From Fibrobacter succinogenes (GTDB taxonomy: Bacteria > Fibrobacterota > Fibrobacteria > Fibrobacterales > Fibrobacteraceae): 54,994 nucleotides of DNA. Both the position numbers and the translations under genes were made by a program. Under the pieces are notes generated by a model. It was not told the origin of the DNA. It saw nothing but the letters and a program-made list of their open reading frames with translations, and did no database searches. Below are positions 1 through 54,994 of the stretch, in pieces. Position 1 is the first letter of the stretch. Every line of letters begins with the position of its first letter. The stretch spans positions 1-54,994 of the forward strand of contig CACVQR010000015.1 of the NCBI GenBank assembly GCA_902756345.1, read 5' to 3'.

Positions 1-99
1 GCAGATTGCGGCGGTCAGAGTGGTTTTGCCGTGGTCAACGTGGCCGATGGTGCCGATGTTGCAGTGCGGCTTGCTTCTGTCAAAATGTTCTTTTGCCAT
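1..99 (-). CDS. tuf: Elongation factor Tu, N-terminal fragment (first tuf copy)
   Basis: Only the first 33 codons lie in the window. They read as the EF-Tu start, with the G1 segment [13 protein letters not shown] that binds GTP phosphates. The protein delivers aminoacyl-tRNA to the ribosome. The start codon is at 97-99 (as cat on the plus strand) with GGAGA upstream. It is the last gene of a tRNA-Thr/Tyr/Thr operon, the same arrangement as E. coli thrU-tyrU-glyT-thrT-tufB but without a tRNA-Gly. A second tuf lies at the other window end. Confidence 0.97.
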
Positions 100-121
100 G
101 ATTCTATCTCCAATTAGTGAG

Positions 122-193
<72 letters not shown>

Positions 194-200
194 TTAATAG

Positions 201-229
201 CCTGCTGAAGCGCTCTCTGCTTCAGCAGG
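201..229. other. Perfect hairpin in the tRNA-Tyr/tRNA-Thr spacer
   Basis: CCTGCTGAAGC (201-211) and GCTTCAGCAGG (219-229) form an 11-bp perfect stem with a 7-nt loop. On the tRNA operon strand no T run follows, so it is more likely a processing or RNase signal than a terminator. On the plus strand GTTTT follows weakly. Confidence 0.5.
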
Positions 230-239
230 CGTTTTATCG

Positions 240-322
240 TGGGCCGTCGTGGTTTCGAACCACGGTAGGCGTAAGCCAACGGATTTACAGTCCGTCCCCT
301 TTAACCACTCGGGCAACGACCC
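240..322 (-). tRNA. tRNA-Tyr (anticodon GUA)
   Basis: The acceptor stem GGGTCGT pairs with ACGGCCC and the discriminator base is A. The anticodon loop CTGTAAA gives GTA. The length of 83 nt fits a class II tRNA with a long variable arm. It is the middle tRNA of the Thr-Tyr-Thr-tuf operon. Confidence 0.96.
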
Positions 323-332
323 ATTATGTCTA

Positions 333-405
333 AGCCAAAGATAGGAATCGAACCTACGACCGGCTGATTACAAATCAGCTGCTCTACCAGCTGAGCTACT
401 TTGGC
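333..405 (-). tRNA. tRNA-Thr (anticodon UGU)
   Basis: The acceptor stem GCCAAAG pairs with CTTTGGC, the anticodon stem GCTGA/TCAGC encloses TTTGTAA (anticodon TGT), and the T arm carries GGTTCGATTCC. CCA is not encoded. It is the first gene of the tRNA-tuf operon. Confidence 0.96.
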
Positions 406-440
406 ACACCCTAGTTTCATTACTGAACATAGGAGTGAGC

Positions 441-472
441 CAAATTTAATAAGTTTTATTGGGTTTTGTCAA
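441..472 (-). promoter_or_regulatory. Promoter of the tRNA-tuf operon
   Basis: On the minus strand TTGACA (467-472) lies upstream of TAAATTTG (441-448). TAAATTTG matches the Bacteroidetes-type -7 consensus TAnnTTTG exactly. Read as a sigma70 promoter it is TTGACA-N17-TTAAAT. A GC-rich GGCTCACTCC start region follows, about 35 nt before the first tRNA. Confidence 0.75.
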
Positions 473-575
473 CGAAAATCGTCAAAAAAAGCAAAAATTT
501 TTCATTTTTTTCAATAAATCTGTCTACATACTAGATAAAAGAGTGTGAATAGATTGTGAATAGTTTTGAAAGGCC

Positions 576-606
576 AAAAAAGAACCCCCTTTCCGAGGAA
601 AAGAGG
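576..606 (-). terminator. Rho-independent terminator of the lipoprotein gene
   Basis: On the minus strand a 10-bp stem including G-T pairs, CCTCTTTTCC with GGAAAGGGGG, is followed by TTCTTTTTT. It sits 30 nt after the stop codon of the gene at 638-1579. Confidence 0.65.
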
Positions 607-637
607 TCTAAAGTATTCAATAACAACTAGTTATAGA

Positions 638-1579
638 TTAGTCATTAAACCACAAGTCTTCCATGCTGAGTGAACCGTCTAAAAGGCCCGGGCAAACTTC
701 CTTTTTATAGACTACGGCCATGTCTTCGAGGGTCAAAATCTGATCTTCCTGCGCTTCGGGAGCCAAGTAAGATATGGTCGAACCTTCGCAATATACGCCA
801 GAAATATCGGATTCTTGACGATAGGCGTTGCAAACATTTGCAAGCGTATCCGGGGAAACACCAGCATAGGATTCCAAAACCATAAACGATCCTGTAGGCG
901 CGCCATTATAGTTATAATGGGTAACTACCATAGACATAGACCTCGTCGAATAGTCGACATTCATATAAAGAGTGTCGGCAGAAACGTTGACATCACAGAG
1001 CAGGGCCGGTTCAGTAACCTCAGAACCATCGCCGTAACTCCACCTTCCGGGAAACTCGGCCATCTGCTCCTTATAAGCATCGTAGAAATCATCACACTGG
1101 CTCTTTAACGCCGTCACCATATTACCAAGCATTAAAGACGACGCAGCCGCGCTCACATCAGCCAATTTGGCCTTGCCCTTTACAGAGGATTTCGAGCAAG
1201 ACGTCTTCATGCCATCTACCGATTTCTTTATACCTTCGCAAAAATCCGGCGCTTCGTCCTGGAACATGCCCGTGAGCGCCAAATCGACATAGTAATAGGT
1301 GGGTTCCCCCACTTCCACATCGTACACGGCGCTCAGTTCGGACTGATACACCACCAAGTCCAGGTTCATTTCTAGCGTAACATGGTTATCACGGGAATAG
1401 ACCGTGCATTCAAAGGCCGCACTGGTTCCCTTCTTTAAATGACGTTCGTACAAGCTTTCGCCAAAATTGTCAGGGCGTTCAAGCCAGCCATCCGATTCTT
1501 CCGTAGAACAAGCCCCAAACATAAAAAGGGCGAACATTACACCCATCTTGAAAAAGTTGACCATAGAAGTCGCTTTCAT
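638..1579 (-). CDS. Predicted lipoprotein, function unknown
   Basis: A 313-aa protein whose N-terminus has a hydrophobic segment ending in FGAC, a plausible lipobox that would place Cys24 at the membrane after signal peptidase II. The rest is soluble with several cysteines (for example CEGIKKS, CNAYRQ, CEGS) and no family I recognise. The start is well supported by AGGAGG six bases upstream. It is monocistronic, with its own promoter (1604-1633) and terminator (576-606), and divergent from the thioesterase gene. Fibrobacter genomes carry many such lipoproteins of unknown role. Lipoprotein call fairly sure, function unknown. Confidence 0.75.
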   Translation of the reverse strand: MKATSMVNFFKMGVMFALFMFGACSTEESDGWLERPDNFGESLYERHLKKGTSAAFECTVYSRDNHVTLEMNLDLVVYQSELSAVYDVEVGEPTYYYVDLALTGMFQDEAPDFCEGIKKSVDGMKTSCSKSSVKGKAKLADVSAAASSLMLGNMVTALKSQCDDFYDAYKEQMAEFPGRWSYGDGSEVTEPALLCDVNVSADTLYMNVDYSTRSMSMVVTHYNYNGAPTGSFMVLESYAGVSPDTLANVCNAYRQESDISGVYCEGSTISYLAPEAQEDQILTLEDMAVVYKKEVCPGLLDGSLSMEDLWFND

Positions 1580-1603
1580 TAATCCTCCTCAATATTATGC
1601 TCT

Positions 1604-1633
1604 ACAATATAGTCTTTTTTTCGGCATTGGCAA
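1604..1633 (-). promoter_or_regulatory. Promoter of the lipoprotein gene
   Basis: TTG (1631-1633) is followed after 19 nt by TATATTGT (1604-1611) on the minus strand. The spacing and sequence are close to the FCB-type pair TTTG / TAnnTTTG. The start codon lies 25 nt further on behind AGGAGG. Confidence 0.5.
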
Positions 1634-1667
1634 CAAGTTAATTTGACGAGTTTTATATATTTTGGGC

Positions 1668-2075
1668 ATGGAAATTTGCACCTACAAGCACACCGCCCAT
1701 ATCGAAGTCCGCTACGCGGAAACCGACCAGATGGGAATTGTCCACCACTCCGTTTATGCCGTGTGGTTCGAACAGGCCCGTACCGAATATTTCCGCACCG
1801 CGGGCGCAAGCTACGCCGACATGGAAGCCGAAGGTTTCGGGGCCCCCGTCCTTGAGCTCAATGTCAAGTTCAAGCAGCCCACCCGCTACGGCGATTTCGT
1901 AGATGTCGAAACCTCGATGATTCGTGAAGGCCTCAAGGTCCGCTTTGAATACAAAGTATTTGTAAACGGCAACCTGTGCACTTTGGGTTCTACGCTACAC
2001 TGCATGACCAAAAACGGCAGGCCCACCCGCGAACTGCCCAGCGGCTTTAGCAAGTTCGAATTCGTAACCGAGTAA
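1668..2075 (+). CDS. ybgC: Acyl-CoA thioesterase, YbgC/4HBT family
   Basis: A 135-aa hot-dog-fold thioesterase. The N-terminal stretch EVRYAETDQMGIVHHSVY carries the family's catalytic Asp and the D-x-M-G-x-V-x-H pattern, and the length is typical. Family members hydrolyse short or long acyl-CoA in the cytoplasm, and E. coli YbgC associates with the Tol-Pal envelope system. The first ATG (1668) is chosen over an upstream TTG (1662). A -7-like TATATTTT sits directly upstream with no room for a Shine-Dalgarno site, so the mRNA may be leaderless. The stop codon is 3 nt before rarA, so the two are probably co-transcribed. Confidence 0.88.
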   Translation: MEICTYKHTAHIEVRYAETDQMGIVHHSVYAVWFEQARTEYFRTAGASYADMEAEGFGAPVLELNVKFKQPTRYGDFVDVETSMIREGLKVRFEYKVFVNGNLCTLGSTLHCMTKNGRPTRELPSGFSKFEFVTE

Positions 2076-2078
2076 CTT

Positions 2079-3365
2079 ATGGACCAGCCGCTCGCCGAAA
2101 GATTACGCCCGAGGAACCTCGATGAGTTTTTAGGCCAGAACAAGATTCTGGGCGAGCAAAGTCTGTTGCGCAAGAGTCTCGAGAACGACAGCGTGCCGAG
2201 CATGATTTTCTGGGGCCCGCCGGGCTGCGGAAAGACGAGCCTCGCCCATGTGATTCGCCAGCACACCAAGAAGGCATTCGTGGCACTTTCGGCGGTAGCA
2301 AGCGGCGTGAAGGAAGTCAAGGAAGTCCTGGCGGATGCCCGCAAGATGAAGGCGATGTTCAAGGACACAATCCTCTTTATCGACGAAATCCACCGCTTTA
2401 ACAAGGGGCAGCAGGATGCGCTGTTGGGTGCCGTCGAGGACGGCACGGTGACGCTCATTGGCGCCACCACCGAGAACCCAGGGTTCGAGGTCAACAGCGC
2501 CTTGCTTAGCCGCTGCCAGCTGATTCTTTTTGCGCCCTTAAGCAAAGAAGATTTGCGCACGCTGATTTTTAGCGCTCTCCGCGACCACCCTCGTGGCCTG
2601 CAGCTGAAGGACGTGGAAGTCGAAGAAGCCGTTGTAGACAAGTTAATCGCGCAATCCGATGGCGATGCACGATTCCTGCTGAATCAAATCGAATGGATTG
2701 GCAAGAATCTAGGCGACAAGAAAGTCATCGACGAAAAGCTGCTTGAAGAATTCCAATACAAGAAGCCCCTGCGCTACGACAAGGGCGGCGAAGAGCATTA
2801 CAACCTGATTTCGGCACTGCACAAGTCGGTGCGCGGATCCGACCCCGACGCGGCCCTCTACTGGCTGCACCGCATGCTGCAAGGCGGCGAAGACCCTCGA
2901 TTCATTCTGCGCAGACTCATGCGCATGAGCATGGAAGACATCGGCCTTGCCGACCCGAACGCATTACTGCTCGCCACTTCGGCACGAGAGGCCTACGATT
3001 TTATGGGAATCCCCGAAGGACTCATCGCCCTCGACGAGCTCGCCATTTACCTTTCGCTTGCGCCCAAGAGCAACAGCGTGGAACTCGCCGGAATGAAAGC
3101 CGACCAAATCGTGAAGCAGACAGGCACGCTCCCTGTACCTCGCGCCTTCCGCAATTCGGTCACGAAGGTCGGCGAAAAGTTAGGCTACGGAATCGACTAC
3201 CAGTACGATCACGACAGCCCCGGCGCATATTCTGCTCAAGAACACCTGCCCAAGCAACTCGAAGGCACCGAGATTTACCAGCCCAAACCCTACGGCAAGG
3301 AAAAGCAACTCGGCGAAAGGCTTGCGCAATTAAAGCAAATCAAGCGAGAAAAGAATCAGAAGTAA
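2079..3365 (+). CDS. rarA: Replication-associated recombination protein A (RarA/MgsA), AAA+ ATPase
   Basis: A 428-aa clamp-loader-like AAA+ ATPase. It starts with the RarA signature PLAERLRPRNLDEFLGQ, then Walker A GPPGCGKT, Walker B LFIDEIHRFNKGQQD, and sensor 1 GATTENP. The C-terminal region (YDKGGEEHYNLISALHKS, DPDAALYWL) is the RarA tetramerisation part. RarA acts at stalled replication forks with SSB. The start is 3 nt after the thioesterase stop. It marks the last core gene before the accessory island. Confidence 0.96.
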   Translation: MDQPLAERLRPRNLDEFLGQNKILGEQSLLRKSLENDSVPSMIFWGPPGCGKTSLAHVIRQHTKKAFVALSAVASGVKEVKEVLADARKMKAMFKDTILFIDEIHRFNKGQQDALLGAVEDGTVTLIGATTENPGFEVNSALLSRCQLILFAPLSKEDLRTLIFSALRDHPRGLQLKDVEVEEAVVDKLIAQSDGDARFLLNQIEWIGKNLGDKKVIDEKLLEEFQYKKPLRYDKGGEEHYNLISALHKSVRGSDPDAALYWLHRMLQGGEDPRFILRRLMRMSMEDIGLADPNALLLATSAREAYDFMGIPEGLIALDELAIYLSLAPKSNSVELAGMKADQIVKQTGTLPVPRAFRNSVTKVGEKLGYGIDYQYDHDSPGAYSAQEHLPKQLEGTEIYQPKPYGKEKQLGERLAQLKQIKREKNQK

Positions 3366-3372
3366 AATGCCG

Positions 3373-3392
3373 ATGCTGATCTTCTTCAGCAT
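3373..3392. repeat. Dispersed palindrome downstream of rarA
   Basis: ATGCTGA (3373-3379) pairs with TCAGCAT (3386-3392) around a 6-nt loop and is followed by GACA. The minus-strand reading TGTCATGCTGA resembles TGTCATCCCGGG at 27353-27377. No T run follows, so it is not a classical terminator, although it sits between convergent genes. Confidence 0.45.
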
Positions 3393-3415
3393 GACAAGAG
3401 AGGGCGTTGCAATCC

Positions 3416-3772
3416 CTAATCGTCGCGGTGGTTGCGTTCGTAAATCTGGTCGATTGCGGCACCGATAGGACTGTGCTGCACCTTGTCAATCGTCTTCATG
3501 GTCTTTTCTTCGGCACCGTCCAGGAAGTTCATCACCTTGTTGTAGATACGGTCGCAACCCGCCTCCCACGAGGGGCCAATTTCTTCCATGTAGTTAGCGG
3601 CGCGCTCCAGCGCATTACCCACCTTCGCATGAAAGTTTTCGACCGCGTCAGGAAACAGGTCGTGGGCCAGGTCATAAATGCCGTCGACAATGCCGAACAG
3701 CAGGCCTTCGCCATCACCTTCTTCTTCGACTTCTACCGCTTCGATCGGTTTGGTATTTTCTTTTTTAGCCAT
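3416..3772 (-). CDS. Small acidic hypothetical protein
   Basis: A 118-aa soluble, acidic protein. The N-terminus is lysine- and glutamate-rich and low in complexity (residues 1-23), then an amphipathic helical region (GIVDGIYDLAHDLFPDAVENF) follows. No signal peptide, membrane segment or known motif is visible. The start has AAAGGAG eight bases upstream. A good FCB-type promoter (3801-3831) and a perfect inverted repeat (3784-3803) precede it, suggesting an individually regulated gene. Convergent with rarA. Codon use resembles the core genes. Real gene likely, function unknown. Confidence 0.7.
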   Translation of the reverse strand: MAKKENTKPIEAVEVEEEGDGEGLLFGIVDGIYDLAHDLFPDAVENFHAKVGNALERAANYMEEIGPSWEAGCDRIYNKVMNFLDGAEEKTMKTIDKVQHSPIGAAIDQIYERNHRDD

Positions 3773-3783
3773 AACGGACTCCT

Positions 3784-3803
3784 TTATTCATGTTCATGAA
3801 TAA
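3784..3803. promoter_or_regulatory. Perfect 9-bp inverted repeat, candidate operator
   Basis: TTATTCATG-TT-CATGAATAA lies between the -7 element and the ribosome binding site of the gene at 3416-3772. It overlaps the expected transcription start, where a dimeric repressor would act. It could also form a short 5' hairpin in the mRNA. Confidence 0.45.
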
Positions 3804-3831
3804 ATCTAGCCACAGGCGCCCTTTGCTCAAA
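3801..3831 (-). promoter_or_regulatory. Promoter of the 118-aa acidic protein gene
   Basis: On the minus strand TTTG (3828-3831), 19 nt, TAGATTTA (3801-3808). This is the best full match in the window to the Bacteroidetes-type arrangement TTTG-N19-TAnnTTTG (one mismatch). Confidence 0.6.
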
Positions 3832-3973
3832 TAGGCATTATTTTCGCGTTCAAAACACCGGAACTTTCATTTTTTCAAAATCGCCGTTTTTGTGGAAATT
3901 TGAAGGAACAGGGCACACTTTTCGGAACCTCCGTTTTTAGAGCCAATATATTCCCTTTTGGGGGCGCGTAAAC

Positions 3974-3981
3974 TATCTTTA
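3974..3981 (+). promoter_or_regulatory. -7 element of the WYL-type gene
   Basis: TATCTTTA ends 4 nt before the ATG at 3986, so transcription would begin at or very near the start codon and the mRNA may be leaderless. No clear -33 element was found. Confidence 0.4.
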
Positions 3982-3985
3982 GAGT

Positions 3986-4912
3986 ATGGTTAGCGTATCT
4001 CAGAAAATCAAAGTGGCCGTGTCGAACCTGCTGCGTTCGCAAATGGAATTGGACGTCGAAGACTACGGACTGAAAAGCCTGAGCGATTTGTGCAACAGGA
4101 TACTCGCCCGCTATGCGGAATTCACGCCGCCCGATCCGACCAAAATGGGCCCGGACGATACGCTGTACAAGAATGTGCCCTCGCTCCAGTTCTCGCTGAA
4201 CCAACACGGCGAAAGCTTTGCGAACTTCGCGAATTCTTTTGCCAAGAATGCAGGCACCAAAATTGCGGCCCTTTGCCGCTACTACTTCGAAAGCTACGTG
4301 AACATGCCGCGCGGCAAGCGCGAATGCTTTATCTTCCGCGACAGTTTAGACAAATTAACTAGCGCGGCAGAAGCCCACGCCAATGTAAACCTGACCTACC
4401 GCGACAAGCCCAAGCACGTGTCGCCCTGCTTTCTGGCATTTTCGCCCTCGCAGGTGCGCGCCTACGTCGTGGTGTGCGATGACTGTATTGATGCGCCCGC
4501 CGCGACCCGATTCCATTCCCTGCGCCTTTGCCACATCAAGGGTGTCGCGCTCGAAACCGGGAGCGAAGCGTTCCATTGCCAAAAATTCGAACTTTCGCGC
4601 CAGGCAGAAACATTCCGCGAGCACTTTGACCCGTTCCTATGCTACGGTCAACAAGTCAAAGTAAAACTCAGCGAAGAAGGCGCCAAGCGCTACAACAAGC
4701 TCACCACCAACCGCCCGAAAGTGATTGCCTTTGGCGGCTCAGAATGCGCCGAGGTGAACGACGCCGGCGTTTACATCTTTGAATGCTCCGAGAAACTCGC
4801 AAAGGTGTACTTCCCGCAATTCCTAAGCGATGCCGACATCCTGGAACCGAGAGATTTAAGACTCTGGTTCAAGGAAGAGTTCGAAAAAGCCGCGGGGGTG
4901 TATAAGAGATGA
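3986..4912 (+). CDS. WYL-domain-like protein, probable transcriptional regulator
   Basis: A 308-aa protein. Residues about 1-110 are helical without an obvious helix-turn-helix. Residues about 140-200 resemble a WYL domain: HVSPCFLAFSPSQVRAYVVV takes the place of the usual WYL strand, followed by FHSLRLCHIKGVAL, which matches the R-x-F-R-L-x-R-I region. The C-terminal part (VKVKLSEEGAKRYNKLTT) resembles the WYL C-terminal extension. WYL proteins bind ligands or nucleic acid and often control defence loci. It stands at the edge of the accessory island, so a regulatory role there is plausible. The Trp of WYL is replaced, which lowers certainty. Confidence 0.55.
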   Translation: MVSVSQKIKVAVSNLLRSQMELDVEDYGLKSLSDLCNRILARYAEFTPPDPTKMGPDDTLYKNVPSLQFSLNQHGESFANFANSFAKNAGTKIAALCRYYFESYVNMPRGKRECFIFRDSLDKLTSAAEAHANVNLTYRDKPKHVSPCFLAFSPSQVRAYVVVCDDCIDAPAATRFHSLRLCHIKGVALETGSEAFHCQKFELSRQAETFREHFDPFLCYGQQVKVKLSEEGAKRYNKLTTNRPKVIAFGGSECAEVNDAGVYIFECSEKLAKVYFPQFLSDADILEPRDLRLWFKEEFEKAAGVYKR

Positions 4913-4927
4913 GGGAACAAAAAAACT

Positions 4928-4953
4928 AGTGGCCCCGTCGTCACGGAGCCACT
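4928..4953. terminator. Bidirectional terminator-like hairpin after the WYL gene
   Basis: AGTGGC...GCCACT with inner CCGT/ACGG pairs around CGTC forms a strong stem 15 nt after the stop codon. The plus-strand tail TTTCCCT is weak. The minus-strand tail is a long T run (4917-4925), so it can also stop transcription arriving from the small minus-strand genes downstream. Confidence 0.55.
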
Positions 4954-5094
4954 TTCCCTGAGCCACAACACGGTAGTACGTACTAAAAATATTTAGAGAT
5001 TCTAGTTAAAAATGGATATAAGTCAAAAAAGTAAATCAAAAGCATCTTTTTTTGGTTTTGTACCTCCTTTGAAGTTTAGTTGCCAGTAAGCCGA

Positions 5095-5199
5095 CTAGTC
5101 ATCGTCCTTTTCGAACCAGTCTTCCATATCGTCTCTGTCGCAGCCGTCAAAAAAACCATCGGCATATTCACGGAGTTCAGCTTCTTCACGATCGTTCAT
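5095..5199 (-). CDS. Very small acidic protein (34 aa)
   Basis: A 34-aa ORF, extremely rich in Asp and Glu (starts MNDREEAELREY, ends DWFEKDDD). The start codon is set by AAAGGA seven bases upstream; an overlapping upstream ATG in another frame gives only six codons. It is preceded by a two-hairpin leader (5205-5297) that is a diverged copy of the leader of the 21-aa ORF at 5330-5395. The region 4913-5560 otherwise holds only these two units, the hairpin at 4928-4953 and short spacers. Its charge is unlike a membrane peptide. Function unknown. Confidence 0.5.
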   Translation of the reverse strand: MNDREEAELREYADGFFDGCDRDDMEDWFEKDDD

Positions 5200-5204
5200 C
5201 GTTC

Positions 5205-5297
5205 ATTCCTTTGAGCGGCAAACCGCCCTGTTAATCCACCCCGTTGTTGTTGGTGCGCTCGCTTTGGGGTGGTGAGGAAACAAGCGGCCAAATCGTA
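5205..5297 (-). promoter_or_regulatory. Structured leader, copy 1 (upstream of the 34-aa gene)
   Basis: On the minus strand, in order: TACGATTTG (5289-5297, a -7-like element with one extra base), stem P1 CCACCCC/GGGGTGG (5266-5272 with 5236-5242), the linker ATTAAC, stem P2 GGGCGG-TTTG-CCGCTC (5213-5228), then AAAGGA. The copy at 5403-5506 has the same order with compensatory base changes in both stems, which argues for an RNA structure. Confidence 0.5.
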
Positions 5298-5329
5298 TTG
5301 CAACGCAGAAGTCATCTCGTTGCCGTTAA

Positions 5330-5395
5330 TTAACTATCAAATTTGCTGCAGATCTTGAAAATGCAAGCAATGAAACTCAAGCAGGTCAAAAACAT
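5330..5395 (-). CDS. Very small hydrophobic peptide (21 aa)
   Basis: A 21-aa ORF starting MFLTCLSFIACIF, Cys- and Phe-rich and hydrophobic enough to insert in a membrane, ending in a polar tail. AAAGGAG lies 8 nt before the ATG. A perfect -7 element TACCTTTG and the second copy of the structured leader precede it. Size and hydrophobicity resemble type I toxin peptides or small membrane regulators. No antisense RNA could be identified. It may also be merely a leader peptide. Confidence 0.35.
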   Translation of the reverse strand: MFLTCLSFIACIFKICSKFDS

Positions 5396-5402
5396 TTATT
5401 GG

Positions 5403-5506
5403 ACTCCTTTGGGAGCGAGCGACATGATCGCTCAGTTAATCCGCCCACTGTTTATTAGGCCTCTCACTTCGGGGCGTGAGAAAGTAAGCGCCTTTATTCA
5501 AAGGTA
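5403..5506 (-). promoter_or_regulatory. Promoter and structured leader, copy 2 (upstream of the 21-aa ORF)
   Basis: On the minus strand TACCTTTG (5499-5506) is a perfect TAnnTTTG element. Then P1 CGCCC/GGGCG (5472-5476 with 5442-5446), linker ATTAACT, P2 GAGCGA-TCATG-TCGCTC (5417-5433), and CCCAAAGGAG. Relative to copy 1, P1 changes CACCC/GGGTG to CGCCC/GGGCG and P2 changes GGGCGG/CCGCTC to GAGCGA/TCGCTC, so pairing is conserved while sequence is not. An alternative stem CTCAC/GTGAG (5463-5480) is also possible. Confidence 0.5.
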
Positions 5507-5556
5507 GCTTAGTAAAGCGCAAAAAACACCCTCCCTTTCTAACTTTTTCTGAATGA

Positions 5557-5575
5557 AAAAATGCTAAGCATTTTT
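5557..5575. promoter_or_regulatory. Perfect palindrome upstream of the 735-aa gene
   Basis: AAAAATGCT-A-AGCATTTTT lies immediately upstream of a -7-like TATATTAT (5575-5582) and would sit between the -33 and -7 regions, an operator position. A similar half, CTTAGCATTTTT, recurs just after the gene's stop codon (7793-7804). Confidence 0.4.
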
Positions 5576-5587
5576 ATATTATCAAGT

Positions 5588-7795
5588 ATGGAAAAAGAAT
5601 ATACGCCTTATATCGGGAAGAATTTTGAAAAAAGCAAATACCGAATTCTCATTATTATTGATGAGATAAATGACTTTGCTGATTTCAAAAAAACAAAATA
5701 TGATAACTATTGCCACTATCTCATAGCGAAAAATGACGCCGTGAAAAAAATTTTAGCGCAATATGATTTAAAGAAAAATGACGTAGCCTGCTATAATTAT
5801 AGATACAACTGCAAATCAGAAATCAAGCTAGAGGAACTAAAAGGAAAAGAATTAACAGAATACAATAATGAACTTAGAAATCGCATCAATCAACTCAAAC
5901 CATGTAATATTATCATTCAGCGCGAGCAAATAACAAGGAATGTTACAAAAAGGAAAAAATATTTTGATTCTGGAAAGATAACATTTGAAAAATTTTTAGA
6001 AATCAAAGGAATTAAGCTTTTTGAATGCAGAAAAGATGGCAAGCAAGACTCTTCTCTTATAAAAGATCGATTTCTTGAATTAAAGTCTAGTTTAAACAAA
6101 ATTAATGTTTTTTTGGAAACATTAAATCCATGCATAAAAACTTTTGCAAAAACCAATAAGGAGAAAAAAAGGGAAGAAGAATCTTTTTTTATTTATAGCA
6201 AACAAAGTAAGAATTGCAAAAAATCAGTAATTTCCCCAAAGGACCTAAATAAGTTTTATAATCTTAGTCAAACAAATTATGCATCAGAAAAAGAATTTCT
6301 TTCTGACCACCAGTACGATCATAAATGGGAAGAACTTAATATAAAAGTTTGTGAAGAACTCGGGATTCCCTTCCCCAACAATGAAATAAGTCGTCAGTTA
6401 CAAGGCTGTATAAATTATTACAATATAAAAGACTGCATAAAAAGCGCTTTGCTAATAATAAATGAACTCGTTTCTGAAGATGAAGAGATTAAAACATCTG
6501 CCAATACGAAAACGAAAAAGGGAAATTATCTTATAATTTTCACTGATGAAAAACAGAAAACTTTAGACAAAATTAAAGCTGAATATAAAGAAAAAAATAA
6601 ACTAAGCGAGAATAACTTTTATTTTCACAGCTACATAGATAATTTTGATTTATTATATGTTTTAAAAGAAAAGAATTATCAAAATTTAACAGAACGGCCC
6701 CTATCGTGGTACAATGAAAGGCTCTTTAAGTTTATTATGGAAAATAAACCTAGTGCGATTGTTTTTTGCGGAGGGTTATTGACGAAAACTATTTTCAAAA
6801 ACAAAATTCCATCTATAAATAAAAAACTTAACGAATTCTTGATGGAGAACAATATTCTGTATTTTACGAAAGATCGCGTTACGAGAGAAAATCCTTCAAC
6901 TAAAAAGGATAGATTATTCCAAATAAAAAGTCTTATGGAAAATCTTCAAGACGATTTGAATAATCTAAACCCATGTAATGCAGCGGGTGAATTGGCGTTA
7001 AAAAACGAAAAATGGTATGGAATTCCAGAAAACCTTCTTAAAGAAAAAACGTACGATGAGTTATGCACTAAATATCATGTTTCTGATTCTGAATTAGAAA
7101 GATATCATCGGTATCGCAATGCCGATGATACACTACAAAAAGTTATAAGAAAAGTAAACGAAGTGATGGCGGATGATGAGGAATTGAAAAAAGTCAATCG
7201 TATGTTGCTTTTGCTTGTTGGTGCTTTTGTTCCGCTTCCTATGTTTTTTGAATTACTTGATTCCTTTAAAGATGAATCTGATTTTAACCGTATAAAAAAA
7301 ATAACAACTGATCGAAGTTCAATGATTATGTATAATGTTGAATTTTGGGAAAAATATAAAGATAAAAAAGAATATGAAAAGAAAAAAATTAGTTCGTATA
7401 ATAAAAGGCTCAATAATTTTTTTACTCGATTGAAAGAAGGACATTATGACAAAGATCTCCTTGAACTTATGAAAGAAAGAATTTTTGAGGAAAATCAAAT
7501 TAAAAAAATCAAAATATACCGAGATTTGTCATTTTTTTGTTGTAATGCTGATGAATACGAAGATATAAAAGAAAAAGAAGAACGCATAAAGGAAATGATT
7601 GATAAAAATCGGTCGGCTTTAAGAAAAGTAAAAAAAGATTCCGATGCGGCTCAACAAATAAAGGAGAAGATTGACGAATTACGTAGCCAAAAAGATAAAA
7701 TTAAAGAAGATATAGCCATTCAACGAGGCGACCGTCCAAAGGAAAAAGACCGAAATTATATATTGAATCACCTTTGGAAACCTGAAAATCCTTAG
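5588..7795 (+). CDS. AT-rich 735-aa protein with internal repeats, function unknown
   Basis: The start MEKEYTPYIGKNFEKSKYRI resembles the N-terminus of a uracil-DNA-glycosylase-superfamily group that usually continues with a Gly-Glu-Ser motif; here it reads IIDEINDF, so catalytic residues appear lost. At least two repeats are visible. LTEYNNELRNRINQLKPCN (about residue 90) parallels LSWYNERLFKFIMENKPSA (about residue 370), and both are followed some 70 residues later by a conserved L-N-P-C. A weaker third copy begins ISSYNKRLNNFF (about 605). The C-terminus is a charged coiled coil. Base composition is far more AT-rich than its neighbours, indicating transfer. ATG 5588 is preferred to 5561 because the latter lies inside the palindrome upstream of the promoter. 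Function unknown. Confidence 0.7.
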   Translation: MEKEYTPYIGKNFEKSKYRILIIIDEINDFADFKKTKYDNYCHYLIAKNDAVKKILAQYDLKKNDVACYNYRYNCKSEIKLEELKGKELTEYNNELRNRINQLKPCNIIIQREQITRNVTKRKKYFDSGKITFEKFLEIKGIKLFECRKDGKQDSSLIKDRFLELKSSLNKINVFLETLNPCIKTFAKTNKEKKREEESFFIYSKQSKNCKKSVISPKDLNKFYNLSQTNYASEKEFLSDHQYDHKWEELNIKVCEELGIPFPNNEISRQLQGCINYYNIKDCIKSALLIINELVSEDEEIKTSANTKTKKGNYLIIFTDEKQKTLDKIKAEYKEKNKLSENNFYFHSYIDNFDLLYVLKEKNYQNLTERPLSWYNERLFKFIMENKPSAIVFCGGLLTKTIFKNKIPSINKKLNEFLMENNILYFTKDRVTRENPSTKKDRLFQIKSLMENLQDDLNNLNPCNAAGELALKNEKWYGIPENLLKEKTYDELCTKYHVSDSELERYHRYRNADDTLQKVIRKVNEVMADDEELKKVNRMLLLLVGAFVPLPMFFELLDSFKDESDFNRIKKITTDRSSMIMYNVEFWEKYKDKKEYEKKKISSYNKRLNNFFTRLKEGHYDKDLLELMKERIFEENQIKKIKIYRDLSFFCCNADEYEDIKEKEERIKEMIDKNRSALRKVKKDSDAAQQIKEKIDELRSQKDKIKEDIAIQRGDRPKEKDRNYILNHLWKPENP

Positions 7796-7851
7796 CATTT
7801 TTCATACAAACTAAATAGCGTAAATCATACGATTTTCACTTGTTTAGTTGT

Positions 7852-7859
7852 TATATTTA
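7852..7859 (+). promoter_or_regulatory. -7 element of the 52-aa gene
   Basis: TATATTTA (one mismatch to TAnnTTTG). Transcription would start near 7864-7866, exactly where the first leader hairpin begins. Confidence 0.4.
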
Positions 7860-7863
7860 GAAC

Positions 7864-7924
7864 AGTTACCACAACTGAGATGTTTGATGGTAACTCCAAG
7901 AGGTACTTGGAAACAAACAAGGAG
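7864..7924 (+). promoter_or_regulatory. Structured leader of the 52-aa gene
   Basis: Hairpin 1 is GTTACCA (7864-7870) with TGGTAAC (7888-7894). Hairpin 2 is CCAAG-AGGTA-CTTGG (7896-7910). AAGGAG follows at 7919-7924. As in the leaders at 5205, 5403 and 8291, a TAAC lies directly before the RBS-proximal hairpin. Confidence 0.4.
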
Positions 7925-7930
7925 TTCCCT

Positions 7931-8089
7931 ATGTGGGACTATAAAAATGAAGGCTCTAATTATGATCGCGCTGTCGAAGGCGGCGATGAAACTTTCCACG
8001 ATTACATGATTGAACGCTGCAGGGACAGCAGCTTTGACTGGGATCGTTGGGACAAAGCTACAGGAGATGGCTATGGCAGACACAACTAA
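7931..8089 (+). CDS. Small acidic hypothetical protein (52 aa)
   Basis: A 52-aa soluble protein rich in Asp, Glu, Tyr and Trp (starts MWDYKNEGSNYDRAVEGGDE, later FDWDRWDKATGDG). The ATG at 7931 has AAGGAG six bases upstream. The longer in-frame start at 7880 falls inside the leader hairpin and lacks an RBS. It has its own promoter (7852-7859), two-hairpin leader and terminator (8135-8159), so it is a self-contained transcription unit between the 735-aa gene and the PIN gene. No family recognised. Confidence 0.55.
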   Translation: MWDYKNEGSNYDRAVEGGDETFHDYMIERCRDSSFDWDRWDKATGDGYGRHN

Positions 8090-8134
8090 ACGTTAACCCC
8101 CGAATCACCACAACACCAGCAAGTCCGCCGACTC

Positions 8135-8159
8135 AAGACAGCATTTTTTTGTCTTTTTT
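8135..8159 (+). terminator. Terminator of the 52-aa gene
   Basis: AAGACA (8135-8140) pairs with TGTCTT (8150-8155), followed by a T run to 8159. Confidence 0.6.
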
Positions 8160-8216
8160 AAGCCCCGGGCACTTTTTGACCTTAGTTATTTATTGGCTGT
8201 CATAAGGACTTGAATC

Positions 8217-8272
8217 GAGATACAGCAAAGCGGTACGGCGCCTAATCGCTTGCAAAGTATCTCACCTTTTTA
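8217..8272 (+). terminator. Large stem-loop with T tail, possible end of a small RNA
   Basis: GAGATAC (8217-8223) pairs with GTATCTC (8257-8263). An inner stem GCAA-(A)-GCG with CGC-TTGC encloses GTACGGCGCC. The run ACCTTTTTATTT follows. The preceding gene already has a terminator at 8135-8159, so this second one implies a separate short transcript from about 8165 on. No gene lies in 8090-8367 apart from these structures and the leader at 8291. Confidence 0.45.
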
Positions 8273-8290
8273 TTTCAGATTACATCATTC

Positions 8291-8360
8291 AACCTGTTGC
8301 GAAGCACCGCTTCGCAGGTTGTTAAACTTTTAACCTGCCGCCTTGATGGCGGCAAAGGAG
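8291..8360 (+). promoter_or_regulatory. Structured leader of the PIN/zinc-ribbon gene
   Basis: Hairpin 1 is AACCT...GCGAAGC-ACC-GCTTCGC-AGGTT (8291-8320). The linker ends in TTTTAACCT. Hairpin 2 is GCCGCC-TTGAT-GGCGGC (8337-8353), immediately followed by AAAGGAG (8354-8360). The second AACCTG (8332-8337) could also pair with CAGGTT (8315-8320), giving two exclusive folds next to the ribosome binding site. Confidence 0.5.
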
Positions 8361-8367
8361 TATGCGA

Positions 8368-9120
8368 ATGAACATTCGTATAAGCCCCAACGACTACATG
8401 CTTAAAACGTTTTTGACCCATAAACTTTACGCAGACACGAACATCTTCCTATTGAATTCTTGGGAAAAATGCAAAGAAATAATTTTTCCACGCCTTGCTC
8501 TGTGCAACCGCAAGCTTATCGTACTTGGTTCAGTAATGGCCGAATTGCGCAAGCTGGCAAGCGCAACAGATAAGCTGGCCGTCGCATGCAGGGCCCAGAA
8601 AGCGATTCACGACATCAACAGCCTCGTCAATCAGAAATTGATTAAAATCGAAGGGGACGACGCATCGTTTGCAGATCATGACTTTTTGTCAACCTTCACG
8701 ACGAGACGCCTAAGTGAAAATATCGTCCTGCTCTCTGCTGATAAAGGCTTGCTCGAAGATGTAAACCGACTCAACTATAGCGAATCGGTTCATTCGTATC
8801 GTCGCATACTTGTGTGGCATCAAGAACCAAATGGTTTCATCAATACACGCTGGGCAAAGCGACTCAATAGGAACCAAGTCTTTTTCAAGGAATCAACCGA
8901 AGAACGCTATTGCGCAACATGCGGCAAACCTTTCTACTTGTCCCCAACGCATAAGCAATTCTTCCTCTCCAAAGGGCTTGCAATCCCGACACACTGCCCA
9001 GACTGTCGAGCATTGATTAAGAAGACTGCAGAACAGGAAAACACCCCTAACCTGGCAAGCTCAATCCGCAATTTCGTGGAAGCGATCAAAAAACAGCTTG
9101 CCACCAGCAACAACATTTAA
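8368..9120 (+). CDS. PIN-domain nuclease with C-terminal zinc ribbon
   Basis: A 250-aa protein. Residues about 20-150 fit a PIN fold: YADTNIFL supplies Asp23, VMAEL supplies Glu59 and LLSADKGLLED supplies Asp125, the acidic metal-binding set of these RNases. Residues 182-213 form a zinc ribbon CATC...CPDC. PIN proteins cleave RNA, often as toxins or in stress responses. No partner antitoxin is seen; the ribbon may provide RNA or protein binding. ATG 8368 is chosen because AAAGGAG is 7 nt upstream, while 8362 is too close. It is 17 nt before a FISUMP gene, clearly one operon, and sits behind a structured leader. Confidence 0.75.
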   Translation: MNIRISPNDYMLKTFLTHKLYADTNIFLLNSWEKCKEIIFPRLALCNRKLIVLGSVMAELRKLASATDKLAVACRAQKAIHDINSLVNQKLIKIEGDDASFADHDFLSTFTTRRLSENIVLLSADKGLLEDVNRLNYSESVHSYRRILVWHQEPNGFINTRWAKRLNRNQVFFKESTEERYCATCGKPFYLSPTHKQFFLSKGLAIPTHCPDCRALIKKTAEQENTPNLASSIRNFVEAIKKQLATSNNI

Positions 9121-9137
9121 CCAAAAGGATCCAAAAA

Positions 9138-9710
9138 ATGGCATTAAAATTCATTGACGACAGAGACAACGAAGTATACAACCTCGTCCGTATCGGAAAT
9201 CAACTCTGGTTTGCAGAAAACCTCCGTTACCACGTGGAAGATCGCTGCTTTCTCTACAATCAGAAATACTCCTCCTTCAAGAAGAGCGGCTACCTTTACA
9301 GCAAGGACGCTCTTGATGAACTTTGCCCTCCCGGATGGCATATTCCCTCGGCAGCTGAATTTACCAAGCTTTTCCAGAGTTTTGAAAAATCGGCTCATGA
9401 GATGAACTGGGTCGAAATGTTCGCGGGCAAGCACCTCGACCGGAATCTCTCCTTGCAATTTGGCGGATTCGGATCCGAAGCGCAGATGGATTTCTGGGAA
9501 GAAGGTCAGGGAGCCTATTTCTGGACATCGACCGAAGGCAAAAACAAGGACAAGCAATACTGCGTCATTGACTCCAAAGGCATCAGCTTTAGGTACCCGG
9601 CGCCAATGCGCGACTTGTTTAGCGTAAGGTTGGTCTGCAACGAAGTATTGACCACTAGGTCGAACTTTGCCTACCTTAAGCGAGCTACATCAAACGAAGG
9701 ACCGTTCTAA
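9138..9710 (+). CDS. FISUMP-domain protein paired with the PIN gene
   Basis: A 190-aa protein made almost entirely of the Fibrobacter succinogenes major paralogous domain: LVRIGNQLWFAENLRYH at the start, then YSKDALDELCPPGWHIPS, FGGFGSEAQ, YFWTSTEGK and a final SVRLVCNE. It has no signal peptide and lacks the N-terminal helical module of the array at 10344-18723. The domain is predicted to share the FGE/C-type-lectin fold and usually binds ligands or partners. AAAGGA precedes the ATG. It lies 17 nt after the PIN gene and before a strong terminator (9721-9752). Probably the recognition partner of the nuclease, an inference from operon structure only. Confidence 0.85.
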   Translation: MALKFIDDRDNEVYNLVRIGNQLWFAENLRYHVEDRCFLYNQKYSSFKKSGYLYSKDALDELCPPGWHIPSAAEFTKLFQSFEKSAHEMNWVEMFAGKHLDRNLSLQFGGFGSEAQMDFWEEGQGAYFWTSTEGKNKDKQYCVIDSKGISFRYPAPMRDLFSVRLVCNEVLTTRSNFAYLKRATSNEGPF

Positions 9711-9720
9711 AAAATAAAGG

Positions 9721-9752
9721 CCGCCGGCATAAAAGCCGGCGGTTCTTTTTTT
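9721..9752 (+). terminator. Terminator of the PIN-FISUMP operon
   Basis: CCGCCGGC (9721-9728) pairs with GCCGGCGG (9735-9742), followed by TTCTTTTTTT. On the minus strand the facing A-rich tail (RC of 9711-9719) can also stop transcription coming out of the LRAT gene. Confidence 0.85.
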
Positions 9753-9803
9753 ATGGAAGGCACAATTCTTGAATCTGCATGAAAGAGGATGCATTAGGAT
9801 AGA

Positions 9804-10322
9804 CTACGGCATAATTGAGTCTATCCATGAATTGACTTGCCGACTTTCAGCGACATTCGTTTTGCACCATATCGCAAAGTTTTCGCAATTGTTTACTAAA
9901 AAATTATATTCGTCTCCGTCAATTCCTTTTTTTCCTATCAGCATTCTCGCCCTTTCAACAGTTTGTTGAGGCGATTGGAGTTGATATTCGTCTTTATGCA
10001 CTATATAACGAAGAAAACTGCCGCACTCATATTTTTTGGGGAAATCCATAATATAGACCGTATTGCCATCCGCAAAGTCCTCTATTGTTGTTTCATGGAT
10101 ATCTGCTTCAGAGCCAATATCACGTGGAGCGAAGTGAATGACTTTTCCCGATCCAATATAAATTCCAAAATGCTTATATGCGGAAATATAACGCCTGCAA
10201 AAAATTACATCTCCATAGCTAGGAGTTCCTGAGCATTCGTGAATATACTCATAAAGTATTTTATTCTTTAAAACTCGAGGTGCGGGAAGTGAATGAATAA
10301 ATCGTTTAAGAAGAAAGTTCAT
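9804..10322 (-). CDS. LRAT-fold (NlpC/P60 superfamily) protein
   Basis: A 172-aa protein with the LRAT signature: HFGIYIGSGKVIHFAP supplies His51 and His63, and NNCENFAIWC supplies Cys146, in the circularly permuted papain order His...Cys. The family includes lecithin:retinol acyltransferase, HRASLS phospholipases/acyltransferases and many bacterial proteins acting on lipids or amides. No signal peptide or membrane helix is seen, so it is probably cytoplasmic. AGGAAA precedes the ATG. It is the last gene of the 12-gene GTPase/FISUMP operon, 21 nt after a FISUMP gene. A lipid-acting effector role is an inference. Confidence 0.75.
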   Translation of the reverse strand: MNFLLKRFIHSLPAPRVLKNKILYEYIHECSGTPSYGDVIFCRRYISAYKHFGIYIGSGKVIHFAPRDIGSEADIHETTIEDFADGNTVYIMDFPKKYECGSFLRYIVHKDEYQLQSPQQTVERARMLIGKKGIDGDEYNFLVNNCENFAIWCKTNVAESRQVNSWIDSIMP

Positions 10323-10343
10323 TTTTTGATTTCCTATAAATAA

Positions 10344-11237
10344 TCAAACATCTTTTACATAACGAATGCAATTTACAGAATCTGCTTCTGTTCGCATAAA
10401 TTGAATTTCATCAGATTCGTCATCTAAAGAAAAACATAAGCGGGGTAATTTGGATTCTCCAGAATCACCTTTCAACCAAAAATTAATAGCTTGACTTCCA
10501 TCATCCATTTTAAGGGGAATGGCATTAAAACCAAATAAATCTAATCCATTTTTCCACTTACTGGTCGATTTTAAAGCGGCTCCAGTTTTATTAGTGACCC
10601 CCTTTATTTCACAGATAAGGTCTTGAAAATCCGCTATAGTCGGTAAACGCCAACCTTGAGGAGCGCAGCGCACCGCTTTTTCATATGAAGCGAGTTCAAC
10701 GAGTTTGCCTCCACATGCGGATTTGGATTTTGGAATACCGAAAATACCAAATTTTATTTCCCACTGGAGTGCCCCTGGACCAACCCACTCATTACCCATA
10801 ACAAAAAAATTCTCAGCCATCCAAATAGTGTTTCCGATTCGACAGGTCTTGTATGTTTTATCCTTATAGATGAATTCGCCTAATTCTTTCTGACTTTCAA
10901 ATTGGTTAATTTGAGGAAATGCAAATATCTCAGCAAATGCCGATATGACATCATAGGCGGAATCCGGCAGCATTTGAGCATTAATTAAATCTTGGTAGCA
11001 ATTCTTTAAGATTTGTTCTTGTTGATTTTCACTAGAAGCGAAATCTGATGCGGCCCTTTTTGCATTGTATATTTTTTGCGGAATTCCCTTGATATTTGCA
11101 AACGCAAGAATATCATTTGCAATAGACTTTCTTTGCCCTAAAGCTTTACGTAATCGCAATGTATTTTCATTTGAAAAGATTTCTTCGTCGAAATCCGCTA
11201 TAAGATTTTGTAAAACCTTTTTGAGTTGCTGTATCAA
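10344..11237 (-). CDS. FISUMP paralog h (helical module + FISUMP)
   Basis: 297 aa. Residues 1-110 are a diverged copy of the shared helical module (IFSNENTLRLRKALGQ, ANIKGIPQKIY). Residues about 125-297 are FISUMP (YKTCRIGNTIWMAENF, QGWRLPTIADF, LDLFGFNAIP, NCIRYVKDV). No ATG is available in frame: the coding frame opens at a TTG (11237) preceded by GAGGAAA, or possibly an ATT further upstream right after a stop codon. This suggests the N-terminus was trimmed. No zinc ribbon. It is the eighth and last FISUMP gene of the operon and the most divergent. Confidence 0.8.
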   Translation of the reverse strand: MIQQLKKVLQNLIADFDEEIFSNENTLRLRKALGQRKSIANDILAFANIKGIPQKIYNAKRAASDFASSENQQEQILKNCYQDLINAQMLPDSAYDVISAFAEIFAFPQINQFESQKELGEFIYKDKTYKTCRIGNTIWMAENFFVMGNEWVGPGALQWEIKFGIFGIPKSKSACGGKLVELASYEKAVRCAPQGWRLPTIADFQDLICEIKGVTNKTGAALKSTSKWKNGLDLFGFNAIPLKMDDGSQAINFWLKGDSGESKLPRLCFSLDDESDEIQFMRTEADSVNCIRYVKDV

Positions 11238-11284
11238 TTCTAATATTTCCTCTACATCAATGGCTTAGTTTTTTCAACATTTGA

Positions 11285-12316
11285 TTATTCCTCTTCAGCA
11301 TCTTTTACGTAGCGAATGCAGGCGTAAGAGTCGTATTTCATATCTTCAAATATGTAATTATCGGTGCTAAGAATGGAAAAAGCTCTGTATGCCGTTTTCC
11401 CGCTTTCTGAAAGCCAAAATCTTGTCATTAAAGAACCATCAGATTGACGTTGCGTTGGGAATGCACTAAATCCAAAGTCGTCCGTTCCTTTTTTTCCGGA
11501 GCCATGCCATTGTGATTCTGACTTTAACGATACAGCAACATCAAGATTTTGGGACTTAATAAAATCCATCATGTCATGGATATCTTCTTCTGTTGGAAGC
11601 CGCCAACCTTGTGGAATGGTAATGTACGATGATTGAGTGGGATTAGAATCATAACTGTGTCGGTACAATTTACCGTATTTGGGGTTGATACATTCCTCTG
11701 CATCAACTCCATAAATTGGAAAATCAAGATTTTTGGCCAGCCAAATTTGATTGCCAATTCTGCAAGTTGGAAAATCAAATTCTGTCTGTGGTTCATCCTT
11801 GCCGCTCCAAGAAGATCGACTAATGTCAACCTTTATTTTTACAGTATCAAGCTCCTTTTTTTTGAAAGAGTTGTCTTCGAATTCAGCAAAAATGCCCATC
11901 ACATGCGTAAGCCAAGAAATAGTTTCTTTCGCAAATTCCTGTGGCAAACCGAAAGAAGTCATTTCGTTAAGACAGAAATCCGCCATTTGCTGCTGCTCAT
12001 TTTGCGGTTGATCTAGTACTGAATAAAGCTTTTGCGGAACGTTCTTGATGTTGGCTACGAGCAATTTGTCGCGAGCCACATCAAAGGGCGCCTCCAGCTT
12101 AACCAGAGATTTTGTAAAACGCGAACTATTCTCTTCGCTGAAGATTTCAAGCCCACCAAAATCATCAGCGAATTTTTTCAGCTCGGCTTCAATTGTTCCT
12201 GCTTCAATAGGCGGCAAAATCTTTGGAAAAAATGTTCCACAATATGGACATGCGACAAATTCCTTGAGTATGCTTTCGTCGAAGAGGAGTTCTTTATTGC
12301 ATTTTTGGCATTTCAT
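11285..12316 (-). CDS. FISUMP paralog g (zinc ribbon + helical module + FISUMP)
   Basis: 343 aa. Residues 1-30 form a zinc ribbon CQKC...CPYC. Residues about 40-140 are the helical module (FGGLEIFSEENSSRFTKSLV, NVPQKLYSV). After a linker, residues about 180-343 are FISUMP (FPTCRIGNQIWLAKNL, GKLYRHSYDS, QGWRLPTEEDIHDMM, DDFGFSAFP, ACIRYVKDA). AAAGGAG precedes the ATG. The gap to gene f is 17 nt. Cytoplasmic by sequence. The ribbon and helical module are typical of adaptor parts, the FISUMP part of a ligand-facing head. Confidence 0.88.
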   Translation of the reverse strand: MKCQKCNKELLFDESILKEFVACPYCGTFFPKILPPIEAGTIEAELKKFADDFGGLEIFSEENSSRFTKSLVKLEAPFDVARDKLLVANIKNVPQKLYSVLDQPQNEQQQMADFCLNEMTSFGLPQEFAKETISWLTHVMGIFAEFEDNSFKKKELDTVKIKVDISRSSWSGKDEPQTEFDFPTCRIGNQIWLAKNLDFPIYGVDAEECINPKYGKLYRHSYDSNPTQSSYITIPQGWRLPTEEDIHDMMDFIKSQNLDVAVSLKSESQWHGSGKKGTDDFGFSAFPTQRQSDGSLMTRFWLSESGKTAYRAFSILSTDNYIFEDMKYDSYACIRYVKDAEEE

Positions 12317-12333
12317 TGGAAATCTCCTTTTAA

Positions 12334-13398
12334 TTATTCAGCATCCTTCACAAAACGAACGCAGCCAAATTTATTCCGATAATTCACTATATCTTCATAT
12401 TGGAAATTATCACTATCCGCATCAAGAGTTACTAAAGAATAATTGTGCGATTCAGAATATCCCGCACCTTTTATTCTTACATCAATACCCCTATCCGCCC
12501 AAAATGAAACTTTTGTGACGCCATCGTCACCCCGAGCAGCAGGGTATGCCTCAAAACCAAACAAATCTATCCCTTTGCCGCCACGGCCATGCCATAGCTT
12601 TGGACTTTTCAGGGCTTCTCCAACAGTCAACCCCAAAGATATAATGTATTCTTCCAAATTCTTAAAATCCTCAATTGTTGGAAGCCTCCATCCTTCATTA
12701 GGAAAGTGAAGTTCACTAAAGAACCACGGTCCTTTGAATATTGACCCTGACAATGGATTTATAGCATCATGTTGTTCATAGTGATACGGATCAAACGTAT
12801 TGCAATCCAGGAATATGTTTTTTGAAGCCCATATTAGATCGTTAATAAAGCATGTGTTTATTGGGGCGCATTCAAACAATTTTTCTCTACCAAAGAGATT
12901 TGGCGCTTTTATGATTACGGGTTCCCCCATCCTCTTTTCCACAATAGGTTTTTGTTCCAACGTAACTGAAAAATTCATTAGTTGAGCAAGCCAAGAAATA
13001 ATTTCGTCAATAAGCTTCTTTTGCAAACCAAAAGCAAGTAATTCTTCTACGCAGGAACCAACGACCTGCTGCTTTTCTTTTTGCGGCAACTCTATCACGG
13101 AATACATTTTTTGCGGAACCTTTTTGATATTAGCAACAAAAAGCTTATTTCGTTCTTCCGCAAATTTGGAATCAATCGCTGTTAAAGCTCTACTAAACCG
13201 TGAATAATTTTCTTCGCTAAGAATCTCTAATCCACCGAATTCATTGACAATACGTTTCAATTCGGTATCTATAGAAACATCAGAATCATGAGATTCTCCT
13301 GCTTGAGAAAGCGGCTTTCCGCAAAACGGACATTTTATGAATTTTTCAAGAACTTCTTCAGGAAAGTTCAGTTCTTGATTGCATTGAGGGCAGTTCAT
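12334..13398 (-). CDS. FISUMP paralog f (zinc ribbon + helical module + FISUMP)
   Basis: 354 aa, same order as gene g. Zinc ribbon CPQC...CPFC (residues 3-25). Helical module with FGGLEILSEENYSRFSRAL and KVPQKMYSV. FISUMP with a 10-residue-longer loop before EGWRLPTIEDFKNLEEYI, then IDLFGFEAYPAARG and CVRFVKDA. The ribbon and module are closest to gene d, as expected if the pair e-f arose by duplication of the pair c-d. GGAGATCATT precedes the ATG; 18 nt separate it from gene e. Confidence 0.88.
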   Translation of the reverse strand: MNCPQCNQELNFPEEVLEKFIKCPFCGKPLSQAGESHDSDVSIDTELKRIVNEFGGLEILSEENYSRFSRALTAIDSKFAEERNKLFVANIKKVPQKMYSVIELPQKEKQQVVGSCVEELLAFGLQKKLIDEIISWLAQLMNFSVTLEQKPIVEKRMGEPVIIKAPNLFGREKLFECAPINTCFINDLIWASKNIFLDCNTFDPYHYEQHDAINPLSGSIFKGPWFFSELHFPNEGWRLPTIEDFKNLEEYIISLGLTVGEALKSPKLWHGRGGKGIDLFGFEAYPAARGDDGVTKVSFWADRGIDVRIKGAGYSESHNYSLVTLDADSDNFQYEDIVNYRNKFGCVRFVKDAE

Positions 13399-13416
13399 AA
13401 TGATCTCCTTGAAATT

Positions 13417-14520
13417 TTATTCAGCATCCTTCACAAAACGGACGCAGGCAAAGCCAAAAGGTAAATCTGGGTCTAACCCACTTGGACCTGAAATTTTTCC
13501 ATTGTCCAAATCAATCGTATTTTTCGCAGAATCAATGGTTACTACGTAAGCCATATCACCCTCGATATATGGATCATCAACATAATCCGTATTGGTCCAA
13601 AATTGTACACAAGGAAAGTGTGATACTATAGATAAATCTATATTTTCATTTCCGATTTTTATTTGAGCATTCTCTTTCTTCCAAATCGAATTCCGCGGAT
13701 ACATTTTTTCTTTTTTGGGGAGATTATCATCCCATTTTTTCAATGGGTGTGCCGCAAAGCCAAAAAGATCTAGTCCAGGATCGGCGTCGCCGCTCCAGTC
13801 CCCGTTTGACTTGAGCGCAGTCCCAGCATCAAATCCTAAAGATTTAACGTATGAAACTAAGTTTAGCCAGTCTTCTATAATTGGCAGACGCCAACCTTCG
13901 TAATCCTCATCTCTTTTGATACGAACTGCCATTTTTCTTCTTGAAACGTTTCCTTTAAAGCAGTCGTCATAATAAAAATTTTGAGCTTCTCCATGTGTAT
14001 AAAGTCGCCCATACTTATTGCCAGGAACAGCGATTCCTATAGTATCGCTATTCCACCGGAAATGCGAAGCCCGGAGATTTTCGGCCATCCAAATTTGATT
14101 ACCAATTTTACAGGTTTTATACGAGTCACCCGCTATTTCTGCTTCGCCCAAGACCTTCTCTATTTCAGGTTCTTTTGTTGTAGAACCTTTAAGTTTTAGT
14201 ACATTTATAAAGCCCGTGGCAACATCTTCTACAATTTGCGAAGTTAATCCCAAAGAAGATAATTCCTTGAGACTATTGTCTATCATTTTTTGCTGCGCTT
14301 TGGTCGGAAAATCTATGACAGAATATAGTTTTTGTGGAATACTTTCTATACATGCAACCTGCATCCACTTTTTTTCTTGCGAGAAAGAATCCGCTAATGA
14401 TTTTACGGCTTTGTTGAGACGAGATTCATTTTCTTCATCGAAGATTTCAATTCCGCCAAAATCCTGAACCAGTTTTTTCAAAAAACTATCAAAAGCGCTT
14501 GTATTAGGCTTTTTTTTCAT
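13417..14520 (-). CDS. FISUMP paralog e (helical module + FISUMP)
   Basis: 367 aa from the ATG at 14520, chosen because AAGGAG stands 7 nt upstream; a start at 14541 would overlap gene d and has no RBS. There is no zinc ribbon. The helical module (FGGIEIFDEENESRLNKAV, ACIESIPQKLYSVI) is nearly identical to that of gene c, whereas the FISUMP half (YKTCKIGNQIWMAENLRASH, LDLFGFAAHPLKKW, GFACVRFVKDA) shows different insertions around the variable region. It therefore points to recent duplication followed by head divergence. Confidence 0.88.
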   Translation of the reverse strand: MKKKPNTSAFDSFLKKLVQDFGGIEIFDEENESRLNKAVKSLADSFSQEKKWMQVACIESIPQKLYSVIDFPTKAQQKMIDNSLKELSSLGLTSQIVEDVATGFINVLKLKGSTTKEPEIEKVLGEAEIAGDSYKTCKIGNQIWMAENLRASHFRWNSDTIGIAVPGNKYGRLYTHGEAQNFYYDDCFKGNVSRRKMAVRIKRDEDYEGWRLPIIEDWLNLVSYVKSLGFDAGTALKSNGDWSGDADPGLDLFGFAAHPLKKWDDNLPKKEKMYPRNSIWKKENAQIKIGNENIDLSIVSHFPCVQFWTNTDYVDDPYIEGDMAYVVTIDSAKNTIDLDNGKISGPSGLDPDLPFGFACVRFVKDAE

Positions 14521-14537
14521 AATTTTTCTCCTTGATA

Positions 14538-15596
14538 TCAATCAACATCTTTTACATAGCGGACACAAGCACGGTATCCAGGATCTGCTTTAAACGATAG
14601 ATTTAAATTATTGCTATTTGCAGATAATAAGACACAATAGTTAGGATTATCAAATTCTTTGTTACCCGCCTCTGTTGAAGTCCAAAACCAAGCTTGAGCT
14701 TCACCGGTTTTAGAATCTCTTATTGTCGGATAGGCACAAAACCCAAATAGGTCTAATCCTGAATCCGCATTGCCATGCCATTGATTGGTTGATTTTAAAG
14801 CTGTTCCGGCATCATATTCCGAATTTTTTATATGAGCAACCAAGTCTTCAAAATCTTCAAGAGTCGGCAATCGCCAACCTTCAGGAGTATTTGCAATTGC
14901 TTCAGATAGAGTATATAATCTTCCATAATTTTTATTGGAACAACATTCGCCTATATTATTAAGTCTACCAAGGCGATATGGATCTTTCCCAGGATTACTG
15001 TCGAGATTCTCTGCAAACCATTCTTTATTACTTATGATGCAAGTTTTGTATTGATAATGATATTCGTTTGTCTCATAATGATGGGTTCGGTCAAAACCTT
15101 TTACTTCATAATCGAACATCCCCATTTTCTTCTCAATTATTTTACACTTTTTTTCTAGAGATATTTTCAAGGTATTTGCTAACCAGCTTACAACTTCATC
15201 GGCAATGTTTTCTTGCAAACCAAATGAAAGCAAGTTCTGTCGGCATTCATCTGCAGTTTTCTGTTGTTCTATTTTCGGTGCATTTATTGTGTTATACAGC
15301 TTTTGCGGAATATTTCGGACATTTGCTAAAATCAAGCGATCCCTTTCGTCAGCCAGATCGTTATCTATGGTTATCAATGCTCTATGCAGTCGGGAGCCAT
15401 TTTCTTCAGAAAATATTTCTAATCCTCCAAACTCTTCTGCAATATTCTTAAGTATTGTTTCTATCGGAGTTAAAGGATTCTCCTCATTCTCTGTTTGTTC
15501 CTCTTGTAGGAAGCCTCCGCAAAACGGGCAACTGGAGAAGGTTTTCAAAATATCTTCAGGGAAATTCAGTTCCTTATTACATTTAGGGCAGTTCAT
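14538..15596 (-). CDS. FISUMP paralog d (zinc ribbon + helical module + FISUMP)
   Basis: 352 aa from the ATG at 15596, which has AAGGAG upstream; a longer reading to 15623 would overlap gene c. Zinc ribbon CPKC...CPFC, helical module (FGGLEIFSEENGSRLHRAL, NVRNIPQKLYNTI), then FISUMP (YKTCIISNKEWFAENLDS, GRLYTLSEAI, EGWRLPTLEDFEDLV, AWFWTSTEAG, ACVRYVKDV). The FISUMP half resembles genes a and b, while the N-terminal half resembles gene f, giving a mosaic. Mid-operon, 17 nt from its neighbours. Confidence 0.88.
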   Translation of the reverse strand: MNCPKCNKELNFPEDILKTFSSCPFCGGFLQEEQTENEENPLTPIETILKNIAEEFGGLEIFSEENGSRLHRALITIDNDLADERDRLILANVRNIPQKLYNTINAPKIEQQKTADECRQNLLSFGLQENIADEVVSWLANTLKISLEKKCKIIEKKMGMFDYEVKGFDRTHHYETNEYHYQYKTCIISNKEWFAENLDSNPGKDPYRLGRLNNIGECCSNKNYGRLYTLSEAIANTPEGWRLPTLEDFEDLVAHIKNSEYDAGTALKSTNQWHGNADSGLDLFGFCAYPTIRDSKTGEAQAWFWTSTEAGNKEFDNPNYCVLLSANSNNLNLSFKADPGYRACVRYVKDVD

Positions 15597-15612
15597 AACT
15601 ATCTCCTTGAAA

Positions 15613-16773
15613 TCAATCTGCATCTTTTACATACCGGACACAAGCAAAACCAAAAGGAGGTGTACTATATGTTCCTCCTGTTGATGAAAGTTTTCCTTTA
15701 TCCAAATCAAGCGTGTTTTTTGAGGGATCTAATGTTGCTACATAAGCCATGTCATCTGCATAATCTACCCGTGGATTATCAACATATTTTGTGCTAGTCC
15801 AAAATTGGACACACGGAAACACAGGCGTACTCATTTCTACAAAAGTGTTATGTTGATTAATAATGCCATTTTCTTCATCAAGTTTTTTCTGTTTCTCTGA
15901 TTTTATTCTATTATCTTCCTTTTGCCATTCTTTATAAGCATAATCGATAGAATCTTTTAAATTTTCCCACACATTAAAACCATTCCATATTGTTATATCG
16001 TCTAGTGATTTTAGTTCCTGCTTTTGCGGAAGATTGTCGTCCCAATATTTAATTGGATGCGCAGCAAAGCCAAAAAGATCAAGTCCGGGGTCAGCATCAC
16101 CACTCCAATCGCCCTTCGATTTGAGTGCAGTTCCCACATCAAACCCTAGTGATTCAATGTAAGAAACCATCTTTAACCAATCCTCCATTGTAGGTAAACG
16201 CCAACTATCATTCAAAGACATCTGAGCATCGCGATAAGTATAAAGACGACCATATTTATTTCCGGGAACGGCAAGACCTATGCTTTCGTACGCACCAAAA
16301 TACCCTGGAGGAAGTCTTGCCAATCTAAAATTTTCCGCCATCCAAATTTGATTACCAATTTTACAGGTTTTATAGGTATCTCCCACTATGTCAGCTTCGC
16401 CTAAAACTTTCTCTATTTCGGGTTCTTTTTTAGTAGAGCCTTTAAGTTTCAATACACTTATAAAGCCCGTGACAACATCTTCCACAACTTGTGACGTCAA
16501 TCCCAAGGAAGATAATTCCTTGAGACAATTATCAATCATTCGTTGTTGTGCTTCTGGCGGAAATTCTATGACAGAATATAATTTTTGAGGGATACTCTCT
16601 ATGCACGCAACCTGCATCCATTTTTTTTCTTGCGAGAAAGAATCTGCCAATGATTTCACAGCCTTATTAAGACGGGATTCATTTTCCTCATCAAAGATTT
16701 CTAATCCACCAAAATCCTGAACGAGAGCGTTCAAAAAGATTTCAAAAGTATTTGATTCGTTCTCTATTGTCAT
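15613..16773 (-). CDS. FISUMP paralog c (helical module + FISUMP)
   Basis: 386 aa, no zinc ribbon. The helical module (FGGLEIFDEENESRLNKAV, ACIESIPQKLYSVI) is almost the same as in gene e. FISUMP begins YKTCKIGNQIWMAENF and ends FACVRYVKDAD. An insertion of about 60 charged, helical residues (IDYAYKEWQKEDNRIKSEKQ) sits inside the domain between the GFAAHP and VQFWTSTKY segments, a loop position in this fold. AAGGAG precedes the ATG. 14 nt separate it from gene b. Confidence 0.88.
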   Translation of the reverse strand: MTIENESNTFEIFLNALVQDFGGLEIFDEENESRLNKAVKSLADSFSQEKKWMQVACIESIPQKLYSVIEFPPEAQQRMIDNCLKELSSLGLTSQVVEDVVTGFISVLKLKGSTKKEPEIEKVLGEADIVGDTYKTCKIGNQIWMAENFRLARLPPGYFGAYESIGLAVPGNKYGRLYTYRDAQMSLNDSWRLPTMEDWLKMVSYIESLGFDVGTALKSKGDWSGDADPGLDLFGFAAHPIKYWDDNLPQKQELKSLDDITIWNGFNVWENLKDSIDYAYKEWQKEDNRIKSEKQKKLDEENGIINQHNTFVEMSTPVFPCVQFWTSTKYVDNPRVDYADDMAYVATLDPSKNTLDLDKGKLSSTGGTYSTPPFGFACVRYVKDAD

Positions 16774-16787
16774 AAAAGCTCCTTCTG

Positions 16788-17738
16788 CTATTTAATATCC
16801 CTTACGTAACGGACACAGGCATAATAGCCATTTCCAGCTCGGCCTTGTAAATCAACATTGTTACTATTTTCATTTATGCTTATACAAAAGTGAGGATATG
16901 TTCCATCACCTGTTTCTGAAGAAGTCCAAAACCAAGCCTGACCTTCTCCCGTTTTAGAATCATTTATAGTAGGATAAGCACAAAAACCAAACAGATCAGC
17001 CCCCGATCCGGCCGACCCCAACCAATGTTCTGTAGATTTCAAAGCCATTCCCGTATCTAATTCAAAAGACTGTATATATGCAATCAATTCCTGATAATCT
17101 TCTATTGTTGGGAGCCGCCAACCCTGGGGAGCATTCTTTACCGCCTCATGCCAATCATAGAGTCGTCCAAATTCCACCTTAGTACTTTTATTTCCAATAG
17201 AATTGGTATAATCGTCATGGTTTTGATTTCGTCCATAATCTTGATGAAAATTTTCTGCAAACCACTCTAAATGTCCTATAATACAAGTTTTATACTGATA
17301 CTCTTTTTGAATCCATTCTTTTTCCCAACTATAGTCTGATTTCTTATACCTTATTACCACACTTTCTTCTTTTAACTGTTTTTCAATTACAGTTTTTTTT
17401 CTTACGACTGCATTAATACCCAAAATAGACATATAACTCTGAACTATGTTTTCACATACATCTTCATCTAAAGTCAACGATATCAAAGCATCCCGACACG
17501 TCTCTACCATTACCTGCTTTTCACTTTGCGTAGAATCCATTACCGCATACAATTTTTGCGGGATTCGCTTCATATTAGCAATCAGAAGCCAATCTTTCTC
17601 TGGTTCAAAAGATTCATCTAAAGCCATCAAGGCTTTATTTAGCCGAGAATGATTTTCTTCACAGAAGATTTCAGCACCGCCAAAATCATCAACAAGGTCT
17701 TTTAAAATTTTATCAAAAGAATTTGATTCCATCGACAT
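16788..17738 (-). CDS. FISUMP paralog b (helical module + FISUMP)
   Basis: 316 aa, no zinc ribbon. Module: FGGAEIFCEENHSRLNKALM, ANMKRIPQKLYAV. FISUMP: YKTCIIGHLEWFAENFHQ, FGRLYDWHEAV, QGWRLPTIEDYQELI, AWFWTSSETG, YACVRYVRDI. No clear Shine-Dalgarno precedes the ATG; a second ATG follows two codons later. Closely related to gene a along the whole length, so a and b form the older duplicated pair at the head of the array. Confidence 0.87.
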   Translation of the reverse strand: MSMESNSFDKILKDLVDDFGGAEIFCEENHSRLNKALMALDESFEPEKDWLLIANMKRIPQKLYAVMDSTQSEKQVMVETCRDALISLTLDEDVCENIVQSYMSILGINAVVRKKTVIEKQLKEESVVIRYKKSDYSWEKEWIQKEYQYKTCIIGHLEWFAENFHQDYGRNQNHDDYTNSIGNKSTKVEFGRLYDWHEAVKNAPQGWRLPTIEDYQELIAYIQSFELDTGMALKSTEHWLGSAGSGADLFGFCAYPTINDSKTGEGQAWFWTSSETGDGTYPHFCISINENSNNVDLQGRAGNGYYACVRYVRDIK

Positions 17739-17763
17739 AGAAATTTCTATTTCATGTTACCTA

Positions 17764-18723
17764 TTATACATCCTTCACGTAGCGAATACTAGCATGATAG
17801 TCGTCTGTGGCTTTGCCACGCAAGATAACTTCATTGCGATTTGCACTTAAGCAAACACAATAGTGCGGATATTCTTTATCACCTGTTTCTGAAGCTGTCC
17901 AAAACCAAGCCTGAGATTCACCTGTTTCAGAATCTCTCGCTGTAGGGTATGCACAAAAGCCGAACAGATCAAGTCCTGGATCCGCTTCACCATGCCATTG
18001 CTTCTTCGATTTAAGAGCTGATCCTGCATCGTATCGAAGTGACTCAATATAGGCAACCATATCTTGAAAATCTTCTATAGTCGGGAGTCGCCAACCATCT
18101 GGGACACAATCACAAGCTTCTTTCCATGTATAAAGACGGCCATACTTCTGATTATCCGTATCCTTTCCTATGTTTTTTCCATAGGCACTTGCCGAAAGAG
18201 CATTACTAAACAAGGATAACATATTTGTAAAATCATCGGCTCCTTTCGTCCTTTTCCTATTACACCAATAAGTATTACCGCAACTAAAGTTTTCAGCAAA
18301 CCATATCTTATCACCTATCTGACAAGTCTTATATTCATGGTCCGCATAATTAAATGATCCTATTACTGGCTCCACTTCAACATTCTTCTTTACATTAGCA
18401 TTTATATCCAATACCGACATATAGCGATATACTGTTTTCTCGCACACTTCTTCGTTTAAGGTAAGTAAAGACAACACATCTCGACAATGCTCAACCACCT
18501 TTTGTTTAGTACTTTGCGAGGAATCCTTTACAGCATACAATGATTGTGGTATATTTTCCATATTTGCAATAAGCAACCAAGATCTTTCAAGTGAAGGTTC
18601 TAGCGCCATCAAAGCCTTGTTTAGCCTTGAATAGTTTTCTTCACTAAAAATTTCAATTCCACCATACTCTGATACAATTTGAAACAACGGGTCTTGTTTT
18701 TTTATTTTCTTTTTAGTAGCCAT
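17764..18723 (-). CDS. FISUMP paralog a (helical module + FISUMP)
   Basis: 319 aa, first FISUMP gene of the array, starting 2 nt after the stop codon of the GTPase-SUMF1 gene (AAAGGG upstream), so translation is probably coupled. N-terminus MATKKKIKKQ, then the helical module (YGGIEIFSEENYSRLNKALM, ANMENIPQSLYAV) and FISUMP (YKTCQIGDKIWFAENF, GRLYTWKEAC, DGWRLPTIEDFQDMV, AWFWTASETG, ASIRYVKDV). The tight coupling is the best sequence evidence that the FISUMP proteins work with the GTPases. Confidence 0.89.
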   Translation of the reverse strand: MATKKKIKKQDPLFQIVSEYGGIEIFSEENYSRLNKALMALEPSLERSWLLIANMENIPQSLYAVKDSSQSTKQKVVEHCRDVLSLLTLNEEVCEKTVYRYMSVLDINANVKKNVEVEPVIGSFNYADHEYKTCQIGDKIWFAENFSCGNTYWCNRKRTKGADDFTNMLSLFSNALSASAYGKNIGKDTDNQKYGRLYTWKEACDCVPDGWRLPTIEDFQDMVAYIESLRYDAGSALKSKKQWHGEADPGLDLFGFCAYPTARDSETGESQAWFWTASETGDKEYPHYCVCLSANRNEVILRGKATDDYHASIRYVKDV

Positions 18724-18725
18724 AC

Positions 18726-20735
18726 TTACCCTTTTTTCACAACTCTAAATCCAATGGGCTGCGAAGTATCATCTTCTTCGGCCATGTTTCTTGCAAATAC
18801 CGTGCAGCTGTTTTCGGAGCTCTTAAACGAACCACCGCGAATCACGCGTTCATCGCCGCTGGAGGGACCGTGCGGATTTTTCTGGACATCCTTAGAATAG
18901 TCGTCCCAGAAATCGTTAGTCCATTCATAGACGTTTCCGAGCATGTCATAAAGACCGAAATCATTCTCTTCTTTGCGAGCGACTGGTTGGATGGTTTCAG
19001 AGGAATTTCCCTTGTACCACGCACAGTTTTGCAAAGGCTTTTCAGCAAAGGAGCTTGCTGCATATTCCCATTCTGCTTCTGTTGGCAAGCGGTATCCATT
19101 GGCAGAGAAATCGCAGGAGCCGTTTTTGCCATAACAAGCCTTCAATCCTTCCATTTTACTCAACTTATTGCAATATTCCATTGCATCTGCAAAAGATACA
19201 TTGTGAACCGGTAGAAGGTCGCCTTTGAATTTGGACGGATTTCCCTCACCCATTACCGACTTCCACTCTGCTTGAGTGACAAGCGTAATCTTCATATAGA
19301 AAGAATCAACTGATACAGAATGCGCAGGTTTTGAATCTCTTGGACCATTATCGGATCCCATGGTAAATGTTCCTGCGGGTATATTGACATAAGCGTCGTC
19401 TGCGGAATCTTCAAAATCCTTGAAAATTTCCTTTACGACTTCTTCCATTTTTGAGGCAATTGTTGAAATAGTATCCTTATTCGTCTTGTATTTTTCAACA
19501 TCCTTTTCCAAGTCGGCTTTTAATCTGGAAATGTTCTTTGTGATTAAAGCAATGGACTCTGTTCCAATTTCATCTTTCTTCTCGGCTTTACCTCCCCGAC
19601 GAATTGCTTCGCGTCGAGCCTCTGCAGCTTCCCGGCTAAACTTGGATTCAACATTATCCATAAGAGACTTAAAATGCAGTAAAATCTGATTTAAGGTCTT
19701 TATTTTTTCGGTAGTCGCCTGAATGCGGTTTGCATCGGCATTTATATGCTTATTAAAAAGCTTCTTGAGGCGTTTCTGCAGTTCCTTTTTCTTGTCGGTA
19801 TTTTGGCAGTTTAATTCACTTATTATCGCATCCAGGTTCTTTTTTCGATAACCATATTCTTTGTGTTTCTTTGCACTATAGGCAATTACTCCTTCGTATG
19901 GAATATCATTATCTTCTAAAGTATCAGTAACCTGATCCAAAATGTCTTCACGTGCTTCTTCGGATCTGTCATCTGCTTTATTACATATCACAATGATTTT
20001 TTTGTCAGGCGCAGTTTTCAAGACGTCTTGTAGGAATTCCACATCAGAATTATTCAACGTTCCATCACTATCCACACCCACAAACCAAAATAAGACTTTA
20101 GCTTGCTTGATGAACATTAGCGATGTTTCATAGTCATGATTTGTAAACGAGTCTTTTGTGGCACTGGAATTGTAACCCGGAGTATCAATAAAGCAAATAT
20201 GTTCATATTCTTGCGGCATCTTGGCGTGAATCACGACGGAAGGCATCAAATCTTTCAGGTTGAAACCGAAAGACTTAAGTAAGTTGTGGTTCATCTGTTT
20301 GTAGGCATCTGCACCGAGTTCAACCACTCCTCCTGCAGATGTCAAACCAAAAGCGTTTGGAGCTTTATCGCCACTGATGACGTAAGCGGGGATTGCCGTT
20401 TCGGCTTCAATGCTCACAGGAAGCTGAATTTCTTTTGTACTAAAGATATGGTTGCAGAAAGTTGATTTGCCACTGCTGAATCCACCCGCAAGCACAATGG
20501 TGTTCTTGCTATAGACATCCTTATTGTGGATGAATGTTTCAAGACTTCTACGAATATCTTGCAGTTCAAGCAATGCTTCAGCCTCTTCGGGGAGGGCGTC
20601 ATCCACTTTGGCATATTCGATGTAGTCCTTATCCATCAACTGCTGAAATTTACTTAAAGCATCGTCAGCTGTTGGCCTTGCAGCCAAAAGTCGGGAAACA
20701 AGATCAAATTTTCCTTCCAAGTCGTTTAACTGCAT
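18726..20735 (-). CDS. Dynamin-like GTPase fused to a SUMF1/FGE-type domain
   Basis: 669 aa. GTPase domain with G1 GGFSSGKS (84-91), G3 DTPG (184-187) and G4 NKAD (252-255), all intact. A helical stalk with coiled-coil character spans about 300-440. Residues about 448-669 are a SUMF1/formylglycine-generating-enzyme-type domain (NIPAGTFTMGS, GYRLPTEAEWEYAA, GLYDMLGNVYEWT, RGGSF, IGFRVVKKG). Bacterial dynamin-like proteins remodel membranes. The SUMF1 part shares the GYRLPT..EW core with FISUMP, so it is likely a binding head rather than an enzyme. TAATG coupling with the upstream GTPase gene. Confidence 0.88.
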   Translation of the reverse strand: MQLNDLEGKFDLVSRLLAARPTADDALSKFQQLMDKDYIEYAKVDDALPEEAEALLELQDIRRSLETFIHNKDVYSKNTIVLAGGFSSGKSTFCNHIFSTKEIQLPVSIEAETAIPAYVISGDKAPNAFGLTSAGGVVELGADAYKQMNHNLLKSFGFNLKDLMPSVVIHAKMPQEYEHICFIDTPGYNSSATKDSFTNHDYETSLMFIKQAKVLFWFVGVDSDGTLNNSDVEFLQDVLKTAPDKKIIVICNKADDRSEEAREDILDQVTDTLEDNDIPYEGVIAYSAKKHKEYGYRKKNLDAIISELNCQNTDKKKELQKRLKKLFNKHINADANRIQATTEKIKTLNQILLHFKSLMDNVESKFSREAAEARREAIRRGGKAEKKDEIGTESIALITKNISRLKADLEKDVEKYKTNKDTISTIASKMEEVVKEIFKDFEDSADDAYVNIPAGTFTMGSDNGPRDSKPAHSVSVDSFYMKITLVTQAEWKSVMGEGNPSKFKGDLLPVHNVSFADAMEYCNKLSKMEGLKACYGKNGSCDFSANGYRLPTEAEWEYAASSFAEKPLQNCAWYKGNSSETIQPVARKEENDFGLYDMLGNVYEWTNDFWDDYSKDVQKNPHGPSSGDERVIRGGSFKSSENSCTVFARNMAEEDDTSQPIGFRVVKKG

Positions 20736-22960
20736 TAGGCAATGGCCTCCAACTCCTTAATAATCTTTTCATACAGACTAACGGACTGTTCTTTGTTTTG
20801 AATATCGTGGATAAGCTTGTCCAAGTCTTTACGATACTTTTCCAAGAACTTTGATGCCAAATCCGCTTTCTTGATGGCGTTTGTGTAACGTGCGATTTCA
20901 TCAATCAGCAGGCTACTCATATTATTTGCAAGCCCATTAAGATAGGAACGGCAAACGGCGAGCAAATGGTCGCCGGCAGCGTCTTCCTTGGCTCCAGATT
21001 CACGAAGCTCTTTCGGGAGCGCGTCCTCAGGCAATTTGAAATCGGGAATATTCAGACTTTCAATGATGGCGTTGATTTTGACGGCAACGGCATCTTCATC
21101 CATGTTCTGTTCCGCCGCTTTTGTTGCCCATACAATCGCAACCTTGGATGAAATTTTGCGTTTCAACTGCGCAAGCTCATACAAAATTTCATTTTTGAGG
21201 TTATTGTTTACCTTTCCTGTATAATCTTCAACAGCGGCTCTGAGCTGAACCGGATTTACGCGAGTATGTTGGGTAGTGTATTCATGGTAATCTTTAAAAA
21301 TCCATCCTGTCGTGTATGAGTGATGTCTAGTAAATTCAGTTCTTGCATTTTTGGTTTCGCTCTTTGCATCAGCCTGCAAATTGCTCACAAACGACATCAT
21401 TTCTTTTGTTGTTTCAGAACGCCAATCGTCAACAGCGTTGGTAACCGCATTTGAGATTCCCGCTTCAACCTTCATGCAGAAGGTTTCGATGGAATTCTTT
21501 TCATTTTGCAAGCTATCAATGTTGCCGATTTTAATTCGGCCAATCTGCTGTTTTACCGCATTTTCCATTCCCTGTTTTAAATCTTCTGCGGCGTTTTCCC
21601 AAGAGGTGCAAATCTTATTCGCGCTATCGGCCAGTATTTCATATTTCTTTTGCTTGACGATTTCAATTTTTGATTCAATGACGTCGATATTGCCAAGACG
21701 TTTCAGTGACGCTTTGGACGTTGCCTCATCTTTATCGGAAAAGTAATCTCTAAAGTTCTCGCAAAGATTTTTCCAAATGGTTTTCTTGTCTTCGTCCCAA
21801 GAGCTTTTGTTGGCAAATGTCAAGAACATGGACTCACAATCGCCAGAAGTCAAGATGACACGGCCTCCATCGTCATGGATCAGTTGGTCAAAAGCCCCAC
21901 TTTCGTTGCAAGTCATGAGGACAGAACGAGCTTGCCGTGAAAGCCTGCTTGCGATATCGCTACATACATCTTCTAGGGACATATCAGAGTATTCATCACC
22001 CAAAAGCTGGTAGTCCACTTGGCTTGCAACGACAAATAGTTCTCGAAGTCCGTCTTTAACAGTAACCTTTTCAAGAACATCTTTGTCGCTAGCGTCTAAA
22101 AAACGTCCAGCTTGGCTAAGAATCAGGACAACATCGCTCACTTTTAAGAGCTGGTAGGCGCGTTCTTCTCGCGAGGGAACCGGATCATTGAATCCCGGAG
22201 TATCAACAATGCGGAGGCCCTTCAGTTTTTCATTGGGATAAGCAATTTCGACACTCTGCGTAAAAGGCATGTACTTGCCTTCGGAACCGACATAGTCGGC
22301 AAGCATTGTAGATATCTCTTCAATGGAACCTGGATAGAGATCCTTCTCTCGGCCTGCAACTTCGTTTTGCGAGATGGGGGACGCTTTTATTTTTTGGTAT
22401 TGATCAAATGCGCCAGAAAGCCCTATATCTTCACGCAGAACACTTTTGGCTTCGCGGGTGGCCCTTTCACGGGCCTTGGCTTCGTCAAAGATAACGTTGG
22501 CAAGTCCACCCGCTTTGGCTTCGGCCTTTTTTCGAGCCTTTTCAAAAAGTTCGGCTTCGAGTTTGCGAAATTTATTTTCATATGCATCGCTTTTTTCCTT
22601 GAGCTTTATAATGTCTCCTTGCTCAAAGAATCGTACAGTCACTTTCAGTTTATCGGAATAGGACAATATGGTCAATGCTGCGGTCATGGGCGTCGCCGCT
22701 TTGGGCAATATTGTAGATCCGCCAAAAAGCAATGCGTTTAACAATGAAGATTTTCCCGCTTTCACGCGACCTACAATTCCTATCTGCAAATCACGATTGG
22801 CATTGATCTGTCTTTCATATTCTTCACGAAGAAATGATTCCTGTTTTAATTCACCGCTCTTATTTAAGAAAGCATCATTCAAAACATCTTTATGCTTATT
22901 TGCTAAAGTTTCTAAAGCATTGCGCTTTGCAATAATTTTGTCAAGACGTTCAATAGACAT
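20735..22960 (-). CDS. Dynamin-like GTPase, second gene of the operon
   Basis: 741 aa. G1 GRVKAGKS (64-71), a possible switch I Thr near 90-93, an inserted charged helix (about 120-175), G3 DTPG (253-256). The G4 position reads ASQVD (312-316) instead of NKxD, so base recognition may be altered. The C-terminal half is long helical/coiled coil without a clear transmembrane helix. Dynamin-like proteins often act as tandem pairs of unlike subunits, which fits the three adjacent genes. It overlaps the downstream gene by one base (TAATG), and starts 13 nt after the previous gene with AAGGAG. Confidence 0.87.
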   Translation of the reverse strand: MSIERLDKIIAKRNALETLANKHKDVLNDAFLNKSGELKQESFLREEYERQINANRDLQIGIVGRVKAGKSSLLNALLFGGSTILPKAATPMTAALTILSYSDKLKVTVRFFEQGDIIKLKEKSDAYENKFRKLEAELFEKARKKAEAKAGGLANVIFDEAKARERATREAKSVLREDIGLSGAFDQYQKIKASPISQNEVAGREKDLYPGSIEEISTMLADYVGSEGKYMPFTQSVEIAYPNEKLKGLRIVDTPGFNDPVPSREERAYQLLKVSDVVLILSQAGRFLDASDKDVLEKVTVKDGLRELFVVASQVDYQLLGDEYSDMSLEDVCSDIASRLSRQARSVLMTCNESGAFDQLIHDDGGRVILTSGDCESMFLTFANKSSWDEDKKTIWKNLCENFRDYFSDKDEATSKASLKRLGNIDVIESKIEIVKQKKYEILADSANKICTSWENAAEDLKQGMENAVKQQIGRIKIGNIDSLQNEKNSIETFCMKVEAGISNAVTNAVDDWRSETTKEMMSFVSNLQADAKSETKNARTEFTRHHSYTTGWIFKDYHEYTTQHTRVNPVQLRAAVEDYTGKVNNNLKNEILYELAQLKRKISSKVAIVWATKAAEQNMDEDAVAVKINAIIESLNIPDFKLPEDALPKELRESGAKEDAAGDHLLAVCRSYLNGLANNMSSLLIDEIARYTNAIKKADLASKFLEKYRKDLDKLIHDIQNKEQSVSLYEKIIKELEAIA

Positions 22961-22973
22961 TATGTGCTCCTTA

Positions 22974-24692
22974 TTAAATTTTATTTTTTATCTGATTAAG
23001 TTCAACTTTTGCAGATTCCAACTTTTGCATTTTTTCAACAACATCAGCGTTATTTTCAAGAGTTTCATTCGCTTTTTGAATACTAGCTACAAGACTATTG
23101 ATACGTTCATTGAACTGTTCAGAAATAGCATTGATAGCGGCTTCATTTTGCGCTTTTAATTCTGGTTCAAGTTTGCTACGCAAATCACGTTTCAATCGAG
23201 GTATTGCATTCAAAATTTGCGAGCGAATATTTTCACGTTGTTCTTGTTCCTGATTTCTTTTGGATATATAGCTAGTAATAGCACTGATAATTTCAGGCAG
23301 GAGAAGAATTACTATTTCTGCAAGAGGACATATTATATCAGTTGCAATGGCAACAGCGCCAACAACAGTCTTATATGCTGTTTGCAAGCCTGCTTTTGAT
23401 GCAGCTTTCTGCGCGACATTCGCCATATTGTTAAAAGCAACCTTTGCCATATCTCCCAACTGCGATGCAGCAACACCAATCTTAGCTACAAATTCGGGAT
23501 TGTCTAACAAACTGAAAGTATTTTGGTATGCTCGTAGTTCCATTTGAAAATTGGTTGATATTTTCTCCGTAATTCCCTTTGTCACATCATTAACCGCAGG
23601 TATTACGGCAGATTTAACAATGGCATTCATTTCCTGGGAAATAGCATCACCACCGGCACCATGCATTGCCATATCAATCAATTGATCTAAGTCTGCATGA
23701 ATAGCATTTCCCGCAGCAGAAGTAATGGCATCAATATCGTCCTCAAAATGGCTATTCTTTGCTTCTGCTATCATTCTATCACGCTTTCTTTGGAGTTTAT
23801 CAAGAGCCTCTTGCATATCACGAATAGCACTCTTGTTCTTCTCTCGATCTATCTTGAGAGCAGCAATTTTCGTAGCCACTATGGAATTCAATTCATCAAC
23901 TACTTGAAGTATAGCGTCCTTGAATACTTTGCTGAAAAGTTGTTCAGGATCAATAGAGTCGATGAGTTTTTTTAATTCTGCCCCAGCATCCCTATAGAGA
24001 GGCTTTACTTCTACGGATTCACCAAGAATGTCTTCCACTTGATCTTGAACCTCTTGGCATATATCTTTTACACTCTGCTCACTTAGTAGGTTTGCCTTGC
24101 TGACAAAGAACGAACAGGTGCGTCCCATACTTTGGATATCTTGAATTTGCCGCTTCATTGAAGCAGTAACTGTCCCACTCTTCGCATCTGTTAGAATCAC
24201 ATAATGAACCCCTCGATTTAAGTAGCTCGCGATAGCCTTGTTGTGGTCATCGCGTGGGGAATCGAAACCCGGCATATCAACCATAACCATTGGCTCAATT
24301 TTTTTGAGATTTTCGGAATTGAGATAGAGCCTTATGCAACGCCAATCCTTTTCAACTTTGCCTATGCCTTCAATAGAAATGCGTTTGTAGTCAAATGATT
24401 CTCCCTTCTCTACGACAATTTCGGCATACTCCTCCATAGAATAGCGCAGTTCTGTCGCCCTTGCTGTTTCAGGATTTGGAGAAACAGATAACAATGAACG
24501 TCCAATAAACGAATTTAGGAAAGAGCTTTTACCGGCGCTGAATTCTCCAACTACGGGAACCAAGAGCTCGCGATCTTTTATTGTTTGCTTTAAAGACTCT
24601 GCATTTTCAGTGGAGCATTCTACGCTTGCTGCGATTTTAATAATTTCATCGACAATACGGATGTATTGTTCTTTCGTTTTCAAAGTGACCAT
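22974..24692 (-). CDS. Dynamin-family GTPase with hydrophobic C-terminal segment, first gene of the operon
   Basis: 572 aa. G1 GEFSAGKS (49-56), G3 DMPG (139-142), G4 position SKAN (198-201) instead of NKxD. Coiled-coil segments surround a hydrophobic stretch at about 425-470 (AVAIATDIICPLAEIVILLL) that could be the membrane-inserting paddle of bacterial dynamin-like proteins. AAGGAG precedes the ATG. It opens the 12-gene operon. Likely partner of the next two GTPases. Family assignment is secure, cellular role is not. Confidence 0.88.
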   Translation of the reverse strand: MVTLKTKEQYIRIVDEIIKIAASVECSTENAESLKQTIKDRELLVPVVGEFSAGKSSFLNSFIGRSLLSVSPNPETARATELRYSMEEYAEIVVEKGESFDYKRISIEGIGKVEKDWRCIRLYLNSENLKKIEPMVMVDMPGFDSPRDDHNKAIASYLNRGVHYVILTDAKSGTVTASMKRQIQDIQSMGRTCSFFVSKANLLSEQSVKDICQEVQDQVEDILGESVEVKPLYRDAGAELKKLIDSIDPEQLFSKVFKDAILQVVDELNSIVATKIAALKIDREKNKSAIRDMQEALDKLQRKRDRMIAEAKNSHFEDDIDAITSAAGNAIHADLDQLIDMAMHGAGGDAISQEMNAIVKSAVIPAVNDVTKGITEKISTNFQMELRAYQNTFSLLDNPEFVAKIGVAASQLGDMAKVAFNNMANVAQKAASKAGLQTAYKTVVGAVAIATDIICPLAEIVILLLPEIISAITSYISKRNQEQEQRENIRSQILNAIPRLKRDLRSKLEPELKAQNEAAINAISEQFNERINSLVASIQKANETLENNADVVEKMQKLESAKVELNQIKNKI

Positions 24693-24730
24693 TTTTTCTC
24701 CTTACTTTTTCATCACAACTATATGCAATT

Positions 24731-24738
24731 CCAATATA
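24731..24738 (-). promoter_or_regulatory. Candidate -7 element of the GTPase/FISUMP operon
   Basis: TATATTGG on the minus strand, close to TAnnTTTG and to the TATATTGT of the lipoprotein promoter, 38 nt before the ATG. A second similar element TATATTAG lies 14 nt further upstream. No convincing -33 box was found for either. Confidence 0.35.
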
Positions 24739-24791
24739 ACCTAATATACCCCAAATATTTCCGAAATTTTTCATTATTTAAGACAGCATAT

Positions 24792-24870
24792 ATTCCAACT
24801 TGGAATAATTACACATGGGAAAAACGCCCCTCTCTTCCCAAGTTCCACTTTCTGGAACTTGGATTTTTTG
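24792..24870 (+). promoter_or_regulatory. Attenuator-like structure before the divergent FISUMP gene
   Basis: CCAAGTTCCA (24838-24847) and TGGAACTTGG (24853-24862) form a perfect 10-bp stem followed by ATTTTTTG, a strong terminator 58 nt before the ATG at 24928. Upstream, ATTCCAA-C-TTGGAAT (24792-24806) is a second hairpin. Its AACTTGG (24797-24803) is complementary to CCAAGTT of the terminator arm, so terminator and anti-terminator folds exclude each other. The rest of 24693-24927 is AT-rich spacer. It might instead end a short unknown transcript. Confidence 0.5.
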
Positions 24871-24927
24871 TGTATTTGAATCCGGCCATAGCCGAGGTAT
24901 ATTTATCCTCCCTACCAAAGGATTCTT

Positions 24928-25686
24928 ATGAACAGCGAAAACGAAGCGATAAAGTATTGCCCATTTTGCAAGAACCAAGTAAAGAAATCTCTTGACGACA
25001 TCCGTAGCGACATCAACAAATTTCTGTTGCCTTATTTTGACTTGTACGGAGACGACATTATTACCGATATTCTTGACGACGAGATTATTCAGAGAAAACC
25101 CGCAATGTCTGCGTTGCACATTGAACAAGGCTTATTCGAGGACCCGCGCGATGGCGAGCTCTACGAGACGGTCACTATCGATGGCAGGGAGTGGTTTGCC
25201 GAGAACTTGCGGTTCCATTGCAGAAATAGCGTCGTTCTCGATGACAACAACGTTTATCTAGACTGTTTCGGTCTACTGTACACTTACCATGACGCCAAGA
25301 AATACATTCCCGAGGGGTGGCGGCTCCCCACGATCGAAGATTGGGATTCCCTGATTAATTTTGCCGATGAAATCACATGCAATTCCACCAGGTCGCTTAT
25401 GCATAAGGACGGCTGGAAAGGTACCGACGGAGTGTACCCCATTGACAATTTCGGTTTCGGAATTTATGCCGCGGGCTATGTCGACATCCTTGGAGAATCC
25501 GTCTATGTTGCAGAATCGGGAGATTCCGAGGTGACGTGTTTCTGGGCCGACAGTTCAACGGATTGCGATAGCGAAGGCCTCCACGCCGTCAACAGTTTGT
25601 CTTTGAGCAAGCACGGATGGGAAAAGAATTACCGCGCCCCGGATTACAAGTTCTCTGTCCGGTTGGTGCGCGATCAACAACCCTAA
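24928..25686 (+). CDS. FISUMP protein with N-terminal Cys pair, divergent from the GTPase operon
   Basis: 252 aa. CPFC near residue 11 looks like half of the zinc ribbon of genes d, f and g; a second Cys pair is missing. The helical module is replaced by a short acidic helical stretch (residues 18-60). FISUMP follows (YETVTIDGREWFAENLRF, FGLLYTYHDAKKY, EGWRLPTIEDWDSL, FGFGIYAAG, VTCFWADS, KFSVRLVRD). GC content is higher than in the operon. AAAGGA lies before the ATG. Its stop overlaps the htpX stop by 4 nt. A solo sensor or regulator of the operon is possible but unproven. Confidence 0.85.
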   Translation: MNSENEAIKYCPFCKNQVKKSLDDIRSDINKFLLPYFDLYGDDIITDILDDEIIQRKPAMSALHIEQGLFEDPRDGELYETVTIDGREWFAENLRFHCRNSVVLDDNNVYLDCFGLLYTYHDAKKYIPEGWRLPTIEDWDSLINFADEITCNSTRSLMHKDGWKGTDGVYPIDNFGFGIYAAGYVDILGESVYVAESGDSEVTCFWADSSTDCDSEGLHAVNSLSLSKHGWEKNYRAPDYKFSVRLVRDQQP

Positions 25687-26735
25687 AACTGCTTCAACAA
25701 CCGAATTCTCTCGGGCGTGTCGGGGTGGGTGCAGAACATGATGTTCGCCTTCGCGATGATGCCCTTGAGTTTCATGTCGTTGTCGAATTCTTCGTCGGGG
25801 TGAATAATATAAAGTTGCGCCACGTCGCTACGGCGCACGGTGTCGAGGCCCGGATAGTCCGAAATTTTTTGCAGGGCAGAGGCGAGCGCCCAGGGGTCGC
25901 CACAGAGTTCGGCGCCGCCCGCATCGGCCACGTACTCGCGCGAACGCGAAATGGCTAGACGCGTGAGCCAGCTGAACAAGTAGCCGATGGTGCTCCAAAT
26001 CAAAACAAGAATCAGCGCAAAGATGATGATAACTCCGCCGCTTCCCCCGCCGCGCCTGCTGCGGGAATGATTGCGGGGGCCGCGGAACATTGCCGACAGC
26101 AGCTTCATCGACACCATCTGAATGGTCGAAAAAATTCCCACGAACACGATGCACACCACCATGAGTCGCGTGTCGCGGTTCTTGATATGCGTGAGTTCAT
26201 GGCCCACGACGGCGGCGAGTTCCGCATCGTTTAATTTGTCTATAAGTCCGGTCGTGAGCGTAATCGTGAACGAGGGAATGTCGATTCCGCTCGCAAACGC
26301 GTTCAGGCCGTTATCCTCGACGATGTTGATCTGCGGCATCTCGATTCCGCCTGCAATGCAGAGGTTCTCGACAATATTGTAGACGCGCAGGTTATCTTTG
26401 CGTTCAAGAGGTTTCGCATGCGTCGCATGGCGTATAATGGCGGTATTCGCGCAATAGGCGATAATGAACCACACGCCGACAATCTGCAAAGTGTAAGGAA
26501 GCACCTCCCAGAAGCTGTGCCGCACTTCGGGCCAGTGCAGAATGCCGTATTTCATATATGTGGCGTGGCCTTCGGGGCACCCGCCTTCGACAATCGGGCA
26601 GAGTACGCCAAAAAAGTCCAGACACAAAATGACCGCAAACACCATCACCAAGATAATAACGGGAAACAGGCACAGCAGCAAGATGCTGTTGCGGTTGTTC
26701 CGCCAAATCTGGGTTTGGAGTCCGACGTATTTCAT
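25683..26735 (-). CDS. htpX: M48-family zinc metalloprotease, HtpX-like
   Basis: 350 aa integral membrane protease. Two membrane segments lie near residues 18-40 and 78-100. The zinc site HELTH (179-183) and the third ligand in SREYVADAGGAE (Glu267) are intact. A Gly/Arg-rich cytoplasmic loop (221-234) precedes another hydrophobic pair (235-262). Such proteases take part in quality control of membrane proteins. Cotranscribed with lemA, 9 nt upstream, a frequent bacterial pairing. Confidence 0.92.
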   Translation of the reverse strand: MKYVGLQTQIWRNNRNSILLLCLFPVIILVMVFAVILCLDFFGVLCPIVEGGCPEGHATYMKYGILHWPEVRHSFWEVLPYTLQIVGVWFIIAYCANTAIIRHATHAKPLERKDNLRVYNIVENLCIAGGIEMPQINIVEDNGLNAFASGIDIPSFTITLTTGLIDKLNDAELAAVVGHELTHIKNRDTRLMVVCIVFVGIFSTIQMVSMKLLSAMFRGPRNHSRSRRGGGSGGVIIIFALILVLIWSTIGYLFSWLTRLAISRSREYVADAGGAELCGDPWALASALQKISDYPGLDTVRRSDVAQLYIIHPDEEFDNDMKLKGIIAKANIMFCTHPDTPERIRLLKQF

Positions 26736-26744
26736 GAGGGAAGG

Positions 26745-27305
26745 CTAAAACTTCACCTCGGGTGCTTTGTTCAGGTCTTCGCGGCTTTCGGTGGCCTCGT
26801 ACATGGCGGCACGCTTGAAGCCGAACATTCCGGCGACGATGTTGCTCGGGAATACTTCGCAGGCGTTGTTCAGTTCGCGGGTCGTGGAATTGAAGAAACG
26901 GCGGGCGGCAGAGAGCTTGTTCTCAATGTCGGCAAGTTCGTTCTGCAACTGCAGGAAGTTCTGGTTCGCCTTGAGTTCGGGGTAAGCCTCGAGCGAAATA
27001 CGGAGCCCGGCGAGCGCCCCGGAAAGCGCCTTGTCAGCCTGAACCTTTTCGTCGACGGTTGTTGCGTTCATGGCCGCGGCACGAGCAGAAGTCACCTTGT
27101 CAAGAGTTTCTTTTTCGTGAGTGGCGTAGCCCTTGACAGTGCTCACTAGCTGCGGCACCAAATCAAAACGCTGCTTGAGTTGCACATCGATATTTGCGAA
27201 TGCATTTTCACGGTTATTGCGGAGTTTTACAAGTCCATTATACATCGAAATGAACCAGGCGATTAGCACCACCACGACAATGCCGGCAACAATTCCAATA
27301 GTCAT
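26745..27305 (-). CDS. lemA: LemA family protein
   Basis: 186 aa. One N-terminal membrane helix (residues 3-20) is followed by the LemA signature YNGLVKLRNNRENAFANIDV and QLKQRFDLVPQLVSTVKGYA, with a long helical bundle exposed outside the membrane. The biochemical role is unknown; it commonly accompanies HtpX-type proteases, as here. AAAGGAG precedes the ATG. The upstream TTGACC-N18-TAGATT (minus strand) overlaps the yggS terminator, so lemA-htpX probably forms its own unit. Confidence 0.92.
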   Translation of the reverse strand: MTIGIVAGIVVVVLIAWFISMYNGLVKLRNNRENAFANIDVQLKQRFDLVPQLVSTVKGYATHEKETLDKVTSARAAAMNATTVDEKVQADKALSGALAGLRISLEAYPELKANQNFLQLQNELADIENKLSAARRFFNSTTRELNNACEVFPSNIVAGMFGFKRAAMYEATESREDLNKAPEVKF

Positions 27306-27342
27306 ATTTTACTCCTTTCTGTTTCTTAGTAAGAAATCTATA

Positions 27343-27373
27343 TAAAAAAAAGATCCCGGGTCAAACCCGGGAT
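27343..27373 (-). terminator. Terminator of yggS, overlapping the lemA promoter
   Basis: On the minus strand ATCCCGGGT-TTG-ACCCGGGAT is a 9-bp perfect stem followed by C and eight T. The loop and 3' arm contain TTTGACC, usable as the -33/-35 box of lemA (then N18 and TAGATT). The flanking TGTCAT is shared with the palindrome at 3373-3392. Confidence 0.8.
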
Positions 27374-27408
27374 GACATTTTTACGCCCCAAAAGAGCGTC
27401 TTTTGACT

Positions 27409-28218
27409 CTAGACAGGATCATTGACCGGTTTACTGTAGTCGCGTTCGCCAAAGAGGGCCGTTCCCACGCGAATCATGGTAGAGCCTTCTTCAATAGCGA
27501 CTTCAAGGTCACCCGTCATGCCCATCGAAAGCTGGTCAAAGTTCGCGAAAACGCCACCCTTGGCCAAGAACTTTTGCTGCAGGTTACGAAGGAATGCAAA
27601 GCATTCGCGGCTGTCTTCGGCGACGCCGGTATTCTTGCCGATGGTCATGAGCCCGCGGAAACGAAGGTGCGGGAAATTCGCGCTCTTGCCGTCGGCAGTG
27701 GCTGCGCCCGCACGATTTTCTAGATCAGCAAGGAACGCTTCGGCCTCATGCACGTCGAGCCCGCTCTTCGTCTCTTCTTCGCCGGCGTTCACCTGGAAAA
27801 GGATATCGAGAATCTTGCCCTGCTCGCCGCTTCCGCCGTTGCTGGGGAGTGCCGCGCAGACGCGTTCCAGTTTTTCCACCGCCTCGATGCTCGCGATGGA
27901 ATGGATGCAATCGGCAACGATGGCCGCCTTCTTGAGCTTGTTGCTCTGCACGGGGCCAATCACGTGGCAACGCACGCGGTTTCCGTCTTTTGCAATACGC
28001 GGTTCGGAGAACTTGAGTTCGGCTTCTTGCACGCGGTTTTCGCCAAAATCGGTTGCGCCAAGGCTAATGGCATTTACCACCGCTTCTGCCGGGTGGAACT
28101 TGCTCACCCAAACGAGTTTAACCGAGTCGCGGCTACGGCCCGCAACCTTGCAAGCCTCAGAAATCCTTGCTTCGAGAGCTGCAAGGTGCTCGCGCATTTC
28201 TTCGAGTGTGAATTCCAT
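27409..28218 (-). CDS. yggS: YggS-type PLP homeostasis protein
   Basis: 269 aa, type III PLP fold. Lys39 in LVWVSKFHP is the PLP lysine; LGATDFGENRVQEAELK, HVIGPVQSNK and the phosphate-binding end LSMGMTGDLEVAIEEGSTMI are all present. The protein binds pyridoxal phosphate and buffers the vitamin B6 pool in the cytoplasm rather than catalysing a reaction. The family's usual HxIGxLQ is HVIGPVQ here, a mild change. Located between lon and lemA on the same strand but with its own terminator. Confidence 0.94.
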   Translation of the reverse strand: MEFTLEEMREHLAALEARISEACKVAGRSRDSVKLVWVSKFHPAEAVVNAISLGATDFGENRVQEAELKFSEPRIAKDGNRVRCHVIGPVQSNKLKKAAIVADCIHSIASIEAVEKLERVCAALPSNGGSGEQGKILDILFQVNAGEEETKSGLDVHEAEAFLADLENRAGAATADGKSANFPHLRFRGLMTIGKNTGVAEDSRECFAFLRNLQQKFLAKGGVFANFDQLSMGMTGDLEVAIEEGSTMIRVGTALFGERDYSKPVNDPV

Positions 28219-28273
28219 AGTAACAGTAGGAAGTTAGAAGTAGACAGTAGGAAGTTGGATGTTGGAAGTAGAC
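28219..28273. repeat. Degenerate tandem short-sequence repeat
   Basis: Repeats of the type AGTAGGAAGTT / AGTAGACAG alternate in the yggS-lon spacer (ACAGTAGGAAGTTAGA then ACAGTAGGAAGTTGGA). They resemble short intergenic repeats that spread in many genomes. No coding role seen. Confidence 0.6.
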
Positions 28274-28286
28274 AGCAATCAAGTTA

Positions 28287-30623
28287 TTACGATTTGGCCT
28301 TCGTTTCCTTGAACAGCACCTTGATGATTTCGTCGATGTGCTTGTGCGTGTAGATCTTGAGGCCCTTCTTCGCAGGTGCTGGGAGTTCGTTCACGTCCTT
28401 CTGGTTCTGTGCCGGGAGTCGCAAGGTCTTTACGCCGGCCTGAAGTGCGGCAAGCGCCTTCTCGTTCAGGCCACCAATCGCAAGGCATGCTCCCGTCAGG
28501 CTCACTTCGCCAGTGAAGGCGATTTCGGGCGAAACCGGCTGCTTGGTAAACGCACTAAGTAAGCAGAGCGTGAGGGCAATACCCGCAGAGGGACCATCTT
28601 TGGGCACAGCGCCTTCGGGCACGTGAATATGGATGTCCGTCTTTTTCACGATATTCGGGTCAATGCCAAAGCGGCTCAGGCGTTCGCGCACAAGGCTCAA
28701 AGCAATCTGAGCCGATTCCTTCATCACGTCGCCAAGCTTACCCGTCATCAAGAGCGTTCCCTTGCCAGGCAAGAGCATGCATTCGATGGGCAGAATTTCG
28801 CCACCGACGCTTGTCCACGCAAGGCCAACGATTACACCCGGGCGGCCTGCAGCAGGCAGCTGGTTGTCGAGGTAACGCGGAGCGCCCAGGTAATCCTGCA
28901 AGGTCTTTTCCGTCACCTCGGTCGAGTACTTCTTGCCCATCACCTTGTCTTTTGCACGGTGACGCACTACATTTTCGAGGGTGCGTTCCAGTTCACGCAC
29001 GCCCGCTTCACGCGTCCATTCGCGAATCACCTTCGAAATGATGCCGTCGTCAAAAGCGACATCCTTGCCGTTTTCGATGCCCGTGCGTTCGCAAATGCGC
29101 GGTACCAGGTACTTGCTTGCAATCTGCAACTTTTCGTGCGGATAGTAACCGGGTAGGCGTACCATTTCCAAACGGTCGCGCAAGGCTTCGGGGATTTCGG
29201 CTTCGCTGTTCGCCGTCGCAATAAAGAGCACGCGGCTTAAGTCAAGCCCCACTTCCATAAAGTGGTCGGTAAAGTCGTGATTCTGTTCGGGGTCCAAAAC
29301 TTCGAGCATGGCGCTGGCGGGGTCACCGCGGAAGTCGCTCGCCATCTTGTCGATTTCGTCGAGCAGAATAATCGGGTTCATGCACTTGGCACGGCGAAGC
29401 GCCTGGATAAAGCGACCCGGCATGGCACCGATGTAGGTACGGCGGTGGCCACGGATTTCGGCTTCGTCACGCACGCCACCAAGAGTAATACGCACAAAGT
29501 TTCGCTGCATAGCATTCGCAATCGACTCCACAAGCGTCGTCTTGCCCACACCCGGAGGACCAACCAAGCAAAGAATCGGAGCGCGGCGTTCGGTGCCAGT
29601 CAGCTTGAGCACGGCCACGTATTCCATAATGCGTTCCTTGACCTTGTCGAGGCCAAAGTGCTTGGAATCGAGTTCGCTCTTCACCTTCTTCATGTTGAGA
29701 ACGGTATCGGTGTATTCGCCATACGGGAGCGTCAGGAACCAGTCCAAATAGTTGCGACTCACGGCATATTCCGGAGACGTCGGCTGCATCAGCTTCATGC
29801 GGCCAATTTCATCTTCAAGCTTTTCTTGAATCGCGGCCGAGAACTTTTTCGCCTTGATTTTCTTGAGCAGCTGATCCGGTTCAGAGGAATTTCCGTTTTC
29901 GCCATCGAGTTCATCTTGCAGCTGGCGAATCTGTTCGCTAATGAACCATTCCTTTTGCTGCTGGGCCATTTTCTGGCGTACGTTCTGCTGTACCTTGACC
30001 ATCATGGTGTCGGTATCGGCAGCCACCTGCATGATTTCGACCAGACGTTCCGCAAGTTCATCGATTTCACCGATTTCGAGCAAGCGCTGGCGTTCGTCCA
30101 TCGAAATCTGCAAGAACGGAATCATGCCATAAAAAGCGTTAATCTGGCTGTCCATGGTAAACAGGGCATCTACCATGCCTTCCGAAATATTCCTGTGCAG
30201 CGAATATTCCTTGAACTGCGTCAGAACCGTTTCAAAGCGAGGACTCTTGTCAGAATTTGTAATCGCGGGCTTGTGAGCCGAAACAGTCACCATCAAGAAG
30301 TTGTCCTTAGTCGTGATGGAACGCAAATCCACCACGCAGTCCCCCTCGAGCACCACCTTCACGCAACCATTCGGGAAGGGCATTACATTGCTTACGTGTG
30401 CGAGAATGCCCACCGAGTAAAGGTCGAGCATCGGGTTTTCAAGTTCTTCTTGCTCGATATTCTTCTGAGCCGAAAGAATGATTTGTCCATCGTGCGATTC
30501 AGCATATTCAAGAGCGCGCAAAGAAATATCCCTGCCGACCAAAATGCGGCGGGTCGTGTGCGGAAATACAACAGCGTCCCTCAGAGGGAGCAACGGATAC
30601 GTTTTTGAAGTGTCTAAAGCCAT
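28287..30623 (-). CDS. lon: ATP-dependent protease Lon
   Basis: 778 aa, full-length LonA. The N-terminal substrate domain starts with YPLLPLRDAVVFPH. AAA+ domain with Walker A GPPGVGKT (about 354-361) and Walker B PIILLDEIDK. The C-terminal Ser-Lys protease domain has the catalytic Ser in PKDGPSAG (about 680). Degrades damaged and regulatory proteins in the cytosol. The promoter element TATCTTTG (30630-30637) lies 6 nt before the ATG and no Shine-Dalgarno is present, so the mRNA is probably leaderless. Confidence 0.98.
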   Translation of the reverse strand: MALDTSKTYPLLPLRDAVVFPHTTRRILVGRDISLRALEYAESHDGQIILSAQKNIEQEELENPMLDLYSVGILAHVSNVMPFPNGCVKVVLEGDCVVDLRSITTKDNFLMVTVSAHKPAITNSDKSPRFETVLTQFKEYSLHRNISEGMVDALFTMDSQINAFYGMIPFLQISMDERQRLLEIGEIDELAERLVEIMQVAADTDTMMVKVQQNVRQKMAQQQKEWFISEQIRQLQDELDGENGNSSEPDQLLKKIKAKKFSAAIQEKLEDEIGRMKLMQPTSPEYAVSRNYLDWFLTLPYGEYTDTVLNMKKVKSELDSKHFGLDKVKERIMEYVAVLKLTGTERRAPILCLVGPPGVGKTTLVESIANAMQRNFVRITLGGVRDEAEIRGHRRTYIGAMPGRFIQALRRAKCMNPIILLDEIDKMASDFRGDPASAMLEVLDPEQNHDFTDHFMEVGLDLSRVLFIATANSEAEIPEALRDRLEMVRLPGYYPHEKLQIASKYLVPRICERTGIENGKDVAFDDGIISKVIREWTREAGVRELERTLENVVRHRAKDKVMGKKYSTEVTEKTLQDYLGAPRYLDNQLPAAGRPGVIVGLAWTSVGGEILPIECMLLPGKGTLLMTGKLGDVMKESAQIALSLVRERLSRFGIDPNIVKKTDIHIHVPEGAVPKDGPSAGIALTLCLLSAFTKQPVSPEIAFTGEVSLTGACLAIGGLNEKALAALQAGVKTLRLPAQNQKDVNELPAPAKKGLKIYTHKHIDEIIKVLFKETKAKS

Positions 30624-30629
30624 ACATTA

Positions 30630-30637
30630 CAAAGATA
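30630..30637 (-). promoter_or_regulatory. -7 element of lon
   Basis: TATCTTTG, a perfect TAnnTTTG. It is one half of the palindrome AAAGATA-G-TATCTTT (30631-30645), whose other half could act as a -7 element on the plus strand. Transcription would start at about the lon ATG. Confidence 0.55.
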
Positions 30638-30645
30638 GTATCTTT

Positions 30646-30683
30646 AAAAAAAAGCCAGTCTGCATTTAGTTGCAAACTGGCTT
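30646..30683 (-). terminator. Terminator of the pectate lyase gene
   Basis: On the minus strand AAGCCAGT pairs with ACTGGCTT, with an inner TGCA/TGCA, followed by eight T residues (the plus-strand A run at 30646-30653). It directly abuts the lon promoter. Confidence 0.85.
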
Positions 30684-30703
30684 ATGGTTTGGTTAGGAGG
30701 TCA

Positions 30704-32473
30704 CTATCGAATTCGAACAGTGTGGCTCTCGGAGCCCACGCGCACCAGGTAGCCGCCCGCGCCAGGGAGCGTTACCGCATGTTGATTGCTGGTGGAGAAA
30801 TTCCTGTAAATCAAGCGGCCCTGCATATCGAAGACAGTAATCGGCTTCGCCATGGCGCCCATGATCGAAAGTTCGTTACCAGAGACCGAGAGATTTACGC
30901 GAGTCAGCACGACAGCTTGAATGCCCTGCGCCGTTTCAGAAGAGCTAGACGATTCCGCCACTTCGCTGGAGCTCGACAACTTTTCACTGCTCGAAGAGAC
31001 GGCGGCCGTTTCGCTAGAGCTGGACTTCGGTTCGATATTGCCGTCGCCCGTTACGGTAATCGTTCCACTCTTGGACACATTTGTCGTAGCACCCGTCGTG
31101 GTGACGGTGAATTTGTATGCACCCGCCGCAGCAGTAGATGCCACCGTGCCCGAAATGTAGTAGTCAAGGCCCTTGAGCGTACCCGTCACACCCTGCGGAA
31201 GGCCCGTTACCGTTGCACCGGTAGCACCGTCAATCGTGTAGTAGAATTCCACGATGGAGGCGCCTTGGGCCACTTCCTGATTTGCGCTGCCCGAGCCGTG
31301 CTTGGTGAGGCTAGCCTCGCCCGCGACAGGCGTCTGCGACGAGCTGGACTTGGCAGAAGAACTCGATGCAGGCACAACGCTGCTGCTGGACTTCGCCTGC
31401 GAAGAACTCGATGCCACCACAATACTTGAAGAAGAAACCGGTGTCACCTGCGAGCTACCCGGAGCCGGGAGCGTTGGGCCAGCGTAAGCCTGGATGGAAT
31501 CGCGGAGCGCGTAAGCCTTGGCCTGCGTGCTCACGTCGGTAACGCTCATTTGGTATGGCGGCGTGAACGCAGTTCCTTGGCCTGTTGTGTTGGCGGAGGT
31601 CTTTTCGTAATAGTTGTTAATCATCGAAACTTTGGCATCTTCTTTGGACTGATTGTTGTAATCCAAAGGATTTTTTACGCCGATGAACACATTGCTTTCA
31701 ACACGGATGTTTGCCTTCATGCCGGCACGAACACAATAGCTTGCGGCAGAGCTTGTGTAGAGGTTGTTGACCACATGAACCTGGCCAAATCTCACGCGGG
31801 GCATACGTTCCTTTACACCATCACCCCACCAGTTGTGGTGTACGGTAATCTTCAAGGCGTTAGCATCTGCAGTTTTTGAATCACTATTGCCGAAAAGATT
31901 GGAAAATTGATGGTTCTTAGATTTGGACGTATAGGTGAACTTGCTCCACGAGACTGTAATATAATCAGACTGGTTTACAATGTCCATGTTACCGTCGTGC
32001 CCGTCGTAGACATGAACATGGTCAATCCAAATGTTTTTTGATTCATGATTTATTTGTAAGCAGTCTTCATCATCTTCATCGACCGCGCCAACGCCTTGCA
32101 CAGAAATGTTTCGAAGAATCACGTTCTTGGAGCCGGAAATCTTGATACCGCTTCCTTTGGACGGCTGAGTGATTGTGACTCCAGGATAGCCGTAAAGGGT
32201 AACGTTGCTACCGACTTCCACGGTACCTGCATAAGTACCAGGCTTGATGTAGATTGTTTTGTTGCCCGCTTTGGCGTAGCTTTTAAGATCGCTGACGTTG
32301 TCAACGGTGACTGTGCCGTAATTGGCTCCGCCAGTGGTGCTGCCGTTTTGGGTCGCCCAGCCCGTCAGCGGAAAATCAGGTGACGTGGCCGCAATCGCGG
32401 AAGTTGCGAGGGCTGCGCCCAATGCTGCGCCTACGGCAAGAGTTCTAGACCAGTTTTTCTGTGTTTTAACCAT
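30704..32473 (-). CDS. Secreted pectate lyase (PL1 family) with C-terminal sorting domain
   Basis: 589 aa. Signal peptide ending ATSAIAA. Residues about 35-330 form a PL1 parallel beta-helix (IWIDHVHVYDG, HDGNMDIVNQSDYITVSWSK, ITVHHNWWGDGVKERMPRVR, VVNNLYTSS), with the Asp metal ligands and the Arg of the RMPRVR segment that family members use to cleave polygalacturonate by beta-elimination. Ser-rich linkers surround an Ig-like module (about 370-460). The last 65 residues (ITVFDMQGRLIYRN...YLVRVGSESHTVRI) look like a type IX secretion sorting domain. Start 32473 is preferred because AAGGG is 9 nt upstream; 32482 is too close. Confidence 0.92.
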   Translation of the reverse strand: MVKTQKNWSRTLAVGAALGAALATSAIAATSPDFPLTGWATQNGSTTGGANYGTVTVDNVSDLKSYAKAGNKTIYIKPGTYAGTVEVGSNVTLYGYPGVTITQPSKGSGIKISGSKNVILRNISVQGVGAVDEDDEDCLQINHESKNIWIDHVHVYDGHDGNMDIVNQSDYITVSWSKFTYTSKSKNHQFSNLFGNSDSKTADANALKITVHHNWWGDGVKERMPRVRFGQVHVVNNLYTSSAASYCVRAGMKANIRVESNVFIGVKNPLDYNNQSKEDAKVSMINNYYEKTSANTTGQGTAFTPPYQMSVTDVSTQAKAYALRDSIQAYAGPTLPAPGSSQVTPVSSSSIVVASSSSQAKSSSSVVPASSSSAKSSSSQTPVAGEASLTKHGSGSANQEVAQGASIVEFYYTIDGATGATVTGLPQGVTGTLKGLDYYISGTVASTAAAGAYKFTVTTTGATTNVSKSGTITVTGDGNIEPKSSSSETAAVSSSSEKLSSSSEVAESSSSSETAQGIQAVVLTRVNLSVSGNELSIMGAMAKPITVFDMQGRLIYRNFSTSNQHAVTLPGAGGYLVRVGSESHTVRIR

Positions 32474-32540
32474 ATCATCCATCCCTTATTTTGTCATTTC
32501 AAGCCACCACGCTCGAAAATGTTCTCAAATTTCTTCTCAA

Positions 32541-32569
32541 AATTTATAATCAAAATAACCAAAAGTCAA
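32541..32569 (-). promoter_or_regulatory. Promoter of the pectate lyase gene
   Basis: TTGACT (32564-32569), 17 nt, TAAATT (32541-32546) on the minus strand; extended, the -7 box reads TAAATTTT. A 5' UTR of about 60 nt follows, with TTTTGAGAAG and TTTGAGAACATTTT repeated in it. Confidence 0.55.
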
Positions 32570-32617
32570 TAGGTGCCTCAAAAATAAAATGCACTTTTTT
32601 CGCTATTCTAGCACATA

Positions 32618-32656
32618 AAACAAGAAAATGGCGATTTTAAACAAAAATCGCCATTT
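32618..32656 (-). terminator. Terminator after clpX
   Basis: AAATGGCGATTTT (32626-32638) and AAAATCGCCATTT (32644-32656) form a perfect stem. The minus-strand tail is TCTTGTTTTATG. It ends the tRNA-Leu-tig-clpP-clpX transcript. Confidence 0.8.
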
Positions 32657-32690
32657 CTAAAATGTTCTCAAAAATATATTTTACAATTAG

Positions 32691-34004
32691 CTACGAAGCC
32701 TTTTTGCGGGTTTTCTTTACCGTTTCGACACCAGCATTGAGAACCACGGTCTTATCAGCAGACTTCTTTTCAGGAGCCTTGAGACCGTTTTTCACGATTT
32801 CGGCGGTCACCACGAATTCCTTGTTGCCGGAGCCCGGCATCTCGAACATGGCGCGCTGCAAGGTCTTTTCCATCACGGAGCGGAGCCCGCGGGCACCTGT
32901 CTTGCGGGCCATCGTTTCATGGACGATTTCCTTGAGGGCGTCGTCTTCGAACTTGAGCTCGATACCGTCCATTTCAAACAGGCTCTTGTACTGTTTGACA
33001 AGGGCGTTCTTCGGCTGGGTCAGAATATTCAGGAGCGCAGCCTCGTCGAGTTCTTCAAGAGCTACGGCTACAGGCAAGCGGCCCACGATTTCAGGAATCA
33101 GGCCGAACTGGATCAGGTCATCGGGCTCGAGCATCTTGAAAAGTTCGCTGAGCGAGTTTTCCTCGGCGCTGCGGATGTCGGCCCCGAAGCCCATGCCACC
33201 CGTATTCACGCGGCGGGAAATAATCTTGTCGAGCGTCTCGAAGGCGCCACCGCAAATGAACAGAATATTCTTGGTATTCACCTGCACCAGCGGCTGTTCC
33301 GGGTGCTTACGGCCACCCTTCGGCGGCACAGCAGCCACGGTACCTTCCAAAAGCTTGAGGAGCCCCTGCTGCACGCCTTCGCCGCTCACATCGCGGGTAA
33401 TGGAGGGGTTCGCCGTCTTACGGGCAATCTTATCGATTTCATCGATAAAAATGATGCCACGTTCGGCACGGGCCACGTCATAGTCGGCAGCCTGCAACAG
33501 GCGCACAATAATGCTGTCCACATCTTCACCCACGTAACCGGCTTCGGTCAGCACGGTCGCATCGGCAATGGTAAAGGGCACATCCAAGAAACGCGCCATG
33601 GTCTGGGCCAAGAGCGTCTTGCCCGAACCGGTCGGACCCACCAGCAACAGGTTGGACTTTTCGACTTCCTGGGCTTCCGGGTGAGCTTGTTTGTAACGCA
33701 GACGCTTATAGTGGTTGTACACCGCCACAGAAAGGGCGGTCTTTGCCTGGTCCTGACCAATCACATATTCGTCCAGGTGCGCCTTGATTTCGGTCGGGAG
33801 CGGGAGCGGCTTTGCAGAGGCCTCGGCAGCGGCAGATTCCTGCCTTGCACGCACGCGGTCTTCTTCGATAATGCGGTGACACATCGCAACGCAGTCGCTA
33901 CAAATCTGCACGCCTGCGCCTGTAATCATCTTCTCGACACGTTCTGCAGGCTTGCCGCAGAAACTACACGTAACCGTCGGGTGATTTTTCCCGCTACGAT
34001 ACAT
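32691..34004 (-). CDS. clpX: ClpX, ATPase subunit of the Clp protease
   Basis: 437 aa. N-terminal zinc-binding domain with C13, C16, C35, C38. AAA+ module with Walker A GPTGSGKT (123-130) and Walker [21 protein letters not shown] loop stands at the usual ClpP-binding IGF position. It unfolds tagged proteins and feeds them to ClpP. The start overlaps the clpP stop as TAATG, so translation is coupled. A Lys-rich tail (KKTRKKAS) ends the protein. Confidence 0.97.
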
Positions 34005-34594
34005 TAAATGCCCTCTTTACGCGGAACAAAGATTTCATCGATGACACCGAAGGCCTTTGCTTCTTCGGGGCCCATGTAGAAATCGCGGTCGGTCTTTTCG
34101 CGGACTTCGTCAATCGACTTGCCGGTGTGCTTGGCAACGATTTCGGCCAGGGTTTCCTTGGTGCGCACGATTTCTTTTGCGGTAATCTGGATATCGGTCG
34201 ACTGACCGGTAGCAGCGCCAGACGGCTGGTGAAGCATAATGCGGGAGTGCGGGAGCGCATAACGCTTGCCCTTGGTACCTGCCGCAAGCAACACTGCAGC
34301 CATCGAAGCGCAGTTACCAATGCAGATGGTCGCGATGTTCGGGCGAACATGCTGCATGGTGTCGTAAATGGCAAGCCCTGCCGACACGTAACCACCCGGG
34401 CTGTTGATGTACAGCGTGATATCCTTTTCCGGATTCTCGTATTCAAGGAAAATCAACTGGGCCATGACGTTGTTCGCCACTTCGTCGTTAATTGGAGTAC
34501 CCAAGAAGATAATGCGTTCCTTAAGGAGACGGGAATAGATATCGTAAGCGCGTTCACCGCGTCCGGTGGTCTCAATGACGGTAGGGATGATCAT
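34004..34594 (-). CDS. clpP: ClpP, proteolytic subunit of the Clp protease
   Basis: 196 aa, normal length for a mature-type ClpP. Catalytic Ser97 in IGNCASMAA, His122 in [10 protein letters not shown], and an Asp in the [11 protein letters not shown] segment complete the triad. The N-terminus [20 protein letters not shown] is typical of the family, with almost no propeptide. Forms the 14-subunit chamber with ClpX. The gap to tig is 12 nt. Confidence 0.98.
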
Positions 34595-34606
34595 TCAGTA
34601 TACCTC

Positions 34607-35866
34607 TTACTTGTTTTCTTCAGCAGCCGGGCGGATACCAACGATGAAGTCGGCAGCCATCTGAACGCGGAGTTCGTCGCGGAGCTGGTTGATACGGCCG
34701 GACTGACGGAAGTGACCCTTGAGGGTTTCGAAGTCCACGTGGTAAGCGTCGGCCATCTGCTTCAGGCGAGCATCGACGTCAGCCTGAGCCGGCTTGATCT
34801 TTTCCTTGGTAGCAACGAAGTCGAGAATGCGGTGCTTCTTGATTTCGCGGATAGCTTCCGGAGTGAGACCGTTCAGCTGTTCTTCGGTCGGTTCCACAAC
34901 GTCCTTTTCGCTCTGGGCATTGCGGTTCAAGGTCCACTTGATGAGGTCGTAAACGCGAGCCTTCGGCACTTCGAACGGGTTCTGTTCGATGATCTTGTCG
35001 ATAGCTTCGTTGATAGCCTTGTTCTTTGCGGCATCCTGCTTCTGGTTAGCGAGACCTTCGGCGAGGTTCTGCTTGAGTTCCTCGACGTCCTTCACGCCAA
35101 TCTGCTTGCAGAATTCTTCGTCCATGGTCGGCGGAACGATTTCACGCACGTCAGTAATTTCCACCTTGAACTGGGCCGTCTTGCCGCGGTAACGTTCGTC
35201 CTTGTGGTCATCCGGGTACTTGAAATTAATTTCCTTGGTTTCGCCAGCGGTTGCACCGGTGAGGCCTTCGTCAAATCCCGGAGAGGCAGATTCACCGAGG
35301 AGGCTACGGAATTCCTTGTTTTCCGGGAGTTCCTGTTTTTCGCCGTCGATCACGACTTCAATATAGTTACCGACCACCACGTCGCCCTTCTTGGCTGCAC
35401 GGTCCACGTGTTCATCCTTGCTCCACATCTGGATCAAGCGATCGTATTCGGCCTGGACTTCTTCTTCGTGAACGGCGGTTTCCGGAACGGTGACACCCGT
35501 GTCAGCATAGCCCTTGATGTCGATTTCCGGGTCCATTTCGACTTCGACCTTCAGTGCGATGTCGTTTTCCTTGTCGTCCTTGAAGTCAACGACCTTCATC
35601 TGGCCGACGGGGATGATATTTGCATTCTTGAGCGCTTCCTGAACGAGCTTGTTCACGACTTCGTCCACGGCTTCCTGACGGATAGCGCCGCCAAACTGCT
35701 TCAGGATCATAGCCTTCGGCACCATGCCCTGACGGAAACCCTTCATAGAGACCTGCTTCTTGTACTGGCCCAGTTTCTTTTCGAAGGGAGCCGTGAGGTC
35801 TGCCTGCGGGATGGTGATTTCGAGGGTGCGCACGGTTGCGCTTGTTTCTTTGATTTCTACGCTCAT
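34607..35866 (-). CDS. tig: Trigger factor, ribosome-bound chaperone and prolyl isomerase
   Basis: 419 aa. The N-terminal ribosome-binding domain contains GFRQGMVPKAMI, where the family signature is GFRxGKxP; the usual Lys is Met here. The central FKBP-like PPIase region (about 150-240) and a helical C-terminal chaperone domain follow. Helps nascent chains fold as they leave the ribosome. Order tRNA-Leu, tig, clpP, clpX on one strand is a common bacterial arrangement. The start has CGGAGTTC upstream. Confidence 0.96.
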   Translation of the reverse strand: MSVEIKETSATVRTLEITIPQADLTAPFEKKLGQYKKQVSMKGFRQGMVPKAMILKQFGGAIRQEAVDEVVNKLVQEALKNANIIPVGQMKVVDFKDDKENDIALKVEVEMDPEIDIKGYADTGVTVPETAVHEEEVQAEYDRLIQMWSKDEHVDRAAKKGDVVVGNYIEVVIDGEKQELPENKEFRSLLGESASPGFDEGLTGATAGETKEINFKYPDDHKDERYRGKTAQFKVEITDVREIVPPTMDEEFCKQIGVKDVEELKQNLAEGLANQKQDAAKNKAINEAIDKIIEQNPFEVPKARVYDLIKWTLNRNAQSEKDVVEPTEEQLNGLTPEAIREIKKHRILDFVATKEKIKPAQADVDARLKQMADAYHVDFETLKGHFRQSGRINQLRDELRVQMAADFIVGIRPAAEENK

Positions 35867-35906
35867 ATGAACTCCGAGAGTCGGTTAAAAAAAGTATTGA
35901 AAAACA

Positions 35907-35986
35907 TGCGAGAGGAGGGAGTCGAACCCTCACACCGAAGTGCCAGATCCTAAGTCTGGTGCGTCTGCCAATTCCGCCACTCTCGC
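35907..35986 (-). tRNA. tRNA-Leu (anticodon UAG)
   Basis: Acceptor stem GCGAGAG with CTCTCGC, discriminator A, anticodon loop CTTAGGA (anticodon TAG), long variable arm, and T arm GGTTCGACTCC. CCA is not encoded. It lies directly upstream of tig on the same strand and is probably cotranscribed with it. Confidence 0.96.
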
Positions 35987-35997
35987 GATTTTGCACC

Positions 35998-36005
35998 CAA
36001 AGATA
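35998..36005 (-). promoter_or_regulatory. -7 element of the tRNA-Leu-tig-clpPX operon
   Basis: TATCTTTG, a perfect TAnnTTTG, 11 nt before the 5' end of tRNA-Leu. No clear -33 box at 19 nt. Confidence 0.55.
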
Positions 36006-36093
36006 CAAAATTTTTCATTTACCGATACCTCCATTTACCTTATTTATCGTTAGGAAGGGCGATTTTGCAAAAGAAAGATGCTAATTTTTAGTC

Positions 36094-37086
36094 ATGGAAA
36101 TCACACCGACCAAAAGACAACTCTACCCCGATATCGCCTGCGGTTTTCTGATTATCCATATGGTATTCGGCCACATCACGCAACATGCGGGACTGTGGCA
36201 AGGGCAACAATCCCTGTACACTTTTTGGTGCAGCCTGATATTTTTCATGATGCCCTGGTTTTTCTTCAAGGCCGGAATGTTCTTTCGCGAAAAACCGACC
36301 CTCGTCGAAATCAAGGCTTCGGCCAAAAGGCTCCTGGTTCCCTTTGCCTTATTTTCATTCCTCGGCGCCTGCCTCGAATACGCCGCCAAAATGAGCCACG
36401 AAGGCTTTACGACCGTAGGCTTCATTCGAGACAACCTGCACGCCCTCCTTATGGGCGGCGCCCTCGAAAGTAACCCGCCGCTTTGGTTCCTGTTCAGCCT
36501 TTTCTTCGCAAGAATCATTTTCAACATTCTCTTCAAAAAACTGCCCGACCACATCATCGCCATTATCGGATTCCTTGCCGCCTGCGCCTTTATGCACGCG
36601 CCCCTGGACCTGCCCCATTATTTCGGAAACATCCCTGCAGGTCTATTCTTCCTTGCTGCCGGACATTTCTTAAAAGACAAGCAATTCAAGCGTCCCGTCC
36701 TTATAGCCGCCATCGTAACGTTCATTGCCATCTTTGCCTCCAACAACCCGCAAGTAGACATGCGACTCCACCATGTCTCTAGCGGTTTATATTTCTTATG
36801 GTTCCCCGCATCGCTTGCAGGCATCGTCATCCTCGACCATATCGCCAAAATCCGCCTACTCGAAAAAATAAGGTTGCAAGCCATCGGCAAGGATTCCATG
36901 ACCTATTACGTTTTGCACTGGCTCGTCATCGTGTGCGTTTCGATTGTCGTCAAAAGAGTCCTGCCCGACGCCTCCACTGAATTAAAGATTGCGCTCTATA
37001 CATTCGCTTGCGGAATCATCCTCCCCCTCACCGTCTTTATCCGGAAACGCATCAAATCATGCAAGCACTCAGAAACATCAAGATAG
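36094..37086 (+). CDS. Membrane acyltransferase, acyltransferase-3 family
   Basis: 330 aa with about ten hydrophobic helices. The start RQLYPDIACGFLIIHMVFGH has the family's early helix with the conserved acidic residue and catalytic-type His. The middle keeps PLWFLFSLFFARI. Members transfer acetyl or other acyl groups to surface sugars, here presumably the polysaccharide made by the neighbouring genes. It overlaps the flippase gene by 28 nt, implying cotranscription. Divergent from the tRNA-Leu operon. Confidence 0.85.
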   Translation: MEITPTKRQLYPDIACGFLIIHMVFGHITQHAGLWQGQQSLYTFWCSLIFFMMPWFFFKAGMFFREKPTLVEIKASAKRLLVPFALFSFLGACLEYAAKMSHEGFTTVGFIRDNLHALLMGGALESNPPLWFLFSLFFARIIFNILFKKLPDHIIAIIGFLAACAFMHAPLDLPHYFGNIPAGLFFLAAGHFLKDKQFKRPVLIAAIVTFIAIFASNNPQVDMRLHHVSSGLYFLWFPASLAGIVILDHIAKIRLLEKIRLQAIGKDSMTYYVLHWLVIVCVSIVVKRVLPDASTELKIALYTFACGIILPLTVFIRKRIKSCKHSETSR

Positions 37087-38291
37087 GCGTTTTCATATCT
37101 CTGGTCAATATCCTCATCCAGGGAGTTTCTGTCCTTGTCCAGAACCTTATCGCGAACAATTTGGGAATTGTCAAGTTCGGATCCTTCGGAATCCTGCAAA
37201 GCGATTACACCATTTTCTGCGCCCTCGCCGATTTTGGCATGGCAACGCTGATTCTAGCCTTTTTCGGCAAGCGCGCGACAAACGGCACCCTGTTCACCAA
37301 CGTTTTGCAACTGAGACTCTTTATGACGGCGCTGACAGCCATTGCCATGGTCGTCTTCGCATTCACCGTCCGAAGAGGGAGCGATATCTTTGAGGGCGAA
37401 CTGGTTCTTGCACTTGGCCTGCTTCTTCAGCATGCGTTTTTTGACTGGTACTTCATTTGCGGAAACTTCTGGAAAAAGCTCCTGATTTCAAAAGTTCTCC
37501 ACACACTGTCTTACTGTACCGTCATGGGAATCGCCCTCTGGGTACTCAAACTCGATTCCATTCCCCTGATTGCGCTTGCCATGGTGATTGCAGCCCTGCC
37601 CGCGTTCGGGTTCGGTGTCGGTCAGGCGTTCACCTTCAAGATTTTCCGCATCGGTTTGCACACGGTCAAGTTCTTCAAGCTCATGTTCAAATCGGCATGT
37701 CCCTATGCGCTTTCGAGCATCGCAAGCTTCGCCTACTTACCGGTTGGCCTTTACACGGTAGCGCACTTTACAACGCCCGAGTTCCTGGGTGCCTACAATT
37801 TCTCGCACAAGCTCGTCATTCTCGCCTCAAGCCTCATGGTGCACTTCATTTCGTCAAGCCTCATTACCTTGCACCAGACCGATACACGCGTTCTCCACCT
37901 GCGCGACCAGGCCGTATTCACGCTTTTCATCGTAGCGGTCACGACACCCTTCTGGCTGTTCCCGCAATACACGCTCCGCATCGTTTTCTTTGCCGCCCCC
38001 TGGACACCCGACGTCCTTGAAACCAGTTGCTACTGCCTGCGCATTCTCGCCTGCTCCCTGATTCTGCAAGCGACACGCATGGGAATGATTTCGACCTTGC
38101 TCAAGGAAAAACGCACATGGCTCTACGGCACCATGATTACCATTGGCGGCGTGATAAATATTGCAGTCTGTATCGGCGGCGCAAGCCTGCTCAAGGCGCC
38201 CTACATTCCGATGCTCACCCTTTCGGGCGATTTATGCCTGAGCCTGTTCCTGCTCGCTTACTTTGTCAAGAACCGCAGGTTCCGCTGGTAA
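37059..38291 (+). CDS. Polysaccharide flippase, Wzx-like (MATE/MVF superfamily)
   Basis: 410 aa from ATG 37059 (MQALRNIKIGVFI); a longer reading from 37008 would extend far into the acyltransferase gene and is unlikely. About twelve transmembrane helices. The start VNILIQGVSVLVQNLIANNL matches the first helix of Wzx/RfbX proteins, which move lipid-linked repeat units across the inner membrane. Its last 60 nt overlap the 3' end of the convergent polymerase gene. Confidence 0.85.
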   Translation: MQALRNIKIGVFISLVNILIQGVSVLVQNLIANNLGIVKFGSFGILQSDYTIFCALADFGMATLILAFFGKRATNGTLFTNVLQLRLFMTALTAIAMVVFAFTVRRGSDIFEGELVLALGLLLQHAFFDWYFICGNFWKKLLISKVLHTLSYCTVMGIALWVLKLDSIPLIALAMVIAALPAFGFGVGQAFTFKIFRIGLHTVKFFKLMFKSACPYALSSIASFAYLPVGLYTVAHFTTPEFLGAYNFSHKLVILASSLMVHFISSSLITLHQTDTRVLHLRDQAVFTLFIVAVTTPFWLFPQYTLRIVFFAAPWTPDVLETSCYCLRILACSLILQATRMGMISTLLKEKRTWLYGTMITIGGVINIAVCIGGASLLKAPYIPMLTLSGDLCLSLFLLAYFVKNRRFRW

Positions 38292-39575
38292 TTCTTTTTC
38301 CGTGCCGCGCTTTTGCCACATGCACACGGTAGAAACAAAATAAATCACCGCACCCCAGATGCAGAAAATGCCTTGCTTGTAACCCGCCGTAAAGAACCAC
38401 CACCCCACAAAGTAGATGAAGTAGGTATACATCAGAATCTGCCGCGGGGTAAAGGGCTTGCACAAACGCAAATGAAGCACCGTGAGGCCGATTCCGCACA
38501 AGAGCGGAAACAGGAGCACGCCGAGCAAGTGGAAATCCTTATAAACTTCCCATAGATAGTTCACCGTGTTGAACCCTTCCACCTTCTGGATTCTGTCATT
38601 AAAGGCGTCATCCCAGCGGAAACTGGTCCTGAACGAACCCGTGAGTCTTGCGTATTCGAATATGCCGTTAAAGAAGTCGATACCGTAGGTGTGCGGGTGT
38701 ATTTCGCGGTCGGTCGGCGGGTTCAGCGCATAATCCAGGTTCCAGTAGTTGTTCGCCAGGTACTTGTAGGGCAGTTCCAGCACCACATCCATCGCCTTGC
38801 CTTCGGCGGAACTGCCACCATACTGGTCACGAAGACTGCTTATCGATACGAACACCGCAATGGCAACCACCAAAAGCGTCGTAATGACAATCGGCGAAAT
38901 CCGCTTGTACAGGTAGTTCACAAAAATCAAGAAGAAACCCGCATTGAAAAACAGAGTCGTTCTGTTCGGGTATGTCATCAGGTTTACGGCGATCGTCACA
39001 AACACCATGACAAAGGCCACATGGCGTACCCACTGCACATCGTTGAACTTCTTAAAAGACGCTACGCCGAAAAGCAGTACGCACAACGGACCGCTATTGA
39101 ACAGGAGTGTGTAGTAGCCGTAGTTGATATCTTTCGTCATCCACTTGGCCGGGCTATCCGTGAATATGATCAGGTTGCCCACCACCGAGTATACGCCATA
39201 AACGCCCACAAGGAACAGGCAGAACACGCCGAACGAAAGCACCAGGTGAATAGTCCAGTTATAACGCCTGGGAGCCACAGGCTCTGCAACGTTGACCGGC
39301 AATCCCTTCGACTTCGCGTGAAGCCTCGCAATAATACAGCCGCCTGCAAACGACAAGAATCCGAGAAGCCACACGCCCCAGGTATAAAGCTTAAAGTCGC
39401 TCATCGCCCTGTTTATCTGCAGATATGAGATAGCGAGGGTAATGCACTGCGCAAAGCAATAGACATTGAGCGGACTAAAGAAATCCTTCTTGAACCACCA
39501 AGACTGGAATAGGCAAAAAATGACTACCAGAAGAAGGGCGGCGCTGACCGGATATTCTACTATCCACGAAAACAC
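38232..39575 (-). CDS. O-antigen/exopolysaccharide polymerase, Wzy-like
   Basis: 447 aa with ten or more transmembrane helices and a large periplasmic loop (about 270-350), the usual plan of oligosaccharide repeat-unit polymerases; sequence conservation in this family is low. It joins repeat units on the outer face of the inner membrane. Cotranscribed with the chain-length regulator (3 nt upstream) and the exporter. The tail EKELPAEPAVLDKVSEQEQA is hydrophilic and is encoded partly within the antisense of the flippase gene. Confidence 0.75.
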   Translation of the reverse strand: MFSWIVEYPVSAALLLVVIFCLFQSWWFKKDFFSPLNVYCFAQCITLAISYLQINRAMSDFKLYTWGVWLLGFLSFAGGCIIARLHAKSKGLPVNVAEPVAPRRYNWTIHLVLSFGVFCLFLVGVYGVYSVVGNLIIFTDSPAKWMTKDINYGYYTLLFNSGPLCVLLFGVASFKKFNDVQWVRHVAFVMVFVTIAVNLMTYPNRTTLFFNAGFFLIFVNYLYKRISPIVITTLLVVAIAVFVSISSLRDQYGGSSAEGKAMDVVLELPYKYLANNYWNLDYALNPPTDREIHPHTYGIDFFNGIFEYARLTGSFRTSFRWDDAFNDRIQKVEGFNTVNYLWEVYKDFHLLGVLLFPLLCGIGLTVLHLRLCKPFTPRQILMYTYFIYFVGWWFFTAGYKQGIFCIWGAVIYFVSTVCMWQKRGTEKELPAEPAVLDKVSEQEQAQA

Positions 39576-39578
39576 GGG

Positions 39579-40781
39579 CTAGCCCTTGTTCTTTTTAAAG
39601 AATCCCTTGAAGGTGTTCCATTCCATAGCTACCGAGGACCCGCGCTTCGATTCGCTCTCCAGGAAGCCAAGCAAGTTGCTGACAATAGTCGCAATAATGC
39701 AGGCCACAGAAAACACGAACACCAGGGTGACACCTCTCAGAGGGTAAATCTTCTTGTCGTTTTCCCAAGGCGGTTCAAGCACATGCAAGTTCGTAAGCAT
39801 CTTCGCTTCTTCCATGCGCATCTGTTCGCTCTGCTGGCGAAGCAACTTGTACATGGCCTCTTGCACGCGAATCTCTGTTTCGCGGCGCATGTATTCGGCG
39901 GCAAGTTCCGGAGACTTCTTGAGGGCGACCATGCCCATGTTCTCGTGGCGACCCTTCAAGGCACCGTGCAAGGCCGAATTCACGCCCTGGTAACGCTTGG
40001 TGAGTTCGTCATAGCGCTTGCTCTTTTCACCGCGGTCAGCCTTTTCGAAAGCCATTTCAATCGCCACCTCTTCGCGCTTAGCCTGCAAGGCACCCAAGTA
40101 CTTGATTGTCGATTCAAGCTGAACATCAGGGTCATAGAAATTGTTGTCCACCTGGAACTTCACAAATTCCTTGATCAAGGAATCCAGAGCCATTTCACAG
40201 GAATCGAGCCTGCTCTGGAAATAAATTCTTGACTGCCTAGCCTGCGCCGTCTTGAAGGCGTTAAATGCGGAGTCCGCCTTTTCAAGCATGAAGGCTACAA
40301 TCTTTGCGGCAAGCCTAAAGTCTTCGTCTTCCATGGAGACGGCGAACATGTCCTCCTTGTTGACTTCTACCGCAAAATTCTTGCGGAATTCCTTCAACAA
40401 GTCCGCATGGAAATCGCCATCGAATTCATAATGCTCCGCCAGGTTGAATTCCCTAATCACCTGGTCATGCAATTCCCACGAATTGAAAATCGTCCAGACA
40501 GCGTTCTCATCTTCGTCGCTATTGGAAAGCCCAAGAAGCGCGCCCATGCCGGAAGCGCCACCGAGCATTGAACTCAAACCGCTCAACGACGTCTGAGACG
40601 AAGACGGTGGAGTCACCACGGCCGTCGCCGCATACACGGGCTTAATGACCCACATGACAAGCACAAAGGCGACAATCGTGGGAATAAGGACAATCGCTAG
40701 GCACAACTTGAAATGCTTCAAGTCGTTATTCAGCAAGCGAAGGCAGACTTCGATAAAACCGACAGATTCCTGCTTTTCCAT
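39579..40781 (-). CDS. Polysaccharide chain-length determinant, Wzz-like
   Basis: 400 aa. An N-terminal transmembrane helix (about 27-48), a long periplasmic helical domain with coiled coils (about 150-330), and a C-terminal helix (about 350-372) preceded by HVLEPPWENDKKIYPLRG, matching the proline-rich end of Wzz. Regulates chain length together with the polymerase. No tyrosine kinase domain follows. Located between wzy and wza. Confidence 0.88.
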   Translation of the reverse strand: MEKQESVGFIEVCLRLLNNDLKHFKLCLAIVLIPTIVAFVLVMWVIKPVYAATAVVTPPSSSQTSLSGLSSMLGGASGMGALLGLSNSDEDENAVWTIFNSWELHDQVIREFNLAEHYEFDGDFHADLLKEFRKNFAVEVNKEDMFAVSMEDEDFRLAAKIVAFMLEKADSAFNAFKTAQARQSRIYFQSRLDSCEMALDSLIKEFVKFQVDNNFYDPDVQLESTIKYLGALQAKREEVAIEMAFEKADRGEKSKRYDELTKRYQGVNSALHGALKGRHENMGMVALKKSPELAAEYMRRETEIRVQEAMYKLLRQQSEQMRMEEAKMLTNLHVLEPPWENDKKIYPLRGVTLVFVFSVACIIATIVSNLLGFLESESKRGSSVAMEWNTFKGFFKKNKG

Positions 40782-40787
40782 ACAAAA

Positions 40788-41957
40788 CTACTTATAGTTG
40801 ACGTAAATGATGAATGCCGAAGAAATCACCGTAAGGAGCGACGCCAAGAACAACGTGAAATCCTTGAAAGATTCATAATGGCTCTTCGGGATTTCGATAT
40901 AGTCGCCCGGCATAATCTGGTCTTCGGTCACGCTCAGTTTCAAAGGTTCAGGGCTCTTGCCACGCCATACCTTGACCTGGCTCCACGATCCCGTAATCGT
41001 GTTGATGCCAGACGCCGCCACGTAATCAATGGCATGCCACGACGGGTCGTAAGGATAGCGACCCAGGTAGTTCACGGCACCGCCCACATATACAAGCATT
41101 TCCTGCACGGAAAATTCCACTTCGGTATTCGGAGCAACAGTCGTCTTGCTCATTTCGGAAATATCGATCCAGCGCGGAGCCTTGCCCGGTTCACGAACGC
41201 AAGCGGCCTTGTAGCCGTAGTTATGCAAGCGGTAGCCTCCGACTAGGTCGAAGTATTCCTGCAAGGTACGACCTTCCTGGTAGGCGGCACTGGTCCTGTA
41301 GCCCGGGAAAATCAACGAAACGTTTTCGCCCATCTTCACAAACGGCACATAAACCTTGTCGCCCTGTTCCAGCATGATGTCGTTATCGAATTCACCCTTC
41401 GTCGCCATGGCGCTGTAATCCACGTGAATCGTATCCTTACCGCGAATCACCTGCACATCTTCGATGTCGGCGCTCAAAAGGGTTCCGCCCACCTTGCGCA
41501 AGAACATACTCAGTCTCGTCTGCGGTTCCACCAGCTGCTGGCCCACTTCCGAAATGGCACCCATGGCATTCACCTTGAATTTCTTGAGCACGGAAAGCTG
41601 CACAAAGCACTGGTCACGCTTGTAACGCTTGGCTGCAAGGTCCAGAATCAATTCTCGCGCCTCGGCAAGCGTCTTGCCACCCACGATAACGCCACCGCAT
41701 TCTTCAATGGCGACAGATCCATCCGGATACACCTGTACAGTCAAATAATTGTCTTCGAGCATCAAGTCCAAAAAATCGCCGGGGCCAAGCACGTAGCTCG
41801 AATCAACAGGGGCTTCAGCAGAAGCCGGCTGCATCACGGCCGAACTGCGCGACGAGATCCCACCCTTCTTCGAAGAAATAAGTCCCGAGCCAAAAAGGTC
41901 GTCATCAGCAAAAAGGCTAACGCAAAGTAAAGCTATGAATAGTATAAAGTTACGCAT
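40788..41957 (-). CDS. Polysaccharide export protein, Wza-like
   Basis: 389 aa. Signal peptide MRNFILFIALLCVSLFA. Then a polysaccharide export domain (SYVLGPGDFLDLMLEDN, VYPDGSVAIEECGGVIVGG) and SLBB-type repeats (VNAMGAISEVGQQLVEP; EMLVYVGGAVNYLGRYPYDP). A transmembrane segment lies at the very C-terminus (LASLLTVISSAFIIYV). It forms the outer route for surface polysaccharide. No lipobox Cys follows the signal peptide, unlike E. coli Wza. First gene of the wza-wzz-wzy operon. Confidence 0.88.
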   Translation of the reverse strand: MRNFILFIALLCVSLFADDDLFGSGLISSKKGGISSRSSAVMQPASAEAPVDSSYVLGPGDFLDLMLEDNYLTVQVYPDGSVAIEECGGVIVGGKTLAEARELILDLAAKRYKRDQCFVQLSVLKKFKVNAMGAISEVGQQLVEPQTRLSMFLRKVGGTLLSADIEDVQVIRGKDTIHVDYSAMATKGEFDNDIMLEQGDKVYVPFVKMGENVSLIFPGYRTSAAYQEGRTLQEYFDLVGGYRLHNYGYKAACVREPGKAPRWIDISEMSKTTVAPNTEVEFSVQEMLVYVGGAVNYLGRYPYDPSWHAIDYVAASGINTITGSWSQVKVWRGKSPEPLKLSVTEDQIMPGDYIEIPKSHYESFKDFTLFLASLLTVISSAFIIYVNYK

Positions 41958-41984
41958 GTCTCTATAAAATACAAAATTAAAGAG

Positions 41985-41992
41985 TAAAGATA
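41985..41992 (-). promoter_or_regulatory. -7 element of the wza-wzz-wzy operon
   Basis: TATCTTTA on the minus strand, 27 nt before the wza ATG. One mismatch to TAnnTTTG; no clear -33 box. Confidence 0.4.
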
Positions 41993-42042
41993 CTAGTCGA
42001 TAGTTAATAGTTGCTAGGATTTTTTATCCAAGGTCAAATATC

Positions 42043-42075
42043 AAAAAAAGAGGGAGCCGACATGCATCGGCCCCC
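42043..42075 (-). terminator. Terminator of the ribosomal protein superoperon
   Basis: GGG-GCCGA with TCGGC-CCC around TGCATG, followed by CTC and seven T on the minus strand. It lies 28 nt after the rplQ stop codon. Confidence 0.85.
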
Positions 42076-42102
42076 ATCTCCAATCTTTTGCACAAAGATC
42101 AA

Positions 42103-42567
42103 TTATGCCTTGCTTTCGCCTTCGACCATGCTCACAGCTTCGGACTTGGGCTGTTCGCTAGCCTTCTTGGCCTTCACGACGATTTCGTCTTCGACGAGAC
42201 CGACGAGAGCCATTTCGGAAGCGTCACCAGCGCGGTTCGGGCCGAGCTTGATGATGCGGGTGTAGCCGCCGTTACGGCCAGCATAGCGAGGACCGATCGT
42301 TGCGAACAGGTCCTGCACAGCCTTCGGGCTCATCACGAAGCGAGAAGCTTCACGACGTGCAGAAAGGTCACCCTTCTTTGCATAAGTGATCATGCGATCC
42401 ACGCAGCTGCGGACGAGCTTAGCCTTGTGGAGAGTAGTGCGCACGTAGCGGTTGCTCTGCTCGGCTTCCATGCCCTTCTCAAGAATAGAAGTGGTAAGAG
42501 CGCGGAGGATGGCACGCTTGTGCTGGGCATTCACGCCCAATTTCTTGTTTTTTACACCGTGTCTCAT
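42103..42567 (-). CDS. rplQ: 50S ribosomal protein L17
   Basis: 154 aa. Starts MRHGVKNKKLGVNAQHKRA, the L17 signature, and keeps VRTTLHKAKLVRSCVDRMIT. About 30 residues longer than E. coli L17: the C-terminal tail from about residue 120 is rich in Lys, Glu, Ala and Ser. Last gene of the superoperon, 2 nt after rpoA. Confidence 0.97.
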   Translation of the reverse strand: MRHGVKNKKLGVNAQHKRAILRALTTSILEKGMEAEQSNRYVRTTLHKAKLVRSCVDRMITYAKKGDLSARREASRFVMSPKAVQDLFATIGPRYAGRNGGYTRIIKLGPNRAGDASEMALVGLVEDEIVVKAKKASEQPKSEAVSMVEGESKA

Positions 42568-42569
42568 GT

Positions 42570-43544
42570 TTAATCCTTCAAGTAGTCATCGACGTCCATG
42601 CCAAAAGAGAGGCCCATGGAGGTCAACACCTCGTTAAGTTCCACCAAGGACTTCCGACCGAAGTTCTTGTATTTAAGCATATCGTTTTCCTTGTTGCGCA
42701 CAAGTTCGCCGACGGTATGGATGTTAGCCATACGGAGGCAGTTGCTGGAGCGAACGGAGAGTTCCAAGTCGTCCACGCGGGTGCGCAGGAGCTGGGCGAT
42801 ACGCTGACGTTCTTCATCCATTTCAAGTTCTTCGGGGCTTTCGAGATCGCCTTCGAAGTTGATGAAAATTTCCAAGTGGTCCATGAGGAGCTTTGCAGCG
42901 TATGCAAGAGCGTCTTCCGGATCGATGGAACCGTCAGTCGTGATTTCCAGTTCCAGACGGTTGTAGTCCGTCTTCTGGCCAACGCGGGTATCGCTGATGT
43001 GCATCGCGACTTTCTGCACCGGGTTGAAGTTGGCGTCCATGGCGATCACGCCAATCGGAGCGTCCTTGTCCTTCAATTCGTCGGCAGTGACGTAGCCGCG
43101 ACCGCTGGAAATCTTCACTTCCAGGGAGAGCGATGCGTTACCGTTCAAGGTAGCGATATGGACGTCCGGAGTCAAGATGGCGACATTCGGATTGTCCATG
43201 AAGTCCTTGGCCGTGACTTCGCCTTCGCCGGACATGTCCAAGCGGAGCGTTTCGTCGTGGTCGGACAGGAGCTTCACGCGGATGCTCTTGAGATTCAGGA
43301 TGATATCAGTGACATCTTCCTTCACACCCGGAATCGTCGAAAATTCCTTATCGACGCCTTCAATTTTCACGGAGACAATAGCCGCACCCTGCAGAGAGGA
43401 AAGGAGCGAACGACGGAGGGCGTTACCGAGGGTAATACCCCAGCCACGTTCCAAAGCCTCTACGACAAACTTGGCGTAGCGACCATCTTCGCCGGTTTCC
43501 ACTTTCTGGAAGCTGCGCGGCATCTGAAGTGATTTCCACATCAT
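42570..43544 (-). CDS. rpoA: RNA polymerase alpha subunit
   Basis: 324 aa. The N-terminal assembly domain has GWGITLGNALRRSLLSSLQG; the C-terminal domain has ELSVRSSNCLRMANIHTVGE, which contacts DNA UP elements and regulators. GAGG stands 8 nt before the first of two adjacent ATG codons. In most bacteria rpsD lies just upstream; here rpoA follows rpsK directly after 18 nt. Confidence 0.98.
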   Translation of the reverse strand: MMWKSLQMPRSFQKVETGEDGRYAKFVVEALERGWGITLGNALRRSLLSSLQGAAIVSVKIEGVDKEFSTIPGVKEDVTDIILNLKSIRVKLLSDHDETLRLDMSGEGEVTAKDFMDNPNVAILTPDVHIATLNGNASLSLEVKISSGRGYVTADELKDKDAPIGVIAMDANFNPVQKVAMHISDTRVGQKTDYNRLELEITTDGSIDPEDALAYAAKLLMDHLEIFINFEGDLESPEELEMDEERQRIAQLLRTRVDDLELSVRSSNCLRMANIHTVGELVRNKENDMLKYKNFGRKSLVELNEVLTSMGLSFGMDVDDYLKD

Positions 43545-43562
43545 TGGCGATACCTCTTTTTA

Positions 43563-44003
43563 TTAGACTCTTCTCTTCTTTTTAGGACGGCAACCATTGT
43601 GCGGAACGCCCGTCACGTCTCGAATAGAGAGAACTTCGAGGCCCGCATTCTTGATAGCACGGACAGCGGATTCACGACCGCCACCTGCGCCCTTGACGCG
43701 GACATCTACCTTGCGCATACCGAGGTCGAAAGCCTTGTGGGCAGCGACTTCAGCGGCGAGCTGGGCAGCAAACGGAGTGCTCTTGCGAGAGCCCTTGAAA
43801 CCGGAGTTACCCGGAGAGCCCCAAGCGACCACGTTGCCGCGAGCATCGGTGATAGAAACGATTGTATTGTTGAAGGAAGCGAACACGCAGGCGATGCCCT
43901 GGATGTCAATACGCTTCTTGCCCTTCTTGACCTTTTCTTCTGTAGCAGCAGCGACCGGAGCTTCGGCAGCGGCAGCAGTTTCCTTAATTTCTTCTTCAGC
44001 CAC
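43563..44003 (-). CDS. rpsK: 30S ribosomal protein S11
   Basis: 146 aa. Core with [20 protein letters not shown] and the C-terminal CRPKKKRRV. An N-terminal extension of about 30 residues, rich in Ala, Glu and Lys, precedes the conserved start and makes the protein longer than the usual 129 or so. Binds the platform of the 30S subunit. Confidence 0.97.
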
Positions 44004-44014
44004 GATGAATCTCC

Positions 44015-44383
44015 TTACTTCTTCTTGTTAGCCACAGTCTTCTTGGGGCCCTTACGAGTGCGGGCATTGGTACGGGAGCGCTGACCGCGAACGGGGAGAC
44101 CCTTGCGGTGGCGGATGCCGCGATAGCAGCCAATATCCTGCAGACGCTTAATGTTCAAGGTGATTTCTGCGCGGAGCTGACCTTCCACGGAGTATTCGTC
44201 TTCGAGGAGATGACGAATCTTACCTTGTTCTTCTTCAGTCAGGTCGTCACACTTCTTGTTCTTGTCGATGCCCAGCTGAGCACAGACCTTATTAGCGGTG
44301 AACAGACCGACACCATAGATTGCCGTCAGACCGTATTCAACAGTCTTGTTTTTCGGTAAATCGACACCAGCGATACGTGCCAT
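44015..44383 (-). CDS. rpsM: 30S ribosomal protein S13
   Basis: 122 aa. Starts [20 protein letters not shown], then IYGVG, and ends with the basic [16 protein letters not shown] that reaches toward the P-site tRNA. Twelve nucleotides before rpsK. Normal length. Confidence 0.98.
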
Positions 44384-44392
44384 ACGATCTCC

Positions 44393-44509
44393 TTATCCCT
44401 GCTTCTGCTTGTGACGGGGGTTCTTCGAACAGATGATGCGCAATACACCCTTACGGCGGATGATCTTGCAGTTTTCACATCTGGGTTTAATGGAGGCTTT
44501 GATTTTCAT
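44393..44509 (-). CDS. rpmJ: 50S ribosomal protein L36
   Basis: 38 aa, starts [20 protein letters not shown]. Zinc-type L36 with Cys11, Cys14, Cys27 and His33 as ligands, so the zinc-binding C+ form. Located between infA and rpsM as in many bacteria. Confidence 0.97.
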
Positions 44510-44537
44510 AGGTTTGACCTTTCTTTGAAAATACCTA

Positions 44538-44756
44538 TTACTTGTAACGGTATGTGATTCGCCCACGATTGAGATCGTAAGGAGAAATCTCTACCAACAC
44601 TTTGTCGTCCGGCAAAATTCGAATGAAATGCCGACGCATTTTTCCTGAAACATGAGCGAGAATCTCGTGGCCATTTCCGAGTTGGACACGGAAGAAGGCG
44701 TTGGGAAGAGCTTCCAACACAACACCTTCTACTTGTATTCCTTCTTCTTTAGCCAC
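44538..44756 (-). CDS. infA: Translation initiation factor IF-1
   Basis: 72 aa OB-fold protein (starts [20 protein letters not shown], ends RGRITYRYK) that blocks the A site during initiation. The start codon is GTG, overlapping the secY stop as TAGTG, so translation is coupled. adk and map, often between secY and infA, are absent. Confidence 0.97.
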
Positions 44757-46117
44757 TAAGACGCCATCCTGCCGCGAATGCGGCCATGCTTGAGGAAACC
44801 TTCATAATTCTTGGTATGCAACTGGGCTTCGAGTTGACGGAGCGTATCCAGCGCCACACCGACCACGATAAGTACCGAGGTGCCCCCAATATAGAAACTC
44901 ATATTGAGTGCGTCTTTGAGATGGAGCGGACCAACACTGATTAAAGCGAGGAAAAGCGATCCAGGCAAAGAAATTCTCGTGAGAACGTGGTCTATGTACT
45001 TTGCAGTTTCGTTACCCGGACGGATTCCCGGAATAAATCCACCACTTCTCTTGAGGTTTTCGGCAATGTCGTTAGGGTTGTACTGGATTGCCGTGTAGAA
45101 GTAGGTGAAGAATATAATCAGGAGAGCGAAGATCACACTATAGGTAATGTGACCCGGGATGAACGCAGCCGCAAAGGACTGCATCGCAGAAACGTTCGGG
45201 AACCAGGAAGCGATCATGGCCGGAATGAACATGATGCAGCTTGCGAAGATCACGGGAATCACGCCAGCGGTATTCACCTTGAAAGGCAGATAGCTGGACT
45301 GGCCGCCCACGACCTTGGAACCTACGGTCCTGCGAGGACTTTGGAGTGGAATGCGACGGTTCGCTTGCTCGACGAATACGATAAAGCCGATAATCAGCAC
45401 GACGACAGCGAGAATAAAGATCTCGATGGCGAGAGGCTGGATATCTTCCTTAAACATTTCAATTTCGGCAAGGGCAGCCCGCGGAAGGCCGCCGACGATA
45501 CCGGCGAAGATGATAAGAGAAATACCGTTACCCACACCGTGCGAGGTTATCTGCTCGCCCAGGTACATCACGAAGATCGTACCGGCGGTGAAGGTCAGGG
45601 TAGCTAGTAAACGGAAACCGATGTTTCCGGCGCCCGTAGCGAAGTCATCAGCCAAGACAGACACTCCGGCACCGGTAGCGGTTGTCACCTTAAGGGACGA
45701 AAGCCACACAGAAATGCCCCATCCCTGCAAGGCAGCGAGAGCTACCGTAAAGTAACGGGTATATTGGTTCAGCCTGGCGCGCCCTTCCTGACCTTCCTTC
45801 TGAAGCATCTGGATAGCGGGAATCACGGAGCCCATCAACTGGATGATAATGCTCGCGCTGATGTACGGCATGATACCTAGGGCGAAGATAGTCGCTTTAG
45901 CGAATGCACCACCCGTAAAGGAGTCATACAGACCGAACAAATTATTCGAGTTACGGAAGAACTCCGCCAGGACGGCAGAATTCACTCCGGGGATAGTGAT
46001 GTGTGCGCCAAGGCGATAGATGATCAAGACACCGAGCGTAAAAAGGAGCTTTTTACGCAGGTCTTCGATCTTGAACGCATTAGCGAACGCATCAAGGGCT
46101 TTCTTGAGAGCTTCCAT
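44756..46117 (-). CDS. secY: Preprotein translocase subunit SecY
   Basis: 453 aa with ten transmembrane helices. Recognisable segments: [28 protein letters not shown] (plug and helix 2), [20 protein letters not shown], and GFIPGIRPG. Forms the protein-conducting channel. Start overlaps the rplO stop as TAATG. Confidence 0.98.
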
Positions 46118-46560
46118 TAGACGATCTCGACTTTGCCGCCAGCAGCTTCGATCATGGCCTTGGCCTTTTCGCTGATGGCGTTAACCTTTACATTGATTGC
46201 CTTGTCGATGGTACCAAAAGCGAGGACCTTGATAGGCAGTTCGATGTTCTTGATGAAACCCTGGTCAAACATTGCCTGGGCGTCGAAGTCCGTCACACTG
46301 CAAGAAGCAAGCTTCTTGAGGTTAACGATCTGCGTGTCCTTGGCGAAGTGAGACTTGAAGCCACGCTTCGGGATGCGACGGTGGATCGGCATCTGGCCGC
46401 CTTCGAAGGCGACGCGACCGGCCTGAGCACTCTTACGAGCACCGGCACCCTTCTGGCCACGGCCAGCGGTGGTGCCCCAACCGGAACCCGGACCGCGACC
46501 AATGCGCTTGCGGCTCTTGCCCTTGGCAGCCTTGCCAGGATTGAGAGTATTGAGTTCCAT
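46117..46560 (-). CDS. rplO: 50S ribosomal protein L15
   Basis: 147 aa. Glycine- and Lys-rich N-terminus (GKSRKRIGRGPGSGWGTTAG, GQKGAGARKS) and the usual IHRRIPKRGFKS. One nucleotide separates it from rpmD and it overlaps secY. Confidence 0.98.
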   Translation of the reverse strand: MELNTLNPGKAAKGKSRKRIGRGPGSGWGTTAGRGQKGAGARKSAQAGRVAFEGGQMPIHRRIPKRGFKSHFAKDTQIVNLKKLASCSVTDFDAQAMFDQGFIKNIELPIKVLAFGTIDKAINVKVNAISEKAKAMIEAAGGKVEIV

Positions 46561-46561
46561 C

Positions 46562-46741
46562 TTAGATCTCCTCGACCTTCACCATGTCAGCCACGGCATT
46601 GATCATGCCCTGGATGCTGGGGGTCAAAACGTGTTCAACAGACTGTCCGATCTTACGGAGGCCGAGAGCAGCCACGTTAGCGCGGTGCATCGGGAGACGG
46701 CGGACAGTACCCTTAATCAAAGTAATACGAACTTTCTTCAT
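46562..46741 (-). CDS. rpmD: 50S ribosomal protein L30
   Basis: 59 aa. Starts MKKVRITLIKGTVRRLPMHR and contains ALGLRKIGQSVEH, the L30 signature. Lies between rpsE and rplO in the canonical place. Confidence 0.96.
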   Translation of the reverse strand: MKKVRITLIKGTVRRLPMHRANVAALGLRKIGQSVEHVLTPSIQGMINAVADMVKVEEI

Positions 46742-46754
46742 CGTGTATTACTCC

Positions 46755-47249
46755 TTAGGCATTGGCACCGCGGAGAGCGGCGCAGTCCTGTTTGTTCTTC
46801 TGAGCCAAGAGACCTTCGAGGCAGGCGCTCACGACAGTGCTCGGGTTGGAAGAACCGTGAATCTTGGTGAGGATGTTGCGCACACCGGCCAGTTCGAGAA
46901 CGGCACGGGCAGCGGCACCGGCGATAACACCAGTACCCGGGGCAGCCGGCATCAAGAGGATGCGGGTTGCGCCGCTCTTGACTTCGATGTCATGGGGAAT
47001 GGTGCCGTCGAGGAGCTGCACTTCAACGATGTTACGCTGGGCGGCTTCGGTACCCTTACGGATAGCTTCGGAAACTTCCTTAGCCTTACCGAGACCAACA
47101 CCGACCTTGCCGTTCTTGTTGCCAACGACAACGAGAGCGGAGAAGGACATACGGCGACCGCCCTTGACGGTCTTAGCGCAACGGTTGATGTGTACAACCT
47201 TGTCTTCAAATTCAGAAACTTGAGCTTCGCGTTCCAAAGTGTACCTCAC
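46755..47249 (-). CDS. rpsE: 30S ribosomal protein S5
   Basis: 164 aa. Contains [40 protein letters not shown], and [20 protein letters not shown]. The start codon is GTG, overlapping the rplR stop as TAGTG. Acts in decoding accuracy on the 30S subunit. Confidence 0.98.
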
Positions 47250-47620
47250 TAGAATTTGAGTCCGCCTTCACGAGCTCCCTCAGCGAGAGCCTGAACGCGA
47301 CCGTGATAGATGTAACCGCCGCGGTCAAAGACCACGGATTCAATGCCCTTGGACTTCGCGACTTCAGCAATCTGGATACCGAGCTGCTTGCTCTGTTCCG
47401 ACTTCGTCATTTCACCAAACTTAGCCTGGAATTCCTTGGCAGTCGTGGTGAGCTGGACGAGAGACTTGTTGTTTTCGTCATCGATAATCTGGGCGACCAT
47501 GTGAGACAAGGAACGGCGAACAGCCAAACGAGGGCATTCTGCAGTTCCGACAACAGACTTGCGCACACGTTCATGGCGTGCGATTCTGGACTGGATTCTT
47601 TTCTTAGCAATTGCAGTCAT
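47249..47620 (-). CDS. rplR: 50S ribosomal protein L18
   Basis: 123 aa. RIARHERVRKSVVGTAECPR, VRRSLSHMVAQIIDDE and the C-terminal FDRGGYIYHGRVQALAEGAR are typical. Binds 5S rRNA with L5. Overlaps rpsE by one base. Confidence 0.98.
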   Translation of the reverse strand: MTAIAKKRIQSRIARHERVRKSVVGTAECPRLAVRRSLSHMVAQIIDDENNKSLVQLTTTAKEFQAKFGEMTKSEQSKQLGIQIAEVAKSKGIESVVFDRGGYIYHGRVQALAEGAREGGLKF

Positions 47621-47629
47621 AGTTTACCC

Positions 47630-48169
47630 TTATTTACCTGTCTTCTTACCTTGCTTACGACGGACAATTTCGCCTTCGTACTTGACGCCCTTGCCCTTAT
47701 ACGGTTCAGGCTTCCTGTACTTGCGGATTTCTGCCGCAGCTTGGCCGACCTTCTGCTTATCGATGCCCTTGATAGAAATCTTCAGCGGGTCAACAGCCTT
47801 GAGTTCAACGCCTTCCGGGGCCTTGAAGATAACCGGATGAGAGAAGCCGAGAACCAAGTTGAGGTCCTTGCCCTTCTGTTCCACACGGTAACCAACGCCG
47901 ACGATTTCGAGCGTCTTCTGGAAACCCTTGGTCACGCCTTCGACCATGTTGGCAACGAGAGCGCGAGTAGTGCCATGGATGGCACGGGTGAACTTCTGAT
48001 CGTCAGGACGGGAGAAGGAAAGCTGGTTGCCTTCGAGCTTGATTGCAATCAGTTCATGAACGTCGGTCTCGAGCTTGCCGAGAGGACCTTCAACCTTGAT
48101 GTTCTGACCATTGACGGCGACTTTCACGCCGGCCGGGATATTGATAATAGCTTTACCGATACGGGACAT
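47630..48169 (-). CDS. rplF: 50S ribosomal protein L6
   Basis: 179 aa from ATG 48169 (MSRIGKAIINIPAGVKV), the family start. An in-frame ATG at 48178 overlaps rpsH and lies too close to a ribosome binding site. Ends with KPEPYKGKGVKYEGEIVRRK. Near the GTPase-associated region of the 50S subunit. Confidence 0.97.
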   Translation of the reverse strand: MSRIGKAIINIPAGVKVAVNGQNIKVEGPLGKLETDVHELIAIKLEGNQLSFSRPDDQKFTRAIHGTTRALVANMVEGVTKGFQKTLEIVGVGYRVEQKGKDLNLVLGFSHPVIFKAPEGVELKAVDPLKISIKGIDKQKVGQAAAEIRKYRKPEPYKGKGVKYEGEIVRRKQGKKTGK

Positions 48170-48171
48170 CT

Positions 48172-48567
48172 TTACCATACCTTTGCGATGACTTCACCAC
48201 CCACGTTTTCCTTGCGGGCTTCGTGGTCGGTCATCACGCCTTTAGATGTGGAGATGATAGCATAGCCAAGGCCGTTGCGGACGCGCGGAAGCTTAGCAGC
48301 GTCGACATAGTGACGCAGACCAGGCGAAGAAATGCGCTGGATGCCCTGGATAGCGGATTCGCCCTTCGTGTAACGGAGGAGGACCTTGAGGATGCCCTGC
48401 TTACCGTCATCGACGACGACGAACTTTTTAATGAAACCTTTTTCCTGCAACACGCGAGCGATTTCACGCTTCAAGTTGCTGGCAGGAATGTCCACCACGG
48501 GGAGCTTTGCCGAAGCGGCATTGCGGATACGGGTGAGCATATCGGCGATAGGATCTGTCATTGCCAT
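48172..48567 (-). CDS. rpsH: 30S ribosomal protein S8
   Basis: 131 aa from ATG 48567, set by AAGGAG upstream ([17 protein letters not shown]). A longer open frame to 48747 overlaps rpsN and is not used. Contains [20 protein letters not shown] and [20 protein letters not shown]. Central 16S rRNA binder. Confidence 0.97.
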
Positions 48568-48580
48568 GAGTATACTCTCC

Positions 48581-48766
48581 TTACCAAGACGACTTTGTGA
48601 TACCGGGGATTTCGCCGGCGAGTGCCATTTCGCGGAAGCAAATACGGCAAAGGCCAAAGCGGCGCATAAAGGCGTGCGGCCTACCGCAACGCTTGCAACG
48701 GTTGTACCCACGAACGGTATACTTCGGAGTACGCTTGCATTTTTCAATCATTCTTTTGCTTGCCAT
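48581..48766 (-). CDS. rpsN: 30S ribosomal protein S14, zinc-binding type
   Basis: 61 aa short form with two Cys pairs (CKRC and CRIC), typical of the type Z protein, and the conserved [16 protein letters not shown]. Lies between rplE and rpsH in canonical order. Confidence 0.97.
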
Positions 48767-48775
48767 GGTATTACC

Positions 48776-49315
48776 TTACTTCCTGAAGGGGAGTCCAAGT
48801 TCTTCAAGCAGGGCGCGGCCTTCTTCGTCCGTCTTTGCAGAGGTCACGAAGGAGATGTCCATACCGAAGGTACGAGAAATCTTGTCGATGTCGATTTCAA
48901 CAAAGATCGTCTGTTCCTTGATGCCGAGGGTGAAGTTACCCATGCCATCAAAGCCACGGCGTGCGAGACCACGGAAGTCACGGACACGCGGGAGGTCGAT
49001 GTTGATGAAACGGAAGAGGAAGTCCCACATGTTGTCGCCGTGCAGGGTGACCTTGGCACCAATGCCAATGCCTTCGCGCAGGTGGAACTGGGCGATAGCC
49101 TTCTTGGCGTTGGTGACGACAGCCTTCTGACCGGTAATAGCGGTCAGGGTATCAACGGCTTCATCCAGGATCTTGCGGTTAGAGGCGGCAGCGCCGACAC
49201 CCATGTTGAGCACGATCTTCTGGAGGCGGGGAATTTCCATCACGTTCTTGTAAGCAAACTTCTGCTGCAAGGCCGGAACTACTTTTTCGAGATAAAATTG
49301 CTTCATCTGGTTCAT
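48776..49315 (-). CDS. rplE: 50S ribosomal protein L5
   Basis: 179 aa. Contains [48 protein letters not shown]. Part of the 5S RNP. Confidence 0.98.
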
Positions 49316-49324
49316 GTGTTACCT

Positions 49325-49624
49325 CTAGATAGCCTTGCCGGACTTGACGCTCACGCGGGAAGCCTTCTTGCCGGCTTCGCGCACGATACGGGTACGGACA
49401 GGAGTGTTGCCTTCGAGGAGCATCACGTTGGAAATGTCGATCGGCAGTTCCTTTTCGATGATGCCACCAGTCTGATTGGTCTGAGACGGCTTTTCATGAC
49501 GCTTGCGGACGTTCACGCCCGAAACGGTCACCTTACCGCCCTTGACACTAATCACGGTGCCGGTCTTGCCCTTGTTGGCACCGGAAATCACCTTGACGTT
49601 ATCATTCTTCTTGATGTTTGCCAT
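49325..49624 (-). CDS. rplX: 50S ribosomal protein L24
   Basis: 99 aa KOW-domain protein ([20 protein letters not shown]). Assembly initiator of the 50S subunit. Its start overlaps the rplN stop by one base. Confidence 0.97.
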
Positions 49625-49992
49625 TAGAGAACCTCAGGTGCGAGGGAGATGATCTTCATGTATTTCTTGTCGCGGAGCTCACGAGCCACCGGTCCAAAAA
49701 TACGGGTTCCACGAGGTTCGCCATCCTTGTTGATGAGAACCACGGCGTTGTCCGAGAAACGGATGAACGTGCCATCCGGACGGGCAATTTCTTTGCGAGT
49801 GCGCACGACGACGGCGTCAGCTACGGAACCCTTCTTCACCTTGCTCTGGGGGATTGCGTCTTTGACGGCAACCTTGATGACATCACCGATGCTGGCATAG
49901 CGACGGTTGGTGCCACCCAAAACGCGGATGCAGGCGACTTCCTTGGCTCCACTGTTATCGGCCACGACGAGTCTGGTTTCTTCTTGAATCAT
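49624..49992 (-). CDS. rplN: 50S ribosomal protein L14
   Basis: 122 aa. Starts [20 protein letters not shown]; ends [19 protein letters not shown]. Subunit-interface protein, normal length. Confidence 0.98.
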
Positions 49993-50013
49993 ATTCGCCT
50001 TACTCCAAAACGA

Positions 50014-50268
50014 TTATTTCTTCTTAGCTACAATGCGAACGAGGCGCCAGCGCTTCGTTGCAGAGAGCGGACGAGTTTCCATGATTTCCACCAGGTCGCC
50101 TTCACCGGCTTCGTTGTTTTCATCGTGAGCCTTGAGCTTCTTGGTGGTGGTCATGATCTTGTTGTACACCGGGTGACGCTTACGGTTTTCAACTACGACG
50201 GTGATGGTTTTGTCCATCTTGTCAGAGCTGACGACACCCTGTCTTACCTTACGAAGGTTTCTATCCAT
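50014..50268 (-). CDS. rpsQ: 30S ribosomal protein S17
   Basis: 84 aa OB-fold. [20 protein letters not shown] and [20 protein letters not shown] are family signatures. Confidence 0.97.
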
Positions 50269-50286
50269 TTCCTGCTCCTGCCCGGC

Positions 50287-50478
50287 TTATGCCTTGGCCT
50301 TTTCGGTGAGGATGGTCTTGACCCTAGCGATATCCTTGCGGGTATTGCGGATCGAAGAGGGTTTTTCCAAGTTACCGAGCTTGGCAGCCATACGGTAATT
50401 GAACAAATCGAGATTCAACTGAGCCAGTTTTTCCTTGAGCTGGTCAACGCCCAGTTCCTTTAATTCACGTGCCTTCAT
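50287..50478 (-). CDS. rpmC: 50S ribosomal protein L29
   Basis: 63 aa from ATG 50478 ([18 protein letters not shown]), with CGGAGA upstream and TAATG overlap with rplP. A longer frame to 50508 lies inside rplP and is not used. Two-helix protein near the exit tunnel. Confidence 0.97.
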   Translation of the reverse strand: MKARELKELGVDQLKEKLAQLNLDLFNYRMAAKLGNLEKPSSIRNTRKDIARVKTILTEKAKA

Positions 50479-50891
50479 TAGATCTCCGATTCTTCGATGA
50501 TTTTGCACTTGAGGGGGAGCTTCTGTGCTGCGACATGGAGAGCTTCCATGGCCAGTTCACGTTCGACACCACCCATTTCGAAAATGATGCGACCCGGGAG
50601 GATAACGGCTGCCCAGAATTCGACGGCGCCCTTACCCTTACCCATACGGGCTTCAGCAGGGTGACGGGTAACCGGCTTGTCGGGGAAGACGCGGATCCAA
50701 ACGCGGCCACCGCGCTTGATCTTACGGGTCATGGCGATACGAGCGGCTTCAATCTGACGAGCAGTCAGCCAGCACTTTTCAAGAGCCTGAATGCCGAATT
50801 CGCCGAAGGCGATGGAGTTGCCGCGGGAGGCAATGCCCTTCATGCGGCCTTTCATCTGCTTACGATGTAATGTTCTTTTAGGACTCAGCAT
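50478..50891 (-). CDS. rplP: 50S ribosomal protein L16
   Basis: 137 aa. Starts [20 protein letters not shown]; contains [20 protein letters not shown] and [16 protein letters not shown]. Positions the A-site tRNA. Confidence 0.98.
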
Positions 50892-50893
50892 AA

Positions 50894-51553
50894 TTACTTC
50901 TCTCTCTTGTTATCGTTCATGACGTCCTTGCCAATCTTTTCGCCGTGCATGATCCACACCTTGATACCGATGGCACCATAGACGGTCTTGGCAATGGCAG
51001 TCGCGTAATCGATGTCGGCGCGGAGAGTGTGCAGAGGCACGCGGCCTTCGGCATACTTTTCGACGCGGGCAATTTCGGCACCACCGAGGCGGCCACCGCA
51101 CTGCACCTTGATACCTTCAACGCCCATGCGCATAGCGGACTGGATAGCGCGCTTCATGGCACGACGGAAGGAAATACGCTTTTCGAGCTGACGAGCGATG
51201 TTTTCGGCAACCAGCTTGGCATCCGTTTCCGGGCGCTTGATTTCCTGGACGTTAATATAGATTTCTTTACCGGTGAGGAACTGGAGTTCGCCCTTGAGCT
51301 TTTCCAATTCTTCGCCCTTACGGCCAATCACGATACCCGGACGGGCGGTAAAGAGGTTCACGTTCACCTTCTTGACGGTGCGTTCGATGCCGACCTTGGA
51401 AAGGGAGGCATGTTCAAAACGCTTCATCAAGTAGCGACGGAGCACGATGTCTTCATAAAGAAGATCGGCAAACTTGTCTTCGGCATACCACTTGGATTCC
51501 CAGCCGCGGATAACGCCAAGACGAAGACCATTCGGATGAGTTTTCTGACCCAT
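50894..51553 (-). CDS. rpsC: 30S ribosomal protein S3
   Basis: 219 aa. [22 protein letters not shown] domain [16 protein letters not shown], and the C-terminal [20 protein letters not shown]. At the mRNA entry of the 30S subunit. Confidence 0.98.
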
Positions 51554-51558
51554 TTTAA

Positions 51559-51906
51559 TTACTCCTTGTTGGCCACAACGACTGTGATGTGAGAGAGCGG
51601 CTTTTCGATACGGAAAGCACGGCCCTGGGAACGCGGGTGAATACGCTTCATGATGGTACCACCGTCGGCAGTGATGGTCTTGACGACCAGTTCTTCGGCG
51701 GCAACGGCACCAGCGGCCTTCTGCTTGAAGTTAGCGACAGCGGACTTCAGAGCATTTTCGACCAGCGGAGCACCCTTGGTCTGCGTGTGGAGAATAGAAA
51801 GCATTGCGAATGCTTCTGCAACGGACTTGCCGCGAACCAGGTCGACAACGCGACGGAGCTTGCGAACGCCGTAACGGACGTTTTTCACTTTAGCAACAGC
51901 TTGCAT
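51559..51906 (-). CDS. rplV: 50S ribosomal protein L22
   Basis: 115 aa. [20 protein letters not shown] and the hook region [20 protein letters not shown] that lines the exit tunnel. Overlaps the rpsS stop by one base. Confidence 0.98.
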
Positions 51907-52190
51907 TATTTCTTTCCTCCAGCAGCGGTTTCAGTCTTACGGTGACCGCGGAAAGTACGGGTCATGGAGAATTCACCCAGCTTGTGGCCGACCATGTTTT
52001 CGGTCACGTACACGGGGATGAACTGCTTGCCGTTATAGACGGAGAACGTAAGTCCGACCATATCAGGAATGATGGTGGAACGACGGGACCAGGTCTTGAT
52101 AGCCTGTTTCTTGTCGGAACCGGCCATCGCCTGGGCTTTGCTCAAAACGTGGGAATCCACGAAAGCACCTTTCTTAAGGGATCTGGACAT
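51906..52190 (-). CDS. rpsS: 30S ribosomal protein S19
   Basis: 94 aa. [36 protein letters not shown] and [15 protein letters not shown]. Head protein of the 30S subunit. Starts 3 nt after rplB. Confidence 0.98.
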
Positions 52191-52193
52191 GAA

Positions 52194-53024
52194 TTAGGCC
52201 CTCTTCTGACGACGACGTACGATAAACCTATCGGTACGCTTATTGTTACGAGTTTTGGCACCCTTAGAGTTCTTACCCCAAGGAGAGCACGGATGACGAC
52301 CACCAGAGGTACGACCTTCACCACCACCAAGGGGGTGATCGACCGGGTTCATAACGACACCACGGACGGACGGGCGAATGCCGAGCCAGCGAGAGCGGCC
52401 TGCAGAACCCGAGGATTCATTCATGTGATCGATATTGGAAACCTGACCCACGACGGCGAGGCAATCTTCCGGAATGTAGCGAACTTCGCCACTCGGGAGC
52501 TTGACCTGGCAGAGTTTGCCGTCTTTAGCGACGAGTTCTGCACCTGCACCAGCGGAACGAGCGATCTGAGCGCCCTTGCCCGGTTTCATTTCGATGTTGT
52601 GGATAATGGTGTTCAGCGGAATATCGCGGAGCGGAATAGCGTTACCGACGCGGAATTCGGCACCTTCGCCAGAATTCAGCACATCACCAACCTTGACGTC
52701 AGCCGGAGCGATGATGTAGCAGCGCTTGCCGTTCAGGTACTTGACCAGAGCGATACGAGCGGAACGGTTCGGATCGTATTCGATCGTTTCGACAGTGCAG
52801 GGGATGCCAGCGAACTGACGCTTGAAATCGATGATACGATACAGTTTCTTGTGACCACCACCGCGACGGCGGGAGGTGATTTCACCGGCGTTGTTACGGC
52901 CGGAGCTACGCTTGATGCCTTCGGTGAGCGGCTTGTACGGCTTTTCCGCAGTGATTTCCTTGCGGTCACCAATCTGCTTGTAGCGCAGCGTCGGGGTAAG
53001 CGGGCGATAAGACTTCAGACCCAT
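52194..53024 (-). CDS. rplB: 50S ribosomal protein L2
   Basis: 276 aa. [21 protein letters not shown]-type segment [20 protein letters not shown], and the peptidyl-transferase-near [19 protein letters not shown] with the conserved His. Normal length. Confidence 0.98.
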
Positions 53025-53026
53025 GA

Positions 53027-53335
53027 TTATACTCCTTCGAACTCGGCAATCTTTTGCCCGGCCTTAAGCGTGATGTAGGCCTTCTTCCAGTTGGACTTCT
53101 TGCCGGCGACCATGCCCATACGAACGCGCTTCATCTTGCCGCGGTTGATAAGGGTATTGACGGAATCGACCTTGACACCGAAACGCTTTTCGATAGCGTC
53201 CTTGATCTCGGTCTTCGTTGCGGTCTTGGCAACCTTGAATACATACTTGTGCACGTCATTACGCACAGCAGCCATCAAACGGGCAGTAGCTTCGGTAATG
53301 TGCGGTGCAACGAGAATTTCGTGAAGTTCACTCAT
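53027..53335 (-). CDS. rplW: 50S ribosomal protein L23
   Basis: 102 aa from ATG 53335 ([20 protein letters not shown]), overlapping the rplD stop as TAATG; the longer open frame to 53443 is antisense-free but inside rplD. Exit-tunnel docking site for trigger factor. Confidence 0.97.
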
Positions 53336-53955
53336 TAGCGGCCTCCTTCCAGTTCGGCGAGAGCTGCCTGGGAGATGACGACGTTGTTGGCGCGAACGAT
53401 GTCGTATGTGTTGACATCGGCAACGCGTGCGCAACGGCACCAAGGAATGTTGTTAGAAGAGAGGTAAAGGTTCTTGTCAGCTTCGCTCACGAGGAAGAGA
53501 GCGTTGCGCTGTTCGAGACCGGCCTTGTTGAGGACGGCGAGGAGATCCTTAGTCTTCGGGGCGTTGAAAGCGAGAGCTTCGAACACCTGCACCTTGCCTT
53601 CGGCAGCCTTAGCAGCGAGAGCAGAGCGGAAAGCGATCTTCTTGACCTTCTTGTTCACCTTTTCAAAGTAGTCATGGGACTTCGGACCATGAGCCTTGGC
53701 ACCACGAACCCACACAGCAGAGGTGTTCTGACCGGAACGAGCGCGGCCCGTGCCCTTCTGCTTCCAGGGCTTCTGACCACCACCGCTAACGGCGGACTTG
53801 TTCTTGGTCTGGGCAGTGCCCTGACGGTTGTTGTTCAGGATAGCCTTGATATGCAAGTACATGCAGACCTTGTTGACTTCCTGATCGAACATGGCCGGGA
53901 GCTGAATATCATTCTTGAAATCGCCAGTAGCGGCGAAAAGCTTTGCTGTAGCCAT
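53335..53955 (-). CDS. rplD: 50S ribosomal protein L4
   Basis: 206 aa. NRQGTAQTKNKSAVSGGGQK and PWKQKGTGRARSGQNTSAVW form the tunnel extension. In E. coli L4 also represses the S10 operon; no evidence for that can be seen here. Overlaps rplC by one base. Confidence 0.98.
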   Translation of the reverse strand: MATAKLFAATGDFKNDIQLPAMFDQEVNKVCMYLHIKAILNNNRQGTAQTKNKSAVSGGGQKPWKQKGTGRARSGQNTSAVWVRGAKAHGPKSHDYFEKVNKKVKKIAFRSALAAKAAEGKVQVFEALAFNAPKTKDLLAVLNKAGLEQRNALFLVSEADKNLYLSSNNIPWCRCARVADVNTYDIVRANNVVISQAALAELEGGR

Positions 53956-54572
53956 TAGTCTTTCCTCACCACGATGATGCTGTTCTTTGCACCGGGAACT
54001 GCGCCGCGGACAAAGATCAGGTTGCGGTCGCCGTCAACCTTGACGACCTGGAGGTGCTTCACGGTCACTTTCTTGTTACCGAACTGACCGGCCATACGCT
54101 TGCCCGGGAAAACGCGGCCCGGATAAGAGTGAGCGGACGTACCACCCGGTTCGCGCATGTTGTGCGTACCGTGAGAACGAGGACCGCTGTGGAAGTTATG
54201 GCGCTTGATGGTACCGGAGAAGCCGTGACCCTTGGAGAGGCCAGAGACATTCACCATCTTCACATCGGCGAAGTCAGCTGCACCGAATTCCTTGCCAACC
54301 GGCCAGGCTTCGAGATCAGCGACATCGAATTCAGCGAGGTGTTCACGAACAGCAACGTCAGCCTTCTTGAAGTGGCCGATTTCTGCCTTGTTGGCACGCT
54401 GTTCTTTCTTGAGACCAAAGCCGATCTGGACAGCAGTGTAGCCGTCCTTCTCTTCTGTCTTATGGCAAACGACCACGCACGGACCGGCTTCGAGAACCGT
54501 TACAGGAACGCGTTCGCCCTGTTCCGTGAACACTTGGGTCATTCCCAATTTCTTTGCGAGAATACCGTTCAT
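53955..54572 (-). CDS. rplC: 50S ribosomal protein L3
   Basis: 205 aa. MNGILAKKLGMTQVFTEQGE, GHGFSGTIKRHNFHSGPRSH, and PGRVFPGKRMAGQFGNKKVT. One of the first proteins in 50S assembly. Confidence 0.98.
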   Translation of the reverse strand: MNGILAKKLGMTQVFTEQGERVPVTVLEAGPCVVVCHKTEEKDGYTAVQIGFGLKKEQRANKAEIGHFKKADVAVREHLAEFDVADLEAWPVGKEFGAADFADVKMVNVSGLSKGHGFSGTIKRHNFHSGPRSHGTHNMREPGGTSAHSYPGRVFPGKRMAGQFGNKKVTVKHLQVVKVDGDRNLIFVRGAVPGAKNSIIVVRKD

Positions 54573-54577
54573 TGTTA

Positions 54578-54886
54578 TTAAACCTTAATTTCGACTTCAA
54601 CGCCTGCCGGCAAGTCAAGTTTCATGAGGGAATCTACAGTCTGCGGCGTAGCATCAAGGATGTCGATAAGACGCTTGTGCGTACGGGATTCGAACTGTTC
54701 ACGGGAAGTCTTGTCGATATGCGGAGAGCGAATCACCGTATACTTCTGGATCTTCGTCGGAAGAGGGATGGGGCCGGCAATGCGTGCCCCAGTGTTCTTA
54801 GCTGTATTCACGATGTCTTGAGCGGAGCGGTCGATCATACGATGATCGAAGCTCTTCAAGCGAATACGAATGCGTTCACCAGCCAT
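54578..54886 (-). CDS. rpsJ: 30S ribosomal protein S10
   Basis: 102 aa. [40 protein letters not shown] and [18 protein letters not shown]. Also the NusE transcription factor. It follows tuf by 9 nt. Confidence 0.98.
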
Positions 54887-54895
54887 GATAATTCC

Positions 54896-54994
54896 TTACT
54901 TGATGATTTCGGTTACGGAGCCAGCGCCAACGGTACGGCCACCTTCGCGGATTGCGAAGCGGAGCTGCTTTTCCATTGCCACCGGGGCGATCAG
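54896..54994 (-). CDS. tuf: Elongation factor Tu, C-terminal fragment (second tuf copy)
   Basis: The last 32 codons and stop (contains [20 protein letters not shown]) fit the EF-Tu C-terminus exactly. It heads the S10-spc-alpha operon on the minus strand. Only 99 nt are present, equal to the 99 nt of the other tuf at the left edge. Confidence 0.97.

Follow-up and report, generated by a model that had tools for sequence, protein, structure and literature searches.

The leaders u1 and u2, which precede two short reading frames on a Fibrobacter succinogenes contig, represent an RNA family that is new but narrow and of a kind already known, the pseudoknot leader, as judged from their predicted fold. 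The element is real, and the u1 copy is conserved and inherited together with the gene for an acidic microprotein of 34 amino acids (34 aa). Two other leaders nearby, u3 and u4, are separate and have only a general plan in common with u1/u2; of these, u4 is a real leader in its own right. The functions of the leaders are inferred throughout. The window, i.e. the whole stretch of DNA that was analysed, is a complete contig of 54,994 bases (genome G000). Positions 4800-9000 were read by eye, and the four leaders were folded and aligned.

Relationships among the four leaders

A first-pass annotation of this DNA had assigned the following four leaders to a single family:

5207..5289, minus strand: u1 leader, consisting of a predicted H-type pseudoknot, a GAUUAAC linker, hairpin 2 and a Shine-Dalgarno (SD) sequence; homologous to u2 and to copies in genomes G048 and G085
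5404..5492, minus strand: u2 leader, second copy of the predicted pseudoknot, from homology and a pseudoknot search; hairpin 2 at 5417-5433 and SD at 5404-5410
7865..7924, plus strand: u3 leader, with hairpins at 7865-7894 and 7895-7911 and an SD at 7919-7924; not homologous to u1/u2
8290..8382, plus strand: u4 leader of a PIN-like gene, with hairpins at 8290-8321, 8337-8353 and 8361-8382 and an SD at 8354-8360

Local alignments of the leaders were compared with alignments of shuffled sequences. The alignment of u1 (5205-5297, minus strand) with u2 (5403-5506, minus strand) had a z-score of 7.9, and none of 500 shuffles was as good. The remaining five leader pairs had z-scores of -0.9 to 1.2, and were equalled by 80 to 442 of 500 shuffles. 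Separate models were built for the two kinds of conserved leader. The strong matches of model R1 (u1/u2) in the window were u1 and u2 only, while model R3 (u4) matched u4 only. These pairwise shuffles and separate models rule out a single four-member family. Hence, u1 and u2 are indeed related, whereas u3 and u4 are related in sequence to none of the other leaders. A conserved structured leader does exist at u1/u2, where two further species have orthologs, and a separate one at u4, again with orthologs in two species, but neither extends over a family of four genes.

The compensatory changes that had been reported between u1 and u2 are present in both stems: an A-U pair is replaced by G-C in stem 1, and a G-C pair by A-U in hairpin 2. 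The homology had been thought to start at a promoter element. However, the 60 nt on the 5' side of u1 and u2 are dissimilar (485 of 500 shuffles aligned as well), which implies that the homology starts at the RNA domain rather than at the promoter. Furthermore, the TAAC that had been read as the end of a linker in u3 is part of hairpin 1 of this leader, in the 3' arm (7888-7894).

Predicted fold of the u1/u2 element

The pseudoknot search placed the best H-type pseudoknot at the same aligned columns in u1, u2 and the copies of G048 and G085. For u1, the predicted structure has the following parts:

5256..5286, minus strand: helix A, arms 5277-5286 and 5256-5265; columns 4-13 with 25-34 of alignment A4
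5236..5272, minus strand: helix B, arms 5266-5272 and 5236-5242; columns 18-24 with 48-54, also found by MFE folding
5243-5255, minus strand: A-rich loop of the pseudoknot
5213..5228, minus strand: hairpin 2, 6 bp with a UUUG loop, directly 5' of the SD, from folding
5207..5212, minus strand: Shine-Dalgarno sequence AAAGGA, read from the sequence

Helix B is the stem previously described as hairpin 1. This stem is present in both u1 and u2, but a second helix that crosses it, helix A, had been missed. In u1, helix A contains one mismatch among its ten column pairs. Across the four copies, helix A measures 8-11 bp, helix B 5-9 bp, loop L1 1-6 nt and loop L2 0-2 nt, and the third loop, L3, is A-rich and 11-16 nt long in each of them. 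The predicted structure thus has the two crossing helices, the short L1 and L2 and the longer L3 of an H-type pseudoknot, at conserved positions. An equally good pseudoknot occurred in 0 (u1), 2 (u2), 0 (G048) and 0 (G085) of 300 shuffles each; the sequences that lend this support are also those from which the structure was derived. Of the helix cells in the alignment, 89.7% were paired, compared with 38-52% when the helices were slid.

Changes of helix pairs in the four-sequence alignment comprised two double-sided changes, one per helix, and four single-sided changes. The covariation score was reached by 230 of 500 shuffles; the alignment holds only four related sequences, so a score no higher than the control may be expected. 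The predicted fold is backed by position and energy, and not yet by covariation.

Nested folding of the whole leaders was unremarkable, with z-scores of -0.19 for u1, -0.89 for G048 and +1.13 for G085. In u1 it yields helix B and hairpin 2 and misses helix A. The pseudoknot of u2 is weaker, as its two equally good shuffles indicate, and the nested fold of this leader reaches -17.7. Formation of a pseudoknot carries a penalty of ~9-10 kcal/mol. According to these folding models, the nested fold of u2 may beat its pseudoknot once this penalty is paid. Hairpin 2 folds in u1, u2, G048 and G085 alike, with energies of -5.6 to -9.7 kcal/mol.

Two switch-like pairings were considered and rejected. 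All four copies could pair their 5' segment to hairpin 2 in place of helix A, but 85-196 of 500 shuffles equalled this. Sequestration of the SD by a pyrimidine tract, calculated for u1 (-4.5 kcal/mol), u2 (-2.5) and G048 (-3.0), is unsupported.

Distribution of the u1/u2 element

Evidence for relatives that is independent of the models came from a blind DNA search with u2 and a protein search with the 34-aa product of u1. Among 61 family genomes, the best foreign match to u2 was found in G048 (E = 2.1e-4), where an SD and then an acidic ORF of 33 aa, the ortholog of the u1 ORF, come after it. The next foreign match, in G010 (E = 0.017), covered 31 bases of sequence that looks protein-coding. 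The protein search identified the 34-aa protein in three of 111 family genomes, i.e. G000, G085 (88% identical) and G048 (76% identical), while 21 other genomes had weak matches only (E = 0.014 to 0.1), all within frames of at least 267 aa. The leader is also present in G085, with a z-score of 25 against u1 and 11.5 against u2. In total, the u1 leader and its acidic ORF occur in three Fibrobacter species, across which the fold and the loop sequence of u1 are kept at ~75-83% mean column identity. G048 and G085 have single leader copies, the window two.

R1 models the 60-nt domain and was derived from the u1, u2, G048 and G085 copies. Strong R1 copies were found in three of the 111 family genomes and in the same three of 167 phylum genomes (G000, G048 and G085). 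By construction the model scores 79-81 bits for its four members, just as R2 and R3 match their own members. The next R1 matches anywhere scored at most 23 bits, and R1 found no third u1/u2 copy in the own genome. These surveys used Infernal's stricter filters, by which weak copies may be lost. There were 17 such weak R1 matches, to which the phylum survey added one in G147; the seven of the 17 that were inspected look like chance, mostly in protein-coding sequence. The five weak R2 matches, all inspected, showed no resemblance. A DNA pattern search of genome contigs returned the G085 contig only, and a pattern search of viral contigs plus further searches found nothing in viral, phage and plasmid collections.

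At gathering score, Rfam release 15 recognised only tRNAs in the window, with no match at u1 or u2. When E values up to 5 were allowed for positions 4900-8450, four weak, chance-like matches appeared, none of them at u1 or u2. We found no description of the element in the titles and abstract openings of the Fibrobacter literature on riboswitches or noncoding RNA, RNA motifs, WYL, pseudoknots and small RNAs.

The microprotein gene and its surroundings

Four genes or reading frames adjoin the element in the window:

5095..5199, minus strand: ORF of the 34-aa acidic microprotein behind u1, with homologs in G085 and G048
5330..5395, minus strand: putative 21-codon hydrophobic ORF behind u2
3986..4912, plus strand: WYL-domain gene, convergent with the 34-aa ORF; PADLOC WYL model, E = 1e-15
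5561..7795, plus strand: gene of a 744-aa protein, divergent from u1/u2

Between the window and G085, codons of the 34-aa ORF differ synonymously in 8 cases and nonsynonymously in 4, and dN/dS is 0.05, 0.14 and 0.20 for the three genome pairs. The ORF is very likely a real protein. The first-pass annotation had held that the leader and not the protein is the conserved part; at dN/dS values of 0.05-0.2, this no longer holds for the u1 protein, which is kept together with its leader. In G048 and G085, no counterpart of the 21-codon ORF was seen next to the one leader copy that each of them has. The second copy, u2, has probably degenerated or been repurposed.

In the window, G048 and G085, the leader unit is flanked by the convergent WYL gene on one side and by the gene of a large, divergent protein on the other. 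The WYL gene is present in 16 of the 111 genomes, and occupies the same place in G048 and G085. Other genomes that were examined have different genes behind it, which marks this as a variable spot. The large divergent proteins of G085 and G048 are clear relatives, with 53% identity. The 744-aa protein of the window is weakly similar to that of G048 and has a relative in G067 (26% over 152 aa). Searches of Pfam, NCBIfam, PADLOC (window protein) and PDB sequences (G048 protein) gave nothing convincing for these large proteins. A likeness of the N-terminus to uracil-DNA glycosylases was a guess from reading, without support in searches, and a structure prediction (454 aa of the G085 protein, with the window protein as alignment) was meaningless at a pLDDT of 29.8.

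The divergent intergenic region next to a WYL-domain gene would also be a natural place for a DNA element, in which the inverted repeats would be operator sites in a divergent promoter region, e.g. for the WYL protein. We regard this as unlikely. G-U pairs arise inside the helices at alignment columns 8, 9, 10 and 23; such changes leave RNA pairing intact but disrupt DNA palindromes, and thus fit RNA pairing better. Moreover, the element runs right up to the SD of a single gene, and the upstream DNA is not conserved between u1 and u2.

Leaders u3 and u4 and the PIN-like gene

The features associated with u3 and u4 are:

7931..8089, plus strand: 52-aa acidic ORF behind u3, with homologs in G077 and G076
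8121-8266, plus strand: conserved structured RNA of ~146 nt, 3' of the 52-aa gene and 5' of the PIN-like gene
8368..9120, plus strand: gene of a PIN-like/zinc-ribbon protein, starting with MNIR

The G077 homolog of the 52-aa gene has two leader hairpins whose sequence is unlike that of u3, and no counterpart of u3 was evident in G076. The three-hairpin leader u4 is conserved in G048 and G085, with double-sided changes in two of its 27 predicted pairs, and model R3 finds it in only three of the 111 genomes (the own genome, G048 and G085). MNIR was taken as the start of the PIN-like protein because G048 lacks the ATG that lies two codons upstream. The 9-bp hairpin at 8361-8382 (plus strand) spans this start codon at 8368; G048 and G085 retain the hairpin, with two pairs changed on one side only. 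The PIN-like gene itself is present in four of the 111 genomes, among them all three with the 34-aa unit. The fourth, G077, has a more distant protein (44%), with a similar first stem of different sequence on its 5' side.

The 146-nt RNA has strong copies in four of the 111 family genomes (G000, G048, G085 and G077), each just 5' of the PIN-like gene. Changes on both sides affect five of its 21 predicted pairs, and it has no Rfam match. In G085 (locus L146, 2664-3896, minus strand), a 410-aa protein is encoded directly 5' of this RNA and the PIN-like gene; by reading, its N-terminal motif MPYIGDNY...RILVVAG resembles that of the divergent large proteins. Downstream of the PIN-like gene, at 9138-18723, the window contains a series of paralogs that carry GNQxWxAENL-type motifs, which we take to be the Fibrobacter major paralogous domain, FISUMP. 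In G077 (locus L147, 1491-6368), the 52-aa gene, the conserved RNA, the PIN-like gene and a FISUMP-type gene adjoin phage head genes, encoding a head maturation protease and a major head protein. This arrangement suggests a cassette that is carried by a phage.

The company of the PIN-like gene raises the question of whether the pseudoknot is a free-standing, ToxI-like RNA partner of the PIN-like protein or of the divergent large protein, with the 34-aa ORF as a passenger or second partner. An H-type pseudoknot in two copies in the window, the PIN-like gene in all three genomes with the 34-aa unit, and related large proteins divergent from the pseudoknot in G048 and G085 would agree with such a partnership. 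Yet the three genomes may be no more than relatives or have an island in common, no toxin gene lies directly behind the repeat, and G048 and G085 have single copies in which, as at u1, an SD and a conserved ORF come directly after the element. We therefore think it improbable. Even less credible, in our estimation, is a wider scheme in which the pseudoknot leader, the acidic microproteins, the divergent protein and the cassette of 52-aa gene, 146-nt RNA and PIN-like gene form one mobile, RNA-controlled module. Here, the nuclease or the large protein would recognise the RNAs and the microproteins would restrain it, as in a new defence or toxin-antitoxin island.

Common plan of the leaders and its chance background

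Sequence reading and folding bore out the plan described earlier for u1-u4, in which an upstream stem is followed by hairpin 2, AAGGA and a start codon. In all four leaders, hairpin 2 has 6-7 bp and a short loop and lies close 5' of AAGGA and the start codon. A two-hairpin plan at least as strong was found in 4 (u1), 10 (u2), 16 (u3) and 1 (u4) of 400 dinucleotide shuffles each, and hence the plan is stronger than typical in all four leaders. We also estimated its background in a small sample of 82 leaders, obtained with a simple ORF caller from 400 kb of the own genome. A loose version of the plan occurred in 14 of the 82 leaders, compared with 9-10 expected from shuffles, and a stricter version (total stem length of at least 12) in five, compared with 3.6 expected. 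These numbers imply that two hairpins before an SD are not rare in general, and a genome-wide enrichment was rejected, as this sample showed no clear excess over shuffles.

The frequency of the plan in the sampled leaders, the closeness of hairpin 2 to the SD in each of the four units and the lack of a conserved SD sequestration are what ordinary 5'-UTR structure would give. In that case, the pseudoknot and hairpins of all four leaders would shield the 5' end against nucleases and keep the ribosome site open, without any regulation. This explanation is possible but, to our mind, rather doubtful, since the plan is not enriched over shuffles (5 vs 3.6 at the stricter threshold) and the fold and loop sequence of u1 are kept at ~75-83% mean column identity across species.

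Comparison with known systems and proposed mechanism

SAM-II and preQ1 riboswitches are small H-type pseudoknots in 5' leaders. In contrast, u1/u2 have no Rfam match, their SD lies outside the fold, and no metabolic gene is attached to them. Type III toxin-antitoxin RNAs (ToxI, CptI) are pseudoknot RNAs as well, but their tandem short repeats before an endoribonuclease toxin gene are lacking here; u1/u2 have no toxin ORF directly behind, and are followed instead by an SD and a microprotein ORF, the 34-aa acidic ORF in the case of u1. The STAXI motif (RF01728) resembles the element in that a pseudoknot is present in more than one copy (PMC2864571). However, u1/u2 do not match RF01728, whose only weak match lies at 8254-8354 on the strand opposite u4. 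Moreover, G048 and G085 have single copies, and no ssb or topoisomerase neighbours were seen at the u1/u2 element.

By analogy, the closest working counterpart of the u1 element is the translational operator of T4/RB69 gene 32, which likewise places a pseudoknot ahead of the ribosome site in a single-gene leader (PMC535899). In gene 32, the RNA after the pseudoknot is less structured and contains UUAAA repeats, and the binding partner is the gene's own product. In u1, a hairpin comes after the pseudoknot, and the gene encodes an acidic protein of 34 aa. A less structured UUAAA region was not found, and hairpin 2 is present in all four copies.

On balance, we lean towards u1/u2 being an unlisted structured RNA, with u1 acting in cis on the microprotein mRNA via binding at its pseudoknot. 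The leader would be transcribed together with the gene. Its pseudoknot would form a rigid site ~25 nt ahead of the ribosome site, which a protein would probably recognise, while the insulating hairpin 2, which ends at or a few nt before AAAGGA, would keep the SD exposed. Binding at the pseudoknot would then set the translation or the stability of the microprotein mRNA. Because the two switch-like pairings are unsupported, a fixed structure that is read by a protein, or that acts as a stabiliser, is favoured over a ligand switch. The gene behind u1 suggests neither a ligand nor a binding protein. A role of the leaders in translational control, as proposed in the first-pass annotation, is plausible.

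These four leaders also illustrate that a common drawing, i.e. two hairpins and an SD, can pass off unrelated leaders as one family. Our searches of the literature found no paper centred on leader RNAs of this type in Fibrobacterota. If the predicted fold is right, u1 represents a previously unlisted pseudoknot leader RNA of this phylum that is dedicated to a microprotein gene. It would offer a compact case, open to testing, in which a tiny gene has a conserved control region about as long as the gene itself.

What the first reader, a model, noticed from the sequence alone, without database searches (positions are those of the whole stretch)
10344..18723. Tandem FISUMP array built by duplicating two-gene units, with constant N-terminal modules and diverging heads
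Genes c and e have nearly identical helical modules but clearly different FISUMP halves. Genes d and f share the zinc ribbon and module, while the FISUMP half of d resembles a and b. The pattern (no ribbon, ribbon) occurs twice (c-d, e-f), suggesting duplication of a pair plus recombination. This resembles constant/variable organisation in recognition repertoires. No reverse transcriptase or template repeat was seen, so diversification would be by duplication and gene conversion.
Basis: partly seen in the sequence, partly recalled or inferred. Interest (0 to 1): 0.8.

Follow-up and report, generated by a model that had tools for sequence, protein, structure and literature searches.

The report
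Dynamin operon with swappable adaptor heads
A gut/rumen bacterium (Fibrobacter) carries a 12-gene operon in which three membrane-shaping GTPases are followed by eight related intracellular proteins that keep one docking domain and swap their binding domain by recombination, which looks like a recognition kit (perhaps against viruses) built without any known diversity-generating machinery.

Summary
The eight-gene FISUMP array is real (10344-18723, minus strand). It is the tail of a 12-gene operon (9804-24692) that starts with three dynamin-like GTPases, the third ending in an FGE (C-type-lectin-fold) domain. Each array protein has no signal peptide and consists of an optional zinc ribbon (d, f, g), a ~105-residue helical module found here only in Fibrobacterota genomes, and a FISUMP head.

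In the orthologous locus of Fibrobacter RUG831, gene g's counterpart is 88% identical in DNA up to codon 141 (end of the last module helix) and only 47% beyond. Elsewhere the same module carries a CFI-box head, a BspA-type LRR head, or no head.

Three genes, not two, have the ribbon. c and e are sisters in both halves and adjacent in RUG831. Their modules look alike through purifying selection (silent sites nearly saturated), not gene conversion. No reverse transcriptase is in the genome.

I infer a dynamin-linked intracellular recognition repertoire, probably for anti-phage conflict. No function was tested.

The parts
22974..24692 (-). dynamin-like GTPase 1 (572 aa), first gene of the operon; 75% identical to its RUG831 counterpart
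   Evidence: PF00350 1.5e-18; weak PADLOC LeoA 4.3e-07; synteny
20735..22960 (-). dynamin-like GTPase 2 (741 aa); 87% identical in RUG831, 53-60% in UBA1765, MAG72 and F. intestinalis
   Evidence: PF00350 3.7e-19; LeoBC 2e-13
18726..20735 (-). dynamin-like GTPase 3 fused to a C-terminal FGE-sulfatase (C-type-lectin-fold) domain (669 aa)
   Evidence: PF00350 8e-11 and PF03781 6e-46; the whole fusion in only 4 of 80 genus genomes
17764..18723 (-). array gene a: helical module (about 18352-18702) + FISUMP (17767-18339), no ribbon
16788..17738 (-). array gene b: helical module (about 17364-17720) + FISUMP (16791-17300), no ribbon
15613..16773 (-). array gene c: helical module (about 16393-16749) + FISUMP with long insert (15616-16380), no ribbon
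14538..15596 (-). array gene d (start moved to 15596): zinc ribbon + module (about 15114-15467) + FISUMP of a/b type (14541-15056)
13417..14520 (-). array gene e (start moved to 14520): module (about 14140-14496) + FISUMP of c type (13420-14127); ortholog of RUG831 x4 (86%)
12334..13398 (-). array gene f: zinc ribbon + module (about 12919-13275) + strongly diverged FISUMP (12337-12867; below the family cut-off)
11285..12316 (-). array gene g: zinc ribbon + module (about 11840-12196) + FISUMP (11288-11779); head differs completely from the RUG831 ortholog x6
10344..11237 (-). array gene h: diverged module (about 10872-11228) + FISUMP (10347-10859); ortholog of RUG831 x7 (81%)
9804..10322 (-). 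LRAT / NlpC-P60-like protein (172 aa), last gene of the operon; also last in the RUG831 operon (48% identical)
   Evidence: PF04970 8.9e-21
9719..9744 (.). strong two-way terminator-like hairpin just after the operon
   Evidence: 10-pair stem with T tail on +, 8-GC-pair stem on - (such scans are not proof)

Best explanation
A single operon makes three dynamin-like GTPases and a set of cytoplasmic adaptor proteins. Shown: the adaptors share a helical module (often with a zinc ribbon) and differ in their C-terminal FISUMP head, which has a C-type-lectin/FGE-like predicted fold. Shown: heads have been replaced while the module stayed, with a junction at the end of the module's last helix, and the heads belong to a module-linked pool distinct from the other ~100 FISUMP domains of the genome. 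Inferred: the module (with the ribbon) docks each protein onto the dynamin assembly or onto sister proteins; the heads bind different ligands, mainly through the variable loop after the WxAEN motif; ligand binding by any head triggers or directs dynamin action at a membrane. Inferred, weaker: the purpose is conflict with phages or other invaders, with head exchange and gene gain or loss renewing the repertoire in place of a DGR.
For: Operon structure with 2-47 nt gaps (one 1-nt overlap) and ribosome-binding sites; dynamins and FGE domain. Same order (dynamin 1-2-3, adaptors, LRAT) in RUG831. Module-bearing genes follow the dynamins in MAG72, UBA1765 and F. intestinalis. Head swap at g/x6, change point codon 141; predicted last module helix is residues 126-140. 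d: module and head trees disagree. The module also carries a CFI-box head in RUG831 x5 (5.7e-14), an LRR head in a genome of another family, or none. Nearest relatives of the g and f heads among 80 genus genomes are module-linked FISUMPs (for g, up to 92 bits; best other 65). FISUMP fold: best aligned PDB chains are CarF, PorK, PvdO, FGE and C-type lectins, Z 5-7.7. Loop 1: pN 0.22 against 0.06 in the rest of the domain with similar pS. Conflict hints: whole dynamin-FGE fusion in 4 of 80 genus genomes; JAB/E2/E1 genes upstream in UBA1765, IetA-like AAA and ZorA-like genes downstream in F. intestinalis; WCX-like regulator homologs near several loci. Known precedent: FGE/C-type-lectin domains as variable parts of conflict systems (PMC7159879) and a dynamin that limits phage infection in B. 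subtilis (PMC8844932 abstract).
Against: No ligand, interaction or phage phenotype is known. The module is not found in the dynamins, so docking to them is a guess. dN/dS is below 0.3 in the ortholog comparisons, so no positive selection is shown. Only one recent head swap is documented, from two genomes. PADLOC matches of the dynamins are weak. A FISUMP protein with the same module exists in G039 without dynamins on its 8.2-kb contig, and many Fibrobacter genomes carry a lone ribbon-module-FISUMP gene with no dynamin beside it. The fold match is moderate (Z under 8).
Confidence: 0.42

Rival explanations
1. Cargo or assembly adaptors: the FISUMP proteins are housekeeping cargo receptors for a LeoABC-like dynamin that buds or remodels membranes (vesicles, polysaccharide or enzyme export). 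Different heads fit different host proteins, and there is no immune role.
For: LeoABC dynamins promote vesicle release in E. coli (PMC4159319). Fibrobacter has many FISUMP proteins inferred to be extracytoplasmic and possibly cohesin-like (PMC4704652). Heads are under purifying selection.
Against: The operon is patchy (4 of 80 genus genomes), unlike a housekeeping function, and a head is replaced wholesale at an orthologous gene. Defence-type neighbours in distant relatives.
Confidence: 0.25
2. Ordinary paralog expansion: old tandem duplicates drifting apart, heads tolerating more change than the module because they are less constrained. The one swap is an ordinary homologous recombination event of no special role.
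For: c/e modules are alike by constraint rather than conversion. e/x4 diverge equally in both halves (87% and 87% DNA identity). h/x7 heads are more conserved than modules.
Against: Sharp module/head boundary in g/x6, discordance of d, and independent head types on the same module in other genomes show modular exchange beyond drift.
Confidence: 0.25
3. One reading: duplication of a two-gene unit (no-ribbon, ribbon) plus gene conversion that keeps the modules constant.
For: c/e modules are 86% identical. d and f share the first ~24 codons at 86% DNA identity.
Against: Three ribbon genes; c and e counterparts adjacent in RUG831; d/f pairing rejected in heads; silent sites in c/e modules nearly saturated; 55 orthology sites against 15 homogenisation sites.
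Confidence: 0.05
4. Array diversified by a diversity-generating retroelement (DGR), as for other FISUMP/DUF1566 proteins.
For: Fib_succ_major domains are listed among DGR targets in human microbiomes (PMC4159848).
Against: No RVT_1 match in the genome, 99.2% complete. Variation includes large insertions and whole-head replacement, and maps to the loop after WxAEN rather than to a 3' repeat.
Confidence: 0.02

Closest known systems
Effector-associated-domain (EAD) conflict systems and other constant-module/variable-module systems (Kaur et al. 2020, PMC7159879)
   Same: Small all-helical, non-enzymatic module repeated in adjacent genes and fused to interchangeable domains, including a C-type-lectin-fold domain; NTPase core; a Ubl/JAB system next to one relative (UBA1765).
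   Different: The core is a dynamin trio, a type the paper does not mention (0 uses of 'dynamin'). No copy of the module is found in a core protein. The module has no Pfam match.
DGR variable proteins with FISUMP / DUF1566 / FGE (C-type lectin) domains (PMC4159848, PMC10907252)
   Same: Same head families and fold, variable ligand-binding-type domain at the C-terminus.
   Different: No reverse transcriptase; variation is by whole-head exchange, loop indels and gene gain or loss. The proteins look cytoplasmic, whereas the FISUMP DGR target described in PMC4159848 is a predicted lipoprotein.
LeoABC and paired bacterial dynamins (PMC4159319)
   Same: Several tandem dynamin-like genes in one operon; weak profile matches to LeoA and LeoBC.
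   Different: Three complete dynamins, one fused to an FGE domain, with an array of FISUMP adaptors and an LRAT-like protein.
Surface FISUMP (TIGR02145) proteins of Fibrobacter (PMC4704652)
   Same: Same domain family; 114 matches in this genome.
   Different: Array members lack signal sequences, carry a helical module and in part zinc ribbons, and are each other's nearest relatives. The family has been inferred to be extracytoplasmic and perhaps cohesin-like.

Membership tests
FISUMP / Fib_succ_major (TIGR02145, PF09603) | profile score over the curated cut-off | tested here: met
   7 of 8 over 41.65 bits; f scores 25.1
C-type-lectin / FGE fold | structural match of the head to solved members | tested here: inconclusive
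   VIA-align Z 7.7 CarF, 6.7 PorK, 6.6 PvdO, 6.0 human FGE, 5.5 EMS16; consistent set but Z under 8, and Foldseek alone gives nothing significant
Diversity-generating retroelement target | reverse transcriptase in the genome | tested here: not met
   no RVT_1 match in 3.36 Mb, 27 contigs, 99.2% complete
Diversity-generating retroelement target | template repeat with adenine-directed substitutions at the 3' end of the gene | not tested
   no dedicated template-repeat search was run; moot without an RT
Effector-associated domain (EAD) system | small, all-helical, non-enzymatic domain in adjacent genes fused to varied domains | tested here: met
   all-helical model, pLDDT 92-98 over the first 100 residues; fused to FISUMP, CFI-box, LRR
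Effector-associated domain (EAD) system | one copy of the same domain fused to a core component | tested here: not met
   module profile finds no copy in the dynamins or other operon proteins (about 4 bits or less)
Known EAD families 1-10, Death-like, TRADD-N | profile or fold match of the module | tested here: inconclusive
   no Pfam match to the module, no PDB sequence or clear fold match; EAD profiles themselves were not available
LeoABC dynamin system | specific match to LeoA / LeoBC | tested here: inconclusive
   best 2e-13 (LeoBC) and 4.3e-07 (LeoA), partial coverage; F. intestinalis homolog LeoA 1.2e-11
Bacterial dynamin (PF00350) | Dynamin_N GTPase domain over cut-off | tested here: met
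   three proteins, 42.7-69.8 bits against a cut-off of 27
Anti-phage defence system | protection of a host against phage | not testable with these tools
   needs an experiment; only neighbourhood and distribution hints

The most novel reading that the evidence does not exclude
A dynamin-centred intracellular immune system of Fibrobacter that keeps a repertoire of C-type-lectin-fold sensors on a constant docking module and renews it by module/head recombination, without a reverse transcriptase.
Probability: 0.3. Interest if true: 0.82.

Novelty: new variant of a known kind. Interest (0 to 1): 0.58.

Why it matters
FISUMP is highly repeated in Fibrobacter (114 matches here) and has been read as a surface or cohesin-like domain; I found no paper that gives it a tested role. 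This locus shows a cytoplasmic-looking use of it, tied to dynamins, with physical evidence that heads are exchanged at a domain boundary. If the inferred role is right, bacteria have a recombination-based constant/variable sensor repertoire feeding a membrane-remodelling GTPase, an alternative to DGRs for the same protein fold. It also defines an unnamed adaptor domain whose presence flags such loci, and makes the open question of what FISUMP binds directly testable, with paired proteins that share the dock and differ in the head.

Tried and rejected
Two-gene-unit duplication and module gene conversion: rejected. DGR: rejected. Whole-domain positive selection: not found. Head donors from the genome-wide FISUMP pool: not supported. 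COMMD-like fold for the helical module: Foldseek ranks 2, 5 and 11 for the full g model were COMMD proteins (E 0.13 and worse), but the lead vanished when the module was modelled alone. Fold search with the module alone: best Z 5.5 to a designed protein; no family named. PDB sequence search with the module profile: nothing credible. Phage records with protein c: no match. Viral contigs with dynamin 2: no relative. Genome contigs with the module alignment: too diverged to search, so dynamin 2 was used. Papers naming FISUMP: none; papers with PF09603 or TIGR02145: nine, none found that links it to dynamins. Promoter scan: no excess over shuffles. AU tests were run on groups chosen after seeing identities, so their p-values are optimistic.
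Full report
WHAT IS THERE. The window lies in a Fibrobacter-type genome (3.36 Mb, 27 contigs, 99.2% complete) with 114 FISUMP matches. Its nearest named relative at this locus is 'uncultured Fibrobacter sp. RUG831' (G022 in the genome search). The finding's eight genes a-h are real and form the tail of a 12-gene same-strand run: dynamin-like GTPases at 22974-24692, 20735-22960 and 18726-20735 (the last fused to an FGE-sulfatase domain), then a-h, then an LRAT/NlpC-P60-like gene at 9804-10322. Gaps are -1 to 47 nt, most genes have AGGAG-type sites, and a strong two-way terminator-like hairpin follows at 9719-9744. With those sites, d starts at 15596 and e at 14520.

ANATOMY OF THE ARRAY PROTEINS. 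None begins with a signal sequence (read from the N-termini). Each has a helical module and a FISUMP half; d, f and g also have a CxxC...CxxC ribbon. The AlphaFold model of g (mean pLDDT 86) shows ribbon 1-40, helices 42-141, a linker, and a mostly beta head 156-343. The head's best structural neighbours are FGE-type and C-type-lectin-type proteins (Z 5-7.7), which is consistent but moderate. The module alone models well (pLDDT 92-98 over the first 100 residues) and has no clear PDB relative. It has no Pfam match.

Split-domain identities: c/e 86% module, 63% FISUMP; a/d 38% and 60%; b/d 36% and 54%; d/f 44% and 36%; a/b 55% and 56%. So c/e is module-conserved, and d is the reverse with respect to a and b. 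Trees of the two halves place c and e (with their RUG831 counterparts) together in both. d's head goes with b, x2, x6, G006 and G039 (89/92), while its module is rejected from a clade with a+b (AU p=0.002). d+f is rejected for heads (p=0.027). These groups were named after inspection, so the p-values are optimistic. Three genes, not two, have ribbons, and most relatives outside the array have one too, so the alternation is better read as losses.

THE ORTHOLOGOUS LOCUS. RUG831 (L047/L090) has the same dynamins (75, 87 and 86% identical), seven array genes x1-x7, and LRAT. Best correspondences are e=x4 (86%), h=x7 (81%), c~x3 and g~x6; a~x1 is looser (54%). The c and e counterparts x3 and x4 are neighbours, with no d between them. 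x5 carries the module and a ribbon but a CFI-box-CTERM head (5.7e-14). The g/x6 pair is decisive: DNA identity is 86-94% in sliding windows across ribbon and module, falls through a short step near codons 120-140, and stays at 33-56% through the head. A single change point fits at codon 141 (88% before, 47% after; log-likelihood ratio 100 against a maximum of 10.1 in 1000 shuffles). In the model of g the last module helix is residues 126-140. In heads, g+x6 is rejected (AU p=0.011), while in modules they are sisters (98/93). This is head replacement at a domain boundary since the two genomes split. c/x3 and c/e show a milder step near codon 149.

NOT GENE CONVERSION. c/e modules look alike but their synonymous sites differ at 55% (dS about 1.0, dN/dS 0.07). 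Of 85 informative sites in c/e/x3/x4, 55 support orthology (duplication before the species split), 15 support homogenisation and 15 are crossed. A small homogenised tract between x3 and x4 around codons 100-175 is possible but weak. Ortholog comparisons with measurable dS have dN/dS under 0.3. Within FISUMP, the loop between the WxAEN and GRLY motifs has pN 0.22 against 0.06 in the rest, with similar pS (0.50 and 0.43); the N/S ratio differs with Fisher p=0.0004 on three pairs. This is the one place where diversification is suggested; the loop was picked by eye from the alignment.

WHERE THE HEADS COME FROM. Among 80 genus genomes with thousands of FISUMP domains, the best relatives of the heads of g and f are module-linked (for g, nine module-linked heads at 67-92 bits before the first other one at 65). 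The heads therefore form a separate pool exchanged among module genes, not drawn from the other FISUMP proteins.

DISTRIBUTION. The module occurs in 22 of 168 phylum genomes. The full dynamin-FGE fusion occurs in 4 of 80 genus genomes, plus UBA1765 and F. intestinalis ATCC 43854 in another collection. Array sizes next to dynamins: 8 here; 7 in RUG831; 3 in MAG72, with unrelated ORFs between; 1 in G006, beside the dynamin-FGE gene only; 1 plus a headless module protein in UBA1765; a headless module protein only in F. intestinalis. Many Fibrobacter genomes have a lone ribbon-module-FISUMP gene away from dynamins. One genome of another family has ribbon-module-LRR (BspA-like). So the module is a general carrier of varied heads. 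Neighbours in distant relatives include JAB, E2-like and E1 genes (UBA1765), an IetA-like AAA and a ZorA-like gene (F. intestinalis), a VWA/kinase/phosphatase cluster (G047), and WCX-like regulator homologs near several loci.

MECHANISM. Shown: operon layout, domain anatomy, head replacement, separate head pool, patchy distribution. Inferred: docking by the module, ligand binding by the head, dynamins as the output at a membrane. Weakest inference: a role against phages. Bacterial dynamins have been tied to vesicle release (LeoABC, PMC4159319) and to phage resistance (DynA, PMC8844932 abstract), and FGE/C-type-lectin domains to variable parts of conflict systems (PMC7159879, PMC10907252). The cargo-adaptor reading remains open at about 0.25 and plain paralog drift at about 0.25.

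NOVELTY. I found no description of dynamin plus FISUMP arrays in the held papers. The general design (constant helical module, variable domains, NTPase core) is known from EAD-type systems, but the defining EAD feature of a copy fused to a core protein was tested and not met. Hence 'new variant of a known kind'.

Noticed in passing
window 24928-25686 (+): A further FISUMP protein, transcribed divergently from the dynamin operon, begins with a CPFC zinc-knuckle-like motif and an ~80-residue N-terminal part that is not recognisably the array module; no counterpart was seen upstream of the dynamins in RUG831.
   Followed up: partly
window 9138-9710 (+) and 8362-9120 (+): A lone FISUMP domain protein next to a protein of about 250 aa with a C-terminal treble-clef-like zinc motif (N-terminal part looks PIN-like by eye), convergent with the operon.
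   Followed up: no
window 3986-4912 (+): Conserved neighbour: homologs lie beside the module locus in RUG831 (78%), near the G047 module pair (68%), and just upstream of the dynamins in UBA1765 and F. intestinalis (40-42%). Weak WCX-domain match in relatives suggests a WYL-type regulator.
   Followed up: partly
L053 (G047 contig 2): Two ribbon-module-FISUMP genes sit in a cluster with a VWA protein, a kinase and a phosphatase-like protein, reminiscent of ternary conflict systems.
   Followed up: partly
L059:7815-9323 (-): Ribbon-module protein with BspA/PARCEL-type leucine-rich repeats as its head in a genome of another family of the phylum.
   Followed up: partly
L047:10078-10509 (+): A 143-aa orphan gene between the dynamin-FGE gene and the array in RUG831, with no family match.
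   Followed up: no
L050:7614-8240 and 9275-9820 (+): In MAG72 unrelated genes (one a DUF1643 protein) are inserted between the three array genes, a sign of gene gain within arrays.
   Followed up: no
window 5561-7795 (+): A 744-aa protein with no family match above noise, downstream of the operon.
   Followed up: no
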